A DNA stretch of 64,000 bases, taken from contig NZ_CP007128.1 in NCBI RefSeq assembly GCF_000522985.1, positions 2,650,220 through 2,714,219 on the forward strand, in the 5' to 3' direction. Made by a program: the position numbers and the translations under genes. The first letter of the stretch is position 1. Each line of letters opens with the position of its first letter. Under the pieces are notes generated by a model. It did not search any database and was not told the origin of the DNA. It was given only the letters and a program-made list of their open reading frames with translations. This DNA comes from Gemmatirosa kalamazoonensis. Lineage in GTDB: Bacteria > Gemmatimonadota > Gemmatimonadetes > Gemmatimonadales > Gemmatimonadaceae. This document shows positions 1-64,000 of this stretch, piece after piece.

Positions 1-1
1 C

Positions 2-499
2 GCCGGCGTCTGGAGCGGTCGGGCGGTCATGCCCGTCAACATCGTCGCGCCGTACTTGCTCACGGCCCTGCTCCGAACACCGCGGCGCCTCGTCTATCTG
101 AGCAGCAGCTCGCACTTCGGCGGCCGTTCCTCGCTTGACCGGGTCGATTGGCGCGGGCGGCGCGCGGGCTCCTACGAGGACAGCAAGCTGTTCGTCACCA
201 CACTCGCGGCGGCGGTGGCCCGCCTGCGTCCCACAGTGCTCAGCAACGCCGTCGATCCGGGCTGGGTCCCTACGCGGATGGGCGGCCCCGCTGCGCCGGA
301 CGATCTTGAGCTCGGCCACCGCACGCAGGAATGGCTCGCGGCGAGCGACGATCCTGAGGCGTTGACGAGCGGCGGGTACTGGTACCACCGCGAGCGCCGC
401 CCGCCGCACCGCGCAGTCCACGACCTCGCGTTCCAAGACCGCCTGCTGCGGGCGTTGGCGGAGGAGACGGGCACCACGTTCGACGAGGCGACGGACTGA
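2..499 (+). CDS. short-chain dehydrogenase/reductase, 3' part only
   Basis: This is the C-terminal part of an SDR oxidoreductase; its start lies left of the window. The frame is open from base 2. It shows the SDR N-x-x-A-P-x-L-L helix near the left edge, a strand ending in L-S-S-S (the catalytic serine region), and then Y-x-x-x-K as Y-E-D-S-K, the catalytic Tyr/Lys pair. A D-P-G-W-V loop follows, as in this family, where it borders the cofactor site. The substrate cannot be read from the sequence. It converges on the queG fragment at 513, with 13 bp between the stop codons. It is probably native chromosome on the far side of the integration site. Confidence 0.8.
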   Translation, partial: AGVWSGRAVMPVNIVAPYLLTALLRTPRRLVYLSSSSHFGGRSSLDRVDWRGRRAGSYEDSKLFVTTLAAAVARLRPTVLSNAVDPGWVPTRMGGPAAPDDLELGHRTQEWLAASDDPEALTSGGYWYHRERRPPHRAVHDLAFQDRLLRALAEETGTTFDEATD

Positions 500-512
500 T
501 TGCAGAGGGGCG

Positions 513-840
513 CTACCGCGGAGCCAGGCGCGCGAGCACCCACGCGGCGTGCTCGCGCACGAGCGGCTCGGGGTCGTCGAGCGCGCGCGTGAGCACGTCG
601 ACGTCGTCCGCGGTGCCGACGTTTCCGAGCACCACCGCCGCGTTGCGCTTGAGCCCGCGCAGCTTGGCGCGCTTCATCGGCGAGCCCTTGAACGCGGCGC
701 TGAACTCGGGCTGCGACATGCCTAACAGCTCCCGCGCGAGCTGACGCGCGTCCTTGCCCGCGAGCGCCTCGCGCGGCGCGTACGGCGAATCGTTAGGCAG
801 CTCCTTGGAGAACCTGACGTTCCACGGGCACACGTCCTGG
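513..840 (-). pseudogene. orphan queG 3' fragment, copy 1
   Basis: This encodes only the last ~108 residues of epoxyqueuosine reductase: the end of the Fe-S motif (V-C-P-W-N), the S-P-Y-A-P-R and K-G-S-P-M-K-R-A-K-L-R-G-L signatures, and the C-terminal HEAT-like repeat. The catalytic N-terminal two thirds are missing, so it cannot work alone. Homology to the intact queG stops abruptly at the core GGGCACACGTCCTGG. Joining it to the native 5' part of queG (32451 down to 31730) gives 1050 bp in frame, a 349-residue protein. I infer that it is the original chromosomal 3' end, displaced by integration. It carries one CGTTAGGC octamer (791-798), like the host chromosome. Confidence 0.85.
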
Positions 841-915
841 GAGATGTGCCGACAAACCCGTTTCGCGATCCCGCTCCGGACTGGCGCGCGAACTCTAAGG
901 GAGAACAGGAGTTAG
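826..915. other. left attachment junction 1 (attL-like) with recombinase-tail remnant
   Basis: The core GGGCACACGTCCTGG (826-840) is followed by 75 bp that align with the bases right of the core at 4477-4551. Read on the plus strand from 841, this stretch is 24 codons plus TAG. The two copies share F-[AE]-[IV]-P-L-[RG]-T-G-A-R-T-L-R, and both end in TAG at the same position. The overlap with the 3' end of the AraC gene is 21 bp. I interpret it as queG 3' end on the left joined to element-derived DNA on the right. Confidence 0.6.
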
Positions 916-1893
916 CTCCCGCATCCGGTCGGCGTCCCGCCGCGGCGGCTCTCCGAAGAGGCGCGCGTACTCGCGGCTGAACTGCGACGGGCTCGCGTAG
1001 CCCACCTCGTAGGCGATTGCCTCCGCCGTCGTCCCGCCGGACAGCAGGCGGCTGCGCGCCTCCTGGAGGCGCAGCTGCTTCTGGTACTGGATGGGGCTCA
1101 CGCCGGCGACGGCGCTGAACTGCGCGTGCAGCGCCGAGGGGCTCATGTTGACCCGCCTCGCCAGCGCCTCGACCCGCAGCGGCTCCGCGTAGTGCGCCCT
1201 GATCCAGGCGATGGCCCCGGCCACCCGCCGGAGCCGCCCGTCCCCAATCGCCATCTCCGCCAGGCGGCCCTGCTGCTCGCCCTGCAGCAGCCGGTAGTGG
1301 AGCTCCCGCCGGAGGAGCGGCGCGAGCACCGGGATGTCCTCCGGCGCGTCGAGCAGCCGCACCAGCCGCACGAGCCCGTCGAGGAGCGGCGCCCCCACCG
1401 CGCTGACGAACAGCGCGCGGCCATCGTGGTCGCCGCGCGGCACCGGACGCTGCGTCTCGACGAGCAGCGCCGCGAGCTCCCGCGGGTCCACGCGCAGCGT
1501 CAGGCAGAGGTACGGCGCCTCGGGGCGCGCCTCCACGACGTTGCCCACCGCGGGCAGCTCCAGTGACACGGCCAGGTACTGCGACGGGTCGTAGACGTAG
1601 GTCTCACCCCCGACCGTCACCTGCTTGCGGCCCTGCGCCACGACGTAGACGGCCGGTTGCTGCAGCACGGGCGCCGGCTCCGTCGGGTTCGAGAAGCGCC
1701 AGAGCGTGAGCTCGGGGATCGCCGTCTCGTGCCCGCCATCAGCCCCCGTCCGCCGCTCGAGGAGCACCGCGAGCTCGGCGCACAGCGCCGCGACGCGCGT
1801 CGCGTCCTGCGCCGCTGACCCCGCGGTACCCGCGGCGCCGGCCCGTGGGCCGGCTGTCACGGCTGACGCCTGGGAGGTCGGTCGATTCGCCAT
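895..1893 (-). CDS. AraC-family transcriptional regulator
   Basis: The protein has 332 residues. The N-terminal half is an AraC_N-type cupin sensor domain (motifs around L-W-R-F and V-Y-V-V-A-Q-G-R-K). The C-terminal ~100 residues form the double helix-turn-helix with the typical A-Y-E-V-G-Y-x-S-P-S-Q-F-S-R-E-Y recognition segment. The start chosen is the ATG directly after the intergenic region; the open frame extends further upstream but runs antisense to the divergent gene. It is transcribed away from an SDR gene 208 bp to the right, the usual layout for a regulator and its target operon. It probably senses a small organic molecule or carbonyl compound. Its 3' end overlaps the attL tail. 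Confidence 0.85.
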   Translation of the reverse strand: MANRPTSQASAVTAGPRAGAAGTAGSAAQDATRVAALCAELAVLLERRTGADGGHETAIPELTLWRFSNPTEPAPVLQQPAVYVVAQGRKQVTVGGETYVYDPSQYLAVSLELPAVGNVVEARPEAPYLCLTLRVDPRELAALLVETQRPVPRGDHDGRALFVSAVGAPLLDGLVRLVRLLDAPEDIPVLAPLLRRELHYRLLQGEQQGRLAEMAIGDGRLRRVAGAIAWIRAHYAEPLRVEALARRVNMSPSALHAQFSAVAGVSPIQYQKQLRLQEARSRLLSGGTTAEAIAYEVGYASPSQFSREYARLFGEPPRRDADRMRELTPVLP

Positions 1894-1995
1894 GCCCGCA
1901 TGGTAGACCGACGGCCGGAGTGGTTCCAGCAGCGTGGAGGAATGGGCAACGAATCGCGACGATCCGGCAGGTAGTTCGCCTAGGTCGGCCCGTAG

Positions 1996-4101
<2,106 letters not shown>

Positions 4102-4139
4102 CGCGCGGTGCGGGACGCTGCGACGTCGTAGCCGGTGTG

Positions 4140-4476
4140 CTACTCGCCGGCCCGATGTCGCATCCGCGCCAGCGCCCACGCCGCGTGCTCGCGCACGAGC
4201 GGCTCCTCGTCGTCGAGCGCGCGCGTGAGCACGCCGACGTCGTCGGCGGTGCCGACGTTGCCTAACACCACGGCCGCGTTGCGCTTCAGGCCCCGCAGCT
4301 TCGCGCGCTTCATCGGCGAGCCCTTGAACGCGGCGCTGAATTCCGCCTGCGTCATGCCTAACAATGCACGAGCGAGCGTCCTCGCGTCCTTGCCCGCGAG
4401 CGCCTCGCGCGGCGCGTACGGCGAATCGTTAGGCAGCTCCTTGGAGAACCGCACGTTCCACGGACACACGTCCTGG
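4140..4476 (-). pseudogene. orphan queG 3' fragment, copy 2
   Basis: This is a second isolated queG 3' end, close to copy 1 at 513 in both DNA and protein, and again starting exactly at the core (CGGACACACGTCCTGG, 4461-4476). It encodes V-C-P-W-N through the HEAT-like repeat and ends R-H-R-A-G-E, where the intact protein continues another ~35 residues. It has no catalytic part. The host-type octamer CGTTAGGC is at 4427-4434. I infer that this end was supplied by the first insert and then displaced by the second, larger one. The reverse strand is also open for 140 codons through the junction, which matters for the recombinase-tail idea. Confidence 0.85.
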
Positions 4477-4551
4477 GACGTCTGGCGGTATAACTGTTTT
4501 GAGGTCCCGCTCGGGACGGGAGCGCGAACCCTCAGGCGCACAACGACTTAG
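4461..4551. other. left attachment junction 2 (attL-like) with recombinase tail
   Basis: The core CGGACACACGTCCTGG is followed by 24 codons and TAG on the plus strand (4477-4551). That frame is exactly the one used by the serine recombinase when it enters the matching core at 31715-31729. The tail contains P-L-G-T-G-A-R-T-L-R, matching the tail at 841-915. Differences between the two tails within the conserved 13-codon block are mostly synonymous third-base changes. I interpret it as the element side of attP, separated from the recombinase gene by integration. Confidence 0.6.
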
Positions 4552-4585
4552 CCCCTGTGCGTCGCTTCCCCCCCCCCCACCACCC

Positions 4586-5135
4586 TCAGCCCGGGTGGGG
4601 AGGCGGAAGGAGGCTCGCGTCAAGCGCGCCCAGGACCTGCCGCACGTACTCGCCCACGGACGCCTCGGCGTTGGCCGCAGCCACCCAGCCGGCGCCGCCG
4701 AGCCGCAGGAGACCGCCGATCCGCGTCGAGTCGAGCCGGATGCGGAGATCGTCCGCACCGGTGCCGGCGCACACGCCGAGCGCGCCGGCGATGCCGCGCT
4801 CCAGGCGTTCGTGGTTCCTCGGGTCGCGCACGCGGAGCGCCGGGGTGTCGCGCAATAGGCGCTCGAGCAGCTGCCCTCGTCGTCGTCGAACTGCCCTAGC
4901 GCGGCGACGAGCGCCTGCTCGGCCACGTCAAGGGCGGGCGCCCCCGACAGCGCCTCGAGGATCCCCGCGAGAAGCGCCCGCTCGAGGTCGTGGTGGCACG
5001 ACAGGACGACGTCCTCCTTCGACTTGAAGGAGCAAGCGGGTGCGGCGCGAGACGCCGCCGCGATCTCGTCGACGGTCTGGCCGTCGAACCCCTGCTCGGC
5101 GAACAGCCGCTGGGCGGCCTGCCGCAGGCGCCCGC
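4586..5135 (-). pseudogene. TetR-family regulator, frameshifted remnant
   Basis: The N-terminal half is read in one frame: an A-A-Q-R-L-F-A-E-Q-G-F-D-G-x-T-V-D-E-I-A helix-turn-helix and F-K-S-K-E-D-V-V. The C-terminal ligand-binding half, from L-R-D-T-P-A-L-R-V-R-D-P to the stop at 4586, is read in another. The junction is near 4870. The recognition helix is also a few residues short compared with the family. I conclude that the gene is decayed. It lies back to back with a dehydrogenase remnant, as if a TetR-SDR pair had been broken at a deletion near 5135. Confidence 0.65.
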
Positions 5136-5144
5136 GTGGTCGCG

Positions 5145-5490
5145 CCGAGTTCCGGGAACCACCGCGTGGACGTCGCCGACCTGCTGCACGACCCGGAGTT
5201 CCAGGGCCAAGACTATGACCCCTGGGATGCATTCGTACGCTCGAAGGCGGCGAACATCCTATTCGCGGTCGCGCGCGACCTCCTCGGCCGCCGCCACGGC
5301 GTCCGCGCGTTCGCGGTCCACCCGGGCGGCATCCCCGAGACGGGGCTGGCGCGCCACATGGACCTCACGATCGCCCAGGCGCACGGCATGATCGACGAGC
5401 GCGGGAACGGGGTCATCGACCCCGAGAAGGGGTGGAAGACGCCGCAGCAGGGGGCGGCGACGTTGGAGTGGACCGCGACGAGCCCGCGGG
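5145..5490 (+). pseudogene. SDR dehydrogenase C-terminal remnant
   Basis: The frame encodes the end of a short-chain dehydrogenase: a degraded serine-loop region, D-A-F-V-R-S-K-A-A-N (the Y-x-x-x-K position, with Tyr replaced by Val), V-H-P-G-G-I and P-x-Q-G-A-A-T. The nucleotide-binding half is missing, and the catalytic Tyr is not evident. No start codon belongs to it. It abuts the TetR remnant. From its end to 5689 I see no further gene or clear signal. Confidence 0.6.
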
Positions 5491-5689
5491 CCAGGAGAGG
5501 ACGCCGGCACGCGCGTGACCCGTGTCGGCAGTTGGGGGCCGCAACCACCGGCGGCGCTCAACCGGCGCGCAGACGGGCCGCTGGTCTGCGCAGTGAGGGG
5601 CTCCACGCGCACGAAGAGACACCGTAACTTGCGCCCCCGGCACGGAGCGCCGCCGCTCCCGCCCCCATCTTCTCGCACGTGCTCGCCCC

Positions 5690-6274
5690 ATGACCGCACT
5701 CGGCCTCCGCACGAACACCACGTGCGTCACTTACGCCGTCGTCGCGCCGGGTGAACCGCCCCAGATCCGCCAGGTGGCGTTCGTTCGCCTCCCGGCGGCG
5801 CTCCATGTCCCGGAGCAGTTGGCGTTCATCCGCACCACGCTCTTGGACATCATCCGCGAGTACGGCGTCACCTCGGCCGGCGTCCGCGTGACCGAGCCGA
5901 TGGCGAAGCGACCGAACGTGCTCCGCGCCAACATTGAGGGTGTGATCCAGGAACTGCTCGGCGCCGGCGCCGTGCCGTCGTACTTCGCGGGGCCGCTCGC
6001 CACCATCGCCAGCCGGCTCCGGATCGCCGCCGGCGAGATCAAGAGCTACGCGACGGGCGAGCGCGTCCCGGATGGGGTGGCGGACTGGAAGACTGAGTAC
6101 GACACGGAACAGCGGGAGGCGCTGCTCGCCGCCCTCGCCGCGCTGCGGGTGCCGAAGCCGCGCCTGACGGCGCTGGCCGCGGACGAGACGGCAATCCCCG
6201 CCGAGCTGCCCGCGCCGTTCCCGACTGTCCCCAGCACCGGCAGCAGCGCGGATCGGGGAGGTGCCGCGTGCTGA
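5690..6274 (+). CDS. RuvC/RNase H-fold-like protein of a kinase/PIN cluster
   Basis: The protein has 194 residues and no confident family. The N-terminus (A-L-G-L-R-T-N-T-T, then a strand Y-A-V-V) and the later N-I-E-G-V-I-Q helix resemble the layout of RuvC-like resolvase folds. The first acidic residue expected there is replaced (L-G-L-R rather than L-G-x-D), so catalysis is uncertain. The last ~40 residues are Pro/Ala-rich and probably disordered. It overlaps the kinase gene by 7 bp and so is cotranslated with it. I infer that it belongs to the same functional unit as the kinase and the TPR-PIN protein. Confidence 0.45.
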   Translation: MTALGLRTNTTCVTYAVVAPGEPPQIRQVAFVRLPAALHVPEQLAFIRTTLLDIIREYGVTSAGVRVTEPMAKRPNVLRANIEGVIQELLGAGAVPSYFAGPLATIASRLRIAAGEIKSYATGERVPDGVADWKTEYDTEQREALLAALAALRVPKPRLTALAADETAIPAELPAPFPTVPSTGSSADRGGAAC

Positions 6275-7326
6275 TCGACACGACCGTCCGGTTCGAGCGA
6301 CGGGGCAACGTCGGGGTGCAGGGAGCCAACTCCGTCGTCTTCTTCGCCTTCGATCACCAGCTGAACGCCGAGCTGGTGGTGAAGGAGGTCGACAAGGCGA
6401 CTATCGACGCGGCGCGCTACTTCGCGGAGGCGTCGCGGCTCTACGCCGTGAGGCATCCGAACGTGGCGGAAGTCCTCTACTGCTCGACCACGACGGACAA
6501 GATCTATCTGGCGATGCCCCAGTATGTGGGCTCGGTCGAGGGCATCCTCCGCACCCGCGCGTTGACCGTGCGGGAGATCGTCCGCATCGGCACCGACTTC
6601 CTGGCTGGGCTACACCACGTCCACACGCGGCAACTGCTTCACTTCGACGTCAAGCCGTCGAACGTCCTCGTGGACGGGAGTGGCAAGGCGCTGCTGACGG
6701 ACTTCGGTCTCGCCGAGCAGGTCGACCCCACCGGGCTCGCCACGCCGGACAAGATCTACGAGTTGCACATCGCCCCCGAGGCGATCACCGCGTCCCCGTC
6801 GCTCTCCGCGGCTGCGGACGTGTACCAGGCTGGCCTCACCCTCCACCGGATGTGTCTCGGGACGGCGCTCTGGCGCGTCCAGCTCAGCGGCTTCCTCTCC
6901 CGCGTCGGCGGGAACTGGCGCCCTGCGGTGGCGGCCGGCGCCTTCCCGACCAAGGACAGCCTGCCGGCCCACATCCCGTCGCGGCTTCGCGCCGTCATCG
7001 CGAAGGCGATCCAGACGGACCCGGCCGCGCGCTACGCGAGCGTGCTCGATCTGCTTAACGATCTGGCGAAAGTGGACGAGAATCTGGATTGGCAGTTCAC
7101 GCCCGGCGCCGGCGAGTGGACCTGGGAATGGACGGATGCCACCCATCGCCGTAAGGTGATGCTCCGGCCGGACGGGGCCGGGAAATTCGAGGTGGCCGCG
7201 ACGCGTACCAACCTGGCGACGGGCGACACGCAGACGGTCAAGAAGGCCGCGGCGACCGGTGTCCCCTGGCCCAAGACGGCGAAGTCTGTGCAACATGCCT
7301 TGGACGTGCTCACGCCGTCGCCGTGA
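6268..7326 (+). CDS. serine/threonine protein kinase
   Basis: This is a Hanks-type kinase of 352 residues. The ATP-anchoring Lys is in V-V-K (about residue 39), the catalytic loop is H-F-D-V-K-P-S-N (125-132) and the metal-binding D-F-G is at 145-147. The A-P-E activation-loop end is present as A-P-E-A. There is no membrane segment or extracellular sensor, so it is cytosolic. The C-terminal ~80 residues (from W-Q-F-T-P) are W/T-rich and unrelated to the kinase fold, perhaps a partner-binding domain. It starts at a GTG overlapping the upstream gene. The context suggests control of the large TPR-PIN effector, as in other kinase-containing conflict systems. Confidence 0.85.
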   Translation: MLIDTTVRFERRGNVGVQGANSVVFFAFDHQLNAELVVKEVDKATIDAARYFAEASRLYAVRHPNVAEVLYCSTTTDKIYLAMPQYVGSVEGILRTRALTVREIVRIGTDFLAGLHHVHTRQLLHFDVKPSNVLVDGSGKALLTDFGLAEQVDPTGLATPDKIYELHIAPEAITASPSLSAAADVYQAGLTLHRMCLGTALWRVQLSGFLSRVGGNWRPAVAAGAFPTKDSLPAHIPSRLRAVIAKAIQTDPAARYASVLDLLNDLAKVDENLDWQFTPGAGEWTWEWTDATHRRKVMLRPDGAGKFEVAATRTNLATGDTQTVKKAAATGVPWPKTAKSVQHALDVLTPSP

Positions 7327-7403
7327 CCCTCAGGGGCAGATTGACAGGACCGAAGAAAGCCCGTAGTCTTCAAAGCTCGTCCGGACGGTCACTAGGAGTT
7401 GGT

Positions 7404-7652
7404 ATGGCGAAGCGCGCGCCCAAGAAGGATGTACGAGGTCCGTCCCACGGGCCCGGCGCGTCTCGGCTGAGCCTCGACGCCTCGTGCCCTCGCCAGAGCC
7501 GGCAGGACATGATCCCGGGGTCGACCCTGTCCCACGCGGAGAAGCTCCGCGCTGCGCGGGCCGTCGATCTTCGAGACAACGCCGAGTTCACGTCTCTCTC
7601 GGGGGGCTACCTCCGCGTGACACCCCGCGATCTCACGAAGCGGCACGGCTGA
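7404..7652 (+). CDS. small basic protein of unknown function
   Basis: The protein has 82 residues, with a Lys/Arg-rich N-terminus (M-A-K-R-A-P-K-K) and no recognised domain. The ATG is preceded by AGGAG six bases upstream, which fixes the start and supports real translation. It lies 77 bp after the kinase and before a terminator-like hairpin. It could be a substrate or adaptor of the kinase; this is only a guess from position. Confidence 0.5.
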   Translation: MAKRAPKKDVRGPSHGPGASRLSLDASCPRQSRQDMIPGSTLSHAEKLRAARAVDLRDNAEFTSLSGGYLRVTPRDLTKRHG

Positions 7653-7676
7653 CACTCGATCCGGCGCGGTCGGTCG

Positions 7677-7703
7677 GGGGCTCCCTGCTCAGGGAGTCCC
7701 TTT
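7677..7703 (+). terminator. terminator-like hairpin after the kinase operon
   Basis: An 11-bp stem (7677-7687 with 7690-7700, one G-T pair) with a 2-base loop is followed by TTT. It sits 24 bp after the small gene, so the kinase operon probably ends here. The remaining 288 bp to the GTG of the large gene at 7992 show no gene or repeat and may hold its promoter. Confidence 0.55.
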
Positions 7704-7991
7704 CGCGTTTGCGGTGTCCGGCCCCGCCATGGGGGCCGCCTGCGGCGCCCGGGGGGACGGACTCGGGAGGTTGGTCGGCGCGTCGTGATCGCGAGGAGGC
7801 TGTCGCAGTGACTCTTGGTCGTCCGCCTGGGGTAGCGTTCGACAACGCACCCGGCGAGCCTTCGCGGGCAAGCCCGGACGGCCGCCGCGGCGCATTCGGG
7901 CGACGCGTTCTCCTGGCCGATACTTCGGCGCCGGCGCTTCGCCCTCGCCACCGCTGACGCCTCGCCCACGCCCAACGTCGGCCCCGACGCT

Positions 7992-10900
7992 GTGACCCTG
8001 ATCCCCCCGCAAGCGCTCGACGCACTGCAGGCGGCACTCGACACACTGCCGGAACCCGCTCGGAAGGCGGTGACGAACGCCGTCGTGAAAACGCTGACGA
8101 CGGCTGCGGGCGGGTTGATGCGCCGGACGATGGCACGCTGGCGCCCCACGCGCGACGATCAGGCTCGCCGTCTCGCACTGACCGCCGCCGTGGCTGCGGC
8201 GCTTGAGGGGCGCGACGAACTCGCGGCCGTCGGGCTCGCGCGCGCCCTCGAACGCGAGCCGTTCGCCGGCCTGGTGACGCGCGTGCTCCAGCGCCCGAAC
8301 GATCCGGTGGACGAGCCGGCGGTCCGGCGCGCGTTCGAGGAGTCGATCTACGACCTCGGCTCCGTCGGCGTTGACGAGGTGGCGTTCGTCCGGGAACTGC
8401 GTGAGCGCTTCCTGACCGCGCTGCGCCTCGCGGAGGGTGTCGAGGCCAAGCTGCTCTACACGGTCACGCGGATCGAGGACCTCCGCAGCACGCAGGAGGC
8501 GCTGCTCGCGGGCCAGCAGCGAATGGAGCGGCTACTCCTCGACCGCACGGTCGCCGTCGCCGGGTCGGCGCCCGGGTCCTCCTCCGTCCCGGCGCCTGAA
8601 GCGTCCTGGGAGCCGCGGATGGCGGAAGCGAAGGCGCTGTATCAGGCGGGCAACGTCCGGAGCGCCTTGCGGCTGTGGGAGCGTCTGCGCGACGAGGCCG
8701 CGGCGAGCGGCGCGCCGCCGATCGTGCGCGCGCGCGTGGCGAGCAACATCGGCATGGCGCTGGTCGAGCTCGGCCAGCCGGCCGAAGCCGTCGTTGCGGC
8801 CCGCATGGCTCTCGACTACGCGCCGGACCGGGCCGACTTCGTGGCGAATCTGGCGCAGATCGAACTGCTCGCCGGTGCACGCGAGGACGCGCTCCGCGAC
8901 GCCATGCGCGCGCTCGCCATGGACCCGGCCTCCGAGACCGCGTGGAGCGCGCGCATCCAGGCGTCGCCGACGTCGGTCGACGTCGCGCTGCTGCCCAACG
9001 AGCTCCGCGAGTCGCCCTCGATCATCATCGCCCGCGCGGTCGTCGCCGGACGCGCCGACGCGCGTGCGGCCGTTGTCCTCCTCCGCGATGCCCTCCGCGC
9101 CGGTCGCCGGGATCCGCAGCTGCTCGTCGTCCTGGCGGAGACACTCTACGCGACGCTGTTCCCCCGCTCCGGCGCCGACCCGGCGCCGAAGGACGTGGTC
9201 GATGACATCCGCCGCCTCGGCGCCGAGGCGGAGGCGGCACTCCGCGGCACCGAGCGCACGCGCCTCCTCGCCCGCGCCCTCATCGTGCAGGGGGGGGCAG
9301 CCGACCTCGCACGCGACCCGGATCGCGGGAGCGCGTACTTCCAGCAGGCCTTCGAGGCGGACCCGACGAGCGCGCACACCCAGCTGGTTGCGGCCCAGGG
9401 GCAGATCGTCGCGGGGGACGGCGGGGCCGCGCTGTATCTGCTCGACCGGACGCCCGAGGTGGCGCGCGACGCTGCGTGGCACGCCGTCCGCGTGCGCGCG
9501 CTCTGCCTCGCGGGCCGGGCCGCGTCCGCGGACGACTCCGTTCGGGCCGCGTTGGCTGGCGCTCGGCCCGCGCAGCGGACGTTCATCGCGAACACCCTAC
9601 TGGAGGGGCTCATCCCGGCGGACCGCCTCGATCTTGCCGAGGCCGCGCTCGCGTTGCTGGACGGCGCGGGTGTCGGCGAGGAAGCCAGCGAGGACCTAGT
9701 CGAGGAGCCCGCGCCCGCCGAGATGCGGCACGTCTTCCGCGCGCGCATCGCGCTACGTCGGGATGACCGCGCGGGCGCGGAGCGCGCGTACGACGCCGCA
9801 CTCGCCGCGGCCGAGACGAAGAGCGAGGTGGCGCTGGAGTACGCGTCGTACCTCTACGGGGAGCGCGAGTACGCGCGCGCGGCCGAGCTCTTCGCCGCGT
9901 CGAACGCCTGGCAGCGCGACGAGCGGGCGGCGATGCAGTACGCGCGGAGCGCCTTCGCGGTGGGGCAGTACGCGACCGTGCTGGTCGTCACGGCGGCGGC
10001 CGCCGCCGCCCCGGGCGCCGGCGGCGAGGCGCCGTGGTGGGTCCTGGACCTCGAGGCGCGCATAGCGGAGGAGCGGGAAGACGTCCCAACCGCGCTCTCG
10101 ACGCTGGGGCGGCTCGTGGCGGCACGCCCGGAGGTGGCCGAGACGCGGCTGCGGTACGCGTTCACGCTCCTGCGCGCCGCCGACGTCGACCGGGCGCGGG
10201 AGGTCCTCGCGCCACTCGAGCCGAGGACGGACCTCGACGCGGAGGACACGACGAACCTTGCACGCGCGCTGGCTCGTGTCGGCCGTCAGGAGGCGGCGCT
10301 CCGACAGGCGTACCGCGCGCTGCGGCAGTTCCCGGACAACGCCCGCATCGTGCAGGCGTGCCTCACCGATGTATGGCTGGGTGCGGACACCGCCGAGGAG
10401 CTCCCGGCGGCGCTCTTCGAGCGGCCGCGCGTCGAGCCGGACACGTGGGTGCGGTTGCGGGCGGACGACGGCGAGGAGGTGGCATATCTCATCCTCGCGG
10501 ACGAGCCGCACGACGTGCGGCGCAACGAGTTCCTCGCGACGGACCCGCGCGCCGCGACGTTCCTCGGGCTCGCCGTCGGAGACGCCGTCACGCTGCACGC
10601 CGAAACCGTGAGTGAGAAGACGTTCCGGGTGGCGGAGCTCAAGAGCGCGTTCCTGCACGTCTTCCACGACGCCATGCTCGCGTTCCAGACGCGGTTCCCT
10701 GGGACGCCGGGTCTGCAGATGATCCACGTCGGCGAGGGCGACGCCTTCGACCCGACGCCGCTCGTCCGCCTGCTCGCGCAACGGGAGGCCCACGAGCGCG
10801 CGATCTTCGCGATGTACCGCGAGCGGCGCGCGCCCCTCGGCACCGTCGCGGACCTGCTCGGGCGCTCGCTCCGGCGCACGTACTTGGGCCTCCTGCACGA

Positions 10901-11969
10901 CCGCGACACGCCGGTGTTGGTCGAGGCCCCCGACCCGGAGCGCTTCGCCGCCGCGCGCCGTGAGGCCGCCGCAGGGACGGTGGTCCTCACCGTCACCGGC
11001 GTCACGACGCTCCACGCCCTCGGGCGGCTCGACCTCCTGGCGGCCCTCTACCCGCGGCGCGTTGCGTCGCAGTCCCTGCTCGACGAGCTCACGGCCGACG
11101 TGGCAGAGTGGGAGGCCGCCGTGGCACATGGGGGCTTCCACAGTGCGGGGCTGAGCGACGACCACCGCATCGCGCTCGACGCCGTCACGGCGGAGGACGC
11201 CCGCGCGCTCGCCGAGCAGGCGCGCGCGCTTCGAGACGCTGTGGCGGCGGACGCCGAGGTGCTCCCGCGTCCGCTCCACCGGCTCGACGCCCGGCCTGGC
11301 GCCAGGCCCGAGGTGCGGGACCTCGTCGGTGCCAGCTCGTTCGACGCGGTCGAGCTGGCGGTCACTCTAGGCGAGACGTCCCCGGGCGCGGCCCAGACCG
11401 GCAGCGCTGCGACGGCCGCAATGGTCGGTGAGAAGCCGCCGGGGGCGACGCTCCACGCCGACGACTGGGGGCTACGGAACGTCGCGCGACACGAGTGGGG
11501 ACTTGAGGGCTGCTCGACGTACGTGCTGCTCCTGAGCGCGCGCGAGCGCGGACTCCTCGACGAGACCGAGTTTGCCGACCTCGTCGAGCGGCTGCTCGCG
11601 TTCCGCCACACGTTCGTGCCCGTCGACGCGGAGCTGCTGTACCGCACGCTCGCCGAATCGGGCTTCGAGGCGACGCCGCGGGTCCTCTGCGCGCTGGACG
11701 TGCTCGCGCAGCCGGAGGTGAGCTTGGATGGCGCCGTCGACGTCACTGCGGCGCTGCTTCGTCTGCTCGCGGGGTCGACGCTCGGTCACGGCGCGCTCGC
11801 GACGGTGACGTCCTTGGCGCTCGAGCGCCTCACACGGGGCCGGGACGAGCGCGCCGTCCTCCGGCGCTTCGCCGAGCAGGCGAGTCAAGCCCTCCGGCTG
11901 GCACCACTCGACCTCGCGGTCGTCACGGAGCGCGTGCGCGCGTTCACGGCCGCACGCCGCATGGCATAG
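7992..11969 (+). CDS. TPR-GreAB-C-PIN type conflict-system protein
   Basis: The protein has 1325 residues. A helical N-terminal region (1-200) leads into a long array of TPR-like helical repeats (about 210-800; typical A-x-x-L-Y-x-x-G-x-x-x-A-L). Around 815-900 is a segment resembling the GreA/GreB C-terminal FKBP-like domain (L-G-L-A-V-G-D-A-V-T-L). From about 965 to 1180 is a PIN-like nuclease region with conserved acidic patches and D-D-W-G-L-R. This TPR/GreAB-C/PIN order is known from predicted conflict systems. Inference: the PIN domain is an RNase effector, the GreAB-like part touches RNA polymerase, and the kinase upstream regulates it. The start is a GTG; no strong RBS is visible. Confidence 0.6.
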   Translation: MTLIPPQALDALQAALDTLPEPARKAVTNAVVKTLTTAAGGLMRRTMARWRPTRDDQARRLALTAAVAAALEGRDELAAVGLARALEREPFAGLVTRVLQRPNDPVDEPAVRRAFEESIYDLGSVGVDEVAFVRELRERFLTALRLAEGVEAKLLYTVTRIEDLRSTQEALLAGQQRMERLLLDRTVAVAGSAPGSSSVPAPEASWEPRMAEAKALYQAGNVRSALRLWERLRDEAAASGAPPIVRARVASNIGMALVELGQPAEAVVAARMALDYAPDRADFVANLAQIELLAGAREDALRDAMRALAMDPASETAWSARIQASPTSVDVALLPNELRESPSIIIARAVVAGRADARAAVVLLRDALRAGRRDPQLLVVLAETLYATLFPRSGADPAPKDVVDDIRRLGAEAEAALRGTERTRLLARALIVQGGAADLARDPDRGSAYFQQAFEADPTSAHTQLVAAQGQIVAGDGGAALYLLDRTPEVARDAAWHAVRVRALCLAGRAASADDSVRAALAGARPAQRTFIANTLLEGLIPADRLDLAEAALALLDGAGVGEEASEDLVEEPAPAEMRHVFRARIALRRDDRAGAERAYDAALAAAETKSEVALEYASYLYGEREYARAAELFAASNAWQRDERAAMQYARSAFAVGQYATVLVVTAAAAAAPGAGGEAPWWVLDLEARIAEEREDVPTALSTLGRLVAARPEVAETRLRYAFTLLRAADVDRAREVLAPLEPRTDLDAEDTTNLARALARVGRQEAALRQAYRALRQFPDNARIVQACLTDVWLGADTAEELPAALFERPRVEPDTWVRLRADDGEEVAYLILADEPHDVRRNEFLATDPRAATFLGLAVGDAVTLHAETVSEKTFRVAELKSAFLHVFHDAMLAFQTRFPGTPGLQMIHVGEGDAFDPTPLVRLLAQREAHERAIFAMYRERRAPLGTVADLLGRSLRRTYLGLLHDRDTPVLVEAPDPERFAAARREAAAGTVVLTVTGVTTLHALGRLDLLAALYPRRVASQSLLDELTADVAEWEAAVAHGGFHSAGLSDDHRIALDAVTAEDARALAEQARALRDAVAADAEVLPRPLHRLDARPGARPEVRDLVGASSFDAVELAVTLGETSPGAAQTGSAATAAMVGEKPPGATLHADDWGLRNVARHEWGLEGCSTYVLLLSARERGLLDETEFADLVERLLAFRHTFVPVDAELLYRTLAESGFEATPRVLCALDVLAQPEVSLDGAVDVTAALLRLLAGSTLGHGALATVTSLALERLTRGRDERAVLRRFAEQASQALRLAPLDLAVVTERVRAFTAARRMA

Positions 11970-12016
11970 CGCCGGACTTGCGCGGAGTGGGGCGCGCGGG
12001 TCCATGCGTCGTAACC

Positions 12017-12097
12017 GGATGTCGGCCCGCCCAGCGGGCGACTCGGCGAACCCTCAGGCCGATGCGTCTCGGGTCGGAGCGTCCCAGGGGACGCTCC
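12017..12097 (+). terminator. pair of GC-rich hairpins between the TPR-PIN gene and hsdR
   Basis: After the stop at 11969 there is a first stem-loop near 12024-12040 (GCCCGC with GCGGGC). A stronger one follows at 12076-12097, a perfect 10-bp stem GGAGCGTCCC / GGGACGCTCC with a 2-base loop. Neither is followed by a T run. They separate the conflict cluster from the restriction operon and may end transcription or shield it. The rest of the 272-bp gap shows nothing clear. Confidence 0.4.
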
Positions 12098-12241
12098 CGC
12101 CTCCGGGCCGCTAGCGCGGTGTGAGGACCTCTTCGCGCCGGTCCCTCCGCCCTGACCGCGGCCACGTTCTAGGCAGCGTCAGAGACGTGACGTACGTTTC
12201 GGCTCCGCCAGCCACATCCGCACCCCGCCCCGACGCCCTGC

Positions 12242-15208
12242 ATGCCCCTGGAAGCCGCCGCCCGCGAGGAGATCGACCGCGCGCTCGTGGCGTCCGGCTG
12301 GCTGGTGCAGGACCTCGCGGCCATGAACCTCTACGCCGGCCCCGGCGTGGCCGTCCGGGAGGTCCCGCTCGCCCCGGGACACGGCGTCGCCGACTACCTG
12401 CTCTACGCCGACTGCCAGGCGGTGGGCGTGGTCGAGGCCAAGCGGGTGGGGGAGACTCTCACCGGCGTGGAGATCCAGAGCGAGAAGTACGGCGCCGGCC
12501 TCCCGGCCGGCATCCCGGCGCCCGTGCGCCCGCTCCCGTTCCTGTACCAGTCGACGGGCGTCGAGACCCGGTTCACGAACCGGCTCGACCCCGTGCCGAG
12601 GAGCCGCGAGGTCTTCGCGTTCCACCGCCCCGAGACTCTCGCGGCGTGGGCCACCGCAGAGCCGCTGTGGCTCCCTCTCGCCGGCGGGGCGCCTGACCCG
12701 CGCTCGGAGCGGCCGGCCACCCTACGGGCCCGCCTCACGGCCATGCCCGGGGTGGAGCCCGGCGGCCTCTGGCCGGCGCAGCTCGACACCGTGCGGCACC
12801 TCGAAGCCTCGCTCGCCGCCGGCCGCCCCCGCGCGCTGGTCCAGATGGCCACGGGCTCGGGGAAGACCATCGCCGCCGTGGCCAGCATCTACCGGCTGCT
12901 CAAGTTCGGCGGCGCGAAGCGCGTGCTCTTCCTCGTCGACCGCGCGAACCTCGGCCGGCAGGCGCTCAAGGAGTTCCAGAGCTACCGCACCCCTGACGAC
13001 GGCCGGCTCTTCACTGAGCTCTACAACGTGCAGCGCCTCACGGCCAACCGGGTGGACCCGGTGGCCAACGTGGTGATCGGCACGGTGCAGCGCCTCTACT
13101 CGATGCTCCGTGGGGAGCCCACGATGGCCGAGGAGGCCGACGAGCTGGACGCCGACACCGCGCTCGACGCCGTCGCGCTGACCGGCGACGCCGGGACGGG
13201 CGGCGGGCTCGCCGCGCTCCGCCGCGACCCCATTCCCGTCGCCTACAACCCCGACCTCCCCGTCGAGCTGTTCGACGTCGTGTTCGTCGACGAGTGCCAC
13301 CGGAGCATCTACACGCTCTGGCGACAGGTCGTCGAATACTGGGACGCGTTCCTCGTCGGCCTCACTGCGACGCCGTCGAAGCTCACCTATGGCTTCTTCG
13401 ACGCCAACGTGGTGCAGGAGTACGGGCACGAGCACGCGGTGGCCGACGGCGTCAACGTCGACTTCGACGTGTACCGCATCCGCACCGAGATCACCGAGCG
13501 CGGCTCGGCGGTGGAGGCCGGGCAGATCGTCGACCGGCGCGACCGGGAGACACGCCGCCGTCGGTGGGAGCAGCTCGACGAGCCGCTCGTCTACGACGCC
13601 GCGGCGCTCGACCGCGACGTCGTGGCGCCCGACCAGATCCGGACCGTGGTGCGCGCCTTCCGCGACCGCTTCCTCCCCGAGGTTTTCCCCGAGCGCACGC
13701 ACGTCCCCAAGACGCTCGTCTTCGCCAAGGACGACTCGCACGCAGACGACCTGGTGAAGATCCTCCGCGACGAGCTGTCGCTGGGCAACGACGCGGTGCA
13801 GAAGATCACCTACAAGACCGGCACCGCGCGCATCGTCGAGCGCGTGCCGGGGCCCGACGGAGCCGAGGTCGAGCGCGTCACCTACAAGTCGAGCGGGGTT
13901 CGTCCCGAGGACCTCCTGCAGAGCTTCCGCAACTCCTACCACCCGCGCATCGCCGTCACGGTCGACATGATCGCCACCGGCACCGACGTGAAGCCGCTCG
14001 AGGTGCTCTGGTTCATGCGCACGGTGCGCAGCCGCACGCTGTTCGAGCAGATGAAGGGGCGCGGCGTCCGCGTGGTCTCGCCCGACGACCTGCGCGCGGT
14101 GACCCCCGACGCCGCGGCCAAGACGCGCTACGTGATCGTGGACTGCGTGGGCGTCTGCGAGGAGCCGATGGCCGACACGCGCCCGATGGACGTGCAGCCC
14201 ACGGTGTCGCTGGAGCGGCTGCTCCAGGCGGTGGCGATGGGGAACGTGGACCCGGAGGTCGCCTCGACGCTCGCCAGCCGCCTCGTCCGCCTCGACGCCC
14301 GGCTCGGCCGCGACGAGCGGGCGAGCGTGGCCGCGACCACGGGCGGGCCCACGCTCCGCGACCTGGCGCACGGGATCGTCGATGCGCTCGACCCCGACCG
14401 GCAGCGCGCGGCGGCCCGCGAGGCGGCGGCCGCCGCGCCGGGCGCGCGGGTGGCCGAGCCGGGGTGGGAGCCGGGCGAGGCCGCAGTGGCGCGAGCCCGC
14501 GCCGCGCTGCTCCGGGCCGCTCTCGCTCCCCTGGCCGGCGACCCGCAGCTCCGCGAGCGTCTGCTCGACCTCAAGCGCGCGAAGGAGCAGACCATCGACA
14601 CGGCGAGCGCCGACACCCTCCTCGGCGCCGGCCTCTCCCCCGAGGCGCGCGACCGGGCGCTCGGCCTGACCACGAGCTTCGAGGCGTTCCTCACCGAGCA
14701 CCGCGACGAGCTCTCGGCGCTCCGACTCCTCTACGGCTCGCGCGGGCCCGGACAGGCGCGGCTCACCCGGGCGGCGGTCGAGGAGCTGCGCCGGGCGCTG
14801 CTCGACCGGCAGCCGCCGCTCGCGCTCGACGCCGTGTGGCGCGCCTACGAGACGCTCGACCGGTCGCGCGTGCGCGGCGGACCGGCGCGGCTGCTGACCG
14901 ACGTCGTGGCGCTGGTGCGCTTCGCTACGCACCGTGACGACGCGCTGGCCCCGCTGCCGTCGGTGGCGCGGGCGCGGCTCGACACGTGGCTCGCGCGAAT
15001 GGAGGCGGGCGGGCGCCGCTTCACCGACGAGCAGCGCGTGTGGCTCGCGATGATGGTCGACCATGTGGCGGCGGACGTGGAGATTGAGGCGGAGGACTTC
15101 GACGACCCACCGTTCACGCAGCGCGGCGGGTTGGCGGGGGCGCACCGGGTGTTCGGGACGGAGCTGCCGCGGGTGCTAGAGGAGATCGGGGAGGTGATCG
15201 CGGCATGA
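12242..15208 (+). CDS. hsdR: type I restriction enzyme, R subunit
   Basis: The protein has 988 residues. The N-terminal nuclease carries G-V-A-D-Y-L-L-Y followed by V-V-E-A-K, the D...E-x-K metal site. The helicase follows: Walker A in M-A-T-G-S-G-K-T (about 202-209), D-E-C-H (about 350), G-L-T-A-T-P motif III, and a C-terminal helicase lobe with M-K-G-R-G-V-R. The C-terminal ~300 residues are a helical domain of the kind that binds HsdM. The length fits the short HsdR group. It overlaps hsdS by 4 bp. Together with hsdS and hsdM it should cut unmethylated invading DNA. Confidence 0.92.
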   Translation: MPLEAAAREEIDRALVASGWLVQDLAAMNLYAGPGVAVREVPLAPGHGVADYLLYADCQAVGVVEAKRVGETLTGVEIQSEKYGAGLPAGIPAPVRPLPFLYQSTGVETRFTNRLDPVPRSREVFAFHRPETLAAWATAEPLWLPLAGGAPDPRSERPATLRARLTAMPGVEPGGLWPAQLDTVRHLEASLAAGRPRALVQMATGSGKTIAAVASIYRLLKFGGAKRVLFLVDRANLGRQALKEFQSYRTPDDGRLFTELYNVQRLTANRVDPVANVVIGTVQRLYSMLRGEPTMAEEADELDADTALDAVALTGDAGTGGGLAALRRDPIPVAYNPDLPVELFDVVFVDECHRSIYTLWRQVVEYWDAFLVGLTATPSKLTYGFFDANVVQEYGHEHAVADGVNVDFDVYRIRTEITERGSAVEAGQIVDRRDRETRRRRWEQLDEPLVYDAAALDRDVVAPDQIRTVVRAFRDRFLPEVFPERTHVPKTLVFAKDDSHADDLVKILRDELSLGNDAVQKITYKTGTARIVERVPGPDGAEVERVTYKSSGVRPEDLLQSFRNSYHPRIAVTVDMIATGTDVKPLEVLWFMRTVRSRTLFEQMKGRGVRVVSPDDLRAVTPDAAAKTRYVIVDCVGVCEEPMADTRPMDVQPTVSLERLLQAVAMGNVDPEVASTLASRLVRLDARLGRDERASVAATTGGPTLRDLAHGIVDALDPDRQRAAAREAAAAAPGARVAEPGWEPGEAAVARARAALLRAALAPLAGDPQLRERLLDLKRAKEQTIDTASADTLLGAGLSPEARDRALGLTTSFEAFLTEHRDELSALRLLYGSRGPGQARLTRAAVEELRRALLDRQPPLALDAVWRAYETLDRSRVRGGPARLLTDVVALVRFATHRDDALAPLPSVARARLDTWLARMEAGGRRFTDEQRVWLAMMVDHVAADVEIEAEDFDDPPFTQRGGLAGAHRVFGTELPRVLEEIGEVIAA

Positions 15209-16548
15209 GCTTCACTGCTTCACTCTCTGAGTTAGTCGCCGAGAACCGAAGCGGTCTGCTCGCGTGCGCGCCCTCTTGGGAACGTGTACGCCTGGGCGAC
15301 GTCGCGACGGTCCTCAACGGATTTCCGTTCCCCTCTTCGCGTTTCACCAGAGACACGGGCACGCCGCTCCTCCGAATCCGGGACGTGGCGCGGTCGTCTA
15401 CCGAGGCGTACTTCGACGGGTTCGTTGACCCGGAGTTCCTGGTCCAGCCCGGGGAGCTTGTCGTCGGCATGGACGGCGACTTCAGTGCGACGCTGTGGCG
15501 AGGGCCGGTGGCGGCGCTGAACCAGCGGGTGTGCAAGCTCTCGCCCGATGAGCGGTGGTACGACCAGCGTCTGCTCGCGCTTGTCCTTCCGGGCTACCTC
15601 GACGCGATCAACGGCGCGACGTCGTCGATCACGGTGAAGCACCTGTCTTCCCGCACGGTCGCTGACATCCCGCTCCCGCTTCCTCCGCTCGCCGAGCAGC
15701 GCCGCATCGTCGCCGCGCTCGAGGAGCACCTGTCGGACCTCGACGCGGCAGTGGCGGGGCTTGAGCGGGCGCGGGCCAACGTGCGTCGCTTCGCGGACGC
15801 GGCCATCGCGACGGGCACGAACCCGCGGGCCGACTGGCCTATCGTGCCTCTTCGCGAGCTAGGCTCGCTCAAGGGTGGCGTCACGAAGGGGCAGAAGCGG
15901 CGTGCTGGCGACGTCACGCGCGCCGTGCCCTACCTCCGGGTCGCGAACGTCCAGCGCGGCCGACTGGATCTGAGCGACGTGCGCACCATCGAGGCGACCG
16001 AGCGGGAGATCGCGGAACTGCGGCTGCTCCCTGGCGACGTGCTGTTCAACGAGGGTGGCGACCGTGACAAGCTCGGACGCGGCTGGGTGTGGAACGGCGA
16101 GTTGAGCGAGTGCATCCACCAGAACCACGTCTTCCGGGCACGTTTCGATGGGAGTCGCGTGGAGTCACGGTTCGTGTCGCACTACGCGAACAGCCACGGA
16201 CAACGCTACTTCCTCGACCAGGGGAAGCAGACCACCAACCTGGCCTCGATCAGCATGACGAAGCTCGGCGAGCTCCCCGTCCCGGTGCCGCCGCTTGACG
16301 AGCAGCGGGCGATCCTCTCCGAGATCGAGGAGCGTCTCGGCGTCGCGGAGCGCACCGCCGCCGACATCGACGTCCAGCTCGCCCGCGCTGCGCGCCTGCG
16401 CCAGGCCATCCTCCAGCGCGCCTTCTCTGGCCGCCTCGTCCCGCAGGACCCGACCGACGAGCCGGCGTCTGCGTTGCTCGCCCGCGTCCGCGCCGAGCGC
16501 CCGGCGCCTTCCGCGGGCCGTCGCCCCCGCGCGTCCACGCGCGCCTGA
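15205..16548 (+). CDS. hsdS: type I restriction enzyme, specificity subunit
   Basis: The protein has 447 residues with the classical two-fold layout. Target recognition domain 1 (about 20-160) is followed by P-L-A-E-Q-R-R-I-V and a long helical spacer. Target recognition domain 2 (about 215-360) is followed by P-P-L-D-E-Q-R-A-I-L and a second helix, ending A-F-S-G-R-L-V-P-Q, a common HsdS C-terminus. It determines the bipartite DNA target of both cutting and methylation. The ATG overlaps the hsdR stop (ATGA). hsdM does not follow directly: two other genes intervene. Confidence 0.92.
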   Translation: MSFTASLSELVAENRSGLLACAPSWERVRLGDVATVLNGFPFPSSRFTRDTGTPLLRIRDVARSSTEAYFDGFVDPEFLVQPGELVVGMDGDFSATLWRGPVAALNQRVCKLSPDERWYDQRLLALVLPGYLDAINGATSSITVKHLSSRTVADIPLPLPPLAEQRRIVAALEEHLSDLDAAVAGLERARANVRRFADAAIATGTNPRADWPIVPLRELGSLKGGVTKGQKRRAGDVTRAVPYLRVANVQRGRLDLSDVRTIEATEREIAELRLLPGDVLFNEGGDRDKLGRGWVWNGELSECIHQNHVFRARFDGSRVESRFVSHYANSHGQRYFLDQGKQTTNLASISMTKLGELPVPVPPLDEQRAILSEIEERLGVAERTAADIDVQLARAARLRQAILQRAFSGRLVPQDPTDEPASALLARVRAERPAPSAGRRPRASTRA

Positions 16549-16559
16549 CACCACTGCAC

Positions 16560-17456
16560 ATGGCCGAGATCACCCGGAAGCGCACGGGCGAGTTGCTGCG
16601 CGCCCTCTTCGAGCTGCTGATGCCGCAGGCGGACGGCATGCCCGCCGGCGAGGCCCTGCGGGCCCTCGAGAAGAAGGCACCGCCGACACCCTTCGAGCAG
16701 AGCAGCACCGAGTCGGGCGCCAGGCGGTACGAGAAGATCGTGCGCTTCGCCACCGTCGACTGCGTGAAGGCGCAGTGGATGATCAAGGCGCACGGGCGGT
16801 GGACCATCACCGACGAGGGGAGGAAGGCGTACGCGGCCTACCCCGATCCGGAGGCGTTCTACAAGCGCGCCGTGTACTTGTACCACGAGTGGCGCAAGAG
16901 CACGCCCAAGGCGACCGGGGGAGAGGAGCCGGTCGACGGCGCGGACCCGGGCACCGGCAAGGCGGCCCGCATCACGTTCGAGCAGGCCGAGGAGCAGGCG
17001 TGGAGCGAGATCGAGAAGTACCTCGCCTCGATGCAGCCCTACGAGTTCCAGGAGCTGGTCGCCGCGCTGCTTCGTGGCATGGGGTACCACGTCGGCTGGG
17101 TTGCCCCGCCCGGCAAGGACGGCGGGGTGGACATCGTAGCGTACAACGACCCGCTCGGCACGCGACCGCCGCGCATCAAGGTCCAGGTCAAGCGCCAGCA
17201 GCAGAAGGTCGCGGTCGACGGCCTCCGCTCCTTCATGGCGGTGGTCGGCGTCGACGAGGTGGGCATCTTCGTGAACGCGGGGGGCTTCACCCGCGACGCC
17301 GAGGACGAGGCGCGGTCGCAGCACGCGCGGCGCGTCACGCTCGTGGACCTGGAGCGGCTCGTCGACCTGTGGGTCGAGCACTACGCGCGGCTCGACGAGG
17401 CCGCGCGCCGCCGGTTGCCCCTGCAGCCGATCTACTTCCTCGCGCCCGAGAGCTGA
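16560..17456 (+). CDS. Mrr-like restriction endonuclease
   Basis: The protein has 298 residues. The N-terminal ~100 form an Mrr_N-type winged helix (T-I-T-D-E-G-R-K-A-Y). The C-terminal half is the Mrr catalytic domain: F-Q-E-L-V-A-A-L-L-R-G-M-G-Y, then D-G-G-V-D-I (about 187-192) and V-Q-V-K-R (208-212), the D...Q-x-K version of the PD-(D/E)XK site. Such enzymes often cut methylated DNA. It lies 11 bp after hsdS on the same strand, inside the type I operon. It may be a backup against phages that carry the host-type methylation, or a guard of the system. Confidence 0.85.
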   Translation: MAEITRKRTGELLRALFELLMPQADGMPAGEALRALEKKAPPTPFEQSSTESGARRYEKIVRFATVDCVKAQWMIKAHGRWTITDEGRKAYAAYPDPEAFYKRAVYLYHEWRKSTPKATGGEEPVDGADPGTGKAARITFEQAEEQAWSEIEKYLASMQPYEFQELVAALLRGMGYHVGWVAPPGKDGGVDIVAYNDPLGTRPPRIKVQVKRQQQKVAVDGLRSFMAVVGVDEVGIFVNAGGFTRDAEDEARSQHARRVTLVDLERLVDLWVEHYARLDEAARRRLPLQPIYFLAPES

Positions 17457-17458
17457 CC

Positions 17459-18415
17459 GTGGCCCTAAATGCCCACGGAGGGCTGACCGGGGAGGAGCCG
17501 CCGACCAACGCGCGCGTGCGGCGCGCGCTCAACCTGCTCAAGCCGGTCCTGGATGCGTTCATCCGGCAGAAGCTCGCTGGGGTCCCGGGCGCGCGGGTAC
17601 CGCGCGACGCGGACCTTCAAGGGCTGCTGCGGGCGATGCTCGACAACCGGGGGACGTTCTTCTCGGGCCGCTCCGGCGAGGCGCTGAAGCACAACGTGAA
17701 CCTGCTCCGGGGCGCCCGGAACTGGAACGCTCACGACGTGGTGCTCGACGAGCGCGAGGCGCGCCAGGTCATCGAGACGGTAGCCATCGTCGCGGAGCGG
17801 ATCGGCGCTCCTCACGAGGTGATCGCTGCCACCGACGCGCTGAACGCGCCGCCGCAAGCGTTGAGCGTTCCACCGGCTGCACCCTCCGGAGCGCGCGTCC
17901 CGCCCCCCAGCCCGCCCCCGGGGACGGCCGCGGCAGGGGCGGGTGGGTCCTCCGACCGGCGCCCACCGAGGGTGCAGCCGCGCCGCGACGCGGCGGGCGT
18001 GATCGTCAACGCCGACGAGCTGACGGCCGACGAGGTGGCCCTGCAGCGCGTCCTCTGCCCGGGCTGCCGTGAGAAGGTGTTCGAGGAGTGGTCGGCAGGG
18101 TGGGACGCGCACGCGGCGCACCGCTGTGCAGGAATGACGGCCGACACCACGGAGGAGCGGAAGAGCGAGTTCCGCCGCCGGTTCGGCCACCTGTTCCGAG
18201 CACCCGCGCGCGGCGAGAGCCAGCGTGCGGTGATGCGCCACATCTGGGAGCGCTGCTGCCCCGACGACGAGCGCGCGATCCGCGAGTACGCCGATGCCGA
18301 GCAGCGCGGCGAGGTTCGCCGGACGAACAACGCCTCCGGGCTCCTGCCAGAGGGGTACGCCCGTGCGCTGCTCGCCGACGGACTGCGGAAGGGATGGCTA
18401 CGTCCGTGCGGCTGA
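17459..18415 (+). CDS. HEPN (Swt1-like) domain protein with C-terminal zinc-binding region
   Basis: The protein has 318 residues from a GTG two bases after the Mrr stop. Residues ~20-110 form a Swt1-type HEPN helical domain with the R-N-x-x-x-H element (R87-N-W-N-A-H92), the RNase signature of HEPN proteins. A Pro-rich linker (~130-165) follows. The C-terminal part has C-P-G-C...H-x-x-H-R-C, likely zinc-binding, and a helical tail. It is cotranscribed with the type I genes. Inference: a toxic RNase or regulatory partner that acts when restriction fails, comparable to other nucleases nested in type I loci. A structural role is also possible. Confidence 0.65.
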   Translation: MALNAHGGLTGEEPPTNARVRRALNLLKPVLDAFIRQKLAGVPGARVPRDADLQGLLRAMLDNRGTFFSGRSGEALKHNVNLLRGARNWNAHDVVLDEREARQVIETVAIVAERIGAPHEVIAATDALNAPPQALSVPPAAPSGARVPPPSPPPGTAAAGAGGSSDRRPPRVQPRRDAAGVIVNADELTADEVALQRVLCPGCREKVFEEWSAGWDAHAAHRCAGMTADTTEERKSEFRRRFGHLFRAPARGESQRAVMRHIWERCCPDDERAIREYADAEQRGEVRRTNNASGLLPEGYARALLADGLRKGWLRPCG

Positions 18416-18435
18416 CGCCCAGAAGATCCGACAGC

Positions 18436-20022
18436 ATGGCCGCCGCCCCGGCCGTGCCCCTGCCGCAAGCGTGCCCGGCGTCCCGGCCGGCCGCGCCCCC
18501 CCATCGCGATCAACCCGCCGCGCCCGTGACGTCCGACCGCATCGTTGCCAAGCTCTGGAACTACTGCACCGTCCTCCGCGACGACGGGCTGTCGTACGGC
18601 GACTACGTCGAGCAGCTCACCTATCTGCTGTTCCTGAAGATGGCCCACGAGCGCACGCAGGCGCCGTGGTCGCAGCCGTCCGTCATCCCGGCCGGCTACG
18701 ACTGGCCCGCGCTCAAGGCGAAGGAGGGTGACGCGCTCGAGGTCCAGTACCGCCACACACTGGAGGCGCTGGGCCGGCAGCCGGGCATGCTCGGCCTGAT
18801 CTTCCGCAAGGCGCAGAACAAGGTGCAGGACCCGGCCAAGCTGCGCCGCCTCATCGCGGATCTCATCGACCGCGAGCAGTGGCTCGCGCTCGACGCCGAC
18901 GTGAAGGGCGACGCGTACGAGGGGCTGCTCGAGAAGAACGCGCAGGACACCAAGGGCGGGGCGGGGCAGTACTTCACCCCGCGCCCGCTCATCCGCGCCA
19001 TCGTCGACTGCGTGGCCCCGCGCCCGGGCGAGACCGTGGCCGACCCCGCGTGCGGGACCGGCGGGTTCTTGCTCGCCGCGCACGACTACGTCGTCCGCCA
19101 CCACCCGTCGCTCGACCGCGCGCAGAAGCGCCACCTCAAGCTCGAGGCGCTGCACGGCACCGAGCTGGTGGACGGTGTCGCCCGGCTGTGCGCGATGAAC
19201 CTGCTCCTGCACGGCATCGGCCCCACGGCCGGGGACACCGCCGCGCCGGCCGTGCGCGTCGACGACGCCCTTCGCGCCGACCCGGGTCAGCGATTCGAGG
19301 TCATCCTCACCAACCCGCCGTTCGGTCGGAAGTCCAGCGTGCGCGTCGTGAACGCGGAGGGCGAGGAGGAGCGACAGGACCTCACGGTCGTCCGCGACGA
19401 CTTCTGGGTGTCGACGAGCAACAAACAGCTCGCGTTCGTGCAGCACGTGAAGACGCTGCTCAAGATCGGCGGCCGGGCCGCGGTCGTCGTGCCGGACAAC
19501 GTGCTGTTCGAGGGCGGGGCGGGAGAGACGGTGCGCCGCAAGCTGCTCCACGAGTGCGATGTGCACACGCTGCTGCGGCTCCCGACGGGCATCTTCTACG
19601 CGCAGGGCGTGAAGGCGAACGTGCTGTTCTTCGACCGCCGCGCCGCGAGCGATCAGCCGCAGACGCGGAAGCTCTGGGTGTACGACCTGCGCACGAACAG
19701 GCACTTCACCCTCAAGACGAACCCGCTGCAGCGCGCGGACCTCGACGAGTTCGTGGCCTGCTACCGGCCCGAGAACAGATACGACCGCACGGCGACGTGG
19801 CACGAATCGGACGCGCCCGAGGGACGCTGGCGCGCGTACGACTACGCGGAGCTCGTCGCGCGTGACAAGGCGAGCCTCGACGTGTTCTGGCTTCGCGACG
19901 AGGCACTCGAGGCGTCCGCGAACCTGCCGGCGCCCGACGTGATCGCGGCCGAGATCGTCGAGGACCTGCGCGCCGCCCTGGCTACGTTCGAGGAGCTACA
20001 GGGCGCGCTGGCGGAGCGCTGA
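18436..20022 (+). CDS. hsdM: type I restriction enzyme, methyltransferase subunit
   Basis: The protein has 528 residues from ATG 18436, 20 bp after the HEPN gene. It has an N-terminal HsdM helical bundle (L-W-N-Y-C-T-V-L-R-D-D-G-L-S-Y-G-D-Y), then G-Q-Y-F-T-P-R-P-L. The AdoMet motif I is D-P-A-C-G-T-G-G-F (about 203-211) and the catalytic N-P-P-F is at about 293, so it is an N6-adenine methyltransferase. The C-terminus has a coiled tail for HsdS contact. The first ~35 residues (A/P-rich) are atypical; a start near 18529 is possible. A weak 6-bp hairpin (20114-20131) lies beyond the stop. Confidence 0.92.
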   Translation: MAAAPAVPLPQACPASRPAAPPHRDQPAAPVTSDRIVAKLWNYCTVLRDDGLSYGDYVEQLTYLLFLKMAHERTQAPWSQPSVIPAGYDWPALKAKEGDALEVQYRHTLEALGRQPGMLGLIFRKAQNKVQDPAKLRRLIADLIDREQWLALDADVKGDAYEGLLEKNAQDTKGGAGQYFTPRPLIRAIVDCVAPRPGETVADPACGTGGFLLAAHDYVVRHHPSLDRAQKRHLKLEALHGTELVDGVARLCAMNLLLHGIGPTAGDTAAPAVRVDDALRADPGQRFEVILTNPPFGRKSSVRVVNAEGEEERQDLTVVRDDFWVSTSNKQLAFVQHVKTLLKIGGRAAVVVPDNVLFEGGAGETVRRKLLHECDVHTLLRLPTGIFYAQGVKANVLFFDRRAASDQPQTRKLWVYDLRTNRHFTLKTNPLQRADLDEFVACYRPENRYDRTATWHESDAPEGRWRAYDYAELVARDKASLDVFWLRDEALEASANLPAPDVIAAEIVEDLRAALATFEELQGALAER

Positions 20023-20223
20023 TGAGCCGCCTGTGGGTGGCCACTGTGCCCATGCCCGAGGACCTCGTGTAGGACATAACGGGAGTGCGTGGCGTGCTGC
20101 GCTAGGGATCCGACCCGGAGGCTGCTCCGGGCGCGACAGCCGTGATCGGGAACAGCGCGCCGACGGGGGCGGGTGTCACGGCCGAAGGGACGCGCTGAAG
20201 GCTACGGGGCAGATGGTCGACGA

Positions 20224-20253
20224 AATTCCGGGCGTGGAAAGCGGGCGGGTACG
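20224..20253 (+). promoter_or_regulatory. element promoter-like signature, weak copy
   Basis: The downstream box GGGTACG-GTGG lies 16 bp after AATTCCG, a degraded version of the TTTTCGG-N16-GGGTAGG signature seen at four other genes of this module. It is 45 bp before the ATG of the gene at 20299, a spacing like that at 21155. Confidence 0.35.
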
Positions 20254-20298
20254 GTGGGCTCACGGCAGTCACCACCCACCCACATCCCGCTCGCAGAG

Positions 20299-20979
20299 AT
20301 GCCTACCACCTCGCTCCCCCAGGCTCTGGCTCAGACGCGCCCGCTCCCGGAGATCGGGATCCGCGCGATGCTCGCCGCCGTGCACACGCGCCTCGACGCG
20401 CTCGCTCGGCACTCGTTGCCTCTGTTGCGCGCCGAGCGCGCGTTGCTGGTCGCGCTGTGGTACTCGGAAGCCGACGATGCCGCGTTCCTGCACGTCGAGG
20501 ACGGACGTGCGATCCCGTGCGACCCGACCGGCGCCGATCGCCTCGCGTCGGTCCTCGCCCGCGAGGATGCGCTCGTGCGCGAGGTGGCCGCGCTGCGCGA
20601 ACTCGAGACCGCGCTCGAGACCTACGAGGCGGGCGGACGCCTCACGCTCGCGCTGATCGAGGGCATCGACGATCCGGCCGGGGATGCCGGTGACGTGCAT
20701 CGGGTGCCGTGCCCGGGCGGACTCGCCCACCCTGCCACCGCGCTCGGGCGCGACCAGACCCACCGGCTCGCCGCCTACCTCGCGGCGATCGACGAGGACG
20801 TCGCCCGCGCCACGGCGAGCGGACGGACGCACGACGTCGCGTCCTACAGCGTCGAGCGGTGCGTCGTGAGCGACCGGCTCCAGCGACGCCTCACCGTGGC
20901 CGCCGCTGGGGACCGTCAGATGACGGGCCGGCCTCGCGCGCCGCGCCCGCGCGCTCCGCGGATCGCGAAGAGCGCGTAG
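20299..20979 (+). CDS. hypothetical protein of the element core module
   Basis: The protein has 226 residues and no recognised family. It is mostly helical, with a possible coiled-coil segment (about 75-115: A-R-E-D-A-L-V-R-E-V-A-A-L-R-E-L-E-T), and ends in a basic Pro/Arg-rich tail (R-P-R-A-P-R-P-R-A-P-R) that could bind nucleic acid. The ATG at 20299 was preferred over an upstream GTG because the promoter-like signature lies just before it. It shares that promoter type with the AAA+ and nuclease genes, so I place it in the same regulon. Confidence 0.55.
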   Translation: MPTTSLPQALAQTRPLPEIGIRAMLAAVHTRLDALARHSLPLLRAERALLVALWYSEADDAAFLHVEDGRAIPCDPTGADRLASVLAREDALVREVAALRELETALETYEAGGRLTLALIEGIDDPAGDAGDVHRVPCPGGLAHPATALGRDQTHRLAAYLAAIDEDVARATASGRTHDVASYSVERCVVSDRLQRRLTVAAAGDRQMTGRPRAPRPRAPRIAKSA

Positions 20980-21071
20980 CGCCGGTTCCGCGCACCGGGG
21001 GCGCTGCCCCGTGCTCTCGGTGCCGCCGACGCTTCGGGACCCACCCGCAGGAGCGCACTGGCGGGACACGT

Positions 21072-21101
21072 TTTTCGGCGCGGCCGGGAGGTGCGGGTAG
21101 G
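21072..21101 (+). promoter_or_regulatory. element promoter-like signature
   Basis: TTTTCGG (21072-21078), a 16-bp spacer and GGGTAGG-CTG (21095-21104) stand 53 bp before the ATG at 21155. Boxes and spacing are the same as at 22334 and 27938. An AGGAG-type ribosome site lies between it and the gene. Confidence 0.6.
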
Positions 21102-21154
21102 CTGACGCCGATCGCCGAGCGACTACCCAGGACACGTCACAGGAGACGATCGAC

Positions 21155-22279
21155 ATGACGAAGATGATCCGCGCGCTCACCACCCTCGACGGCCGCGTAG
21201 TCCGGGTCCCCGGTACGAAGGGATGGACCGCCGCCGCTCGCCGCGCGGTCTGCGAGGCGGAGGTCACCCGCGTCGTCGGCGCACCCGTGCGGTTCGCGCC
21301 GGCCGGGCTCGCCCACGCGGGCAGCATCAAGACGGTGGACGGCCGGCCCGACGTGGTCGCCCGCATCATGGGCGGCCTCGTGGATCGCGAACACCGCGTC
21401 TCGCTGCACGTCACGCGCGCGCACCACGAGTGGCTCGTGCGGCACCTGGCGGACGGCGGGCGCGCGTTCCAGGTCGCGGTCGCCGCCGTCGGCCCGCGGC
21501 AGCGCGGCCGCCCGACGCTCGCGCTGGTGTCGTTCGACTACGCGCTGATCGCCGCGGCCGTGACCCGCGCGTTCGGCGAGCGCGCGATCCGGCGCCTGAA
21601 CCTCACGCTCGCAGCGCGCTGGGAGGACATGGGTCTCATGCTGCGGGTCCCGGAGCTGGGCATCGCGCTCGGGCACGGCGTGGGGGAGCTCGCGCGCGTG
21701 CTCGCGCACGCGCCCGGCCTGGACCCCTCGGCGCTGCTGACCACCGAGGAGCGCGTCGCGGTCGTGGCGGCGGTGCTGGAGCTCAGATACGGCCTCCGCG
21801 CGTCGGCCCCGCCGCTCGAGGCGCGCACCAAGGTCGCGCACCCGTGCATGCACGCGGTGGGGCTGCCCGACGTGCCGGCCCACCGGCTCGTCGGCCGCGT
21901 GGCGCCCTGCGCCCGGCCGCACATCGCGACCCTCGAGCGCGCGGACCTGATCGGCGCCCCACAGACGGCGCACCTGTTCGCGCGGCCGGAGCAGGAGCTC
22001 ACGATCGTCGAGGTCGAGCACCGTACCCACGACGGCGTCGACAAGCTGCGGGACCGCTTCCACGCGGCCGAGGCGCTCGGGCTGCAGGTGCGCGCCGGCC
22101 TCCTGGTCGTCCGTGACGGGCACGAGGACCGGTTTCGCGAGCGGCTGGCGCGCTCCACGGCCGTCGTGCGCAGCCGGACCCGCATCGAGCCGATCTCCCG
22201 GTGGTACGCGGAGTACTGCGTGCTCCGCGACGCCCACGTCGCCGCCCAGCGCGCCCTCGTGCGGCGCGCCGCGGCCTGA
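21155..22279 (+). CDS. hypothetical protein, possible nuclease-like C-terminal domain
   Basis: The protein has 374 residues. I do not recognise a family. Residues ~265-330 (L-T-I-V-E-V-E-H-R-T-H-D-G-V-D-K-L-R-D-R-F) have an acidic strand-helix pattern a little like PD-(D/E)XK or related folds, but no full motif. The middle is rich in Ala/Val helices, with no membrane segment. The start is supported by CAGGAGA about 10 bases upstream and by the promoter-like boxes. It lies in the core module just before the AAA+ gene, which suggests joint action. Confidence 0.55.
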   Translation: MTKMIRALTTLDGRVVRVPGTKGWTAAARRAVCEAEVTRVVGAPVRFAPAGLAHAGSIKTVDGRPDVVARIMGGLVDREHRVSLHVTRAHHEWLVRHLADGGRAFQVAVAAVGPRQRGRPTLALVSFDYALIAAAVTRAFGERAIRRLNLTLAARWEDMGLMLRVPELGIALGHGVGELARVLAHAPGLDPSALLTTEERVAVVAAVLELRYGLRASAPPLEARTKVAHPCMHAVGLPDVPAHRLVGRVAPCARPHIATLERADLIGAPQTAHLFARPEQELTIVEVEHRTHDGVDKLRDRFHAAEALGLQVRAGLLVVRDGHEDRFRERLARSTAVVRSRTRIEPISRWYAEYCVLRDAHVAAQRALVRRAAA

Positions 22280-22333
22280 GCCGCCTGTGGTGCGCGCCGG
22301 TTGCCCGAGGGTGTGGCGGCCGGCGCGCGGCGA

Positions 22334-22363
22334 TTTTCGGTCCAGGCGAGCGGCGCGGGTAGG
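22334..22363 (+). promoter_or_regulatory. element promoter-like signature giving a leaderless start
   Basis: TTTTCGG (22334-22340), a 16-bp spacer and GGGTAGG-GTG (22357-22366). The ATG of the AAA+ gene is at 22372, only about 6 bp after the downstream box. If this is a promoter, the mRNA begins at or next to the ATG and is leaderless; no ribosome site is present. A 9-bp inverted repeat (22292-22300 with 22320-22328) just upstream may terminate the previous gene. Confidence 0.6.
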
Positions 22364-22371
22364 GTGCTGGC

Positions 22372-23940
22372 ATGACCACTCCATCCGAGAACCCCGGCGC
22401 CTCGTCGCCGCCCGACGGCGGCCAGGTGCAGCTGGATCTCTTCCCACCCGCGCCGGCCGGCACTCCCGCCAGGCCTACGGGCATCAGCCGCGCGGTCGCG
22501 CGGGCCTCCGTCAGCCCCGGGTGGTGGCCCCTCGTCGAGCTGCTCTACAACGTGTGGGCGAGCGACGGTCTCGTGGTGCATGTCTGCCACGAGGCGGACG
22601 GCACGCTCGCGCTCGAGGCGGAGTTGCCCGACGGCGCTGAGACCGTCGCCCCGCTGCTCCAGCGCATCCGCGCGCGGGCTGCTCGCACGTGCGGCTGCTG
22701 CGGCGTCGAGCGCGGGGCGCCGTATCGGCGAAACGTCGCCGGCCCGACGCGTGTGGCGTGCGGCCCGTGCCGCGAGCGGCTCGGGGCCGGCGAGGCGTAC
22801 CTCGTCATCGCCGACGAGTACTGGCGGCTCGACGGGTCGCGCCGCGTGCCGCCCCTGGTGAGCGCCGCCGCCACCGGGCGCTCCCACAACGCCCCACTCC
22901 CGCCCGCCCCGCTCGCGTCCTCCCCGCTGCGCCCGTGCACCACGCTGCCGCCGGAAGCGCTCCGCGCCACGATCGCGGAGATCCGGGCGGCGATGCTCGC
23001 GGAGATCGTCGGGCAAGACAAGGCCGTGGCGCGCCTCGCGCTGCTTGCCGGGCTCCACGTCGGTGGCGGTCTGTCGAGCGGCGGCCGGGCCCTCGTCCTC
23101 GGCCCTTCGGGGGTGGGGAAGACCGCGACCATCGACGCACTCCGGCACGCGCTCGAGGTAGGAGGTTGGGACGTGCCGGTCGTCGTGGTCGACGCGCTCG
23201 AGCTGACGTCCCCGGGATGGAGTGGCGCGCCGTCGATCGGGGACCTGATCAGCGCCGCCATCGCCGGCGCTGCACCCGACTCGCCGCGGGCGCGGCGCGC
23301 CGTGATCGTCATCGACGAGATCCACCACGCTGGCGTCCGCCCGGACGTGCACGGCAACATGGCCGCCAAGCGCCAAGAGGTGCTGGCATCGCTGCTCGGG
23401 CTCGTCGGGCACGGGAGCGTGCAGCTCGGCGACACCGGCGGCGCGTGGTCGAGCCGGGAGGCGCTCGTGATCGCGATGGGTGCGTTCACAGGCTTGTTGG
23501 ACCTGCGGGGCGCGCCGAGCATCCAGGCGCTGGTGCACGCGGGGCTCCCGCTCGAGCTGGCGACGAGGTTCGAGGAGGTCGTCCTCCTGCGCCGGTTGCC
23601 CGAGCGCGAGCTTCGCGCGGTGCTCCGTCGCTGGCCGGCGCTCGGGAGCCTCACGGACGTGTGCGAGCGACTCGGCTACACGGTGCGCATCCACGCGGAG
23701 GCGTACGCCCGGGCGGCGCGGGCCGTGGTGCTCGGGCAGGACGATGCGACGGCCCGCACGGCCGGCGGCTGGCTCGTGGCGGCGCTGCGGGAGGTGCTGA
23801 TCGCCGCCCTCGCGGCGCCCGACCATCGCGAGCTCGTGGTCGCGCCGGACTCACTGCCGATTCCCGCCTCGGCGGCGCGCCACCGGCCTCCGGACGATCC
23901 GCCGGATTCTCCGGGCGGCTGGGCGCGACGATCATCCTGA
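22372..23940 (+). CDS. ClpX-like AAA+ ATPase with N-terminal clamp-binding motif
   Basis: The protein has 522 residues. Near the N-terminus is Q-L-D-L-F (20-24), matching the consensus bacterial beta-clamp-binding pentapeptide. A C4 zinc-binding region follows (C107-x2-C110 and C130-x2-C133). The AAA+ module follows with I-V-G-Q, Walker A G-P-S-G-V-G-K-T (244-251) and Walker B V-I-V-I-D-E (311-316), as in ClpX-type unfoldases. It lacks a clear ClpP-binding loop. Clamp motif plus AAA+ recalls Hda, but with an extra zinc domain. Inference: it acts at the replisome or on clamp-bound DNA, for element replication or for defence. It is probably translated from a leaderless message. Confidence 0.75.
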   Translation: MTTPSENPGASSPPDGGQVQLDLFPPAPAGTPARPTGISRAVARASVSPGWWPLVELLYNVWASDGLVVHVCHEADGTLALEAELPDGAETVAPLLQRIRARAARTCGCCGVERGAPYRRNVAGPTRVACGPCRERLGAGEAYLVIADEYWRLDGSRRVPPLVSAAATGRSHNAPLPPAPLASSPLRPCTTLPPEALRATIAEIRAAMLAEIVGQDKAVARLALLAGLHVGGGLSSGGRALVLGPSGVGKTATIDALRHALEVGGWDVPVVVVDALELTSPGWSGAPSIGDLISAAIAGAAPDSPRARRAVIVIDEIHHAGVRPDVHGNMAAKRQEVLASLLGLVGHGSVQLGDTGGAWSSREALVIAMGAFTGLLDLRGAPSIQALVHAGLPLELATRFEEVVLLRRLPERELRAVLRRWPALGSLTDVCERLGYTVRIHAEAYARAARAVVLGQDDATARTAGGWLVAALREVLIAALAAPDHRELVVAPDSLPIPASAARHRPPDDPPDSPGGWARRSS

Positions 23941-24033
23941 CGCCGCGCTCATGTTCCGGCCCCCGGGGACGGTGCAGCGAGACATCGCGGTGTTCGCGAG
24001 CACGCGCCCTGGCGCCACGGAGGTAGCTCAACA

Positions 24034-24069
24034 CGGCGCGGGTGGGCCCGAGAAGGCCCACCCGCGCCG
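24034..24069. terminator. bidirectional terminator hairpin
   Basis: A perfect 15-bp stem (24034-24048 with 24055-24069) with a 6-base loop CGAGAA lies between the end of the AAA+ gene on the plus strand and the end of the minus-strand excisionase-like gene. No T run follows on either side. The surrounding 23941-24205 holds nothing else that I can support. Confidence 0.55.
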
Positions 24070-24205
24070 TGCCGATGGTGCACTGTCCCCGAACTGTCCC
24101 GGCGCGCGGCGTGTCGCGCCTACCGGTTCGGCCCAGCTGCACTCACCCGTCGGCGATGCAGTGCTCGCAGGCGGTGCGGCCGGCCGACCAACGGCGGTCG
24201 CAGCG

Positions 24206-24469
24206 TCAACACGACTCCGGCCGTGCCACGCTGCGCGCCCAGGCGTAGGAGCCGAGATGCCGCGATCGGCCCATGCTGCCCCCGGCCTGTAGCTCGCGGA
24301 TGTAGGCCTCCGCGGCGGCGCGGTCGAAGTGCAGCCTACCCATCACGTCGAAGCCGGCGTCGAGCCGCTCGCGCGTGCCCGGCACGGCTAGCAGCGCGTA
24401 GAGCTTCGTCTTGCCGATGCGCAGGGCGGAGCGGAACTCGGCGGCGTACATGCGGGGCTGGAACGTCAT
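24206..24469 (-). CDS. excisionase-like small DNA-binding protein
   Basis: The protein has 87 residues from the ATG at 24469. The central part, A-A-E-F-R-S-A-L-R-I-G-K-T-K-L-Y-A-L-L, reads as a MerR/AlpA-type helix-turn-helix. It is followed by G-R-L-H-F-D-R-A-A-A-E-A-Y-I, the typical wing and last helix of excisionase-like proteins. It lies directly downstream of the tyrosine-recombinase-like gene on the same strand, the usual place for a directionality factor. It could assist that protein or the serine recombinase, or regulate transcription. Confidence 0.6.
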   Translation of the reverse strand: MTFQPRMYAAEFRSALRIGKTKLYALLAVPGTRERLDAGFDVMGRLHFDRAAAEAYIRELQAGGSMGRSRHLGSYAWARSVARPESC

Positions 24470-24558
24470 GGGTCCTAAGGCGAAGGGAGGGGCGGGCCGG
24501 CGTCTCCGACCCGCGTCATCCTCACCGAGCACCCACCCGCACACCCCCGTCTACCCCC

Positions 24559-26931
24559 TCACGCCGCTCGCCGGCGTCGCCGCCGTTCGGCTGCCGTCGG
24601 CCCTGTCTCCAGCTGGGGGAGCGCCGCGTCGGGGCGATCGGGATCGAAGGCGTCCCAGAAGGCGTCCCAGTCGTCCCCGTCACGCAGCTCGAGCATCCGA
24701 GCGATGACGCTGTTGAACCACCGCGGATTCTCGGGTCCGCGTCGGTGCATGCGCTCGTTCATGGCCGCGCTGATGTGGACGTAGTGCTTGCGCAGCGTGG
24801 CCTCGGAGTCGTTGGTACGCACACACGCCGTCGTCCAGTCGCCGAGCACGCCCCCGAAGTAGTTGCCGACGAGGAGCCGCACGTAGTGCGCGGAGAAGAT
24901 GGCGCGGTACTCCTCCGTGAGGGCCGGGTCGTCGTAGTCCGGCACGTTCATACGGAGCACGTCGCGAACGATCGCGTGGAGTGACCGGCCGAAGATCTCC
25001 GAGAGGGAGTCGGTCGACATGTGGCCGCGCCAGCCCGCCGCCGTGCGCTGTCGCTCGCTCGGACGCGGCGTCACCCAGACCGCGTAGCCGTCGTCAGCCG
25101 GGTCGAAGGCCTGCACGTCGGGGAGAACGCCCGCCCGTACCAGGGCCCGTGCCCGCCCCTCGGTCCAGAACACGTGGAAGAGCCGGTGGTCGACGATCCC
25201 GGGGGAGAGCCGCCGCTCCCGCTCGTTCGGCGTGGTGCCGCGTGTGTCCACCTTGAGGCTCACCTCGTGCTCGTCGAGGCCGGAGAACCGCGTCCGGATC
25301 TCGCTGACGCCCACCCACCGGCCACGCGCGTCGCGGATGGGCGTGACGACGACGTGCTCACCCGCGATGGCGCCGGAGTAGTTCTTGACGCGCAGGGAGT
25401 CGTCCGCGAGTACCGCGGTCGTGACGTAGTCGCGTACGGCGTTGTGGAAGTCGTCCACGAGCTTCTGGCTCTCTCGCGACTCGAGGTGACCGAGGCGCGC
25501 GCGCCGCTCTTGCACCTGCGCCTCGAGGTGCAGAGCGCGACGGCGCAGATATGGAAGGCCCAGGCAGACCAGCTGCGGCCACGTCAACACCAGCTTGCCC
25601 TTCGCCTTCCGGCCGACGAGGTGGCGCGGCTTGTTGTACGTCTCCATGTGCCCGGTGAGCTCCTCGTACGCGACACGCGCCGGTACCCACTTCTCGGGCG
25701 ACTTCTGGAGGAGCGTCGTCCCGAAGAACCGGTGCGCGATCATGAACGCGATCTCCACCTGCTGCATCAGCTTCTCGGTGTAGACGGGGACCTCGTCGTC
25801 CTCGTGCGCGGGGTTCTTGAGCGTAAGGGGAGAGTGCTCGTAGCTCCGTCGCGCGGAGATGTCGGCCAGCCGGCGCATGAGCGGCTGCATCTCGACCGGC
25901 GCTGCCGACTCGCCAAGGAGCTCGGCCAGCTGGTCGTCCCGCTCGGTCGTCGTGCCGGTGATCTGCACGGCGACCCGGTGTGTCCACAGCGCGTACCACG
26001 TGAGCGTCGGGAGCGCGATCTCCCGCGCCTGTCCGTGGCTCTCCTGCAGACGGATGAGCGAGGCCACGATCCAGCTGGCCGTGTCGGCGAGGCTGCGCTC
26101 CCATGCGGGGCTCAGGCCGGCGTGTCGGCCCGCGTTGGTCACCTCCTCCACGGCGGCGCCGAGCTTCGGGGCGAGCGCCTTCACCATGTCGAGTGGCGTG
26201 AGGTCGAGCGGGTTCGTCGCGACTCCCGCCCGGCGGAGGAGCTCGGGGTGGTCCGGCAGGCCGCGGATGCCCTGCCCGCGGGGCGTGACCACCTCGTAGC
26301 AGCGCGGCAGGTCGGCCGCGCCCAGGAGGTCGGCGGCCTTCCGGTAGGCACCGAGCTCGTAGTGGACCCGCGATCGGCTGCGACCGACGCGAGCGCCCAT
26401 CGCCATGACGGCGTCGAAGTCGTCGGGGATGACCGTCGGGTCGGCCACGCCATTGGCCAGGAGCAGGTCCTGGAAGCGGAGCAGGGCGGCGGGGTAGTTC
26501 CGACGCAGGCCGGTCGCCTCGGCGTCGCGAACGAGCGCCTCGTAGAGCGGCTCGAACGGCGGCAGCACGCGCGACGGATCCGCCGGCTTGCGCTCGGTGA
26601 CGGCGTCGCGGCCGGTCACCACGCTGACGAAGAGGCGGACGTTGCTGCGCTCCTTGCCGGGGTCCGACCGCTCGACGGCGCCGAGGTACGCCACGTCCGG
26701 CAGCGACGCGAAGAGCGGCGCCATCTCCGTCGCCTCGAGCTCGGCGTCGGACAGGCAGCGGTCACCGTGCATCGGGATGAGCGCGTGCCGCACGGCGGCG
26801 CGCACGTTGGAGAGGATCGGGTCGCGACGGCTCTTCGGGAACCGGCCGGCGCGACCGGTCTTGCGGTTGACGATCTCGCCGGCGTCGGCCTTGGCGAGGA
26901 AGGTGGCGATGCTCTCGGCGAGGGTTGGCAT
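24559..26931 (-). CDS. large tyrosine-recombinase-like protein
   Basis: The protein has 790 residues, much larger than normal phage integrases. Near the C-terminus H682-Y-V-R685 matches the H-x-x-R box of tyrosine recombinases. R-K-H-Y717-V-H follows 32 residues later, the right distance for the nucleophilic tyrosine. The first catalytic Arg is not obvious. The N-terminal two thirds are helical and could include a SAM-like DNA-binding domain. An alternative is a non-catalytic derivative used in replication or regulation. It is transcribed opposite to the other core genes and followed by a small HTH gene. The start follows a purine-rich leader. Confidence 0.55.
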   Translation of the reverse strand: MPTLAESIATFLAKADAGEIVNRKTGRAGRFPKSRRDPILSNVRAAVRHALIPMHGDRCLSDAELEATEMAPLFASLPDVAYLGAVERSDPGKERSNVRLFVSVVTGRDAVTERKPADPSRVLPPFEPLYEALVRDAEATGLRRNYPAALLRFQDLLLANGVADPTVIPDDFDAVMAMGARVGRSRSRVHYELGAYRKAADLLGAADLPRCYEVVTPRGQGIRGLPDHPELLRRAGVATNPLDLTPLDMVKALAPKLGAAVEEVTNAGRHAGLSPAWERSLADTASWIVASLIRLQESHGQAREIALPTLTWYALWTHRVAVQITGTTTERDDQLAELLGESAAPVEMQPLMRRLADISARRSYEHSPLTLKNPAHEDDEVPVYTEKLMQQVEIAFMIAHRFFGTTLLQKSPEKWVPARVAYEELTGHMETYNKPRHLVGRKAKGKLVLTWPQLVCLGLPYLRRRALHLEAQVQERRARLGHLESRESQKLVDDFHNAVRDYVTTAVLADDSLRVKNYSGAIAGEHVVVTPIRDARGRWVGVSEIRTRFSGLDEHEVSLKVDTRGTTPNERERRLSPGIVDHRLFHVFWTEGRARALVRAGVLPDVQAFDPADDGYAVWVTPRPSERQRTAAGWRGHMSTDSLSEIFGRSLHAIVRDVLRMNVPDYDDPALTEEYRAIFSAHYVRLLVGNYFGGVLGDWTTACVRTNDSEATLRKHYVHISAAMNERMHRRGPENPRWFNSVIARMLELRDGDDWDAFWDAFDPDRPDAALPQLETGPTAAERRRRRRAA

Positions 26932-27500
26932 CTTACGATGGGAGGGAGGTGGAGGGGGAGGTCGCGGAGTCGTGCGGGCGCTCGTGGCTTGCGATCGCGA
27001 GGCAGTGCGGGACGGTTCGCGGCGGTTCGCAGGGGCGTAAGTCCAACACTTTCCCGTCCGTTGCGTCGGCCTTTCCGAACACAGTCCCGAGCCGCGGGCC
27101 AGGGAATCCGCCTCGGCCGCGGGTGTCGCCGTTCATCTCGGTTCGCGACAACGTCTTAGGCGAGCGTGGCCGGCCCGCCCGCCGCGACCACGAGGAGCGA
27201 GCGATCGTAAGGCCCGGAGCGCCGCTACGGTGATACGACCACCGTGCGCTCACGTCCGGGCAGCCATCAACGGCCCGGGGCGGGCCGGGGAGCGGACGAC
27301 ACCGGCCGGCTCACGGACGGTGGCGCTCGACGCTCCGATCGTGAGCGGTGTGGGGCTTCCCGCGGCGCCGAGACCCTTCCCGATGCGTCACACCGCGACG
27401 CGTGTGGGATTCGGAGCTCCGGGGGCGCGCGGGTAGGTGAGGTCTGCGGCGACCGGCGCTCGGTCGAACGCGAGAACTCACTCTTTCCCGAGGCATCGCG
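26932..27500. promoter_or_regulatory. divergent control region with element promoter signature
   Basis: This 569-bp gene-free stretch lies between the minus-strand recombinase-like gene and the plus-strand small gene at 27501. At 27408-27437 it holds GATTCGG, a 16-bp spacer and GGGTAGG-TGA, one of the shared signatures, 63 bp before the ATG. The left part has a tandem repeat of CGGTTCGC near 27013-27030. It could hold the recombination site of the tyrosine-recombinase-like protein; that is only positional. No convincing gene is visible. Confidence 0.45.
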
Positions 27501-27887
27501 ATGCGCACCGATCCCCGTCAGCTCGACCTCTTCGAGACCACCTCGCCGCTGCCCGCACACAGCCTGGTCTCCTGCGGCGGCGCGAGCGGGCGCGCGACGC
27601 ACCAGCCGCCGTGGGCGCGGTCGGCTACGACGCCGCGAGTCGGCACCGGGATGTACGTGACGATCCCGGGCGGGTGGGACGAGCCGCCGAACGCGGAGTG
27701 CGTCGCCTGTGGGCGGATGGGTGGTGGCCACGCGCAGGGCTGCCTGGTCGCGGACCACGAGCAACGCGAACGCGCGTGCTGGGAGGACGCCCAGCTGGAA
27801 GCTGGCGATCCGGCGTTGTGGGCCGACATGATCGCCGCCACGACGGACGCGGTGCAGTGCGCGCAGCTACCGATGCCGTCCGCGTGA
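27501..27887 (+). CDS. small protein with N-terminal clamp-binding motif and Cys pair
   Basis: The protein has 128 residues. It begins M-R-T-D-P-R-Q-L-D-L-F, so the beta-clamp pentapeptide Q-L-D-L-F sits at residues 7-11, as in the AAA+ protein of this module. A later C-V-A-C-G-R-M-G-G-G-H-A-Q-G-C (about 67-81) looks like a small zinc-binding site. The C-terminal third is acidic and helical. No family is recognised. It shares the promoter type of the module and precedes the Fe-S nuclease gene. Inference: it competes for, or is recruited by, the sliding clamp. Confidence 0.6.
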   Translation: MRTDPRQLDLFETTSPLPAHSLVSCGGASGRATHQPPWARSATTPRVGTGMYVTIPGGWDEPPNAECVACGRMGGGHAQGCLVADHEQRERACWEDAQLEAGDPALWADMIAATTDAVQCAQLPMPSA

Positions 27888-27937
27888 GAGACGCCGCGTT
27901 CCCTGGCTGACATGGGAACGCTCGAGACAGCCGACGG

Positions 27938-27967
27938 TTTTCGGACGAGCCGGATGACGAGGGTAGG
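27938..27967 (+). promoter_or_regulatory. element promoter-like signature
   Basis: TTTTCGG (27938-27944), a 16-bp spacer and GGGTAGG-GTG (27961-27970) stand 47 bp before the GTG of the nuclease gene. A GGAGG ribosome site at 28005-28009 lies between them. Identical in both boxes to the copy at 22334. Confidence 0.6.
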
Positions 27968-28014
27968 GTGGGCCCGTTCACCGAGTCGCCCCCCCCTCGC
28001 ACCCGGAGGCCCAC

Positions 28015-29259
28015 GTGTCCGCCACCCCGCGACTTCACACCGCCGGCGACCACGAATGCTCGCCTGGAGGCGCACAGGTGTCCGCACCAGCGGCGGCATC
28101 GACAGGTGGTCACTGTGTCGGGCGTGTTGACGACGGCCATGCGCCCAACACGGGAGCTGCGCGCGTCGACCGCTTCGCCACGAGGCTGACGACACGCTCG
28201 GTCACCACCACGACCCACGTCTCGCTGTCGCGGGTTCGGCGGCGCGACCAGTGTGAGCTCGCGGACTGGTGGGCGACCACCGGCGCGCACGGCGGCTGGC
28301 GGCCGGACGCACCGGTCGAGGTGCGGGTCGCTCACGCGTTGAAGGGACTGACCAGCGTGCCCGCTGTGTTGGGCGTGGGGATCCACGACGCGTTCGCGCG
28401 GATCACGCGGGCGCTGCGAGACGGCCGACGACCGCCGGCCTACGAGGAGCTGTACGAGGGCATGCGGGGGCGCCTGAACGCGGCCGCGCGGAACCGGGAC
28501 GTGGGCGGGTGGCTCGCCGATGACCGGCGGGGACCGCTCCTGCGCGAGGTGCTGCTCGGCGAGTGGCCCGAGGGGCGCCCGCCAGTTGCCATCGTCGAGG
28601 CGACACAGGCCCGCGCCGCCGGCCTCCTGCGCCGACTGCTGTCACACCCCGTGCTCGCGGACCTCGCCGCATGCGGCCGCGGCGACATCCTGGCTTGCGA
28701 CAGCCTCGAGGCGACGCTCGTGGAGATGGTGGGCGTGCCGGTCCGCGTCTATGCGGCGCCGGACGTCGCCTACATCAGCCGCGCACGCATCGAGCTGCCC
28801 GACGTCGGCGTCCCGCTCCCGGCCGGCACCGCCGTCATCGCCGACGTCAAGAGTGGCCGGGTCGGCGATCGGATCGAGGCGGCTCGGTCGCAGCTGCAGG
28901 TGTACGCGTGGTACGCCGTGACGCACCTTGGAGTGCGCTACGGGCCGACCGGGTGCATCGCGGCGCGGGTCGTCGACCTGTCCGCCCGGACCCCGGGGGA
29001 GTCGGATGTCTGGTGGGCGTTCGGGCCGGCCGACGTCGAGCAGGGACGGCGAACGCTCGAGCGCTGCGTCGAAGGGATCGCGGCCCAGCAGGACGCCACT
29101 GGCATGATCGACCGGGATCGGGTCAGCCGGACGCCGACCGCCTGCCGCTGGTGCAACTGGTCGGTCATCTGCGCCAACCCGGAACTCGCGCCGCCCGCAT
29201 GGCGCCAGTACCTCGACAGCGCTGGCGCGAGGGAGTCCGGTGACCGCCCAGGCCTTTAG
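28015..29259 (+). CDS. Cas4/AddB-like Fe-S PD-(D/E)XK nuclease
   Basis: The protein has 414 residues. The RecB-family nuclease pattern is visible: H124 in G-V-G-I-H, D250 in A-P-D-V-A-Y-I, D277-V-K279, and a Gln/Tyr helix (S-Q-L-Q-V-Y-A-W-Y). One Cys at the start of the domain (C80, R-R-R-D-Q-C) and three at its end (C377-x2-C380-x5-C386) form the split four-Cys Fe-S arrangement of Cas4 and AddB. It should be a single-strand DNA exonuclease. No CRISPR or helicase gene is near. It is placed with clamp-motif proteins, which points to replication or recombination of the element. The GTG start is backed by GGAGG. Confidence 0.8.
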   Translation: MSATPRLHTAGDHECSPGGAQVSAPAAASTGGHCVGRVDDGHAPNTGAARVDRFATRLTTRSVTTTTHVSLSRVRRRDQCELADWWATTGAHGGWRPDAPVEVRVAHALKGLTSVPAVLGVGIHDAFARITRALRDGRRPPAYEELYEGMRGRLNAAARNRDVGGWLADDRRGPLLREVLLGEWPEGRPPVAIVEATQARAAGLLRRLLSHPVLADLAACGRGDILACDSLEATLVEMVGVPVRVYAAPDVAYISRARIELPDVGVPLPAGTAVIADVKSGRVGDRIEAARSQLQVYAWYAVTHLGVRYGPTGCIAARVVDLSARTPGESDVWWAFGPADVEQGRRTLERCVEGIAAQQDATGMIDRDRVSRTPTACRWCNWSVICANPELAPPAWRQYLDSAGARESGDRPGL

Positions 29260-29355
29260 GGCACTTCTCAAAGGCGATCGGCCCCTCATACCCTGGCCCT
29301 CAGACCTGCCGAGCACATCCGCTCGGAGGCGAAGACACCAGTGGTCGGGTGGGCC

Positions 29356-29583
29356 ATGGCTGCAGCGGCGGGGGGCGGCGACAGCACGCGGGGGGCCGGC
29401 AACGGCGCCCCGGGGCTGTCCCTACCCGAGCACCTGCGGTCCCTGATCAGCCCGGACGTACTCGTGGCGCGCCGTGCCGTCGTACAGGTGCGCGCGACCG
29501 ACCCCCACGATCTCGTGCGCCGCAGGCGCGTGGCGGAGATCGTGGCGAACTCCCTGCTCGAGGATTTCGATGACGCAGCGTGA
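29356..29583 (+). CDS. small protein translationally coupled to the serine recombinase
   Basis: The protein has 75 residues: a Gly/Ala-rich start, then L-P-E-H-L-R-S-L-I-S-P-D-V-L-V-A-R-R-A-V-V-Q-V-R (amphipathic helices) and an acidic end. No family is recognised. Its stop lies 14 bp inside the recombinase gene, so the two are probably cotranslated. It may be a cofactor or directionality factor of the recombinase, or just a leader for coupling. A GTG at 29341 is an alternative start. Confidence 0.45.
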   Translation: MAAAAGGGDSTRGAGNGAPGLSLPEHLRSLISPDVLVARRAVVQVRATDPHDLVRRRRVAEIVANSLLEDFDDAA

Positions 29584-31747
29584 CTTCCGTTCCTGGCGCG
29601 AGCGACTCGTCGCGTGGGTCGCCCGCGTGGGCGCCGTTGCCGGGACCATCCCGAGCCGCATCCGCTACTCGCGTAAGAGCACCGAGTCGCAGGATCGGCA
29701 GGTGCACTCGCACGACCAGCAGTCGGCGGAGGCGGACAAGAAGTGGGGCGCGATCGACCGTGAGTTCGTCTGGGCGGACGACCGCTCCGGCACCACGTTC
29801 GACCGCCCCGAATTTCAGGACATGCTCGCGTTCTGCCTGGCCAACCCGCGGAAGAAGAGTGATCCCGGGCGCGTGGAGATCTACGACCCGAGCCGGTTCG
29901 GCCGCATCCTCGACTCGGAGGGGGCCCCCGACATCATGGCGTTCCTCGCCGTGTACTCGCAGTTCGAGAGCGCGGGCTGGCAGCTGCACTTCGTGACGGT
30001 CCAGCGCACCGGCGATGGCCTCGTGGACGCGGTGACCATGGCGTTGTACGCGTACGCGGCCGCCCTCTACTCGGTCAACCTCTCGAAGAACGCTCGTCGC
30101 GGCCGCGTGAAGCACGCCGCGGACGGGTGGTGGACCGCCGGCACCGCGCCCTGGGGGACGCTCCGCAAGGACACGAGCACGAACCGCATCCTGAAGCCCG
30201 GGCAGCGTTCGGCCGCTGGTGGAGGGGGCGTCATCCTGGTCGGGGACCAGCCGGTCCTGAAGCTCTGGCGGAAGTCGGCGCTGCGCATCCTGGGCGGCGC
30301 GTCGCTCGACAAGGTGGGCGCGGAGCTGTACGAGAAGGGCGTCCGAGGGCCGAAGGGTGGGAAGCTGGGCCACAGCTCCATCCGCAATCTCCTCACGAAC
30401 CGCGCCCTGATCGGGCAGGTGGAGTACCACGACCAACCGGACGACGAGGGCAACCGCGCGCGGCGCCGCGTGAAGGCCAAGTGGGAGTCACTGGTCGACG
30501 TCGAGCTCTTCGAGAAGGTGTCGGAGCGGCTCAAGCGCGAGCCGGCTGAAGACGGTGGCGAGCGGCGCCAGCGTCGTCGGCGCGATCTGTTCCCCATTCG
30601 ACCTGTGTGCGCGCACTGCGGCGTCGACTACAACGGGGGGCGCCTCGGCGCGGGCCAGGGGAGCGCCCGCGTGTACGCGCACGCGCAGCCGAAGGCGCGC
30701 GCGAACGAGACTGCCTACCAGCGCCGCAAGGAGGCGGGCTGCAAGGTCTGGAACGTGGACGCGCTCGAGCTGGAGGAGAAGATCAAGGACCTGATCGTCT
30801 CGGAGCGCACGAGCGTGGAGTTCCAGGACGACGTGCGTGCGCTGCTGCTGGAGCGCGACGAGTTCCGGAAGAGCGCTGCCGACGCGGTAACCGCGGCGCG
30901 CGCCTCGCTCGAGCAGCTCACCGCGAAGCAGAAGGACCTCGCCCGCGCCGTGGCGAAGCTCGCGGGCCAAGAGGGCTTCGACGACAACCCGCTCCTCGGA
31001 GAGCTCGACGTCGTCCGGCGGCGGATCCAGTCCGCGCGCGAGGAGCTGGCGCGCGCCGAGCGTTTCGCGCAGTCGCGCGAGAACGCGTGGGAGCGCCTCT
31101 GCGGGATCATCCACGAGACGCGGAACATCGCCGCGGCCTGGGCGAAGAGCGGCCCCGAGGAGCGGAAGATCCTGCTCGACTACTGGGTGTACGACGTGCT
31201 GATCGTGGTGGAGCCGATCCCGGGGAAAAAGCGCGCGAACCGGAAGACCGCGGTCGTCACGCTGCGCACGGCGCCCAACGCGCCGAAGCACTTCGCGCTC
31301 GGGGGCGGTCAGCCCCCGAGCGCCGCCAGCGCGGACCGCAGCTCCCCGGCCACCCCGGGGTCGTCCTCGGACGAGAGCCGCTCGCGCAGCGGCTGCAGCG
31401 CGGCCGGGGAGCCGATCCTCCCCAACGCCCATGCCGCGTGCCCCCGGACCAGCGGCTCGTCGTCCGCGAGCACCGCGACGAGCGCCGGGATGTCGTCCGG
31501 CGCCCCCACGTTCCCCAGCACCACCGACGCGTTGCGCCGGAGCCCCCGCAGCTTCGCGCGCTTCATGGGCGAGCCCTTGAACGAGGCCGAGAACTCCGCC
31601 TGCGACATGGACAGCAGCGAGAGCGCGAGCGACCGCGCGTCCTTGCCCGCGAGCGCCGCCCTCGGCGCGTACGGCGAGTCCTCGAACAGCTCGATTGAGA
31701 ACTTACGGTTATACGGACACACGTCCTGGCACACGTCGCACCCGTAG
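29570..31747 (+). CDS. large serine recombinase of the element
   Basis: The N-terminal resolvase domain has Y-S-R-K-S with catalytic Ser37, and F-G-R. It is followed by the recombinase domain, a zinc ribbon (C-A-H-C-G near 347, another Cys near 389) and a coiled coil (about 410-510), as in large serine integrases. The family-typical part ends near 31300. The frame then continues 143 codons antisense to queG through the attachment core and stops at TAG 31745-31747, giving 725 residues. In the excised circle the frame would enter the 24-codon tail at 4477-4551 (744 residues). The start (M-T-Q-R-D-F) overlaps the upstream small gene. It inserts and excises the element at queG. Confidence 0.88.
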   Translation: MTQRDFRSWRERLVAWVARVGAVAGTIPSRIRYSRKSTESQDRQVHSHDQQSAEADKKWGAIDREFVWADDRSGTTFDRPEFQDMLAFCLANPRKKSDPGRVEIYDPSRFGRILDSEGAPDIMAFLAVYSQFESAGWQLHFVTVQRTGDGLVDAVTMALYAYAAALYSVNLSKNARRGRVKHAADGWWTAGTAPWGTLRKDTSTNRILKPGQRSAAGGGGVILVGDQPVLKLWRKSALRILGGASLDKVGAELYEKGVRGPKGGKLGHSSIRNLLTNRALIGQVEYHDQPDDEGNRARRRVKAKWESLVDVELFEKVSERLKREPAEDGGERRQRRRRDLFPIRPVCAHCGVDYNGGRLGAGQGSARVYAHAQPKARANETAYQRRKEAGCKVWNVDALELEEKIKDLIVSERTSVEFQDDVRALLLERDEFRKSAADAVTAARASLEQLTAKQKDLARAVAKLAGQEGFDDNPLLGELDVVRRRIQSAREELARAERFAQSRENAWERLCGIIHETRNIAAAWAKSGPEERKILLDYWVYDVLIVVEPIPGKKRANRKTAVVTLRTAPNAPKHFALGGGQPPSAASADRSSPATPGSSSDESRSRSGCSAAGEPILPNAHAACPRTSGSSSASTATSAGMSSGAPTFPSTTDALRRSPRSFARFMGEPLNEAENSACDMDSSESASDRASLPASAALGAYGESSNSSIENLRLYGHTSWHTSHP

Positions 31748-32451
31748 ATCCGATCCCCCACGCCGTCGCGCAGCGCCTCCGGGATCCCCCCCCGCGCCTC
31801 GATGGTGAGGTACGACACGCACCGCGTCGCGTCGAGCGTCCGCGGCGCCACGAACGCGCCCGTCGGACACGCGTCCAGGCACCGCGTGCACGTCCCGCAG
31901 CGGTCCGCCTCGAACGGCGCGTCCGGCTCCAGCTCGAGGTCGAGCAGCAGCGCGCCGAGGAAGAAGAAGGAGCCGAGCGTCGGGTTCACGAGCATGGTGC
32001 TCTTGCCGAACCAGCCGAGCCCCGCGCGGCGCGCGAGGTCGCGCTCGAGGATCGGTCCCGTGTCGACGTACGCCTTGCCCGCGACGTCGCGTCCGACGCG
32101 CTCGCGCACCCCGTCGTGCAGCGCGCGCAGCCGCTCCGCCATCACGTCGTGGTAGTCGACGCCGCGCGCGTAACGAGCCACCGGCCCCGCCGGCTCGCGG
32201 CCGCCGTAGCTCATCGCCACGACCACGGCGCTCAGCACCCCCGCCACCGGCCGGCGGAAGTCGCGCCGCTTCTCGGCCCCGCGCTCGAGCCACGGCGTCA
32301 TCTCCCCGGCGTACCCCTCGGCGAGCCACGCGTCGAACGCGGCGGCGGTTTCCGCCGGCCCGAGCCGCGCGATGCCGACGAGGTCGAAGCCGAGCCCGTA
32401 GGCCTGTGCCTTGACGAGGGATTCGAGCGAGGGAAGGGCCGCCGTGATCAT
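31309..32451 (-). CDS. queG: epoxyqueuosine reductase (chimeric, 3' end element-derived)
   Basis: The protein has 380 residues. It reduces epoxyqueuosine to queuosine in tRNA, using cobalamin and two 4Fe-4S clusters. Visible are D130-T-G-P with the catalytic Asp, C185-x2-C188-x2-C191-x3-C195, C211, C238-x2-C241-x3-C245, and a C-terminal HEAT-like domain. The start is ATG 32451, overlapping the upstream gene (ATGA). The recombination core lies over codons ~240-246, so residues from about 242 on are encoded by element DNA. This 3' end lacks the CGTTAGGC octamer present in both displaced copies, and its HEAT region is ~35 residues longer. The last 439 bp overlap the recombinase gene on the other strand. 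Confidence 0.92.
   Translation of the reverse strand: MITAALPSLESLVKAQAYGLGFDLVGIARLGPAETAAAFDAWLAEGYAGEMTPWLERGAEKRRDFRRPVAGVLSAVVVAMSYGGREPAGPVARYARGVDYHDVMAERLRALHDGVRERVGRDVAGKAYVDTGPILERDLARRAGLGWFGKSTMLVNPTLGSFFFLGALLLDLELEPDAPFEADRCGTCTRCLDACPTGAFVAPRTLDATRCVSYLTIEARGGIPEALRDGVGDRIYGCDVCQDVCPYNRKFSIELFEDSPYAPRAALAGKDARSLALSLLSMSQAEFSASFKGSPMKRAKLRGLRRNASVVLGNVGAPDDIPALVAVLADDEPLVRGHAAWALGRIGSPAALQPLRERLSSEDDPGVAGELRSALAALGG
31715..31747. other. right attachment junction (attR-like)
   Basis: The core GGACACACGTCCTGG (31715-31729) is the reverse of the queG codons for Q-D-V-C-P in the Fe-S motif. Left of it the sequence aligns with both stranded queG ends; right of it only the intact queG continues. 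Just beyond, TAG (31745) ends the recombinase frame in the integrated state. Confidence 0.65.
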
Positions 32452-32696
32452 CTTTGTCGTCCGATCCACCGCGCGTACCGGATCACGTCCTCGGCCGGCG
32501 GCACGGCCTCCTCGTCGCCGTAGGCCGTGTACATGCGCCACCGCACGTACTCGGACGGCGGCAGCGGCAGGAACGGCAGCCGACGCCACCAGTCGCGCGC
32601 CCGGAACCGCCACGCGACCCGCAGGAGGTCGGCAGCGAGGCCGGGGCGCACGGCGGCGCGCGGCGCGAGGGCGAGCACGAGACGGAACCAGCGCAT
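32448..32696 (-). CDS. conserved-looking small protein upstream of queG
   Basis: The protein has 82 residues. It is basic and aromatic, with W-R-F-R-A-R-D-W-W-R-R and P-P-S-E-Y-V-R-W-R-M-Y-T-A-Y-G. No domain is recognised. The stop overlaps the queG ATG (ATGA), so the two genes are translationally coupled and probably form an operon. It has no signal peptide or clear membrane helix. It reads as a short factor of unknown function in the native chromosome. Confidence 0.6.
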   Translation of the reverse strand: MRWFRLVLALAPRAAVRPGLAADLLRVAWRFRARDWWRRLPFLPLPPSEYVRWRMYTAYGDEEAVPPAEDVIRYARWIGRQR

Positions 32697-32719
32697 CTCT
32701 CGAATCTCACGGCACCGGC

Positions 32720-32962
32720 ATGCTCTATCAACTCGTCTCCCTGGTCGGCGCGGCGATGATCCTCGCCGCCTACGTCGCCTACCAGCGCGGCCGCATGGGC
32801 CGGGAGGACACGCTCTACAACCTCCTCAACTTCGCGGGCAGCGGGCTGCTGACCTGGATCGCGGCCGTCGACCGGCGGTGGGGGTTCATCATCCTCGAGG
32901 GAAGCTGGGCGCTGCTCTCGCTCTGGCCGCTGCTCCGGCCCGCCGGAAACGCGAAGCGGTGA
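32720..32962 (+). CDS. small two-to-three-helix membrane protein
   Basis: The protein has 80 residues. It begins M-L-Y-Q-L-V-S-L-V-G-A-A-M-I-L-A-A-Y-V-A, a membrane helix. This is followed by a short polar loop (Q-R-G-R-M-G-R-E-D-T-L-Y-N), a second hydrophobic stretch and a third, ending W-A-L-L-S-L. It resembles the CBU_0592-type family of small bacterial membrane proteins, whose role is unknown. It is divergent from the queG operon. Confidence 0.65.
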   Translation: MLYQLVSLVGAAMILAAYVAYQRGRMGREDTLYNLLNFAGSGLLTWIAAVDRRWGFIILEGSWALLSLWPLLRPAGNAKR

Positions 32963-33120
32963 GAGCCGCATCCGCCGCCCCACCACCCGTCGATCCGTTC
33001 GTGCGCGCCGATCGAGACCTTCACACGTCGGTCGCGCCCCATCCGCCATACCGCCAGCGCAGTACCGCCAGCGCCGTGCACGGCGCCTTTCCCACCGCCT
33101 TCAGCTCTCCCGCGCCCCCG

Positions 33121-33447
33121 ATGACCCTCGACGAGTACCAGCAGCTCGCCGCCCGCACACTCAGCCCCGCGCAGACTCCCGACGAGCGGCTGGCGAACGC
33201 CGCGCTCGGCCTCACCGGCGAGGCCGGGGAGGTGGCGGAGCACGTGAAGAAGCATCTCTTCCACGCCACGCCGCTCGACCGCGACGCGGTCGTGAAGGAG
33301 CTGGGCGACTGTCTCTGGTACGTCGCCGCGCTGGCGGGCGTCCTCGGCGTCAGCCTCGACGAGGTCGGCGCGACGAACATCGACAAGCTCCGCCGGCGCT
33401 ACCCGGACGGGTTCTCCTCGGAACGGAGCCGGACGCGCGTGGAGTGA
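33121..33447 (+). CDS. MazG-like nucleotide pyrophosphohydrolase
   Basis: The protein has 108 residues. The all-alpha NTP-PPase signature is present: G-E-A-G-E-V-A-E-H-V-K-K supplies the E-x-x-E pair and K-E-L-G-D-C-L-W-Y the E-x-x-D metal ligands. It hydrolyses (d)NTPs to monophosphates and pyrophosphate, a house-cleaning or stress-related role. It is a single-domain, short MazG. It converges on the MFS gene 24 bp away. Confidence 0.85.
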   Translation: MTLDEYQQLAARTLSPAQTPDERLANAALGLTGEAGEVAEHVKKHLFHATPLDRDAVVKELGDCLWYVAALAGVLGVSLDEVGATNIDKLRRRYPDGFSSERSRTRVE

Positions 33448-33470
33448 GCGCCGTTACGACGTCGCGGTCG

Positions 33471-34748
33471 TCAGTGCTTCGCGTACGACTCCAGATCGAG
33501 GCCGAGCAGGAGCGTCGATGCGACGAGCACCGCGGAGATGAAGAACGGCACGCCGACGCCGAGCCGGTCGAACGTGAAGCCCGCGATCATCGGGTAGATC
33601 GCGCGCGACAGGCCGCCGAACGTCTGCTGCACGCCCATGTACAGCCCGCGCTCCTCGTTCGAGATCACGCGCGAGAGCAGCGCCGTCACGCACGGGAACG
33701 TGAACGCCGCGCCGAGCGGCATGAGCGCGACGGCGAGCGCGAGCTGCCAGTAGTGCACCGTCAGCGGCAGCGTGGCGAGGCCGATCGCCATGATGACGAG
33801 CCCCATGCGCGAGAGCTTCGCCTCGCCGAGCCAGTCCACGAGGCGGCCGAGGATGAGCGCGCGCGTGACGACCGAGATCACGCCGACGTACATGAAGAAG
33901 TAGCCGATCGTGCTCGCCGTCACGCCGTAGCGCACGGCGAGGAACAGCGCGAGGATCGAGTTCACGCCTTGGAACGCGCCGATCCCCACCGCGTAGATCC
34001 AGATCAGCCGCGACGCCGGCTCCGACGAGTGCGTGACGACGCGCGCCACCGCGGTCCCCGAGCGACGCGGCTTCGGCTTCCCGGCGTGCGCGCGCACGTC
34101 GTGCGACTCGGTGAGGTAGATGCCGCAGAAGATGATGTTGATCACGCACAGCGCCGCCGCGACGAGGCCCGGCCCGCCGATCTTGAGGCCCAGCGTCCAC
34201 GAGCCGAACACCGGGCCTAACGCGACGCCGGCGTTCGTCGCCGCGGAGAGCCAGCCGAGGCTCTTCGCGCGGTCCTGCGGCCGCGTCGCGTCGGCGACGT
34301 AGGCCTGGATCACGCCGACCGTGCCGCCGCCGGCGCCCTGCACGAGCCGCGACAGGAACAGCAGCCACAGCGTGTTCGCGAACCCGAAGATGACGTACGC
34401 CACCGCCGACGCGCCGAGTGCGATCATGAGCGCCGGCCGCCGTCCGAACTTGTCCGAGAATCGCCCCCACATCGGCGCGCTGAGGAGCTGCGCGACGGTG
34501 AACGCGGAGACGAGCAGCGCCGTGATCTGGCCGATGCCGACGTGGTAGCCGCCTAACGCGGCGACGTCGAAGCCGTTCCCGCCGAGCCGCTTCGCGTAGA
34601 ACGGCAGCTGCGGGATGATCATGAGGACGCCCACCATGTCGATGAACGCCGTGATCATGAGGACCACGAGCTTCCCGACGCCCTGCGGCGCCTCGCTCGC
34701 CGCGGCCTGCGCCGCGGGCGGGGGCGGCGGCGCGACGGCGCCCGTCAC
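33471..34748 (-). CDS. MFS transporter, DHA1-type
   Basis: The protein has 425 residues with 12 predicted membrane helices. The motif-A loop G-R-F-S-D-K-F-G-R-R-P lies between helices 2 and 3, and G-A-G-G-G-T lies in the fourth helix region. It is a drug or metabolite proton antiporter type. A Pro/Ala-rich N-terminus precedes the first helix. Its GTG overlaps the stop of the ABC permease (GTGA), so it is the last gene of the BMP transporter operon. Export of a nucleoside-like compound or drug is plausible; the substrate is not readable. Confidence 0.8.
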   Translation of the reverse strand: MTGAVAPPPPPAAQAAASEAPQGVGKLVVLMITAFIDMVGVLMIIPQLPFYAKRLGGNGFDVAALGGYHVGIGQITALLVSAFTVAQLLSAPMWGRFSDKFGRRPALMIALGASAVAYVIFGFANTLWLLFLSRLVQGAGGGTVGVIQAYVADATRPQDRAKSLGWLSAATNAGVALGPVFGSWTLGLKIGGPGLVAAALCVINIIFCGIYLTESHDVRAHAGKPKPRRSGTAVARVVTHSSEPASRLIWIYAVGIGAFQGVNSILALFLAVRYGVTASTIGYFFMYVGVISVVTRALILGRLVDWLGEAKLSRMGLVIMAIGLATLPLTVHYWQLALAVALMPLGAAFTFPCVTALLSRVISNEERGLYMGVQQTFGGLSRAIYPMIAGFTFDRLGVGVPFFISAVLVASTLLLGLDLESYAKH

Positions 34749-35635
34749 TCCGCCCTCCCGAGCGCCGCGGGCGGCGTCGCGCGCCCGACGACGCCGGCCA
34801 GCGCGACGATCGTGAGCACGTACGGGATCATCTCCACGAACTGCGACGGGATGAGCTGCGCGCCCTGCAGCTGGATCTGGAACGTCTCCGCCGCCGCGAA
34901 CAGCAGGCAGGCCGCGGCCACGCGCTTCGGGTCCCAACGGCCGAAGATCACCGCGGCGAGCGCGATGAACCCGCGCCCCGCCGTCATCCCGTCGGTGAAC
35001 TGGTGCTGGTCGAGCGCGAGGTACGCGCCGCCGAGCCCCGCCAGCATCCCCGACAGCGCGACGCCGAGCACCTTCACGCGCGGCACCGACACGCCCAACG
35101 ACGTCGCCGCCTCCGGCTTCTCGCCCACGGCGCGCGCCCGCAGCCCGAACGGCGTGCGGTAGAGCACCCACGCCACCGCCGGGATCGTGACGAGCCCGAT
35201 CCACACGAGCGGGTTCGCGAGCGAGTCGAGCAGCGACCCGAGCGCCGCGCTCCCCGTGTGCTCGCGCCCGAAGCCCGGCACGCGCGGCGAGTTCGACGAG
35301 CTGTCGAACGCGAAGCGCAGGAAGAAGCGCGTCACGCCGGTGGCGAGCAGGTTGAGCGCGACGCCCACCACGACCTGGTCGGCGCGGAAGCGCACCGCGG
35401 CGAGCGCGTAGAGCAGCGACAGCGCGAGCCCGCCGAGCAGCCCGCACGCGAGCCCTACCCACGGCGACCCCGCGAAGTAGCTCCCCACCGCCGCGGTGAA
35501 CGCGCCGGTGAGCATGAACCCCTCGAGCGTGAGCGCGATGACGCCCACGCGCTCGCTCATCACGCCCCCCGCCGCCGCGAGCAGGTACGGGATCACGATG
35601 CGCAGCGTCTGCGCGAGGAAGACGAGCACGATCAT
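34745..35635 (-). CDS. ABC transporter permease, BMP/nucleoside type (second)
   Basis: The protein has 296 residues and 8-9 membrane helices. The family pattern V-G-V-I-A-L-T-L-E-G-F-M-L near the start and G-L-R-A-R-A-V-G-E-K-P-E-A-A, a cytoplasmic ATPase-contact loop, match YufQ/NupQ-type permeases. It pairs with the other permease (35632) to form the channel of a nucleoside/purine importer. It overlaps both neighbours by 4 bp, showing tight coupling. Confidence 0.88.
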   Translation of the reverse strand: MIVLVFLAQTLRIVIPYLLAAAGGVMSERVGVIALTLEGFMLTGAFTAAVGSYFAGSPWVGLACGLLGGLALSLLYALAAVRFRADQVVVGVALNLLATGVTRFFLRFAFDSSSNSPRVPGFGREHTGSAALGSLLDSLANPLVWIGLVTIPAVAWVLYRTPFGLRARAVGEKPEAATSLGVSVPRVKVLGVALSGMLAGLGGAYLALDQHQFTDGMTAGRGFIALAAVIFGRWDPKRVAAACLLFAAAETFQIQLQGAQLIPSQFVEMIPYVLTIVALAGVVGRATPPAALGRAE

Positions 35636-36717
35636 GCCGCTTCTCCCGTCGCCGAGCGTCGCCGAGCCGACGCGCGCAGCAGCCGCTGCACCTCGGGCAC
35701 CGACGTCGCCATCGCGAGGATCACGACGGCCTGCAGCACCTCCACCATCTGCTTCGGCACGAGCGCGTTCACCGCGAGGCCGCCCTGCGACAGCGTGGCG
35801 AACAGCAGCGCGGCGAGCACCACGCCTAACGGATGGTTGCGGCCGACGAGCGCCACCGCGATGCCGAGGAAGCCGGAGCCGGTGGCGAATCCCTCCTCGT
35901 AGTAGTGCTTGTACCCGAGCACGTAGTTCAGTCCCCCGAGCCCGGCGAGCGCCCCCGAGAGCGCCATGGCGCGGATCCACACGCGGCCCACGCGCACGCC
36001 GCCGTACTCCGCGGCGTCCGGCTGCAGCCCCACCGCGCGCAGCTCGTAGCCGCCCCGCGTGCGGAACAGCAGCCACCACAGCGCCGCCGCCGCGGCCAGG
36101 GCGACGAGCAGCACCGTGTTCGCCGCCGATCCGGCGAACGCCGGGATCATCGCCGAGAGCCGCGGCATCGCGCCGACCGTGGTCTCCGGCGTGTGCAGCG
36201 TCTCCGGCACGTGCAGGTGCGACGCGACGACGTAGTTGAGCGCCGCGAGCACGACGAAGTTCATCATGATCGTGACGATCACCTCGCTCGCGCCGAACCG
36301 CGCGCGCAGCCATCCCGGGATCGCGCCCACCACGCCGCCGGCGAGCGCCGCCGCGACGAGGCACAGCGGCACGGCGAGGATCCCCGGCGTGCCGTTAGGC
36401 AGGCCGAGCGCGACGAGCGCCGCGGCGAAGCCGCCGGTCGCGAGCTGGCTCTCCGCGCCGACGTTGAACAGCCCCGCGCGTGCGGCGGCCGCGAACGCGA
36501 GCCCGGTGAACGTCAGCGTCGTCGCCTTGTACAGCACCTGCCCGAAGCCGTACGCGTTCCCCCACGTGCCCTCGAGCAGCAGCCGGTACACGGCGCCCGG
36601 CGACTGGCCGAACGTGAGGATCAGCAGGTCGCCGACGAGCACCGCGATCGCCAGCGCCATGAGCGCCGGCAGCAGCGCTTCTTGCAGCGGCGCGCGCATC
36701 CGCGAGCCCGCGCTCAC
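35632..36717 (-). CDS. ABC transporter permease, BMP/nucleoside type (first)
   Basis: The protein has 361 residues with about 9 helices. G-L-F-N-V-G-A-E-S-Q and G-Y-E-L-R-A-V-G-L-Q-P-D-A-A-E-Y are the hallmark periplasmic-side and ATPase-contact segments of YufP/NupP-type permeases. It follows the ATPase gene with a 4-bp overlap and precedes the second permease with another. It forms the import pore for the substrate captured by the BMP protein. Confidence 0.88.
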   Translation of the reverse strand: MSAGSRMRAPLQEALLPALMALAIAVLVGDLLILTFGQSPGAVYRLLLEGTWGNAYGFGQVLYKATTLTFTGLAFAAAARAGLFNVGAESQLATGGFAAALVALGLPNGTPGILAVPLCLVAAALAGGVVGAIPGWLRARFGASEVIVTIMMNFVVLAALNYVVASHLHVPETLHTPETTVGAMPRLSAMIPAFAGSAANTVLLVALAAAAALWWLLFRTRGGYELRAVGLQPDAAEYGGVRVGRVWIRAMALSGALAGLGGLNYVLGYKHYYEEGFATGSGFLGIAVALVGRNHPLGVVLAALLFATLSQGGLAVNALVPKQMVEVLQAVVILAMATSVPEVQRLLRASARRRSATGEAA

Positions 36718-38357
36718 GCGACCCGCTCCGACGCGGCGCCCGTCATGTACGGGCCGAGGATCTCCGCGCTCGCCTCGCCGCGCGGCAGCACGGTCGCGAA
36801 GCGGCCGCGGTACATCACCGCGATGCGGTCGGAGAGCGCCAGGATCTCCGCGAGATCGGCCGACACGAGCACGATCGCCTTGCCCTCGTCGCGCGCTCGG
36901 CGGAGCTGCGCGTGGATGAACTCGATCGCGCCGACGTCGACGCCGCGCGTCGGCTGCGCGGCGAGCAGCACGCGGTAGTCGCGCCCGGTCATCTCGCGCG
37001 CGACGACGATCTTCTGCTGGTTGCCGCCGGAGAGCGCGCGCGCGGGCAGCGCCGCGTCCGCGGGCCGGATGTCGAACGCCGCGATCTGACGTCGCGCGTT
37101 GTCGTCGATGCGGGGCGCGTCGAGCGACGCGCCGCGCGTGAAGCGGTGCTGGAGGCCGAGGATCAGGTTGTCGCCCACCGTGTAGTCGAGCACCAGCCCG
37201 CGGCGGTGCCGGTCTTCCGGCACGTGCGACAGCCCCGTGTCGGCGCGCTCGCGCACCCCGAGCGCGCCGACGTCCTGCCCGCCGAGCGCGACGCGCCCGC
37301 TCGCCGGCTGCGCGAGGCCGGCGATCGCCTCGATGAGCTCCGTCTGCCCGTTCCCCTCCACGCCGGCGATGCCGAAGATCTCGCCCGGCGATACGTCGAA
37401 CGAGACGCCGTCGACCTCGTTAGGCCGCCGCGCGCTCGGGACCACCAGATCGCGCACGACGAGCGCTGCCGGGCCGCTGCCCGAGCGGGGAGCGTGGAGC
37501 GTGGAGCGTGGAGCGCTCTCCATCGCGCTCGCGCCTAACAGGGCGGAAGCGTCGTCCGCTCCGCGCTCCACGCTCTCCGCTCCACGCTCGCTCGGCGCCG
37601 CGAGATGGTCGAGCGCGAGATTGACGTCGCGTCCCACCATCGCCTTCGCGATGTCGCGCGGCGTCGTGTCCTTCGTGCGGATGCGCTCCACCGTGCGACC
37701 GGCGCGCATCACCGTGATCGTGTCCGAGATCTCCACCACCTCGTCGAGCTTGTGCGTGATGAGCACCACCGTGCCGCCGCCGGCGGTGAGGCCGCGGAGC
37801 ACACGCCACAGCTCGCGCACCTCCGGCGGCGACAGCACGGCCGTCGGCTCGTCGAGGATCAGGATCTTCGCGCCGCGATAGAGCACCTTCAGGATCTCCA
37901 CCCGCTGCGCCTCGCCGACGCTGAGCTCCGACACGGGGCGCTCCGCGGGAACCGTGAGGCCGGTGCGCTCGCTCAGCGCGCAGACCTCGGCCACGGCGCG
38001 CTTGCGGTCGAGCGCCCATCCCTTCGTCAGCTCGCGGCCGAGCACCACGTTCTCCGCCACGGTGAGCGGCGGCACGAGCATGAAGTGCTGGTGCACCATG
38101 CCGACGCCCGCCGCGATCGCCTCCGCCGTCGACCACCCCGTCACGTCGCGCAGCGCGCCGTCGACCGCGACCTCGATCGTGCCCGCGTCGGGGGCGAACA
38201 TGCCCGCGAGCATGCGCATGAGCGTCGACTTGCCGGCGCCGTTCTCGCCGACGAGCGCGTGGATCTCGCCGGCCTCCACCTCGAGCGACGCGTCGCCGTT
38301 GGCCTGCACGGGCCCGAACGCCTTCGCGACGCCGGACACCCTGATCGAAAGTGCCAT
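36714..38357 (-). CDS. ABC transporter ATP-binding protein, double ATPase
   Basis: The protein has 547 residues with two ABC domains. Domain 1 has G-E-N-G-A-G-K-S-T, the signature L-S-V-G-E-A-Q-R and I-L-D-E-P-T. Domain 2 (after ~295) has a shortened P-loop region G-V-E-G-N-G-Q-T-E and the signature L-S-G-G-N-Q-Q-K, with A-A-Q-P-T-R-G-V-D in place of Walker B. This asymmetry is normal for the sugar/nucleoside import family, where one site is degenerate. The linker (~254-296) carries an unusual in-frame insert encoded by an inverted repeat. It overlaps the BMP gene by 1 bp. Confidence 0.9.
   Translation of the reverse strand: MALSIRVSGVAKAFGPVQANGDASLEVEAGEIHALVGENGAGKSTLMRMLAGMFAPDAGTIEVAVDGALRDVTGWSTAEAIAAGVGMVHQHFMLVPPLTVAENVVLGRELTKGWALDRKRAVAEVCALSERTGLTVPAERPVSELSVGEAQRVEILKVLYRGAKILILDEPTAVLSPPEVRELWRVLRGLTAGGGTVVLITHKLDEVVEISDTITVMRAGRTVERIRTKDTTPRDIAKAMVGRDVNLALDHLAAPSERGAESVERGADDASALLGASAMESAPRSTLHAPRSGSGPAALVVRDLVVPSARRPNEVDGVSFDVSPGEIFGIAGVEGNGQTELIEAIAGLAQPASGRVALGGQDVGALGVRERADTGLSHVPEDRHRRGLVLDYTVGDNLILGLQHRFTRGASLDAPRIDDNARRQIAAFDIRPADAALPARALSGGNQQKIVVAREMTGRDYRVLLAAQPTRGVDVGAIEFIHAQLRRARDEGKAIVLVSADLAEILALSDRIAVMYRGRFATVLPRGEASAEILGPYMTGAASERVA
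37488..37597. repeat. inverted-repeat insert inside the ABC ATPase linker
   Basis: The left arm is built of repeated GGAGCGT units (37491-37534) and the right arm of repeated CGCTCCA units (37557-37593). The arms pair imperfectly over ~35 bp. The insert keeps the frame and encodes a low-complexity A/S/R/E stretch between the two ATPase domains. It resembles the palindromic hairpins seen between other genes in this chromosome, but here it lies within a gene. Confidence 0.6.
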
Positions 38358-39394
38358 CAGCGTTCGGTGGGGACCTTGATGTAGCCGGCCACGATGGAGT
38401 CGCGAATGGTGCCGAGGCGCGCGCGCACCGCGTCGGGGATGAGCGCGCGGTTGTTCGCGTCGTAGATGTAGCCGACGCCGTTCTCCTTCAGCCCGAGCTG
38501 CAGGATCCCGCCGCGGAACGTGCCGTTCTTCACGGCGGCGATCGCGTCGTACACGGCGGCGTCGACGCCCTTCACCATCGACGTGAGGATGAACCCCGGC
38601 GCCTCCGAGTACTGATCGGCGTCCACGCCGATGGCGAGCTTGCCCGTCGCGCGCGCCGCCTCGAACACGCCGAGCCCCGTGGACCCCGACGCGTGGAAGA
38701 TGACGTTCGCGCCCGACTGGTACTGGCTCAGCGCCAGCTCCTTGCCGCGCCCGGGGTTGCGGAACGCCTCCGGGGTCACGCCGGCGTACTGCGCGATCAC
38801 CTGGCAGTCGGGGCAGACGTGCAGCACGCCGGCCCGGTAACCCGCCTCGAACTTGTGGATGAGCGGGATGTCCATGCCGCCGACGAAGCCCACCTTCTTC
38901 GACTTCCCGACGAGCGCCGCGAGCGCGCCGACGAGGTAGGACCCCTGCTCCTCGCGGAACTTCAGCGCCTCGAGGTTCGGGGGCGGGAGGACGGGGTTCC
39001 CCGCCGAGTCGGTGGCGACCGCGTAGTCGACCCCGGCGAAGCGGACGTTCGGGTACTCCTTCGCGAGCTGGGTCAGGTCGTCGGTGAAGATGAACCCGAC
39101 CCCGATCACGAGGTCCATCCCTTCCGCGGCGAGCAGCCGGAGCCCGGCCTCGCGGTCCGAGCCCTCGCCCGGCTCGATGAACCGGATGCGCGCGCCGAGG
39201 TCCTTCGCGGCCCGCTCCGCCCCGATGTACGCGCCGTCGTTGAACGACTTGTCGCCGCGCCCACCGACGTCGAACACGATGCCGACGTCGAGCCCTTCCG
39301 AGCCGGGAGGCTCGGCCGCCCCGGTCGGGTGCGCGAAGAGCAGCGCGACGTGCACGAGCAGCAGCGCGCCGATGACGAGCAGAAGCTTACGCAT
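38357..39394 (-). CDS. BMP-family substrate-binding lipoprotein-like protein
   Basis: The protein has 345 residues. The N-terminal hydrophobic signal ends near A-H-P-T-G-A; no lipobox Cys is seen. The mature part shows F-D-V-G-G-R-G-D-K-S-F-N-D, the BmpA/Med family signature, then G-V-G-F and V-G-F-V-G-G-M-D-I. It is the periplasmic receptor for nucleosides or purines, handing substrate to the permeases. It is the first gene of the operon bmp - ATPase - permease - permease - MFS. The start is ATG 39394; the open frame further upstream has no support. Confidence 0.85.
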   Translation of the reverse strand: MRKLLLVIGALLLVHVALLFAHPTGAAEPPGSEGLDVGIVFDVGGRGDKSFNDGAYIGAERAAKDLGARIRFIEPGEGSDREAGLRLLAAEGMDLVIGVGFIFTDDLTQLAKEYPNVRFAGVDYAVATDSAGNPVLPPPNLEALKFREEQGSYLVGALAALVGKSKKVGFVGGMDIPLIHKFEAGYRAGVLHVCPDCQVIAQYAGVTPEAFRNPGRGKELALSQYQSGANVIFHASGSTGLGVFEAARATGKLAIGVDADQYSEAPGFILTSMVKGVDAAVYDAIAAVKNGTFRGGILQLGLKENGVGYIYDANNRALIPDAVRARLGTIRDSIVAGYIKVPTER

Positions 39395-39544
39395 GGAGGT
39401 GCCGAAGAATAGTGCCGGCGCTCGGGCGAGGGGACCGGCCCGAACCGACCCTTGCGCGCCAATATGACGATCTCGACATTGGGCCACGGTTCAGCTCGCA
39501 AGAGCCGAGCTGGACCGTGCAGTCGAAGTAGCAGCGGAAACGTT

Positions 39545-39630
39545 CCGATCGAAAGGGCACCCCGGTCGTGAGGCCGGCTCGCAATGCCTGGGGTCTCGCC
39601 GGGGGCGAGACGGCCCGGCTGCCGAATCGG
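39545..39630 (+). promoter_or_regulatory. GEMM (cyclic-dinucleotide) riboswitch-like RNA
   Basis: Closing stem P1 pairs CCGAT (39545-39549) with ATCGG (39626-39630). Inside are AAAGGGCA-CC, a hairpin closed by CCGG with a GTGA (GNRA) tetraloop, then CGCAATGCC and GGGTCT. A second hairpin follows (GTCTCGCC with GGCGAGAC), and then GGCTGCCGA. This order matches the GEMM-I layout, whose consensus blocks are GGGCA, a GNRA hairpin, CGCAAAGCC and GGTTGCCGA. A 7-bp hairpin CCCGGGC/GCCCGGG (39646-39665) follows before the ribosome site and could be the switch arm. It lies 57 bp before a surface-protein gene, a typical GEMM target. Confidence 0.6.
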
Positions 39631-39686
39631 GTCGCACGACGGATCCCCGGGCCGCCGCGCCCGGGCCACCCCTTTCGGAGAACCTC

Positions 39687-41678
39687 ATGCCCTTCCGCCC
39701 CCGCCGGTCGGCGTTCGCGCCGCTGGCGTCGTTCCTCGTCGCCGCAGCTGCCGTCCTCGCGGTCGCCTGCGACAGCGGTCGCTCCATCGAGCCCGCGGCC
39801 ACCGCTCTCGGCCCGACCGCCAAGCCGAGCGCCACGTACATCCTGCCGGTCGGCTGCAACGCCATCACGACGAACTGCGGCGTCGTGACGTCCAATACCG
39901 GACCGGAGAGCGAGATCCTCAAGGTCTGCAAGATGTACCCGGCCGGCGTGAGCGGGCCCGCCGTGACCATGCACGTCGTCATCAAGCCGGGCAACGCGCT
40001 GCGGTTCGGCAGCCTTTCCGACTTCCTCGTCGAGGTCCAGCCGAACAGCTGCGTCAAGGTCTGGCAGAACGGGGAAGACATCGGCCCGAACCCAGACCTC
40101 GCGTCCGTGACCGAGGTCGTGCCGAATGGCTACGCCGCCTCCTTCAGCTACGTCACCGTGAAGCGGAATGGGCTGCGGGGTGACCCGGCGAGCCACGACT
40201 CGACGATCGCCGCCCCGATCACCGGCACCGGCAACTCGGTGACCGGGCTCGTGATCGGTGGCCCGTACCGCCCCGGGGCGGTCGTCGTCTTCACGAACAC
40301 GCCGCTCGTCGCGGCGCTCGGCGACTTCGTCTGGAACGACGCGAACGCGAACGGGATCCAGGATGCGGGCGAGGCCGGGATCGCCGGCGTGACGGTGACC
40401 GCCGTCGGGCCGAGCGGCACGCTCACCACGACCACCGACGCCGTCGGCCACTACGCGTTCACCGGGCTGACCCCGGGGAGCTACACCGTCAGCGTCACCG
40501 CGCCGGGTGGCTACGCCGCGTCGCCGACGGGGCAGGGGAGCGACCCGTCGACGGACAGCAACGTGAGCGGCGCCTCCGTCACGCTCGCCGCGGGCGCGAC
40601 GGACAACACGATCGACTTCGGCTTCTACCAGCCCGGCGCGATCGGCGACTTCGTGTGGAACGACCTGAACGCGAACGGCGTCCAGGACGCCGGCGAGCCG
40701 GGGATCCCGGGCGTCACGCTGACGTTGAAGCGTGGCAGCACCACGCTCGGCACGACGACGACGGACGCGAGCGGCAAGTACGCGTTCTCGAGCCTCGCCC
40801 CGGGCACGTACAGCGTCGTTCCCTCGGCGCCGGCCGGCTACAACGTCTCCGCGACCGATCAGGGCGCGAACGACGCCGTGGACAGCGACGCGAGCGGCGT
40901 GTCGGTGGTCGTGGTGAGCGGCACGACGAACAACGACCAGGACTTCGGCTACTACCAGCTCGGCTCCGTCGGCGACTTCGTCTGGAACGATCTGAACAAG
41001 AACGGCGTGCAGGACATGGGTGAGCCGGGGATCCCGGGCGTCACGGTGACGCTCGCGAAGGGCGCCGTCACGCAGACGACGACGACCGACGCGAACGGCA
41101 AGTACCTGTTCGCGAACCTCGCCGCCGGCACGTACACGGTGACGGTGAGCGGCACGCCGATCGGCTACGTCGCGTCGCCGACCGACGCGGGCTCGAACGA
41201 CGCGCTGGACAGCGACGGCAGCGGCGTGTCGGTCGCCGTCGCCGGGACGCAGAACCTCACGATCGACTTCGGCTTGTACGAGAAGACCGGCGGCGCGGCG
41301 TGCACGTACACGCAGGGCTACTGGAAGACCCACGAGGACAAGTGGCCCGCGCCGTACTCGCCGACCGCGCCGTGGATGACGCCGCAGAAGCAGGTCACCG
41401 GCCTGACGTGGGACGGCCTGTTCGACATCGCGCCGAAGGGCGGCAACTCGTACGTCCAGCTCGCGCACCAGTGGATGGCCGCGAAGCTGAACCGCGCGAA
41501 CGGCGCCCCGGTGAGCCCGTCGGTGCTCTCGACGCTGAACGCCGCCGAGGCGTGGCTGCTCGCGAACACGCCGACGAACGGCGCACTGCCGTCGATCAAG
41601 AACGCGCAGGCCGACGCGTGGATGGACGCGCTGGACACGTTCAACAACGGCCAGGCGGGCACGCCGCACTGCGACTGA
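39687..41678 (+). CDS. secreted SdrD B-like repeat lipoprotein
   Basis: The protein has 663 residues. The signal peptide ends in L-A-V-A-C, a lipobox, so it is probably lipid-anchored. After a ~190-residue N-domain come three SdrD_B/Cna_B-like repeats, each starting G-D-F-V-W-N-D-x-N-x-N-G-x-Q-D and with Y-x-F-x-x-L-x-P-G-x-Y. The C-terminal ~130 residues begin C-T-Y-T-Q-G-Y-W-K-T-H, a domain common in secreted proteins of diverse bacteria. The role is probably structural or adhesive at the cell surface. The GEMM-like RNA upstream suggests control by a cyclic dinucleotide. Confidence 0.8.
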   Translation: MPFRPRRSAFAPLASFLVAAAAVLAVACDSGRSIEPAATALGPTAKPSATYILPVGCNAITTNCGVVTSNTGPESEILKVCKMYPAGVSGPAVTMHVVIKPGNALRFGSLSDFLVEVQPNSCVKVWQNGEDIGPNPDLASVTEVVPNGYAASFSYVTVKRNGLRGDPASHDSTIAAPITGTGNSVTGLVIGGPYRPGAVVVFTNTPLVAALGDFVWNDANANGIQDAGEAGIAGVTVTAVGPSGTLTTTTDAVGHYAFTGLTPGSYTVSVTAPGGYAASPTGQGSDPSTDSNVSGASVTLAAGATDNTIDFGFYQPGAIGDFVWNDLNANGVQDAGEPGIPGVTLTLKRGSTTLGTTTTDASGKYAFSSLAPGTYSVVPSAPAGYNVSATDQGANDAVDSDASGVSVVVVSGTTNNDQDFGYYQLGSVGDFVWNDLNKNGVQDMGEPGIPGVTVTLAKGAVTQTTTTDANGKYLFANLAAGTYTVTVSGTPIGYVASPTDAGSNDALDSDGSGVSVAVAGTQNLTIDFGLYEKTGGAACTYTQGYWKTHEDKWPAPYSPTAPWMTPQKQVTGLTWDGLFDIAPKGGNSYVQLAHQWMAAKLNRANGAPVSPSVLSTLNAAEAWLLANTPTNGALPSIKNAQADAWMDALDTFNNGQAGTPHCD

Positions 41679-41683
41679 CGTAA

Positions 41684-41764
41684 AGGGCGAGAGGGCAGAG
41701 AGGGCAGGAGGGCAGGAGAGCTGATGACTCTCCTGCCCTCGTGCCCTCTCTGCCCTCTCGCCCT
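41684..41764. terminator. long bidirectional terminator hairpin
   Basis: Two 37-base arms (41684-41720 and 41728-41764) pair with one mismatch around a 7-base loop CTGATGA. The arms are built of G-G-G-C-A-G-A-type units. The hairpin sits exactly between the convergent SdrD-type and TPR genes, 5 bp after one stop and 9 bp from the other. Confidence 0.75.
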
Positions 41765-41773
41765 CTCAGTTCG

Positions 41774-43363
41774 TCAGCTCAGCGGCGCGTAGCGGAAGCC
41801 GGCGATGCCGGGCTTCGTGCTCTCGAAGCGCACCGGCTTGCGGTCGCCCGGCGCGACCGGACCGACCGTCTGCGTCTGCGAGTCGATCACGTTCCCGCTC
41901 TTGTCGAGGAAGTCGAACTTGATCGTGTACGTCTTCGGCGCGGCCGCGGCGGGGGCGGCCGGCTTCGGCGCGGCGGCGCCGGCGCGCGCGGCACCCGGAC
42001 GGGCCGGCGTGGACGACGCGGGAGCGGGTGCGTTCGCCTGCACGCCCTCCACCACCATGCCGACGACCGCGCGGTTGTCGCCGCGCGTGAACTCGGTGAA
42101 GGTGACCTTCACCGGCATCGCCTCCGACATCTGGTAGTACTTGAACGCCGAGTCGTTCAGCGCCTTCTTCGCCGCCGTGCCGGCCGCCGCGGCGTTCGCC
42201 ATGCCGTTGTAGGCGAGCGAGATGAACGCGTAGTTGTCGGGATTGCTCGGGTCGACCTGCACGAGGCGCTGCGCGATCGGCAGGATCTTCTCGTACTGCT
42301 TCATCGACAGCAGCGTCGCGCTCAGGTTGTTCAGCGCGTCGCGCTCGTACGGGTTCTGCTCGAGCGCCGCCTGGAACAGCCGCGCCGCGTCCGCCGGCTT
42401 GCCGATCTGCGACGCCGTCACGCCGGCCTGCGTGAGCGCGAGGTCGGTGTACTTCGCCGAGTTCGCGAGCTGGTCGGCGTAGCTCGCGGCGACGGCCGCG
42501 GTATCACCCGAGATGAGCAGCATGCGGGCGAGCGTCGGCTGCGCGCGGAGCGCGTCGGGGCTCGACGGCGCGGAGGCGATGAACGCCTGCAGCGCCGACG
42601 CGGCGTCCTTCGCCGCCTGCTTCTGCGCCGCGCCGGTCGCCGACTCCACGGCCTGCGCCTTCGTCACGGCGATGTTGTACATCGCGCTGTTGCGTATGTC
42701 GCGGTACGTGGTGTCGGTGCCCGCCGTCTCGACGACCTTCTGCCAGTAGCGCGTCGCGGCGGCGTCGTCGTTCTTGTTCTGCGCGACGGCGGAGAGGACG
42801 TGGTACGCGTACGGGCTCCCCTGGTACATGAGGAGCGAGCGGTTCGCGTAGTACTCCGCGGAGTCGGCCTTGCCGCCGTTCAGCGCCGCGATCGCGGCGT
42901 TGATCTGGTTCAGCCATGCTTGGTTCTGGCGCATCTGGGCGACCTGCTGCGCGCATCCCGGCGCCGCCTCGGCGAGCCGCTTCAGCGCCGAGTCGGCCGC
43001 CGCGAGCACGTCGATCGTCGCCGACGGATCGGTGGCGTAGCCGAGCGACGAACGCGGCACGGTGCCGCCCATCCCCGGCTCCGCGGCCCACGCGATGAGC
43101 GCCTGCGCGAGCATGTAGTTGCGCCCCGCCGGATTGTCCTGCGACTTCTCGGCGCTGAGCTGCTTGATCACGTCCGTCAGGATGCGGCCACGCGCCTCAG
43201 GCGTGGTCGCGCCCTGCAGGCGGACGAGGCTCAGCGTCGCGTTCTTCACGGACCCCGGCTTGTTCTGATCGATGTTGCAGGCGCCAGCCGCCACCTGGGC
43301 GTAGGCCGGGGCGGCGAGCGTCGACAGCAGGCCCAGCATGGGCACGGCGCGACGGAACTTCAT
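41774..43363 (-). CDS. secreted TPR-repeat protein
   Basis: The protein has 529 residues from the ATG at 43363; GGAG seven bases upstream fixes this start over the ATG four codons earlier. The signal peptide ends A-Y-A-Q. The body is helical, with TPR-like repeats between ~120 and 390 (N-P-Y-E-R-D-A-L-N-N-L-S-A and V-D-P-S-N-P-D-N-Y-A-F-I-S-L-A-Y). A Pro/Ala-rich linker and a beta-type C-terminal domain with K-F-D-F-L-D-K-S-G-N-V-I follow. Probably periplasmic protein-binding. No enzymatic motif is seen. Confidence 0.7.
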   Translation of the reverse strand: MKFRRAVPMLGLLSTLAAPAYAQVAAGACNIDQNKPGSVKNATLSLVRLQGATTPEARGRILTDVIKQLSAEKSQDNPAGRNYMLAQALIAWAAEPGMGGTVPRSSLGYATDPSATIDVLAAADSALKRLAEAAPGCAQQVAQMRQNQAWLNQINAAIAALNGGKADSAEYYANRSLLMYQGSPYAYHVLSAVAQNKNDDAAATRYWQKVVETAGTDTTYRDIRNSAMYNIAVTKAQAVESATGAAQKQAAKDAASALQAFIASAPSSPDALRAQPTLARMLLISGDTAAVAASYADQLANSAKYTDLALTQAGVTASQIGKPADAARLFQAALEQNPYERDALNNLSATLLSMKQYEKILPIAQRLVQVDPSNPDNYAFISLAYNGMANAAAAGTAAKKALNDSAFKYYQMSEAMPVKVTFTEFTRGDNRAVVGMVVEGVQANAPAPASSTPARPGAARAGAAAPKPAAPAAAAPKTYTIKFDFLDKSGNVIDSQTQTVGPVAPGDRKPVRFESTKPGIAGFRYAPLS

Positions 43364-43562
43364 GCGGATCTCCAAGGCACGGGACGCGTCGTGCGCCGAC
43401 GAGCTCGAGGCCCGCAGCGCGGTAATCGGGACAAGACAGGAATATACTAGAGTTTTGTGGCCGGGTTCCTAGGGGCGGACGCCTCGCGCGCACGGCGGCG
43501 TGGGGCACGTGACCGAGGTCACCGCTGGGCCTGGCCCACATCCCGCATCACCGGGCGCCCAC

Positions 43563-45101
43563 ATGGTCGAACGCCTTCGCACCCGCATCCTCGTCGTCGG
43601 CACCGGCATCGCCGGCCTGCACACCGCCTGGCGCTCCGCCGAGGCGGGCGACGTCCTCCTGCTCACGAAGCGCTCGCTGTTCGACTCCTCGACCGCCTAC
43701 GCGCAGGGCGGCATCGCCGCGGCCCTCGGCGCCGGGGACTCGCCGGCGCTGCACCGCGAGGACACGCTCGCCGCGGGCGCCGCGCTGTGCGACGCCGAGG
43801 CCGTGCAGGTGCTCGTCGAGGAGGGACCGGCGCGGGTGAAGGAGCTGCAGCTCGCCGGCGCGCGCTTCGACCTCACCCCGTCGGGTGACTTCAAGCTCGG
43901 TCGCGAGGCCGCGCACTCGCGCCGCCGCATCGTCCACGCGCAGGGCGACCAGACCGGCGCCGAGGTCGCGCGCACGCTCATCGCGCGCGTGCGCGAGAGC
44001 GCGCGGGTGACGGTGCTGGAGCGCGCGCGCGTGCTCGACCTCATCGTCGAGGACGTGGACGGCGAGCCCACGGTCGTCGGTGCGCGCGCGAGCCTGGCCG
44101 GCAAGGCGACGGAGATCGTCGCCGACGCGACGGTGCTCGCCACCGGCGGCTGCGGGCAGGTGTTCCGCTACACCACCAACCCGCTCGTCGCCACCGGCGA
44201 CGGGTTCGCGATCGCGCATCGTGCCGGCGCGCGGCTCTCCGACATGGAGTTCGTGCAGTTCCACCCGACCGCGCTCGACACGCCGGAGAACCCGCTGTCG
44301 CTCGTCAGCGAGGCGGTGCGCGGCGAGGGCGCGACGCTCGTGAACGCGCTCGGCGAGCGCTTCATGCCGAAGCGCCACCGGCTCGCCGAGCTGGCGCCGC
44401 GCGACGTGGTGGCGCGCGAGATCTTCCGCGAGCAGCAGCGCCACGGCAAGGTGTGGCTCGATGCGCGCGCGATCGGCGCGAAGGACGGCGTGCGCTTCGC
44501 CGAGCGGTTTCCCGGCATCACGGCGCTCTGCCGCGCGCGCGGCATCGACCCGCAGACGGATCTCATCCCGGTGACGCCGGCCGCGCACTACATGATGGGC
44601 GGCATCGTGACGGACCTCTGCGGCCGCTCGAGCCTCCCGCGGCTCTACGCGGCCGGCGAGGTGGCGCGCACCGGCGTGCACGGCGCGAACCGTCTCGCGT
44701 CGAACTCCCTGCTCGAGGGACTCGTGTTCGCCGAGCGTGTGGCGCGCGATCTGGAGGCCACGCCGCGATTGAAGAGCTACCCCCGCCGCCGCGCCACGTG
44801 GGAGGTGCCGCCGCTCGAGGACCGCGGCGCGGCCCAGGTGGCGTCCGACGCGATCCGCTCGGTGATGTGGGAGCACGCGGGCATCGACCGCACCGCGCGC
44901 GGGCTGCGCGCGGGGCTCGCCCGCCTCGAGGACATCGAGGCGCGCCTCACGCCGGGCATGACGGAGGAGCGCAACATGCTCGACACCGCGCGGCTGATCG
45001 CCGAGGCCGCGCTGCTGCGCCGCGAGTCGCGTGGAGGGCACTTCCGCAGCGACTTCCCGAAGGACCGGCGGAAGTGGCAGGGGAAGCACATCGAATGGTG
45101 A
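43563..45101 (+). CDS. nadB: L-aspartate oxidase
   Basis: The protein has 512 residues. It oxidises L-aspartate to iminoaspartate, the first step of bacterial NAD synthesis. The FAD-binding G-T-G-I-A-G-L-H is at the N-terminus. S-T-A-Y-A-Q-G-G-I-A-A-A, H-P-T-A-L, and A-A-H-Y-M-M-G-G-I with the flavin/substrate-binding His/Arg are conserved, as is G-A-N-R-L-A-S-N-S-L-L-E. The start is ATG 43563 (M-V-E-R-L). It is followed by nadA and nadC on the same strand, a complete de novo quinolinate pathway. A palindromic spacer separates it from nadA. Confidence 0.93.
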   Translation: MVERLRTRILVVGTGIAGLHTAWRSAEAGDVLLLTKRSLFDSSTAYAQGGIAAALGAGDSPALHREDTLAAGAALCDAEAVQVLVEEGPARVKELQLAGARFDLTPSGDFKLGREAAHSRRRIVHAQGDQTGAEVARTLIARVRESARVTVLERARVLDLIVEDVDGEPTVVGARASLAGKATEIVADATVLATGGCGQVFRYTTNPLVATGDGFAIAHRAGARLSDMEFVQFHPTALDTPENPLSLVSEAVRGEGATLVNALGERFMPKRHRLAELAPRDVVAREIFREQQRHGKVWLDARAIGAKDGVRFAERFPGITALCRARGIDPQTDLIPVTPAAHYMMGGIVTDLCGRSSLPRLYAAGEVARTGVHGANRLASNSLLEGLVFAERVARDLEATPRLKSYPRRRATWEVPPLEDRGAAQVASDAIRSVMWEHAGIDRTARGLRAGLARLEDIEARLTPGMTEERNMLDTARLIAEAALLRRESRGGHFRSDFPKDRRKWQGKHIEW

Positions 45102-45210
45102 CGCGGCGCTGATACGTCGGCGCTGGTACGGCGGCGCCGAAAGGGGCGGCCCCGATACCACGCGTCACCAGCGCCGCGGGCTCAGTGCCGCACCACTAGC
45201 GCCGCCGTAC
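45097..45210. repeat. nested palindromic spacer between nadB and nadA
   Basis: Two perfect inverted pairs are interleaved: GGTGACGCG (45097-45105) with CGCGTCACC (45161-45169), and GTACGGCGGCGC (45126-45137) with GCGCCGCCGTAC (45199-45210). The unit overlaps the nadB stop and could form alternative hairpins, either ending or attenuating transcription into nadA. Confidence 0.55.
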
Positions 45211-45237
45211 CCGCGCCGCCGCATTAGGATTCACCCC

Positions 45238-46191
45238 ATGACCGTACTACAGGCCAACTACGACCAGGCGTTACACGAGGAGATCCGCGCGCTCGCCGAG
45301 GAGCGCAACGCGGTCATCCTTGCGCACAACTACGAGCGCCCGGAGATCCAGGACGTCGCGCACTTCGTCGGCGACTCGCTCGGCCTCTCGCGCGAGGCGG
45401 CGAGCACCGACGCCGACGTCATCGTGTTCTGCGGCGTGCACTTCATGGCGGAGACGGCGGCGATCCTGTCGCCGGAGAAGATCGTGCTGCTGCCCGATCT
45501 CGCCGCGGGATGCTCGCTCGCCGCGACGATCGACGGCGCGCAGCTCCGCGCGTGGAAGGCGGAGCATCCCGGCGCCGTGGTGGTCGCGTACGTCAACACC
45601 ACCGCCGAGGTGAAGGCGGAGAGCGACTACTGCTGCACGTCGGGGAACGCGGTGGAGATCGTGCAGTCGATCCCCGAGGACCAGGAGATCCTGTTCCTCC
45701 CCGACATGTTCCTCGGCGCGCACGTTAGGCGGGTGACGGGGCGCAAGAACATCCACGTGTGGATGGGCGAGTGCCACGTGCACGCCGGCATCGACCCGGA
45801 GCACATCAACCTCCAGCGCGCGGCGCATCCGGGCGCGGAGTTCCTCATCCACCCCGAGTGCGGCTGCGCGACCCCGGTGGTGGAGGCCATCTCGGCGGGC
45901 GCGATCGACGCGCGCGACGTCCACATCCTGTCCACGGAGGGGATGATCAAGCGTCCCGGCGACAGCCCGGCGGCGGAGTTCATCGTGGCGACCGAGCTCG
46001 GGATCCTGCACCGCTTGCGTCGCGCGCATCCGAGCAAGACGTTCTACGCGGCGAACGACCGCGCGCAGTGCGCCTACATGAAGGTCACGACGCTGCCGAA
46101 GGTGCGCCACGCTCTCGAGACGCTCACTCACCAGATCACCGTGCCCGAGGACGTCGCCGCGCGCGCGCGCGGCGGGCGATCGAGCGCATGA
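45238..46191 (+). CDS. nadA: quinolinate synthase
   Basis: The protein has 317 residues. It condenses iminoaspartate with dihydroxyacetone phosphate using a 4Fe-4S cluster. Conserved segments include A-H-N-Y-E-R-P-E-I-Q-D, V-N-T-T-A-E-V-K-A with D-Y-C-C-T-S (cluster Cys), H-P-E-C-G-C (cluster Cys) and S-T-E-G-M. The start at ATG 45238 gives the normal short-form length. It lies between nadB and nadC. Confidence 0.94.
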   Translation: MTVLQANYDQALHEEIRALAEERNAVILAHNYERPEIQDVAHFVGDSLGLSREAASTDADVIVFCGVHFMAETAAILSPEKIVLLPDLAAGCSLAATIDGAQLRAWKAEHPGAVVVAYVNTTAEVKAESDYCCTSGNAVEIVQSIPEDQEILFLPDMFLGAHVRRVTGRKNIHVWMGECHVHAGIDPEHINLQRAAHPGAEFLIHPECGCATPVVEAISAGAIDARDVHILSTEGMIKRPGDSPAAEFIVATELGILHRLRRAHPSKTFYAANDRAQCAYMKVTTLPKVRHALETLTHQITVPEDVAARARGGRSSA

Positions 46192-46258
46192 TCGCGATCG
46201 GCGGACGGGGCGGGCCGGCGCTCTCGCCGTTCCGCACGTCGGACGAGGACCCAGGCGA

Positions 46259-47302
46259 ATGACGACACCGACCCCCGAGCCGAGCCGCGACCCGTCCATC
46301 CCTTCCGGGCATGCACCGCGCGGCGACGCGCCGCAGCCGAACCGCCGGAGCGGGGACCGCCGCACGGGCGACCGCCGCACGCACACGCCGCTGTCGCGCA
46401 TGCTCGAGGGGCTGGCGACGACGTCGGAACACGCCATCGTCATGCCGGTGGAGCCGGCCCTCTATCCGCTGACGCCGTCCCAGACCTCGGTGCTGGTGCG
46501 CGAGGCGCTGCTCGAGGACGAGGCGTTCAACGACGTGACGACGATCGCCACGGTGCTCAGCGAGCGCCGTGCGCGGGCGCACATCGTCGCGCGCGCGCAG
46601 GGCGTCGTCGCCGGGCTGCCGCTCGCCGTGGAGGCGTTCCGGCAGATCGACCCGCGCATCACGGTCCGCGTCGACGTGCCCGACGGGGCGATGGTGACGC
46701 CGGGCATGCCGGTGCTGTTCATGACCGGCCACGCACGCGGCATCCTCTCCGCCGAGCGCGTGGCGCTGAACTTCCTGCAGCGGCTCTCCGGCGTCGCGTC
46801 GCTGACGTCGCGCTACGTCTCGGCGGTCGCCGGCACCGGCGCGCGCATCCTCGACACGCGCAAGACGACGCCGGGGTGGCGGCGGCTGGAGAAGTACGCG
46901 GTGCGCGCCGGCGGCGGCTACAACCACCGGATGGATCTCGCGACCGCGGTGCTCATCAAGGACAACCACCTCGCCGCGGTGGACGGCGACATCGCGTTCG
47001 CCGTGCGGCGGGCGCGCGAGCTCGCGCCGGACGGCGCGCGCGTCGAGGTGGAGTGCGACACGAAGGCGCAGGTGGGAGCCGCGCTCGCGGCGGGCGCGGA
47101 CGTCATCATGCTCGACAACATGTCGCTCGAGCTGATGAAGGAGTGCGCCGCGCTGTGCAAGGGACGCGCGACCACCGAGGCGTCGGGCGGCGTACGCCTC
47201 GACTCGGTCCGCGCGATCGCCGAGACGGGCGTCGACTGGATCTCGGTCGGTGCGCTCACGCACTCGGCACCGGCGCTGGACATCGCGCTCGATTTCGACT
47301 GA
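46259..47302 (+). CDS. nadC: nicotinate-nucleotide pyrophosphorylase (quinolinate phosphoribosyltransferase)
   Basis: The protein has 347 residues, longer than usual because of a ~60-residue Pro/Arg-rich N-terminal extension before the fold begins near L-T-P-S-Q-T-S-V-L-V-R-E. R-K-T-T-P-G-W-R, Y-N-H-R-M, I-K-D-N-H-L and V-E-C-D-T-K line the active site. It converts quinolinate and PRPP to nicotinate mononucleotide, finishing the pathway begun by nadB and nadA. A later start near 46442 would give the standard length. Confidence 0.92.
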   Translation: MTTPTPEPSRDPSIPSGHAPRGDAPQPNRRSGDRRTGDRRTHTPLSRMLEGLATTSEHAIVMPVEPALYPLTPSQTSVLVREALLEDEAFNDVTTIATVLSERRARAHIVARAQGVVAGLPLAVEAFRQIDPRITVRVDVPDGAMVTPGMPVLFMTGHARGILSAERVALNFLQRLSGVASLTSRYVSAVAGTGARILDTRKTTPGWRRLEKYAVRAGGGYNHRMDLATAVLIKDNHLAAVDGDIAFAVRRARELAPDGARVEVECDTKAQVGAALAAGADVIMLDNMSLELMKECAALCKGRATTEASGGVRLDSVRAIAETGVDWISVGALTHSAPALDIALDFD

Positions 47303-47403
47303 CGCGGCGGCAGTTCCGCGGCGACCTCGACCGGCGCGGCGCGCGTAATGCATCACACGCGACGCTTGCACACGCAGTCCACTCTCACAGGGGGGGTAGG
47401 ATC

Positions 47404-48081
47404 ATGCTTGCCGTCCGACGGCTGGTGCAGATGGGAGCCGTACTGCTCGTACCGCTCGCCGCAGGTCCGCTGTCCGCGCAGCAGATGACGTTCTTCGCCA
47501 ACATCACGAACTCGCAGGAGGTCCCGCCGACCCACCCCACGACGGTGGCGGGCGCTCCGCGGATCTCGTTCGGGACGGCGACGTTCGTGCTCAACGCCGC
47601 GCACACGCAGTTGTCGTTCAACGCGACCGTGTTCGGACTCGACTTCACGCACTCGCAGTCCGCCGACCCGAACGACGATCTGCTCAACGCGCACATCCAC
47701 TCGGGACCGAACGGACCGGGGAGTGGATTGAACAATCCGGTCGCGTGGGGCTTCCACGGGTCGCCGTTCAACGATCTGTTCCTCGACAACGCCAACACCG
47801 TTCCGAGCGGGTTGACGGACGACTGCACGGCGTTCGCCACGGGGGTCGGCGGCACGTGCTCCGGCGTCTGGAACCTGCTCGAGGGGAACAACACGACGCT
47901 GCAGGCGCAGTTGCCGAACATCCTCGCCGGCAACGCGTACATCAACTTCCACACGGTGCAGTTCGCGGGCGGCGAGATTCGCGGCTATCTCACCGCCGTT
48001 CCCGAGCCGAGCGCGTACGCGCTGGTGGGGACGGGGCTCGTGGGGCTGGCGGCGCTCCGCATGCGGCGGCGCCGCGCCTGA
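47404..48081 (+). CDS. CHRD-domain protein with PEP-CTERM sorting signal
   Basis: The protein has 225 residues. The signal peptide ends near L-S-A-Q. The CHRD-like body shows L-L-N-A-H-I-H-S-G-P and, near its end, N-F-H-T-V-Q-F-A-G-G-E-I-R-G. The C-terminus is V-P-E-P-S-A-Y-A-L-V-G-T-G-L-V-G-L-A-A-L-R-M-R-R-R-R in outline: the PEP motif, one membrane helix and a basic tail. It should be processed by an exosortase and exported. A G-rich ribosome site precedes the ATG. Confidence 0.85.
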   Translation: MLAVRRLVQMGAVLLVPLAAGPLSAQQMTFFANITNSQEVPPTHPTTVAGAPRISFGTATFVLNAAHTQLSFNATVFGLDFTHSQSADPNDDLLNAHIHSGPNGPGSGLNNPVAWGFHGSPFNDLFLDNANTVPSGLTDDCTAFATGVGGTCSGVWNLLEGNNTTLQAQLPNILAGNAYINFHTVQFAGGEIRGYLTAVPEPSAYALVGTGLVGLAALRMRRRRA

Positions 48082-48111
48082 CGACGGCCAGCGCAGCGCG
48101 TAGGGCGTGAT

Positions 48112-48155
48112 GCGTAGCGGTGTTCTGCTCGGCGGAGAACAGGACACCGCTACGC
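48112..48155. terminator. palindromic hairpin between convergent genes
   Basis: A 16-bp stem (48112-48127 with 48140-48155, one G-T pair) with a 12-base loop, extended outward by weaker pairing. It lies between the PEP-CTERM gene and the convergent lipoprotein gene at 48179, so it can terminate both. Confidence 0.6.
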
Positions 48156-48178
48156 ACTTCGCATTACCTAGCGCGCCG

Positions 48179-48739
48179 TCACGGCATCGCCATCGTCGAA
48201 TCCATCCGCTCGGGCTGCGGCGGCAGATCGGACAGGTGCTCCTGCACGATCACCCACCGGTCGTCGCGGCGCACGAACAGCGCGGTCCACGCGCCGCCGA
48301 GCGTGTGCGGACGTCCCTCCGGCGTGTGGTGCGGGATGACGTACGCGATCGTGAGCACGGCGGCGGCCGGGCCTAACGCCGTCGCGTGGCGCTCGCGGAT
48401 CAGGAAGCGCGGGCCCTGCATGTTGCGGCCGACGCGGTCCCAGAAGCTCGCGATCGATTGCACCACCGCGGCGCGCGTCGTCGTCACCCGGCCGGCGGCG
48501 GCGGAGATCACGGGGCCCGTCGGCGCGTAGAGGCTCGTCGCGCGCTCCACGAAGCCCGGGCGCGAGAAGTCGTACGCGCGCACGATGAGCGCGGTGAGCG
48601 TGTCGGAGAGCGCGGCGTCGCGGCGCGGGTCGCTCGCCGGCGGCGCGGTGCACGCGCACAGCGCGCCGAGGAGCGCGGCGGCGAGCAGCGCGGGAAGCAG
48701 CAACGCGCGCGGACGACTGGGCGACGACGGTGCGATCAC
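48179..48739 (-). CDS. lipoprotein with SnoaL/NTF2-like domain
   Basis: The protein has 186 residues. The signal has a lipobox-like L-G-A-L-C-A-C. The remainder fits an NTF2-like fold of the DUF4440 type: a helical start, R-A-Y-D-F-S-R-P-G-F-V-E-R-A-T-S-L-Y, then strands ending W-T-A-L-F-V-R-R-D-D-R-W-V-I-V-Q-E-H-L-S. Ligand unknown. The 275-bp gap to the next gene at 49015 holds no gene that I can support. Confidence 0.75.
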   Translation of the reverse strand: MIAPSSPSRPRALLLPALLAAALLGALCACTAPPASDPRRDAALSDTLTALIVRAYDFSRPGFVERATSLYAPTGPVISAAAGRVTTTRAAVVQSIASFWDRVGRNMQGPRFLIRERHATALGPAAAVLTIAYVIPHHTPEGRPHTLGGAWTALFVRRDDRWVIVQEHLSDLPPQPERMDSTMAMP

Positions 48740-49014
48740 GGGTGGGGGACGATGGGTGCGGCGTGGTGGAGGAGCCGCGGAGCGTGCGAACGGTGCGTAA
48801 CTTCCTGCACGGCGCGGTCCGACGAGTCGTCATCCCGACACGGACGGTGCTGCCCTCTCGCGGGGACGGCGGTTCGTCCTCCGCGACGGACGCTCTCGAG
48901 CGGGACCGCGACGCTTTCCCTGGGAAATCGCGCGCCGAACGGTTCGGTCCGCGACATGCTTTGCGGTATGGGCCCGGCATGGGGCCGGACCCTGAAATGA
49001 AGTAGGAGGACACG

Positions 49015-49767
49015 GTGCGTCTCAACTCCACGAGGCTGGCCGGGCGTGTCGCGCTGCTCTCGCTGTCCGTCGGCGGAGCGTGCCGGAATGCGTCGCGCGA
49101 CGTCACGGCGAACGACGCGCTGCAACGCGATCTCGAGCTCGCGCAGGCGAGCACCGTCGCCCTCGCCCAGAGCGGGCGCGACCTCCCCGCGACGCGCTTC
49201 GTCTCGGCGATCGAGTCGGGGGAGCGCGCGACGAAGGGCGCCGGAAAGGCGGGCGCGCCGTCGCGGAAGTCGCCGAGCAAGGCGCCCCGGTCGCACGTGG
49301 ACCACGCGCCCCCCGCTCCGGCGCCCGTCGCGGCGCAGACCCAGTCGGTCGCGCAGGCCGCCGACGCGCCGGTGGAAGCGCCGGCGCCCGCCGCGGCGCC
49401 TGCCGTGACCGAGGAGCCGATGCCCGCGCGGAGCGAGAACCCGTCCATGTCGGGGTCGAGCGGTGACGGCGTGATCAGCGTGTCGCCCACCGACGGCGGC
49501 GACGCGGGCGGCATCACGGTGTCGCGCCGCGGGCGCGGCGGCGGCCTCGGTGGAGTGCTCGGCGGCATCGGCGGCGTCATCGGCGTCGTGATCCGCGGCG
49601 GCGCGATCGGCGACGACGACCATTGCGAGCGCGACCATCCGCGCCGCGGCGGCATCCCGACCGGGATCGGCGGCATGCCCGTCGGCTTCCCGGGGAACGG
49701 CGGCTACGGCGTGCCGCGCAGCGGCGTCGGGCGCGTCGGCCGGCCGACGTTCTATCGCATCCGTTAG
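49015..49767 (+). CDS. secreted low-complexity protein
   Basis: The protein has 250 residues from a GTG preceded by AGGAGG. It has a signal-peptide-like start (V-A-L-L-S-L-S-V-G-G-A-C, a possible lipobox). A Pro/Ala-rich middle follows, then a Gly-rich region (G-G-G-L-G-G-V-L-G-G-I-G-G-V-I-G) and a C-terminal Gly/Pro part. No domain is recognised. The Gly zipper-like stretch could insert in or span the outer membrane. Confidence 0.6.
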   Translation: MRLNSTRLAGRVALLSLSVGGACRNASRDVTANDALQRDLELAQASTVALAQSGRDLPATRFVSAIESGERATKGAGKAGAPSRKSPSKAPRSHVDHAPPAPAPVAAQTQSVAQAADAPVEAPAPAAAPAVTEEPMPARSENPSMSGSSGDGVISVSPTDGGDAGGITVSRRGRGGGLGGVLGGIGGVIGVVIRGGAIGDDDHCERDHPRRGGIPTGIGGMPVGFPGNGGYGVPRSGVGRVGRPTFYRIR

Positions 49768-49790
49768 GCGAGCCCGATAGCACACGCAGC

Positions 49791-49849
49791 GACGCGGAGT
49801 CCGCGGAGCACTGCCACGTAACGGTGCAGTGCTCCGCGGACTCCGCGTC
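49791..49849. terminator. perfect 24-bp hairpin
   Basis: Arms 49791-49814 and 49826-49849 pair perfectly over 24 bp with an 11-base loop. It lies 23 bp after the stop of the Gly-rich protein and before the OmpA gene, a strong candidate terminator without a T run. Confidence 0.65.
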
Positions 49850-49940
49850 TCCGCGTGCGACCCCTGCGGCATCCGATCTGAGGAAACCGCCGCGATCGAC
49901 GTGGGTACGACACGTCATCACGACGACTCGGAGATTTGCG

Positions 49941-50636
49941 ATGCAGCGATTCATGGTGCGGCAGTGGCGTTCTCGGGCGACGATCCTCGCGGCGCTCGCC
50001 GTCGCGGGAATGACGCTCGACGCGTGCGCGTCGCTGAACAACAAGGAGCGGGGCGCCATCATCGGCGCGGCGACGGGCGCCGCGGCGGGCGGCGCGGTCG
50101 GCAGCAAGAACGGCGGCACGGCGCGCGGCGCGATCATCGGTGCAGCGGTCGGCGGGGCGGCGGGCGCGATCATCGGCCACCAGATGGACCAGCGCGCGAA
50201 GGAGATCCAGCAGAACATCAAGGGCGCGCGCGTCGAGCGAGTGGGCGAGGGGATCCTCGTGACGTTCGAGAGCGGCCTGCTGTTCGACTTCGACTCCGAC
50301 GTGCTGCGCGAGCCGGCGCGCGCGAACCTGCGCGAGCTCGCCGCGAGCTACGACAAGTATCCGGACACCGACCTCACGATCGTCGGCCACACCGACGCGG
50401 TCGGCGACGATGCCTACAATCTCCGACTCTCCGAGCGTCGCGCCGCCGCGGCTGCCGCGTACCTCGTGCAGCAGGGCGTGCCAAGCGCGCACGTGAAGCC
50501 CGCGGGTCGGGGCGAGACGGAGCCGGTGGCCCCGAACGACACCGAGGCCGGCCGGCAGCAGAACCGCCGCGTCGAGGTCGCGATCTACGCCAGCGACAAG
50601 CTGAAGGCGACCGCGCGGCAGCAGGCGCTTCGCTGA
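49941..50636 (+). CDS. OmpA-family lipoprotein with glycine zipper
   Basis: The protein has 231 residues. The signal ends in a lipobox-like L-D-A-C. A glycine zipper follows (G-A-I-I-G-A-A-T-G-A-A-A-G-G-A-V-G, repeated). The C-terminal ~110 residues are an OmpA-like peptidoglycan-binding domain (F-D-S-D-V-L, V-G-H-T-D-A-V-G, N-x-x-L-S-E-R-R-A-A, R-G-E-T-x-P, Q-N-R-R-V-E). It resembles the YiaD family and should tether the outer membrane to the wall. The start is ATG 49941. Confidence 0.88.
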   Translation: MQRFMVRQWRSRATILAALAVAGMTLDACASLNNKERGAIIGAATGAAAGGAVGSKNGGTARGAIIGAAVGGAAGAIIGHQMDQRAKEIQQNIKGARVERVGEGILVTFESGLLFDFDSDVLREPARANLRELAASYDKYPDTDLTIVGHTDAVGDDAYNLRLSERRAAAAAAYLVQQGVPSAHVKPAGRGETEPVAPNDTEAGRQQNRRVEVAIYASDKLKATARQQALR

Positions 50637-50640
50637 GCCG

Positions 50641-50680
50641 TGACGCGTGACGGGGTGACGCGAGCCCCCGTCACGCGCCA
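50641..50680. terminator. palindromic hairpin after the OmpA gene
   Basis: A 15-bp stem (50641-50655 with 50666-50680, one mismatch) and a 10-base loop, 4 bp after the stop codon and 13 bp before the next start. It has the same style as the other intergenic hairpins, but its sequence is unrelated. Confidence 0.55.
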
Positions 50681-50693
50681 CTATGTTATCCGC

Positions 50694-51647
50694 ATGACCG
50701 CCCTGGAGATCCTGCTCGCGCGCGTCGTCGACTACGCGGGGCTGTTCCCGCCCGCGGCGCTCGATCTCGCCGCGGCGGTGCGGCAGTTCGGCGAGCACCG
50801 CGCGAGCGCCGAGCGGTGGATGCTCGGGCGGTTGGTGGTGCCGGCGGCGCGGCTCGGCGACCTCGCGGAAGCGATGACGACCGAGGTGCCTAACGGATCG
50901 GCGGCGTGGCGGCTCGCCGTGCTCGCGACCGCGCCGCTCGACCCGGCCGGAGGGCTCGGCATCGCGTGGGGGATCGACCTCGCGCGCATCACGGCGTTCC
51001 GCGTCGCGTGCGACGCGCCGGTGAACGCGCTCGAGCTCCGCGGCGGCGACGCGGACGCGCTGGCGCTCGCGCGGCGCGCGGCGGCCGATGCAGGCGTGGC
51101 ACCGGCGGCGACGTTCGTCGAGGTGCCGTGGGGCGCCGATCACGACGCGCTCGCCCGTGCCGCGCACGCGCACGGCGTGTCGCTGAAGCTGCGCACCGGC
51201 GGCGTCACCGCCGACGCGTTCCCGGACGCCGACGTCGTCGTCCGGTTCGTCGCGGCGTGCGTCGCGCGCGGCGTGTCGTTCAAGCTCACCGCGGGGCTGC
51301 ACCACGCGCTGCGCGGCGAGCACGCGCTCACGTACGAGCCGGGGTGCGCGCGCGGCACGATGCACGGATTCCTGAACGCGCTCGCGGCGACCGCGCTGCT
51401 CGCGGACGGGCACGACGCCGGCGCGGTCCAGCCGCTGCTCGAGGAGCGCGACGTCGGCGCGCTGGCGTTCGACGACGGCGGGCTGCGCTGGCGCGGGCTC
51501 GGCGCGGGCCTAACGGCGGTGCGCGCGGCGCGACGGGCGTTCGCGTCGTTCGGGTCGTGCTCGTTCGCGGAGCCGGTGGCGGAGCTGCGCGCGCTCGGCC
51601 TGCTTCCTGCGGCCGCCGGTGCCGCGCTGGCCGCAACCGACGACTGA
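50694..51647 (+). CDS. hypothetical protein upstream of fumarylacetoacetase
   Basis: The protein has 317 residues and no signal. It has an Ala/Leu-rich alpha/beta pattern (V-D-Y-A-G-L-F-P-P-A at the start, later V-S-F-K-L-T-A-G-L-H-H-A) that looks like a TIM-barrel. It lies 35 bp before fahA, so it may take part in tyrosine/homogentisate catabolism. No catalytic motif is recognised. Confidence 0.65.
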   Translation: MTALEILLARVVDYAGLFPPAALDLAAAVRQFGEHRASAERWMLGRLVVPAARLGDLAEAMTTEVPNGSAAWRLAVLATAPLDPAGGLGIAWGIDLARITAFRVACDAPVNALELRGGDADALALARRAAADAGVAPAATFVEVPWGADHDALARAAHAHGVSLKLRTGGVTADAFPDADVVVRFVAACVARGVSFKLTAGLHHALRGEHALTYEPGCARGTMHGFLNALAATALLADGHDAGAVQPLLEERDVGALAFDDGGLRWRGLGAGLTAVRAARRAFASFGSCSFAEPVAELRALGLLPAAAGAALAATDD

Positions 51648-51682
51648 CCGACGCTCATCGACGCCCGCACACCGAACGTCAC

Positions 51683-52999
51683 GTGAACGACACGCTCGAT
51701 CCGAAGCTCCGCTCGTGGGTGGAGTCGGCGCACGACCCCGCCACCGAGTTCCCGATCCAGAACCTGCCGTTCGGCGTCTTCCGCCGCGCGGGAAGCGACG
51801 AGGCGCCGCGCGTGGGCGTCGCGATCGGCGACCAGATCCTGGATCTCTGCGCGTGTCTGGCAGAGGGGCTGCTGGAGGACGTGCGCGAGGGGCCGGCGGC
51901 GATCGCGTGCGCGGCGCCGTCGCTCAACGTGCTCATGTCGCTCGGCCGCGCGCACGCGACGGCGCTGCGCGCGGGCGTGAGCCGCGTGCTGCGCGCGGGC
52001 GGGGCGCCGACGCGCTACGACCGCGAGCGCGCCGAGCGGATCCTCGTGCCGATGGCGGACGCGGAGCTGTTCCTCCCCGCCGACGTGGGCGACTACACCG
52101 ACTTCTACGCGTCGGTGTTCCACGCGACGAACGTCGGGCGCCTGTTCCGTCCCGACCAGCCGCTGCTTCCGAACTACAAGTGGGTGCCGATCGGCTACCA
52201 CGGCCGCGCGTCGAGCATCGTGCGGAGCGGCACGCCCGTTAGGCGCCCGCACGGCCAGACCAAGCGCCCCGACGACGAGCGGCCGACGTTCGGTCCCACG
52301 CGGCAGCTCGACTACGAGCTGGAGCTGGGCTTCTACATCGGCGCCGGCACGTCGCTCGGCCAGCGGCTCGCGATCGACGACGCGGAGTCGCACCTGTTCG
52401 GCGTGTCCCTCGTGAACGACTGGTCGGCACGCGACGTCCAGAGCTGGGAGTACCAGCCGTTAGGCCCATTCCTCGCCAAGAGCTTCGCGACCACGGTATC
52501 GCCGTGGGTCGTGACGCTCGACGCGCTGGAGCCGTTCCGCCGCGCCGCGTTCGCGCGCCCCGAGGGCGACCCGGCCCCGCTGCCGCACCTGGTGTCCGTG
52601 GTGGACCAGGCGCGCGGCGCGTTCGACGTCACGCTCGAGGTGTGGCTCTCCACGGCGCGCATGCGCGACGCGGGGCTCGACCCGTGCCGCGTGAGCCACG
52701 GCTCGTTCGCCGACATGTACTGGACCCCTGCGCAGCTCGTGACGCACCACACGAGCAACGGCTGCAACCTGCGTCCCGGCGACCTGCTCGCGAGTGGCAC
52801 CGTCTCGGGCCCCGAGCCGTCGTCGCGCGGCTGCCTGCTGGAGCTCACGACGCGCGGCGCCGAGCCGCTCTCCCTACCGGGCGGCGAGACGCGCGCGTTC
52901 CTCGACGACGGGGACGAGGTGATCCTCCGCGGCTACTGCGAGGCGGAAGGGGCCGTACGGATCGGGTTGGGCGAGTGCCGCGGCCTGGTCGTCGGATAG
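51683..52999 (+). CDS. fahA: fumarylacetoacetase
   Basis: The protein has 438 residues from GTG 51683. It hydrolyses fumarylacetoacetate to fumarate and acetoacetate, the last step of tyrosine breakdown. Hallmarks are D-Y-T-D-F-Y-A-S, H-A-T-N-V-G with the catalytic His, P-I-G-Y-H-G-R-A-S-S, Y-E-L-E-L-G-F, L-V-N-D-W-S-A-R-D-V-Q with metal-binding Asp, and S-G-T-V-S-G-P. The length fits the family. It forms an operon with the preceding gene. Confidence 0.93.
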   Translation: MNDTLDPKLRSWVESAHDPATEFPIQNLPFGVFRRAGSDEAPRVGVAIGDQILDLCACLAEGLLEDVREGPAAIACAAPSLNVLMSLGRAHATALRAGVSRVLRAGGAPTRYDRERAERILVPMADAELFLPADVGDYTDFYASVFHATNVGRLFRPDQPLLPNYKWVPIGYHGRASSIVRSGTPVRRPHGQTKRPDDERPTFGPTRQLDYELELGFYIGAGTSLGQRLAIDDAESHLFGVSLVNDWSARDVQSWEYQPLGPFLAKSFATTVSPWVVTLDALEPFRRAAFARPEGDPAPLPHLVSVVDQARGAFDVTLEVWLSTARMRDAGLDPCRVSHGSFADMYWTPAQLVTHHTSNGCNLRPGDLLASGTVSGPEPSSRGCLLELTTRGAEPLSLPGGETRAFLDDGDEVILRGYCEAEGAVRIGLGECRGLVVG

Positions 53000-53056
53000 C
53001 GTCGGCGGTGGCACGCTCGCTGCCCCGGTGAGGCCGCCTCTGAGCCTGGAGGCAGC

Positions 53057-53536
53057 ATGGCAGACAACGAGCGCGACCGGTACCGCGACAACGACGACGT
53101 GCGCCAGATCGACGACCCGGCGACGCGCAACGACGTGAAGAGCGACTCGCGCAACGAGGCGCGTGGCGACGCGCGCGAGAGCATCGGCAACCACGCGCGC
53201 GGCACCGACACGGACGCCGCGGGGCGGAGCGGCAACGACCGGCAGCGGAGCCGCTCCGACCTGCCCGATCAGTACGACGAGGACCTCGCGCGCGACAACC
53301 GCCGCGGCCGCGAGGGGGAGGGGATGAGCGACCTGGCGATGGACACGCGCTCCGGCGCGGCGGGCTTCGCCGACGTCCCACCGTCCGAGCCGCACACCGG
53401 CGACACGCGCCACGGCTGGCGCGCGCACGCGCAACAGGGACACGCGCAGAGCCCCGTGGAGCTCACGCACAGCGAGCCGCCGCCCAAGAAGGAGGGGCAC
53501 GGCGCGACGGATCTGCAGCGGAAGCCCGAGCGCTGA
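53057..53536 (+). CDS. hydrophilic disordered protein
   Basis: The protein has 159 residues, almost without hydrophobic residues and very rich in Asp, Arg, Asn, Gly and Ser (M-A-D-N-E-R-D-R-Y-R-D-N-D-D). No domain, signal or membrane part is seen. It resembles stress or desiccation-type hydrophilins in composition only. Confidence 0.6.
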   Translation: MADNERDRYRDNDDVRQIDDPATRNDVKSDSRNEARGDARESIGNHARGTDTDAAGRSGNDRQRSRSDLPDQYDEDLARDNRRGREGEGMSDLAMDTRSGAAGFADVPPSEPHTGDTRHGWRAHAQQGHAQSPVELTHSEPPPKKEGHGATDLQRKPER

Positions 53537-53546
53537 CGTGCGTCGC

Positions 53547-53591
53547 GGCCACCGCGCTCAGAGCGTGACGAGCGAGACGAGCGCGGTGGCC
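53547..53591. terminator. bidirectional hairpin overlapping the end of the DUF3667 gene
   Basis: A perfect 13-bp stem GGCCACCGCGCTC / GAGCGCGGTGGCC (53547-53559 with 53579-53591) lies between convergent genes. Its right arm is within the minus-strand coding end. Confidence 0.5.
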
Positions 53592-54589
53592 AGCACGGCG
53601 CAGAACAGGACGGTGCCGTAGACGAGCGAGAGCGCGACGAACTTCACCGCCGTCCGGCTGCGCGAGCCGCCGTAGACGCGGCGCATCGACGCGAAGAAGT
53701 AGATCGGCATCCACAGCAGCGGGATCGCCGCCACCGCGCCGAACCCCACCGGGCGCAGACCCACCGCCGACACGCGCGCCGTCGTCATCGCGAGATACGC
53801 GAACGCGTGGTTGTGCAGCGCGAACACGAAGTGCTCGGCGTAGTAGACCGGCGTCCGCAGGTACAGAAGGCGCAGCAGCAGCGCGAACACGGGGAGCAGC
53901 AGGAACACCATGTTCGGCGCCTTCTGCATCATCGCGTTCCTCAGCACGAGGCGCTGCTCGGTCGGCGACATGTGCTGCAGCTTCAGCAGGCCGCCCACGA
54001 AGTGGCGCTTGAACCACGCGCGCGGGTCGTTCCCCTTCTCGTTGCGGTGCCGCTCGAGGAACGCCTTGAACTCGGCGTCGTCGCGCACGACGCCCGACTG
54101 GTCGGTGAGCGCGGTGCCGGCCGTCGCTGCGCTGGGCGGCGCGCCCGTGCGGCTGAACGTGACGAGCGACTTCTGCACGTCGTTAGGCGCCGCGCTCGGC
54201 GGGTCGCGCAGGAGCGACAGCGACACGAAGAACAGCACGCTCATCGTGAGGTACAGTCGCAGCGGCCGGAGGTAGCGCACGCGTCGGCCCGCGAGAAACT
54301 CGCGCGTCAGCCCGCCCGGCCGCCGCACGAGCAGCCACAGCGTCGCCGGGATCTTGCCGTCCCATCCCGCGAACGTGTCCAGCAGCTCGCCGAGGATGCC
54401 GTACAGCGAGCGGTGGAGGTCGTGCGTCTCCTGGCCGCAGCGCGGGCAGTAGTGCTCGCACCCCTCGCCGCCGCAGTTCGCGCAGCGCGTCCCCTCCACG
54501 GGTGGCGTCGCGGCGTCCGACGCGGGAGCGAACGTCGAGGAGCGCCCCGGCGGCGCCGCGTCGATCAGGACGGAGGGGGAAGGACGCAT
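53558..54589 (-). CDS. DUF3667-family membrane protein
   Basis: The protein has 343 residues. A zinc ribbon near the N-terminus (C-A-N-C...H-Y-C-P-R-C-G) is followed by the family's L-L-D-T-F-x-x-W-D-G-K-I and R-P-G-G-L-T-R-E-F-L-A-G-R-R-V-R-Y-L-R-P-L-R-L-Y-L. There are about five membrane helices, in the first and last thirds. The function of this widespread family is unknown. A small zinc-ribbon gene lies upstream on the same strand. Confidence 0.85.
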   Translation of the reverse strand: MRPSPSVLIDAAPPGRSSTFAPASDAATPPVEGTRCANCGGEGCEHYCPRCGQETHDLHRSLYGILGELLDTFAGWDGKIPATLWLLVRRPGGLTREFLAGRRVRYLRPLRLYLTMSVLFFVSLSLLRDPPSAAPNDVQKSLVTFSRTGAPPSAATAGTALTDQSGVVRDDAEFKAFLERHRNEKGNDPRAWFKRHFVGGLLKLQHMSPTEQRLVLRNAMMQKAPNMVFLLLPVFALLLRLLYLRTPVYYAEHFVFALHNHAFAYLAMTTARVSAVGLRPVGFGAVAAIPLLWMPIYFFASMRRVYGGSRSRTAVKFVALSLVYGTVLFCAVLATALVSLVTL

Positions 54590-54608
54590 GGGCCAAACTC
54601 CGCTCGGG

Positions 54609-54761
54609 TCACGCGACCGCGCAAGACGGCGGCGCGTCGTCGTCGCGCAGATCGGCGCACGACCGGTTGATGCGGCCGCAGTCGAGGCAGATCTGCTTGC
54701 ACTTCCGCCACACGAGCCGCGCCGAGCCGCAGTGGTCGCAGGTGTCCCGGGGTTCGTCCAT
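54609..54761 (-). CDS. 50-residue zinc-ribbon protein
   Basis: C-D-H-C at the start and C-L-D-C-G later form a four-Cys zinc ribbon in a very short protein (M-D-E-P-R-D-T-C-D-H-C-G). The start is ATG 54761. It lies 19 bp before the DUF3667 gene on the same strand. A nucleic-acid or protein-binding adaptor is plausible; no family name is certain. Confidence 0.6.
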   Translation of the reverse strand: MDEPRDTCDHCGSARLVWRKCKQICLDCGRINRSCADLRDDDAPPSCAVA

Positions 54762-54787
54762 GGCGATGAGGATACATCGAAACGCGA

Positions 54788-54826
54788 GCGGCCGGTGCAG
54801 GGAGTCGCTTCCCGTGCACCGGCCGC
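54788..54826. terminator. hairpin after the Big_2 lipoprotein gene
   Basis: A perfect 12-bp stem (54788-54799 with 54815-54826) extended by GGGA/TCCC in the loop. It lies downstream of the minus-strand gene ending at 54848. Confidence 0.6.
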
Positions 54827-54847
54827 CGCGCACTCGAGGAGCCGCGA

Positions 54848-56608
54848 TTACTGCGTCACGGTCACGATGACCACCGTCGGCTGCCCCTGCGGCTGCAGGT
54901 TCTGGTCGAGCGCCTGGTAGGTGAGCTTCGCGGTGCCCTGCTTGAACCCGCGGATGTTGCCCTGCGCGTCGCCCGACGCCACCGACGGGTCGTCCGACTG
55001 GACGGAGATGTTGGCCGTGCGCCCGAACAGCGCGGCCCCGTTCGCGTCGCGCGGCGTCACCGAGACCACCGTCGCCGGCGACGAGCGGAGGCTCAGCGTC
55101 ACCGTCGTCGGCTGGACGTCGATCGTGGCGATCGGGATGGGGAGCACGAGCACCTGGGCCTGGCCGATCTGCGACCCGGGGAGCCCCGGCACCGCGTCCG
55201 TGATGGCCGAGATGACCGCCGTCGCCGCCGAGACGCCCGTCACGAGCCCGGTCTGGTCGACCGGCACGGCGACGGAGTTGCTCGACGTCCACGTGATCGG
55301 CCGGCCGCTCACGGTGACGCCGAGCGAGTCGGTGAGCGTCGCGGTGAAGCGCTGCGTCTGACCGGCGGTGATGTTGGCCTGGATCGGCAGCACCTGCACG
55401 ACGGCGATCGGCACCGGCGTGACGGTGAGCTTGATCGTGTCGGCAACGGCGCCGTTGTCGACGCTCGCGATCAGCAGCGCCTGGCCGAGCTTCTGCCCGA
55501 CGACCGTGCCGAGCGAGGTCACCGAGAACACCGACGGGTCGGTGCTCTTGTACTGCACCTGTCGGTTCAGGATTGCGCGTCCGAGACTGTCCGCCGGCAC
55601 CGCGACGCGCGAGCTGGGGACGCCGGTGCCGTTGGAGCCGAGTCGGATGAACGGCGCGCGGTTGCCGAAGCGGATCTCCTTCGCCGGGATCGGCAGCACG
55701 GTGATGGCGACGCTGCCGCGCGCCGACGTGCCGGCGACCGCGATGTCGATCGTGGTGGTGCCCTGCCGCACGCCGGTGACGACGCCCGACTGCGGGTTCA
55801 CCGTGGCGACCGTCTGGTCGTTGCTCGAGTACGTGATCGTCTGGCCGGCCGTCGAGATCGGCGCGTTGTCGGCGGCGAACAGCGACACGGCGATCTGGTT
55901 CGACTCGGTCTCGAGCAGCTCGTTCTTCCCCTTCTGCAGGGCGCCGGTGACCTTCGCGACGCTCGGCGGCTGGACGGTGATGACGGTGTTGAACGGCACG
56001 CCCTGCACGCTGCCCGTCACCGTCGCCTGACCGACCGTCACGCCCTTCACGAACGTCCCGGTCGTCGTGTTGTCCGTCTCCACCGTCACGACGTTCGTGT
56101 TCGTGCTCGTGATGGTGACCGCGCGCTTGCCGAGCGCCTGACCGGTCGCGCCGATCGGCGTGATCACGAGCTGCACCCGCTCGTTCAGGTGCACCGTCGG
56201 CGGCGGCGCGTCCACGCGCACCGGAATCTCCTGCGTCACGACGAGCGTCGCGCTCCCCTTCACGCCGCGCGCCGTCGCGGTGATGATCGTCGTCCCCTCG
56301 GAGACGGTCGTGAGCGCGCCCGAGCTGGCGTTCACGGTGGCGACGGCCGGGTTACTGGACTCGAAGCCGATGCTGATCTTCGAGCTGTTCGTGAGGTTCC
56401 GGTCCCCCTTGCCGTGCACCGCGGCGATCGCCTGGCCCTGCGCGCGGGCCGGCAGGCTGTCGTTGGGGCTCAGGCTGACGTCGACCGACACCACCTTCGG
56501 CACGCCGGTGATGAACTCGCACCCCGTCGTGAGCGTCGCCAGCACCGCGGCGAGGACCGCCAGCCCTCGACGCGACCGGGTCGCGGAGAGGGAGAGAAGA
56601 GACCGCAT
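54848..56608 (-). CDS. lipoprotein with Ig-like (Big_2) repeats
   Basis: The protein has 586 residues. The signal ends in L-A-T-L-T-T-G-C, a lipobox. The mature part is a chain of about five to six bacterial Ig-like domains of the Big_2 type, each with a V-x-S-x-D-x-x-V-A-x-V-x-x-x-x-G-x-V-x-x-V-x-x-G pattern. No enzymatic domain is present. It is an outer-surface or periplasmic structural protein. Start at ATG 56608. Confidence 0.85.
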   Translation of the reverse strand: MRSLLSLSATRSRRGLAVLAAVLATLTTGCEFITGVPKVVSVDVSLSPNDSLPARAQGQAIAAVHGKGDRNLTNSSKISIGFESSNPAVATVNASSGALTTVSEGTTIITATARGVKGSATLVVTQEIPVRVDAPPPTVHLNERVQLVITPIGATGQALGKRAVTITSTNTNVVTVETDNTTTGTFVKGVTVGQATVTGSVQGVPFNTVITVQPPSVAKVTGALQKGKNELLETESNQIAVSLFAADNAPISTAGQTITYSSNDQTVATVNPQSGVVTGVRQGTTTIDIAVAGTSARGSVAITVLPIPAKEIRFGNRAPFIRLGSNGTGVPSSRVAVPADSLGRAILNRQVQYKSTDPSVFSVTSLGTVVGQKLGQALLIASVDNGAVADTIKLTVTPVPIAVVQVLPIQANITAGQTQRFTATLTDSLGVTVSGRPITWTSSNSVAVPVDQTGLVTGVSAATAVISAITDAVPGLPGSQIGQAQVLVLPIPIATIDVQPTTVTLSLRSSPATVVSVTPRDANGAALFGRTANISVQSDDPSVASGDAQGNIRGFKQGTAKLTYQALDQNLQPQGQPTVVIVTVTQ

Positions 56609-56827
56609 GAAGGATTTCCGGTGATTGTGAGTCCGCGCCCGGACGGCAGCCGGACGGTGATCCAGGACGCACGGGGAGCGCGTCGACGCGCTCCGCCCGG
56701 CCGCGAGGCAGCCGGGGGGCGCCGTCATCCTAGAGAGAGTAGTAAGCGGACCCGGACGTAACAACATCGAGTGCTGTGCGGCGTCGCGCGGGTACCCGCA
56801 CACACCGGTCGGGTTCCGCGGCCGCCG

Positions 56828-58939
56828 TCAGCGGGGGCCCGGAGCGCTCCGCCCTGCCGCGGCGAGCTGCCGGTCGAGCACCGCGGGGTCCGACGTCGGG
56901 AGGTCGCAGGTGGCGTGGCGGCACACGTACGCCGTGGCCCGCCCGCCGATCGCGGTGCGCCCTGCCCGCAGCGGCCGGCCGTGGCCCGACCGCTCGGGGC
57001 CCCCCTCGACGACGAGCGACGGCACGTAACGCCGCCCCGCCGCCGCGGCGAGCGCGCGGAACCCGGCTGTGGCGGGATCACCGACGAGCACCAGCTCCAC
57101 GGCCCCGTCCACCGCCATGTCCGCGGCGCCGAGCAGGTGGCCGAACGCGGGGGCGTGGCGGGCCAGCGGCTCGGCGAGCGAGGCGAGCACCCGGTCCGCG
57201 CGTCGACGGTACCCCTCGTCGCCCGTGACGTCGGCGAGGACGAGCAACAGCTCCACGGCGAGCGACGTTCCGGACGGCGTCGCGTTGTCGGTCGGATCGC
57301 GGGGCCGGGTCACGAGGCGCTCGGCGTCGGAGGCGGTGTCGAAGAACGCGCCGACCTCCTCGTCCCAGAACCACTGCACCGTCGCCTCGCCGATCCGCCG
57401 GGCGAGGTCGAGCCACCGCTCGTCGAACGTGAGCGCCCACAGCGCGAGGAAGCCGAGCGCCACGCCGGCGTGGTCCTCGAGGAAGCCGGGGATGCGGGTG
57501 ACCCCCTCCATGTGGACGCGCATCACCCGCCCGGTGGCCGGGTCGACGAGCGTGGACGCGAGGAACTCCCCGTTCCGGAGCGCGAGGTCGCGCAGCCAGG
57601 CGGATCCCTCGCTCCCGGGATCGAACGCCCGCGCGGCCTCGGCGACCGCCCGGAGCATGATCCCGTTCCACATGGCGAGGATCTTCTCGTCGCGCGCGGG
57701 GCGCACGCGGTGGGCGCGGACGGCGAGCAGGGCGTGCTTCGCGCGACGCACGGCGTCGGCGAGCGACGCGTCGCTCCCCTCCTCGGCGGCCGGCTCGACG
57801 TCGTCCGCGGTCGACGGGCGCGACACGAACGGGATGTTGTGCCCCTCGAAGTTGCCCATCGGCGTGACGCCCCAGTAGTGGACGACCGCCTCGATGTCGC
57901 CCGGCGAGAAGCCGCTCGCGTCGAGCGCCTCGCGCAGGTCGTCGTGGTCCCAGACGTAGAACTTCCCCTCGTGCCCCTCGCTGTCGGCGTCGAGCGTCGC
58001 GTAGAAGCCGCCGCTCGGGGCCGTCATCTCGCGCGCCACCCAGCGCAGCGTCTCCTCGGTCACGCGGCGCGCCTCGGCGTCGCCGGTCGCCTGCCACAGG
58101 TGCACGCCGAGCCGCGACAGCAGGGCGTTGTCGTAGAGCATCTTCTCGAAGTGCGGCACGAGCCAGATGGCATCGACGGCATAGCGATGGAAGCCGCCGC
58201 CGACCTGGTCGTAGATGCCGCCCCGGGCCATCGCGCGGAACGTGTGCGCGGCCATGTCGAGCAGCGACGGGTCGCCCGTGCGCGCCCACCGCCGCAGCAG
58301 GAAGTCGTACGCCATCGCCGGCGGGAACTTCGGGGCGCCCTTCGTGCCGCCGCGGTCGCGGTCGTACGTGGCGGCGATGCTCCGCACCGCGCGCACGAGC
58401 GTGTCGTCGTCGAGCGTGCCGCTCGGCACCGCGGCGCGCGCCGCCTCGGCGTACATGTCGCGCAGCGCGCTCGTCGTGCGCTCCACCTTCTCCCGCTGCG
58501 TGCGCCACGCCTCGGCCACGGCGCGCAGCACGCGGCGGAAGCTCGGCATGCCGTGCCGATCCTCCGGCGGGAAGTACGTGCCGGCGACGAACGGCTCCCC
58601 GTCGGGCGTGAGGAACACCGTCATCGGCCATCCGCCGTGCCCCGTCATCGCCTGCGTCGCCTGCATGTAGATCGCGTCGACGTCGGGGCGCTCCTCGCGG
58701 TCGACCTTCACGGGGACGAACCACTCGTTCATGAGCTGCGCGGTCGCCGCGTCCTCGAACGACTCGCGCTCCATGACGTGGCACCAGTGGCACGCCGCGT
58801 AGCCGACGCTGAGCAGGATGGGCCGGTCTTCCGCGCGTGCCTTCGCGAACGCCTCGTCGCCCCACGGATGCCAGTCGACGGGGTTGTGCGCGTGCTGGCG
58901 GAGATAGGGGCTGGTCTCGTCGATCAGGCGATTCGTCAT
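56828..58939 (-). CDS. thioredoxin-domain protein, YyaL/DUF255 family
   Basis: The protein has 703 residues. The N-terminal thioredoxin-like domain opens N-R-L-I-x-E-x-S-P-Y-L-x-Q-H-A-x-N-P-V-D-W and has the C-H-W-C redox motif. The rest is an alpha/alpha barrel of the N-acylglucosamine epimerase type ([14 protein letters not shown] and P-H-F-E-K-M-L-Y-D). The cellular role of the family is unsettled. Start ATG 58939. It is divergent from crcB. Confidence 0.9.
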
Positions 58940-58979
58940 CTGCGTAATCTGCGCAATCTGCGGATTAGATTCCCGCCCC

Positions 58980-59363
58980 ATGCGAACGACCTTCGCCATC
59001 GCCCTCGGCGGCGCCGTCGGCACGGTGGCGCGCTACGGCCTGGGAACCTGGATTCAGCGAGCCACCGCCACGTTCCCGCTCAGCACGCTCGTCATCAACG
59101 TCACGGGCTCGTTCCTGCTCGGCTTTCTGATGCGCTGGATGCTGAGCACCACGGCGTCGCCCGACCTGCGCGCCGCGCTGACGATCGGCTTCTGCGGCGG
59201 GTACACGACGTTCTCCACGTTCAGCTACGAGGCCGCGCGGCTGATGGAGTCCGGGAGCTGGGCGCGGGCGAGCACGTACATCGTCGCGAGCGTGGGGGCG
59301 TCGCTCCTCGCCACGTTCGCCGGATTCGCCGCCGCGGTGCGCACCATCGCCCGCGGCAGCTAG
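58980..59363 (+). CDS. crcB: fluoride channel CrcB/Fluc
   Basis: The protein has 127 residues with four membrane helices. The conserved [10 protein letters not shown] and [13 protein letters not shown] segments line the fluoride pore. It works as a dimer to expel fluoride. The 40-bp upstream gap has no room for a fluoride riboswitch. A DUF190 gene follows 8 bp later, as is common for crcB. Confidence 0.92.
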
Positions 59364-59371
59364 GAGGCTCC

Positions 59372-59716
59372 ATGCACGGACTCGTCGGCGAGCGTGTCCT
59401 CATGCGCATCCACATCGGCGAGCGCGACCGCCACAAGGGCGCGCCATTGCACGAGGCGATCGTCGCGCTGCTGCGCGAGCGGCACCTGGCCGGCGCCACG
59501 GTCCTGCGCGGCATCATGGGGTTCGGCGCCACGGCGCGCGTGCACACCGACAAGATCCTGCAGCTCTCCACCGACTTGCCGCTCGTCGTCGAGTGCGTCG
59601 ACACGGAGGAGAAGATCGAGGGCGTGCTCGCCGAGCTCGATGCGATGATCGGCGGAGGTCTCATCACGCTGGAGAAGGTGCGCGTGATCGTGTATCGCCC
59701 CGAGCGCCCCGCGTAG
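59372..59716 (+). CDS. DUF190 family protein, crcB partner
   Basis: The protein has 114 residues of ferredoxin-like fold, related to PII-like proteins (R-I-H-I-G-E-x-D, G-A-T-V-L-R-G-I-M-G-F-G, L-P-L-V-V-E-C-V-D). It is preceded by AGGAGG and follows crcB directly. It probably binds or regulates the fluoride channel. Confidence 0.85.
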   Translation: MHGLVGERVLMRIHIGERDRHKGAPLHEAIVALLRERHLAGATVLRGIMGFGATARVHTDKILQLSTDLPLVVECVDTEEKIEGVLAELDAMIGGGLITLEKVRVIVYRPERPA

Positions 59717-59749
59717 CGGATCCCGATCCTCATCCCGACATACCCTTTC

Positions 59750-61131
59750 ATGACCGACACGAGCTTCCAGGACCTCGCCGCCCACTTCGACGCGGGCACC
59801 ACGCGCGCGCGCGCGACGAGCTGTTCGACTTCCTGCGCATCCCGAGCGTGAGCGCGCGCTCCGAGCACGACGCCGACACCCGCCGCGCCGCGGAGTGGGT
59901 GCGCGACTCGCTGACGACGGCGGGGCTCACGGCCGAGATCATCGACACCGCCGGCCACCCGATCGTGCTCGGCGAGTGGCATGGCGCGCCCGCGCGGCCG
60001 ACGATCCTCATCTACGGCCACTACGACGTGCAGCCGGCGGAGCCGCTGGAGCTGTGGGACTCGCCCGCGTTCGAGCCGACGATCCGCGACGGGCGCATCT
60101 ACGCGCGCGGCTCGGTGGACGACAAGGGGCAGCTGTTCCTGCACGTGAAGGCGCTCGAGGCGCACCTGAAGGTGCGCGGCACGCTGCCGGTGAACGTGAT
60201 CGTGCTCGCGGAAGGGGAGGAGGAGGTCGGCAGCGAGCACCTCGAGCAGTTCATCCGCGACCACGCCGACCGGCTGAAGTGCGACGCGGTGGTCATCTCC
60301 GACTCGGCGATGTTCGCGCCCGGGCAGCCGTCGATCCTCTCGTCGCTGCGCGGGATGGCGTACTTCCAGATCGACGTGCAGGGGCCGGCGACGGACCTGC
60401 ACTCGGGGAGCTACGGCGGTGCGGTGGTGAACCCGGCGATGGCGCTCGCCCGCATCCTCGCGACGTTCCACGACGACGAGGGGCGGATCGCGATCCCGGG
60501 CTTCTACGACCAGGTGCGCCCGTTCCCGGACGCGGTGCGCGCGGGGATGCGTGCGCTGCCGTTCGACGAGTCGCACTTCCGCGACGAGGTGGGCGCGCCG
60601 GCGTTAGGCGGCGAGGCGGGGCATACCGTGCTGGAGCGTCTGTGGACGCGGCCGACGTGCGAGGTGAACGGCCTGCTGTCCGGCTACACGGGCGAGGGCG
60701 CGAAGACGGTCCTGCCGGCGAAGGCGATGGCGAAGGTGAGCTGCCGGCTGGTCCCCGACCAGGACCCGCAGGAGATCGAGCGGCTCATGAAGGCGCACGT
60801 GGCGCGCGTCGCGCCGAGCGGCGTCACGGTGACCGTGAACCACCTGCACGGCGGCCGCCCGTGGCGCGCCGACCTCGAGGGCCCACTGTTCGACGCCGCG
60901 CGGCGCGCGCTGGCCGAGGCGTTCGGGCGGGAGCCGGTGATCGTCGGCGAGGGGGGCTCGATCCCGGTGGTCGGCGACTTCCAGAACGTCCTCGGCGCAC
61001 CGGTCCTGCTCGTCGGCTTCGGGCTGCCCGGGGAGAACGCGCACGCCCCGAACGAGTGGCTGTCGGCGGAGAACTTCGAGACCGGCATGCGGGCGATGGC
61101 GCGGCTGTACGACGAGTACGGGCGGGCGTAG
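59750..61131 (+). CDS. M20-family peptidase, frameshifted near the start by a CG repeat
   Basis: From ATG 59750 the frame reads M-T-D-T-S-F-Q-D-L-A-A-H-F-D-A-G-T-T-R-A-R. It then leaves the peptidase frame at a (CG)7 tract (59802-59815) and stops after 33 codons. Removing one CG restores R-A-R-D-E-L-F-D-F-L-R-I-P-S-V. The remaining ~440 codons are intact: G-H-Y-D-V-Q-P, S-V-D-D-K-G and E-G-E-E-E supply the zinc ligands of M20 dipeptidases/DapE-type hydrolases. No other good start exists downstream. Cause: slippage variation or a sequencing error. Confidence 0.8.
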
Positions 61132-61172
61132 CCCCGGAAAGGGGTACGCGGCTTGCTCGGTAGGCGCGTACC

Positions 61173-63620
61173 ATGCTCTTCAAAAGCCGCAACGCCGCGT
61201 TCCACGCGCTGGCGGCGGCCGCCGCGTGCATCGTGTCGGCCGTTCCGTCCGCGCGTGCTCGCGCGCAGGCGCCGCACGACGACTCCAAGGAGATGGAGCA
61301 CCCCGAGGTGCGGACGGTCGAGTTCCACGGCGTGAAGTCCGTGAAGCTCGGCGAGCTGCGCGAGGCGCTCTCGACGCAGCCGTCGCACTGTCTCAGCCTC
61401 CTCTTCCGGCCCGTCTGCCTGTTCTCGAAGTCGCCGTACTTCTACGAGCGGCGCTACTTCGATCCGCTGGAGTTCCGCCGCGACGTGCTGCGCGTGCTCG
61501 TGTTCTACTACCGGCGCGGCTGGCGCGACGCGCAGGTGGACACGACGGTCGCGCGCGACGGCAACGAGGTGCGCGTGCGGTTCGACGTCGTCGAGGGCCC
61601 GCCGACGATCGTCGACACGGTCGTCGTCAGTGGGCTTCAGGGCGTGATGCGCCAGCGGCGGGGCCGGCGCGCGCAGCAGCGGCGCTCCGGGCTGCGGCCG
61701 GGCGAGCCGCTGAACATGCTGAAGCTGGACACCGCGGTGGCGCGCATCCGCACCGGGCTGCTCGATCGCGGCTACGGCAACGCCGTCGTCGAGGCGCCGA
61801 AGATCGACGAGGACACGACCGCCCACCGCGCGCGCGTGACGATCGCGACGCGCCCCGGCCCGCTCACGCCGATCGCGCGCATCGACGTCGTGCGCCTCAG
61901 CTCCAAGAAGGCCGTGAGCGACGAGACGATCCGCAACTCGCTCACGTTCGAGCCCGGGCAGCTGCTGCGCCGCCGCCGGCTGGCCGAGAGCCAGCGCGCG
62001 CTGTACGAGTCCGGGCTGTTCCGCTCCGCGCTCATCGACACCGCGGTCGCGACGGGGCCCGCGACGGGCCGCACCGTGTGCGCGCAGCAGGCCGCCGGCG
62101 CGCCGACGCGCGCCGCGCCCGCCGCGGCGGCAGCGGGCCAGGGCGCGAGCGCGCCGCACGACAGCACGAAGAACGTCGTCGTGTGCGTGCTCGAGGGACA
62201 GCTCCACGACGCGCGCGTGAGCGCCGGCTTCACGACGGCCGACTTCTTCGCGCTGCAGGCGAACTACACCGACAACTACTGGCTCGGCGGGCCGCGCCGG
62301 CTGTCGATCAACGCGTCGGTCGGCAACCTCGGCGCGCAGCAGCTCAACGGCACGAAGCCGTTCTTCGACGTCTTCTCCACGCTGCCGGCGGGCGCGGCGC
62401 GCGAGAGCCGCTACCTCGCGCCGACGTTCCAGCTCGGCGCGAACGTGCAGCAGCGGTGGTTCCGGTCGCCGCGGAACACGTTAGGCGGCGGCGTGTTCGG
62501 GCAGCGGCGCTCGTCGCCCGGCATCTTCGTCGACCGCGGCTACGGCGCCAACCTCGCGTTCACGCGCGAGCTCACGACGCAGGTGCCGCTGAGCGCCACC
62601 TATCGCTTCGAGATCAACCGCGTCGAGGCGGGCGAGGTGTACTTCTGCGTGAACTTCGGCGCGTGCGACTTCCCGACGATCGACGCGCTGCAGGGGCAGC
62701 AGCGGCTGTCGCCGGCCGCGCTCACCGGCTCCATCAGCACCGCCGACAACCCGCTCGAGCCGACGAGCGGGTGGCTCGGGCGGCTGGAGCTGGAGCACGC
62801 GTCGCGGGTGACGCTCAGCGACTACCGCTACAACCGCGTGTTCGGCTCGGGCTCGACGTACCTGCGGCTCGGCTGGCGGCGCTCGGTGCTCGCGTTCCGC
62901 GCGCAGGCGGGATGGGTGAAGGCGCTCGCGAGCACGAACCAGGCGGTGGGCGTGTCCGGCGGCGACCCGGTGCTGCATCCCAGCAAGCGGATGTACGCCG
63001 GCGGCTCGCAGAGCGTGCGCGGCTTCGGCGAGAACGAGCTCGGGCCGCGCGTCCTCACCGTCGACCCGAACCTCATCCTCGGCCGCAAGATCGAGAAGGG
63101 CGACACCACGTACGCGTGCGGCGGCGGCGGCGTCACGCCGGCGGTGCTGCGGAGCTGCTTCCAGCAGCGCGGCGACTCCATCAGCGACCGCGACTTCATC
63201 GAGCGGCCGTTAGGCGGCACCACGCTCGCGTTGGGCAGCGTGGAGCTGCGCGTCCCGGTCTGGGGTCCGCTGCTCGCCGCCGTGTTCGTCGACGGCGCGA
63301 TCCTCGGTGAGAAGGCGCTCTCGGAGCTCGGCAAGGGCACGGGCGCGATCACGCCGGGGGTCGGCGTGCGCTACCTGTCGCCGGTGGGGCCGGTGCGCGT
63401 CGACATCGGGTACAAGCCGAAGCTCACCGAGCGGCTGCCGGTGTTCACGCAGCTCGACAGCCTCGGCACCCGGCGGCTGATCGACCTCACCGCGAACCGG
63501 GGGTGCTCGTCCGGCAACACGGCCGGATGCCGCGCCTTCCCGCTGCGCGAGAGCGCCAGCGCGCTGCGCCGCACGCTCGACCGACTCACGCTTCACCTCT
63601 CCATCGGGGAGGCGTTCTGA
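61173..63620 (+). CDS. tamA: BamA/TamA-type outer-membrane assembly protein
   Basis: The protein has 815 residues. A signal peptide ends near A-R-A-Q. Several POTRA-like domains (about 45-300) precede a 16-strand-type beta barrel (about 330-815), with the R-G-F in S-V-R-G-F-G-E-N-E-L-G-P as the barrel-sealing motif and a C-terminal strand ending in Phe. It inserts or exports proteins at the outer membrane. Its stop overlaps the start of a TamB-like gene, so TamA is favoured over BamA. A Pro/Ala-rich insert (around 300) is unusual. Confidence 0.85.
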   Translation: MLFKSRNAAFHALAAAAACIVSAVPSARARAQAPHDDSKEMEHPEVRTVEFHGVKSVKLGELREALSTQPSHCLSLLFRPVCLFSKSPYFYERRYFDPLEFRRDVLRVLVFYYRRGWRDAQVDTTVARDGNEVRVRFDVVEGPPTIVDTVVVSGLQGVMRQRRGRRAQQRRSGLRPGEPLNMLKLDTAVARIRTGLLDRGYGNAVVEAPKIDEDTTAHRARVTIATRPGPLTPIARIDVVRLSSKKAVSDETIRNSLTFEPGQLLRRRRLAESQRALYESGLFRSALIDTAVATGPATGRTVCAQQAAGAPTRAAPAAAAAGQGASAPHDSTKNVVVCVLEGQLHDARVSAGFTTADFFALQANYTDNYWLGGPRRLSINASVGNLGAQQLNGTKPFFDVFSTLPAGAARESRYLAPTFQLGANVQQRWFRSPRNTLGGGVFGQRRSSPGIFVDRGYGANLAFTRELTTQVPLSATYRFEINRVEAGEVYFCVNFGACDFPTIDALQGQQRLSPAALTGSISTADNPLEPTSGWLGRLELEHASRVTLSDYRYNRVFGSGSTYLRLGWRRSVLAFRAQAGWVKALASTNQAVGVSGGDPVLHPSKRMYAGGSQSVRGFGENELGPRVLTVDPNLILGRKIEKGDTTYACGGGGVTPAVLRSCFQQRGDSISDRDFIERPLGGTTLALGSVELRVPVWGPLLAAVFVDGAILGEKALSELGKGTGAITPGVGVRYLSPVGPVRVDIGYKPKLTERLPVFTQLDSLGTRRLIDLTANRGCSSGNTAGCRAFPLRESASALRRTLDRLTLHLSIGEAF

Positions 63621-64000
63621 TGGCCACCGAACAGACGCCCACGCCCGACCACGCGCATCCGTCGCCGCCACGGCCGCACGCGCGCCACACCGGACGACGC
63701 GTGGCGGCGATCGTGCTCGGCAGCCTGTTCGCCCTCGTCGTGCTCGCGGTCGTCGCCGTGTTCGTGCTCACGAACACCGAGTGGGGACACGAGCAGATCC
63801 GCCGGAAGCTCATCGCGACACTCAACACGGGCGACCGGCGCGTCCACGTGGGGCGGATCAGCGGCAACCTGCTGAAGGGGCTCACGCTGCACGACGTCGC
63901 GATCACCGACTCCAGCGGCGCGCCGTTCCTCAAGGCCGACTCGGTACACACGGGCTACCAGGTGCGGCCGTTCTTCTCGAAGAAGATCGATCTCTCGCAC
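63620..64000 (+). CDS. tamB: TamB-like translocation/assembly protein, 5' part
   Basis: 127 codons are visible; the gene runs off the right edge. One membrane helix near residue 30-50 (V-A-A-I-V-L-G-S-L-F-A-L-V-V-L) is followed by N-T-E-W-G-H-E-Q-I-R-R-K-L and L-L-K-G-L-T-L-H-D-V-A-I-T, the AsmA/TamB start of the lipid-transfer groove. The ATG overlaps the TamA stop. It should span the periplasm. Confidence 0.75.
   Translation, partial: MATEQTPTPDHAHPSPPRPHARHTGRRVAAIVLGSLFALVVLAVVAVFVLTNTEWGHEQIRRKLIATLNTGDRRVHVGRISGNLLKGLTLHDVAITDSSGAPFLKADSVHTGYQVRPFFSKKIDLSH

Follow-up and report, generated by a model that had tools for sequence, protein, structure and literature searches.

The closest described counterparts of the protein analysed here are ClpX, Hda and the mobile-element proteins that recruit the host sliding clamp. 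The zinc domain of ClpX holds or recognises substrates or adaptors, its IGF loop serves for docking on ClpP, and, of its known tasks, acting on the Mu transposase comes closest to the one proposed below. TnsE, a protein of the mobile element Tn7, recruits the host clamp. Clamp-binding tags are already known in polymerases, repair proteins, transposases and Hda. The bacterial clamp-binding consensus is given as QL[S/D]LF in an excerpt of PMC9690074, and QLxLF is described as the clamp-binding motif in part of PMC4549789, where it serves mobile-element transposases to recruit the host clamp. The clamp peptide of Hda reads QLSLPL in an excerpt of PMC3836487. A review joining the clamp-binding motif, ClpX and the sliding clamp also exists; in the literature searched, no paper links "clamp-binding motif" with "serine recombinase".

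The window, which here means the whole analysed stretch of 64,000 nucleotides from Gemmatirosa kalamazoonensis, encodes a ClpX-like AAA+ protein of 522 aa (22372..23940, plus strand), recognised by its translation, Pfam and PDB matches by sequence and fold. It shares with ClpX the core type, the Walker motifs, the arginine finger, the sensor-2 arginine and the aromatic pore-1 loop, as well as a zinc domain N-terminal to the core; in ClpX, this domain was seen at the start of the same-family protein at locus L099. Unlike ClpX, it has only 25% identity to the L099 protein in the aligned core, lacks the IGF loop, possesses a different and larger zinc domain, carries a putative clamp tag in its tail and is island-borne; a distinct ClpX-like match lies elsewhere in the host genome (G000:C2:4469480). 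As in Hda, the tag lies in the N-terminal region before the AAA+ domain, whereas the ClpX-type core with a pore loop and the additional zinc domain distinguish the protein from Hda. In contrast to the clamp-binding transposases and TnsE, which it resembles as a mobile-element protein with a Q-L-x-L-F motif, the tag is N-terminal and belongs to an AAA+ motor and not to a transposase. If confirmed, an unfolding motor that carries its own clamp tag would couple ATP-driven disassembly to the advancing fork; it would also add a further means by which integrative elements could let the host fork set the timing of their excision or replication.

Occurrence and placement of the QLDLF motif

The first-pass annotation had reported an N-terminal QLDLF pentapeptide in two proteins, and translation confirmed it at residues 20-24 of the AAA+ protein (22429..22443, plus strand) and at residues 7-11 (27519..27533, plus strand) of a small Cys-containing orphan protein of 128 aa, translated from 27501..27887 on the plus strand. 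The assignment to the sliding-clamp consensus also holds, the peptide being canonical according to the excerpts of PMC9690074 and PMC4549789.

The DNA pattern CARYTNNNNYTNTTY, which encodes Q-[LF]-x-[LF]-F, was scanned across the four-contig genome of 7.48 Mb. As a result, 48 matches were detected, and the reversed-pattern control also gave 48, indicating that genome-wide enrichment is absent. According to a simple codon-usage gene finder, 41 of the 48 matches are in frame within a predicted gene. Only two of these 41, those of the AAA+ protein and the small protein, fall within the first 30 residues, while six fall within the last 30; it is placement, not number, that sets the two QLDLF motifs apart. 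Exact QLDLF accounts for four of the 48 matches, two of them located 5.1 kb apart in the window and the others at the C-terminus of a radical-SAM-like protein and inside a threonyl-tRNA synthetase-like ORF. QLSLF occurs once in the genome, near the C-terminus of a DNA-polymerase/exonuclease-like protein (these three names were assigned by sequence reading). With the amino acid frequencies of the window, 0.00055 N-terminal QL[SD]LF motifs are expected in the 20 element genes, and the probability of at least two is 1.5e-7, an optimistic value because the sites were taken as independent and the window was picked by a reader.

Both N-termini had also been described as disordered. The consensus peptide does lie in a flexible region in the AAA+ protein, where residues 1-43 have pLDDT below 50 in an AlphaFold2 model that is itself poor (three sequences, mean pLDDT 54); for the small protein, the structure model is uninformative (mean pLDDT 35), and disorder is supported for the AAA+ tail only.

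The suggestion that both tags belong to one co-regulated module was rejected, since the tagged genes are separated by two genes on the minus strand (24206-26931). In addition, TAGGGT, a candidate leaderless-type -10-like hexamer (22360..22365, plus strand), ends 6 nt before the ATG of the AAA+ gene, and the small gene is without one. TAGACT occurs at the same spacing before the AAA+ gene of the G025 genome, and such a hexamer is found at 5-8 nt in 4 of the 52 distinct window genes tested. The promoter and terminator scan revealed nothing above chance, and Rfam gave no match in 20000-32700.

Searches of 395 genomes and of phages, plasmids and viral contigs yielded no convincing homolog of the small protein, nor was there any match in the G025 genome, which keeps the AAA+ gene. 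At E up to 0.01, the search listed 30 of the 395 genomes, its own included; three matches were examined, and the others were short and weak. The three candidates (G081, G104 and G073), which overlap a CstA-like gene (so named by eye) in a different frame or strand, were discarded. Four antibody chains in the PDB (E 0.14-0.65) were taken as chance matches, and no PADLOC model matches the protein. This orphan status, together with a modest coding score (13.9), would fit a reading in which the AAA+ tag is real but the small protein carries QLDLF by chance, or its ORF is not a gene. We regard this as rather unlikely, though deserving some weight, because the small protein has the exact consensus at residues 7-11, this match and that of the AAA+ protein are the only N-terminal ones in the genome, and its ORF shows a neighbour-like GC content by codon position (0.71/0.61/0.88).

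In another reading, the small protein blocks the clamp, as SocB or RipA do, and the docked AAA+ protein strips it off, the pair acting as a toxin and antidote or as a replication brake. The identical tags imply the same pocket, and clamp-blocking toxins exist, as stated in excerpts of PMC9690074 and PMC12795458. Such a pair is nevertheless improbable: a shared transcription unit is absent, the G025 genome has retained the AAA+ gene with no match to its supposed partner, and the homolog searches described above were negative. In the preferred reading, set out below, the island would encode in the small protein a second ligand of the clamp, either a competitor or a partner.

Core, zinc domain and conservation of the AAA+ protein

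In Pfam, the protein matches AAA (E 1.6e-7) and AAA_2 (E 4.3e-6). Its best PDB sequence match is ClpX (E 4e-5), and ClpX is also the top Foldseek match of the model (E 1.7e-7). Alignment of the model with ClpX in VIA-align gave Z 9.9 and rmsd 3.7 over 158 residues, a result to be read in the light of the facts that middling Z values are common and that the N-terminal domain is barely covered. The NCBIfam ClpX equivalog model scores the protein at 29.6 bits versus a cut-off of 359. The only PADLOC match is to mad8 (E 0.0097, over the P-loop), which is not a clear match to a defence model.

The cores of the window protein and its homologs from G025 (entered as its 820-to-2 part alone), G029, G278, G003 and G026 were aligned with the same-family ClpX of L099. 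A ClpX-type core with an aromatic pore-1 loop was found in the window protein, the loop reading GWSG versus GYVG in ClpX. The Walker motifs are present, and R399 is conserved as the arginine finger and R462 as the sensor-2 arginine. The IGF-loop insertion is found in the L099 ClpX and is absent from all six aligned AAA+ homologs, that of the window included. A remodeller, not part of a protease, is therefore the natural reading of this alignment.

The first-pass annotation had drawn a parallel with Hda. The architecture bears this out in having an N-terminal tag before the AAA+ domain, whereas the core is of the ClpX type and probably not of the DnaA/Hda type. Taken further, the parallel would make the protein a clamp-bound regulator that switches an ATP-bound initiator or loader by AAA+ contact, with no unfolding, and so couples the element to replication. 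The G025 genome offers some support, since a 143-aa DciA-like gene (L036 1865-2296; Pfam E 5e-5, 23.9 bits, just under the cut-off of 24) is divergent from its AAA+ gene and a Rep_1 gene is located further along that island. No DciA-like or Rep_1 match was found by Pfam among the eight window proteins scanned, and no DnaA or Hda model or structure is among the matches listed for the AAA+ protein (Pfam, NCBIfam, PDB, Foldseek). With ClpX best by both sequence and fold and an aromatic pore loop in the core, an Hda-like regulator seems unlikely, and a ClpX-type remodeller is the reading followed below.

The zinc domain and the ClpX-like core announced after the tag were both found. The zinc domain (22480..22866, plus strand; approximately residues 37-165) contains C107, C110, C130 and C133. 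Residues 37-165 can be aligned with an independent 148-aa protein encoded at the G029 locus (L038:13391-13837). A weaker alignment is obtained with stand-alone proteins in G115 and on plasmids from Mycobacterium, Mycolicibacterium, Brevibacterium, Curtobacterium and Methylocystis. Seven plasmid records were found using the G029 protein as the query, five of which were read. According to hhalign, the two AAA+ zinc domains alone match this family with E 2.8e-4 (probability 41%) and 5.2e-4 (31%); after addition of the G029 protein, E was 8.7e-13 (98%). The gain makes the family link a fair one, obtained partly via an intermediate, and the AAA+ zinc domain is probably a divergent member of the stand-alone family, which we label "KEKFG-LR" because no named family was found. 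The shared features are GPGW..LV, C-x-E..G.L, TC..CG and C..C; unlike the AAA+ protein, the plasmid proteins are stand-alone and untagged, with no motor fusion. None of the seven stand-alone members that were read has a clamp tag, which indicates that the tag belongs to the fused tail. For the window as well as for G025, the six-frame print shows the AAA+ frame closing only a few codons before the ATG, and the tail is thus real, provided that this ATG is used.

Among 59 relatives searched, two strong AAA+ matches were detected beyond the window, and 4 of 395 genomes of the phylum, its own included, had a match at E up to 1e-20. The close homologs belong to the same family, one of them being on a Gemmatimonadetes MAG contig (L023). 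Within the family, 150 of 179 genomes match at 1e-12, and seven stand above the ClpX-like background: G000, G025, G278, G029, G344 (broken), G003 and G026. Family matches of about 48-57 bits were taken for host ClpX and similar proteins (only L099 was read as ClpX) and were left uncounted. Loci L024-L030 from Acidobacteria and Aminicenantes (7 of 8 loci) contain an unrelated core gene of 976-1009 aa and were dropped.

The G025 homolog (51% identical) has QISLF at the position aligned with QLDLF. The dozen or so residues before the tag are unrelated in the two tails, and PARPTG after the tag is conserved, hence the conservation of the tag is not isolated. The replacements of D by S and of L by I are compatible with the clamp code. 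The remote G278 homolog (about 30% identical) contains QLTLPF at residues 6-11, comparable with the Hda peptide given above. From composition, the chance of tag patterns of the G025 and G278 types in a given 30-residue start is about 6e-5 and 1e-4, respectively. The G029 homolog (389 aa) has neither tail nor zinc domain, and those of G003 (321 aa) and G026 (314 aa) start at the core. The tag is thus present in three of the six readable members, the query included, and the other three are devoid of the whole tagged region, the seventh (G344) being broken. The whole N-terminal domain occurs in two homologs, those of the window and G025; the N-terminus of G278 is tagged and different. Full-length homologs are thus few. 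Conservation of the pentapeptide appears to apply to the AAA+ protein where the tail exists and does not extend to the small protein, for which no homolog was found. In no AAA+ homolog does the N-terminus align with the motif gone.

No relative of the AAA+ protein, the G278 homolog, the zinc protein or the small protein was found in viral contigs, and phages and plasmids contained no relative of the AAA+ protein. The G278 homolog matched 25 phage records through the AAA core alone.

The short ClpX-like proteins of G003 and G026 (L097 and L098; no IGF loop) each adjoin a sigma-factor-like gene, as judged by eye, so that this gene set recurs in the two genomes. At the G278 locus (L037), a TcmP-like protein (10230-11126; named by eye) beside the AAA+ gene ends in SPQLGLFAG, a possible clamp tag, and Mu/TniB-like transposition genes are also present.

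The host clamp and a possible role of the AAA+ protein

By its match to PDB clamps (E 2e-64), the DnaN of the host (L091:1688-2800) is a clamp of the ordinary kind. It keeps GHRLA, the P-x-Y..V-x-P stretch and the C-terminal V-M-P-x-R-L, which we take to form the binding pocket. Binding of the AAA+ protein to the clamp is likely in view of its tag, and binding of the small protein is plausible.

On these grounds, we give an even chance to the AAA+ protein being a clamp-tethered, ClpP-independent remodeller of the ClpX type that belongs to a queG-integrating mobile island. The disordered N-terminal tail would dock on the host DnaN through QLDLF, and the zinc domain, like the unrelated one of ClpX, would probably hold or recognise a substrate or an adaptor. 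To judge from the conserved residues, the hexameric core may pull on or disassemble proteins that are bound to the element or to DNA under replication. Likely substrates would be, in this order, the complex of the island serine recombinase, host proteins bound to the clamp and an element replication protein. A more tentative extension, to which we give less than an even chance, is that the island's own unfoldase rides the host clamp and dismantles complexes, such as the recombinase synapse, replisome parts or clamp ligands, at the passing fork.

The queG island and its recombinase

A large serine recombinase is encoded at 29570..31747 on the plus strand (Pfam Resolvase and Recombinase; phrog_95 integrase, E 3e-37), preceded by an 80-aa ORF (29341..29583, plus strand); both are kept in G025, with 60% and 38% identity, respectively. 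The attachment gene is queG (31309-32613, minus strand; named by eye). Its 3' part is repeated at 4140-4541 and 513-833, and the block common to the copies starts with CCAGGACGTGTG. The start of this block places the right attachment core within queG at approximately 31712..31732, and the common block places the left core at approximately 4460..4479. These repeats delineate a serine-recombinase island of 27 kb (about 4460-31732) in queG and an adjoining segment of 3.6 kb, so that the three 3' ends of queG bound two att-flanked segments next to each other. The 3' end of the recombinase gene runs antisense into queG with an overlap of about 430 bp, so that attP is probably located at the end of the recombinase gene.

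The G025 island has the same layout, with two queG 3' copies, and its AAA+ gene is directly upstream of a 74-aa ORF followed by the recombinase. In G029, the AAA+ gene comes directly after a small serine recombinase, and in G278 the recombinase and the AAA+ gene are 87 kb apart on one contig of 108 kb. The recombinase is found in 9 of 178 family genomes, with the AAA+ gene nearby in two of the nine; the contigs of G231, G008 and G277 end too soon to show it. No AAA+ gene was detected in the 15 kb at the recombinase of G344. The queG island of G030 contains the same restriction cargo (HsdR 91%, HsdM 94%) without the AAA+ gene. An obligatory role of the AAA+ gene in queG islands was rejected, since other such islands are without it; given its presence near two of nine recombinases, it is a recurrent accessory of recombinase-bearing elements and not a required partner.

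The restriction genes of the window are of type I (12242-20022), with an Mrr-like nuclease and a Swt1-like HEPN protein encoded between HsdS and HsdM. The 790-aa minus-strand protein encoded at 24559-26931 has no family match, and its end resembles, by eye, a degenerate tyrosine recombinase; a relative (28%) is present in the G003 island. In addition, a protein kinase-like gene (PADLOC models mad6 and PD-T4-6) adjoins the gene of a 1325-aa TPR-GreAB-C-PIN protein at 6268-11969, and the two possibly constitute a defence pair on the same island.

Follow-up and report, generated by a model that had tools for sequence, protein, structure and literature searches.

A predicted type 2 c-di-GMP-I riboswitch ahead of a surface lipoprotein gene of Gemmatirosa kalamazoonensis and its proposed translational ON design

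In this analysis of a 64-kb window (the whole stretch of 64,000 nucleotides of Gemmatirosa kalamazoonensis DNA that was analysed), the element at 39546-39626 is almost certainly a c-di-GMP-I riboswitch, of which ligand binding and an effect on expression are predicted. We lean, by a modest measure, towards a full mechanism in which this riboswitch, of the type 2 form, would turn on the translation of a surface lipoprotein as c-di-GMP rises. What is observed in this model is the aptamer with its pocket bases, the downstream gene and the complementary match of the aptamer's 5' strand to the ribosome-binding-site (RBS) region; the steps of switching are what we infer. The features are collected in Table 1.

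Table 1. Features of the riboswitch, its leader and gene (window coordinates) and of tandem aptamer pairs in relatives (locus coordinates)
Feature	Position	Strand	Basis or remark
c-di-GMP-I (GEMM-I) type 2 aptamer including P1 (predicted)	39545..39630	+	RF01051 48.3 bits; Rfam core 39546-39626
P1 stem CCGAT/ATCGG	39545-39549 / 39626-39630	+	sequence
GGGCA	39555-39559	+	sequence
G20 (Vc2 numbering), separates c-di-GMP from cGAMP aptamers	39556	+	G 76/108, A 32/108
GUGA tetraloop, GYRA type (a GNRA loop), caps P2 hairpin	39568-39571	+	sequence
CGCAATGCC (contains CGCAAT)	39580-39588	+	sequence
A47, A48, U49	39583..39585	+	U49 in place of near-invariant A
C92, pairs with ligand	39623	+	C in 108/108
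Proposed anti-RBS strand, overlaps P1 and pocket	39542..39557	+	GTTC 39542-39545, TCGAAAGGG 39549-39557; minimum-energy fold
7-bp hairpin CCCGGGC/GCCCGGG, expression platform	39646..39665 (39646-39652 / 39659-39665)	+	without U tract
RBS region CCCTTTCGGAGAAC, complement of 39542-39557	39670..39683	+	Shine-Dalgarno GGAG 39677-39680
Lipoprotein gene, 663 aa	39687..41678	+	lipobox LAVAC, three SdrD_B domains, C-terminal CTYTQGYWKTH...GTPHC domain from 41301
Tandem A20/G48 + G20 aptamer pairs	L009 1343-1592; L014 724-995; L113 301-571; L120 1292-1565

The aptamer and its expected ligand

The sequence-only reading had described 39545-39665 as a GEMM-I RNA from the order of its parts, and that order (P1, GGGCA, a GNRA hairpin, CGCAATGCC, a second hairpin and GGCTGCCGA) was borne out. 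The GEMM-I identity was established by a covariance-model search, in which Rfam family RF01051 (c-di-GMP-I) matched the forward strand at 39546-39626 over the full model (1-87) with 48.3 bits against a curated gathering score of 35 bits, and with an E-value of 2.2e-6 as computed over the whole 64-kb window. Among the 4,227 Rfam families that were compared with the window, no other match at the curated cut-off was found. In the aptamer, the second hairpin, GGGTCTC...GAGAC, is followed by GGCTGCCGA, and the P3 helix, GUCUCGC/GCGAGAC, is uninterrupted and does not carry the 11-nt tetraloop receptor. A GYRA loop without the receptor is the published definition of the type 2 c-di-GMP-I riboswitch (PMC11218506), and judged by its sequence, this aptamer is of that form. 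Its folding energy is ordinary (z -0.58), so that thermodynamics alone would be insufficient to detect it.

The host genome has 7,479,215 bases in four contigs, with the riboswitch on the contig of 5,311,527 bases; replicons of 5,312, 1,106, 1,041 and 21 kb were reported for G. kalamazoonensis KBS708 (PMC3974934). About 200 kb beyond the riboswitch, the genome has a second and stronger aptamer (RF01051, 69.6 bits), followed after 21 nt by an ORF whose product is a lipoprotein carrying Big_2 Ig-like domains.

Base counts for the pocket were taken from 108 aligned RF01051 sites of this genome and its relatives (a match was found in 37 of the 59 genomes searched, and three of the 108 sites score below the family cut-off), and the Vc2 numbering of the pocket positions is our own transfer. 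The ligand-contact bases G20, A47, A48 and C92 are all intact. A47 is present in every one of the 108 aptamers, 88 of which have A and 20 G at position 48, and the interhelical pair C44-G83 is formed here by C 39580 and G 39613, each base being found in 107 of the 108. Position 20 was described as the base that separates the c-di-GMP aptamers from those for cGAMP (PMC9481103, PMC6274999); because it is G here and A47, A48 and C92 are intact, the ligand to be expected is c-di-GMP rather than cGAMP. GGDEF domains number 22 in the genome, and there is one PilZ domain.

The lipoprotein gene and related loci in the phylum

The gene behind the aptamer had been taken to encode a secreted, adhesin-like protein, which agrees with its lipobox (LAVAC) and three SdrD_B domains (Pfam PF17210 in three stretches, E 2.8e-101). 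The reading frame begins 60 nt past the aptamer, with GGAG six bases ahead of the ATG. The C-terminal TQGYWK domain gave no match at the curated cut-off in Pfam or NCBIfam and none in the PDB, either by fold (best E 6.1) or by sequence profile; its AlphaFold model is mostly helical with a mean pLDDT of 73.7. When used alone as a query, this domain was found in 12 genes of 11 of the 298 phylum genomes, and one further gene brought the number to 13. RF01051 stands directly ahead of five of these 13 genes (the one described here, L144, L145, L220 and L223), and for two of the remaining eight, on L218 and L224, little upstream DNA was visible because the domain match begins within 800 bases of the contig start. 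In Geomesophilobacter sediminis, a c-di-GMP-I-GGC riboswitch (RF03167, 70.1 bits; L035 5348-5432) was observed just after a gene with both SdrD_B and TQGYWK domains.

On the other side of the riboswitch, the minus strand at 34745-39487 encodes a Bmp-family substrate-binding protein (PF02608) beside ABC transporter ORFs, divergent from the riboswitch gene. Between the Bmp-family gene and the riboswitch lies a near-perfect 14-bp palindrome (39484-39520; hairpin -27.8 kcal/mol, z -3.99). It was rejected as a repeated element, being present in a single copy in the genome, and is possibly an operator.

At least one RF01051 match was found in 150 of the 298 Gemmatimonadota genomes sampled. A crude text rule assigned 29 of the 108 aligned sites to type 2, to which L167 is to be added, and by a similarly crude rule a lipobox protein stands behind 38 of 58 type 1 and 7 of 16 type 2 G20 sites with a called ORF. 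Where a type 2 aptamer has the cGAMP-type base A20 (L134, L155, L158, L161 and L167), the protein behind it is small (103-104 aa) and carries a STAS-like motif. The G20 aptamers mostly precede lipoproteins, the exceptions at L026, L275 and L276 standing before small STAS-like proteins of this sort. Additionally, a curlin-repeat protein (PF07012, E 4.5e-20) is encoded 54 nt behind a type 2 c-di-GMP-I aptamer (L266 270-1340).

Several loci carry more than one aptamer. Near-identical type 2 aptamers 84-90 nt apart were observed as tandem pairs before a lipoprotein at L293 (G319:C48) and L299 (G383:C120). Tandem pairs of another make-up occur in a sister family: first an A20/G48 aptamer (CAGAGCA...GACGCAGAGC), then a canonical G20 aptamer, with a lipoprotein behind them; G48 occurs in 19 of the 32 A20 aptamers of the 108-site alignment versus one G20 aptamer. 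Two-ligand control by these pairs is possible, and the pairing is not among the logic gates noted from PMC9481103. At L131 2501-2903 and L132 301-703, a lipoprotein is preceded by three A20/G48 aptamers in tandem, spaced by about 157 nt.

Proposed translational control

In the proposed ON switch, GUUC and UCGAAAGGG (39542-39557) would pair, without ligand, with CCCUUUCGG and GAAC (39670-39683), in a helix that would cover three of the four GGAG bases and pull G20 out of the pocket. Bound c-di-GMP would keep 39542-39557 in P1 and the pocket, and the RBS would be freed. The minimum-energy folds of 39536-39695 and 39541-39690 do not contain the aptamer; minimum-energy pairing across the Shine-Dalgarno (SD) sequence joins 39542-39545 with 39680-39683, the GUUC pairing being read from an unconstrained fold, and 39549-39557 with 39670-39678. 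The duplex of 39542-39557 with the RBS region has a predicted energy of -16.2 kcal/mol. In longer spans, this helix was lost from the predicted ensemble (probability 0.14 down to 0.00), and the modelled ON state opened GGAG little. The probabilities for the longer spans, and those for the four fold windows below, come from a calculation in which the P1 constraint and the P3 register stood one base off, and nothing but helix probabilities was taken from it. At this site the SD was predicted to be more accessible with the real aptamer than with most of its shuffled versions, which gives the model no support, and among 63 leaders that satisfied the filters on gap and SD no effect of the aptamer on SD burial was found.

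The idea that the 5' strand pairs with the RBS derives from a recurrence in the type 2 relatives, in which the strand before or in P1 is often CUCCUUCCGACA and the RBS is often UGUCGAAGGAG, in which the SD is joined to a copy of the P1 3' strand. The present site is without the CTCC tract that many relatives carry, and the shuffle chance of its 8-nt match alone is 0.03-0.08. In 34 type 2 leaders (29 G20 and five A20), the longest exact complement between the 5' strand and the SD region averaged 4.68, which was reached by none of 300 sets of shuffled 5' strands (mean 4.17) and by one of 300 sets of shuffled SD regions (mean 4.29). The 58 type 1 leaders gave no signal (3.86 versus 3.83 shuffled, 126/300). 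The ORF starts in these leader sets, and in the held-out sets below, come from simple rules, and a part of them is in error.

Because the 34 leaders had prompted the idea, a held-out test and its threshold (fewer than 5/300) were fixed beforehand. For the held-out leaders, 21 loci were fetched from a single family (f6); a further family (f5) gave only sites that had already been used. The planned test, with nine leaders, missed the threshold (13/300 for 5' shuffles, 53/300 for SD shuffles and 42/300 for swaps); several leaders had been lost from it through too narrow a rule for the 3' end of the aptamer and through wrong starts. An enlarged set, for which the rules were chosen afterwards, held 18 leaders, with three sites that had no acceptable start dropped and one leader of a tandem pair counted twice with the same RBS. 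Their longest match averaged 4.72, compared to 4.30 for 5' shuffles (3/300) and 4.31 for SD shuffles (7/300), and in duplex energy 4/300 and 0/300 shuffles were as good. A CTCC, TCCT or CCTT tract was present in the 5' flank of 15 of the 18 leaders versus 10.6 in shuffles. Swapped leaders were nearly as good (22/300 for the 34 leaders and 50-59/300 for the 18), so pairwise covariation of the 5' strand and the RBS is not demonstrated. A covariation test of 29 leaders gave p 0.028 with tight windows, and with wider windows the covariation and duplex tests were not significant (p 0.58-0.75). A subset of 21 leaders that was picked after the sequences had been viewed was given no weight. Overall, these comparisons make it probable that the complementarity is a real feature of the type 2 leaders as a class.

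A more general proposal, which we make tentatively and think more doubtful than not, is that the type 2 c-di-GMP-I riboswitches of the Gemmatimonadota share this translational ON design. The P1 5' strand would serve as the anti-Shine-Dalgarno and the RBS would copy the P1 3' strand, as in GUCGAAGGAG, driving a c-di-GMP regulon of surface lipoproteins that would include an undescribed TQGYWK...GPGHC family.

The control might instead be transcriptional, with the hairpin at 39646-39665 acting as an attenuator whose 5' arm is captured, without ligand, by the 3' strand of the aptamer P3; we consider this unlikely. GCCCGG (39613-39618) pairs with the 5' arm of the hairpin at a probability of 0.64-0.99 in four fold windows, and this much of the earlier suggestion that the 7-bp hairpin is the switching arm stood, whereas the comparative support falls on 39670-39683 instead. 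Several relatives also have a hairpin with a short run of C/U behind it. However, a scan of 39380-39740 for intrinsic terminators found no terminator-like site, the hairpin has no U tract and the segment from the aptamer to the SD folds ordinarily here (z 0.63). Across 22 leaders, a conserved strong hairpin was looked for in that segment, which folded only weakly better than shuffles (mean z -0.70, with -0.47 for the coding control).

The A49U change and the relation to known systems

The T at 39585, in CGCAAT, corresponds to A49U, a change in J2-3 of a base that is conserved without defining the family; position 49 is A in 106 of the 108 aptamers, T in one (this site) and G in one. In the Vc2 structure, A49 was described as making a conserved A-minor contact with C22-G45 and supporting the stacking of A47 between the bases of the ligand (PMC3764141). 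Since A49 is thus an A-minor brace beside the pocket and not a base of ligand choice, altered affinity or stability is likelier than an altered ligand. In terms of the ON model, one brace of the pocket would be lost and the response would probably be moved to higher c-di-GMP. The CGCAATGCC pattern was found at 44 places in 42 of 395 phylum genomes, and by eye only the present site encloses an aptamer hairpin; the same pattern with CGCAAAGCC matched in 80 of the 395, in genomes of several families, and many of these matches enclose a similar hairpin. From these counts, U49 looks like a private change within a widespread aptamer sublineage.

U49 could also be a sign of a decaying aptamer and as such count against the ON model: the change would have weakened the pocket so far that the cellular response of the RNA is lost. 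The near-invariance of A49 and the single enclosed hairpin among the 44 CGCAATGCC occurrences are consistent with decay, as is the score, the lower of the two aptamers in this genome. Nevertheless, the pocket bases are otherwise intact, as are the two helices and the P1 stem; the downstream gene is intact too and is of the class that such riboswitches precede, and we judge decay to be distinctly unlikely. Drift and selection on U49 are indistinguishable here because the relatives included no second genome of the genus. That A49U confers a different ligand, such as cGAMP or another cyclic dinucleotide, is very improbable: the change does sit in the junction beside A47 and A48, and altered-ligand variants are known in the GEMM-I family (PMC7266159), with RF03167 as an Rfam variant family, but cGAMP aptamers carry A20 where this RNA has G, RF03167 scored below its cut-off with a G in the model at A47, and A49 touches the C22-G45 pair and not the ligand (PMC3764141). 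The claim of the sequence-only reading that CGCAAT might change ligand choice was therefore rejected, with G at position 20 and A49 as a structural brace.

The aptamer itself belongs to a known class, and what is new here leaves that unchanged: U49 as a private change, the association with the TQGYWK domain and the ON design that is proposed to be shared. A search of one literature collection for riboswitches in Gemmatimonadetes or Gemmatimonadota found no report on c-di-GMP, the Gemmatimonadota results being judged by title and abstract, and experimental verification was described as covering only a few of the predicted c-di-GMP riboswitches (PMC11218506). Through this riboswitch, c-di-GMP control of surface lipoproteins would be tied to a soil bacterium that is named and in culture, from a phylum that has been little studied. 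The natural A49U aptamer offers a means to gauge the contribution of the A-minor brace to the binding of c-di-GMP.

With the type 2 members of RF01051, this aptamer shares a score above the cut-off, all of the helices, G20, A47, A48 and C92, C44 and G83, and a GUGA loop without a receptor, but it differs from them in U49, where 106 of the 108 carry A. RF03167 (c-di-GMP-I-GGC) belongs to the same clan, scored 44.5 bits and, in two scans of short stretches, was the entry of that clan retained by E-value; however, that score is under its cut-off of 59, and the model has G where A47 stands here. The cGAMP riboswitches (GEMM-Ib, such as that of G. metallireducens pilM) are alike in overall fold and differ in having A20 (PMC9262584), in contrast to G20 (39556) here. 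Vc1-gbpA of V. cholerae also lies ahead of a gene for a secreted protein, with no terminator found (PMC4744006). Vc1 has a tetraloop with its receptor, and the paper saw no anti-SD there, whereas an anti-SD is proposed here. Vc1-gbpA is nevertheless a precedent for an ON switch, in that expression of the secreted protein falls as c-di-GMP falls (PMC4744006).
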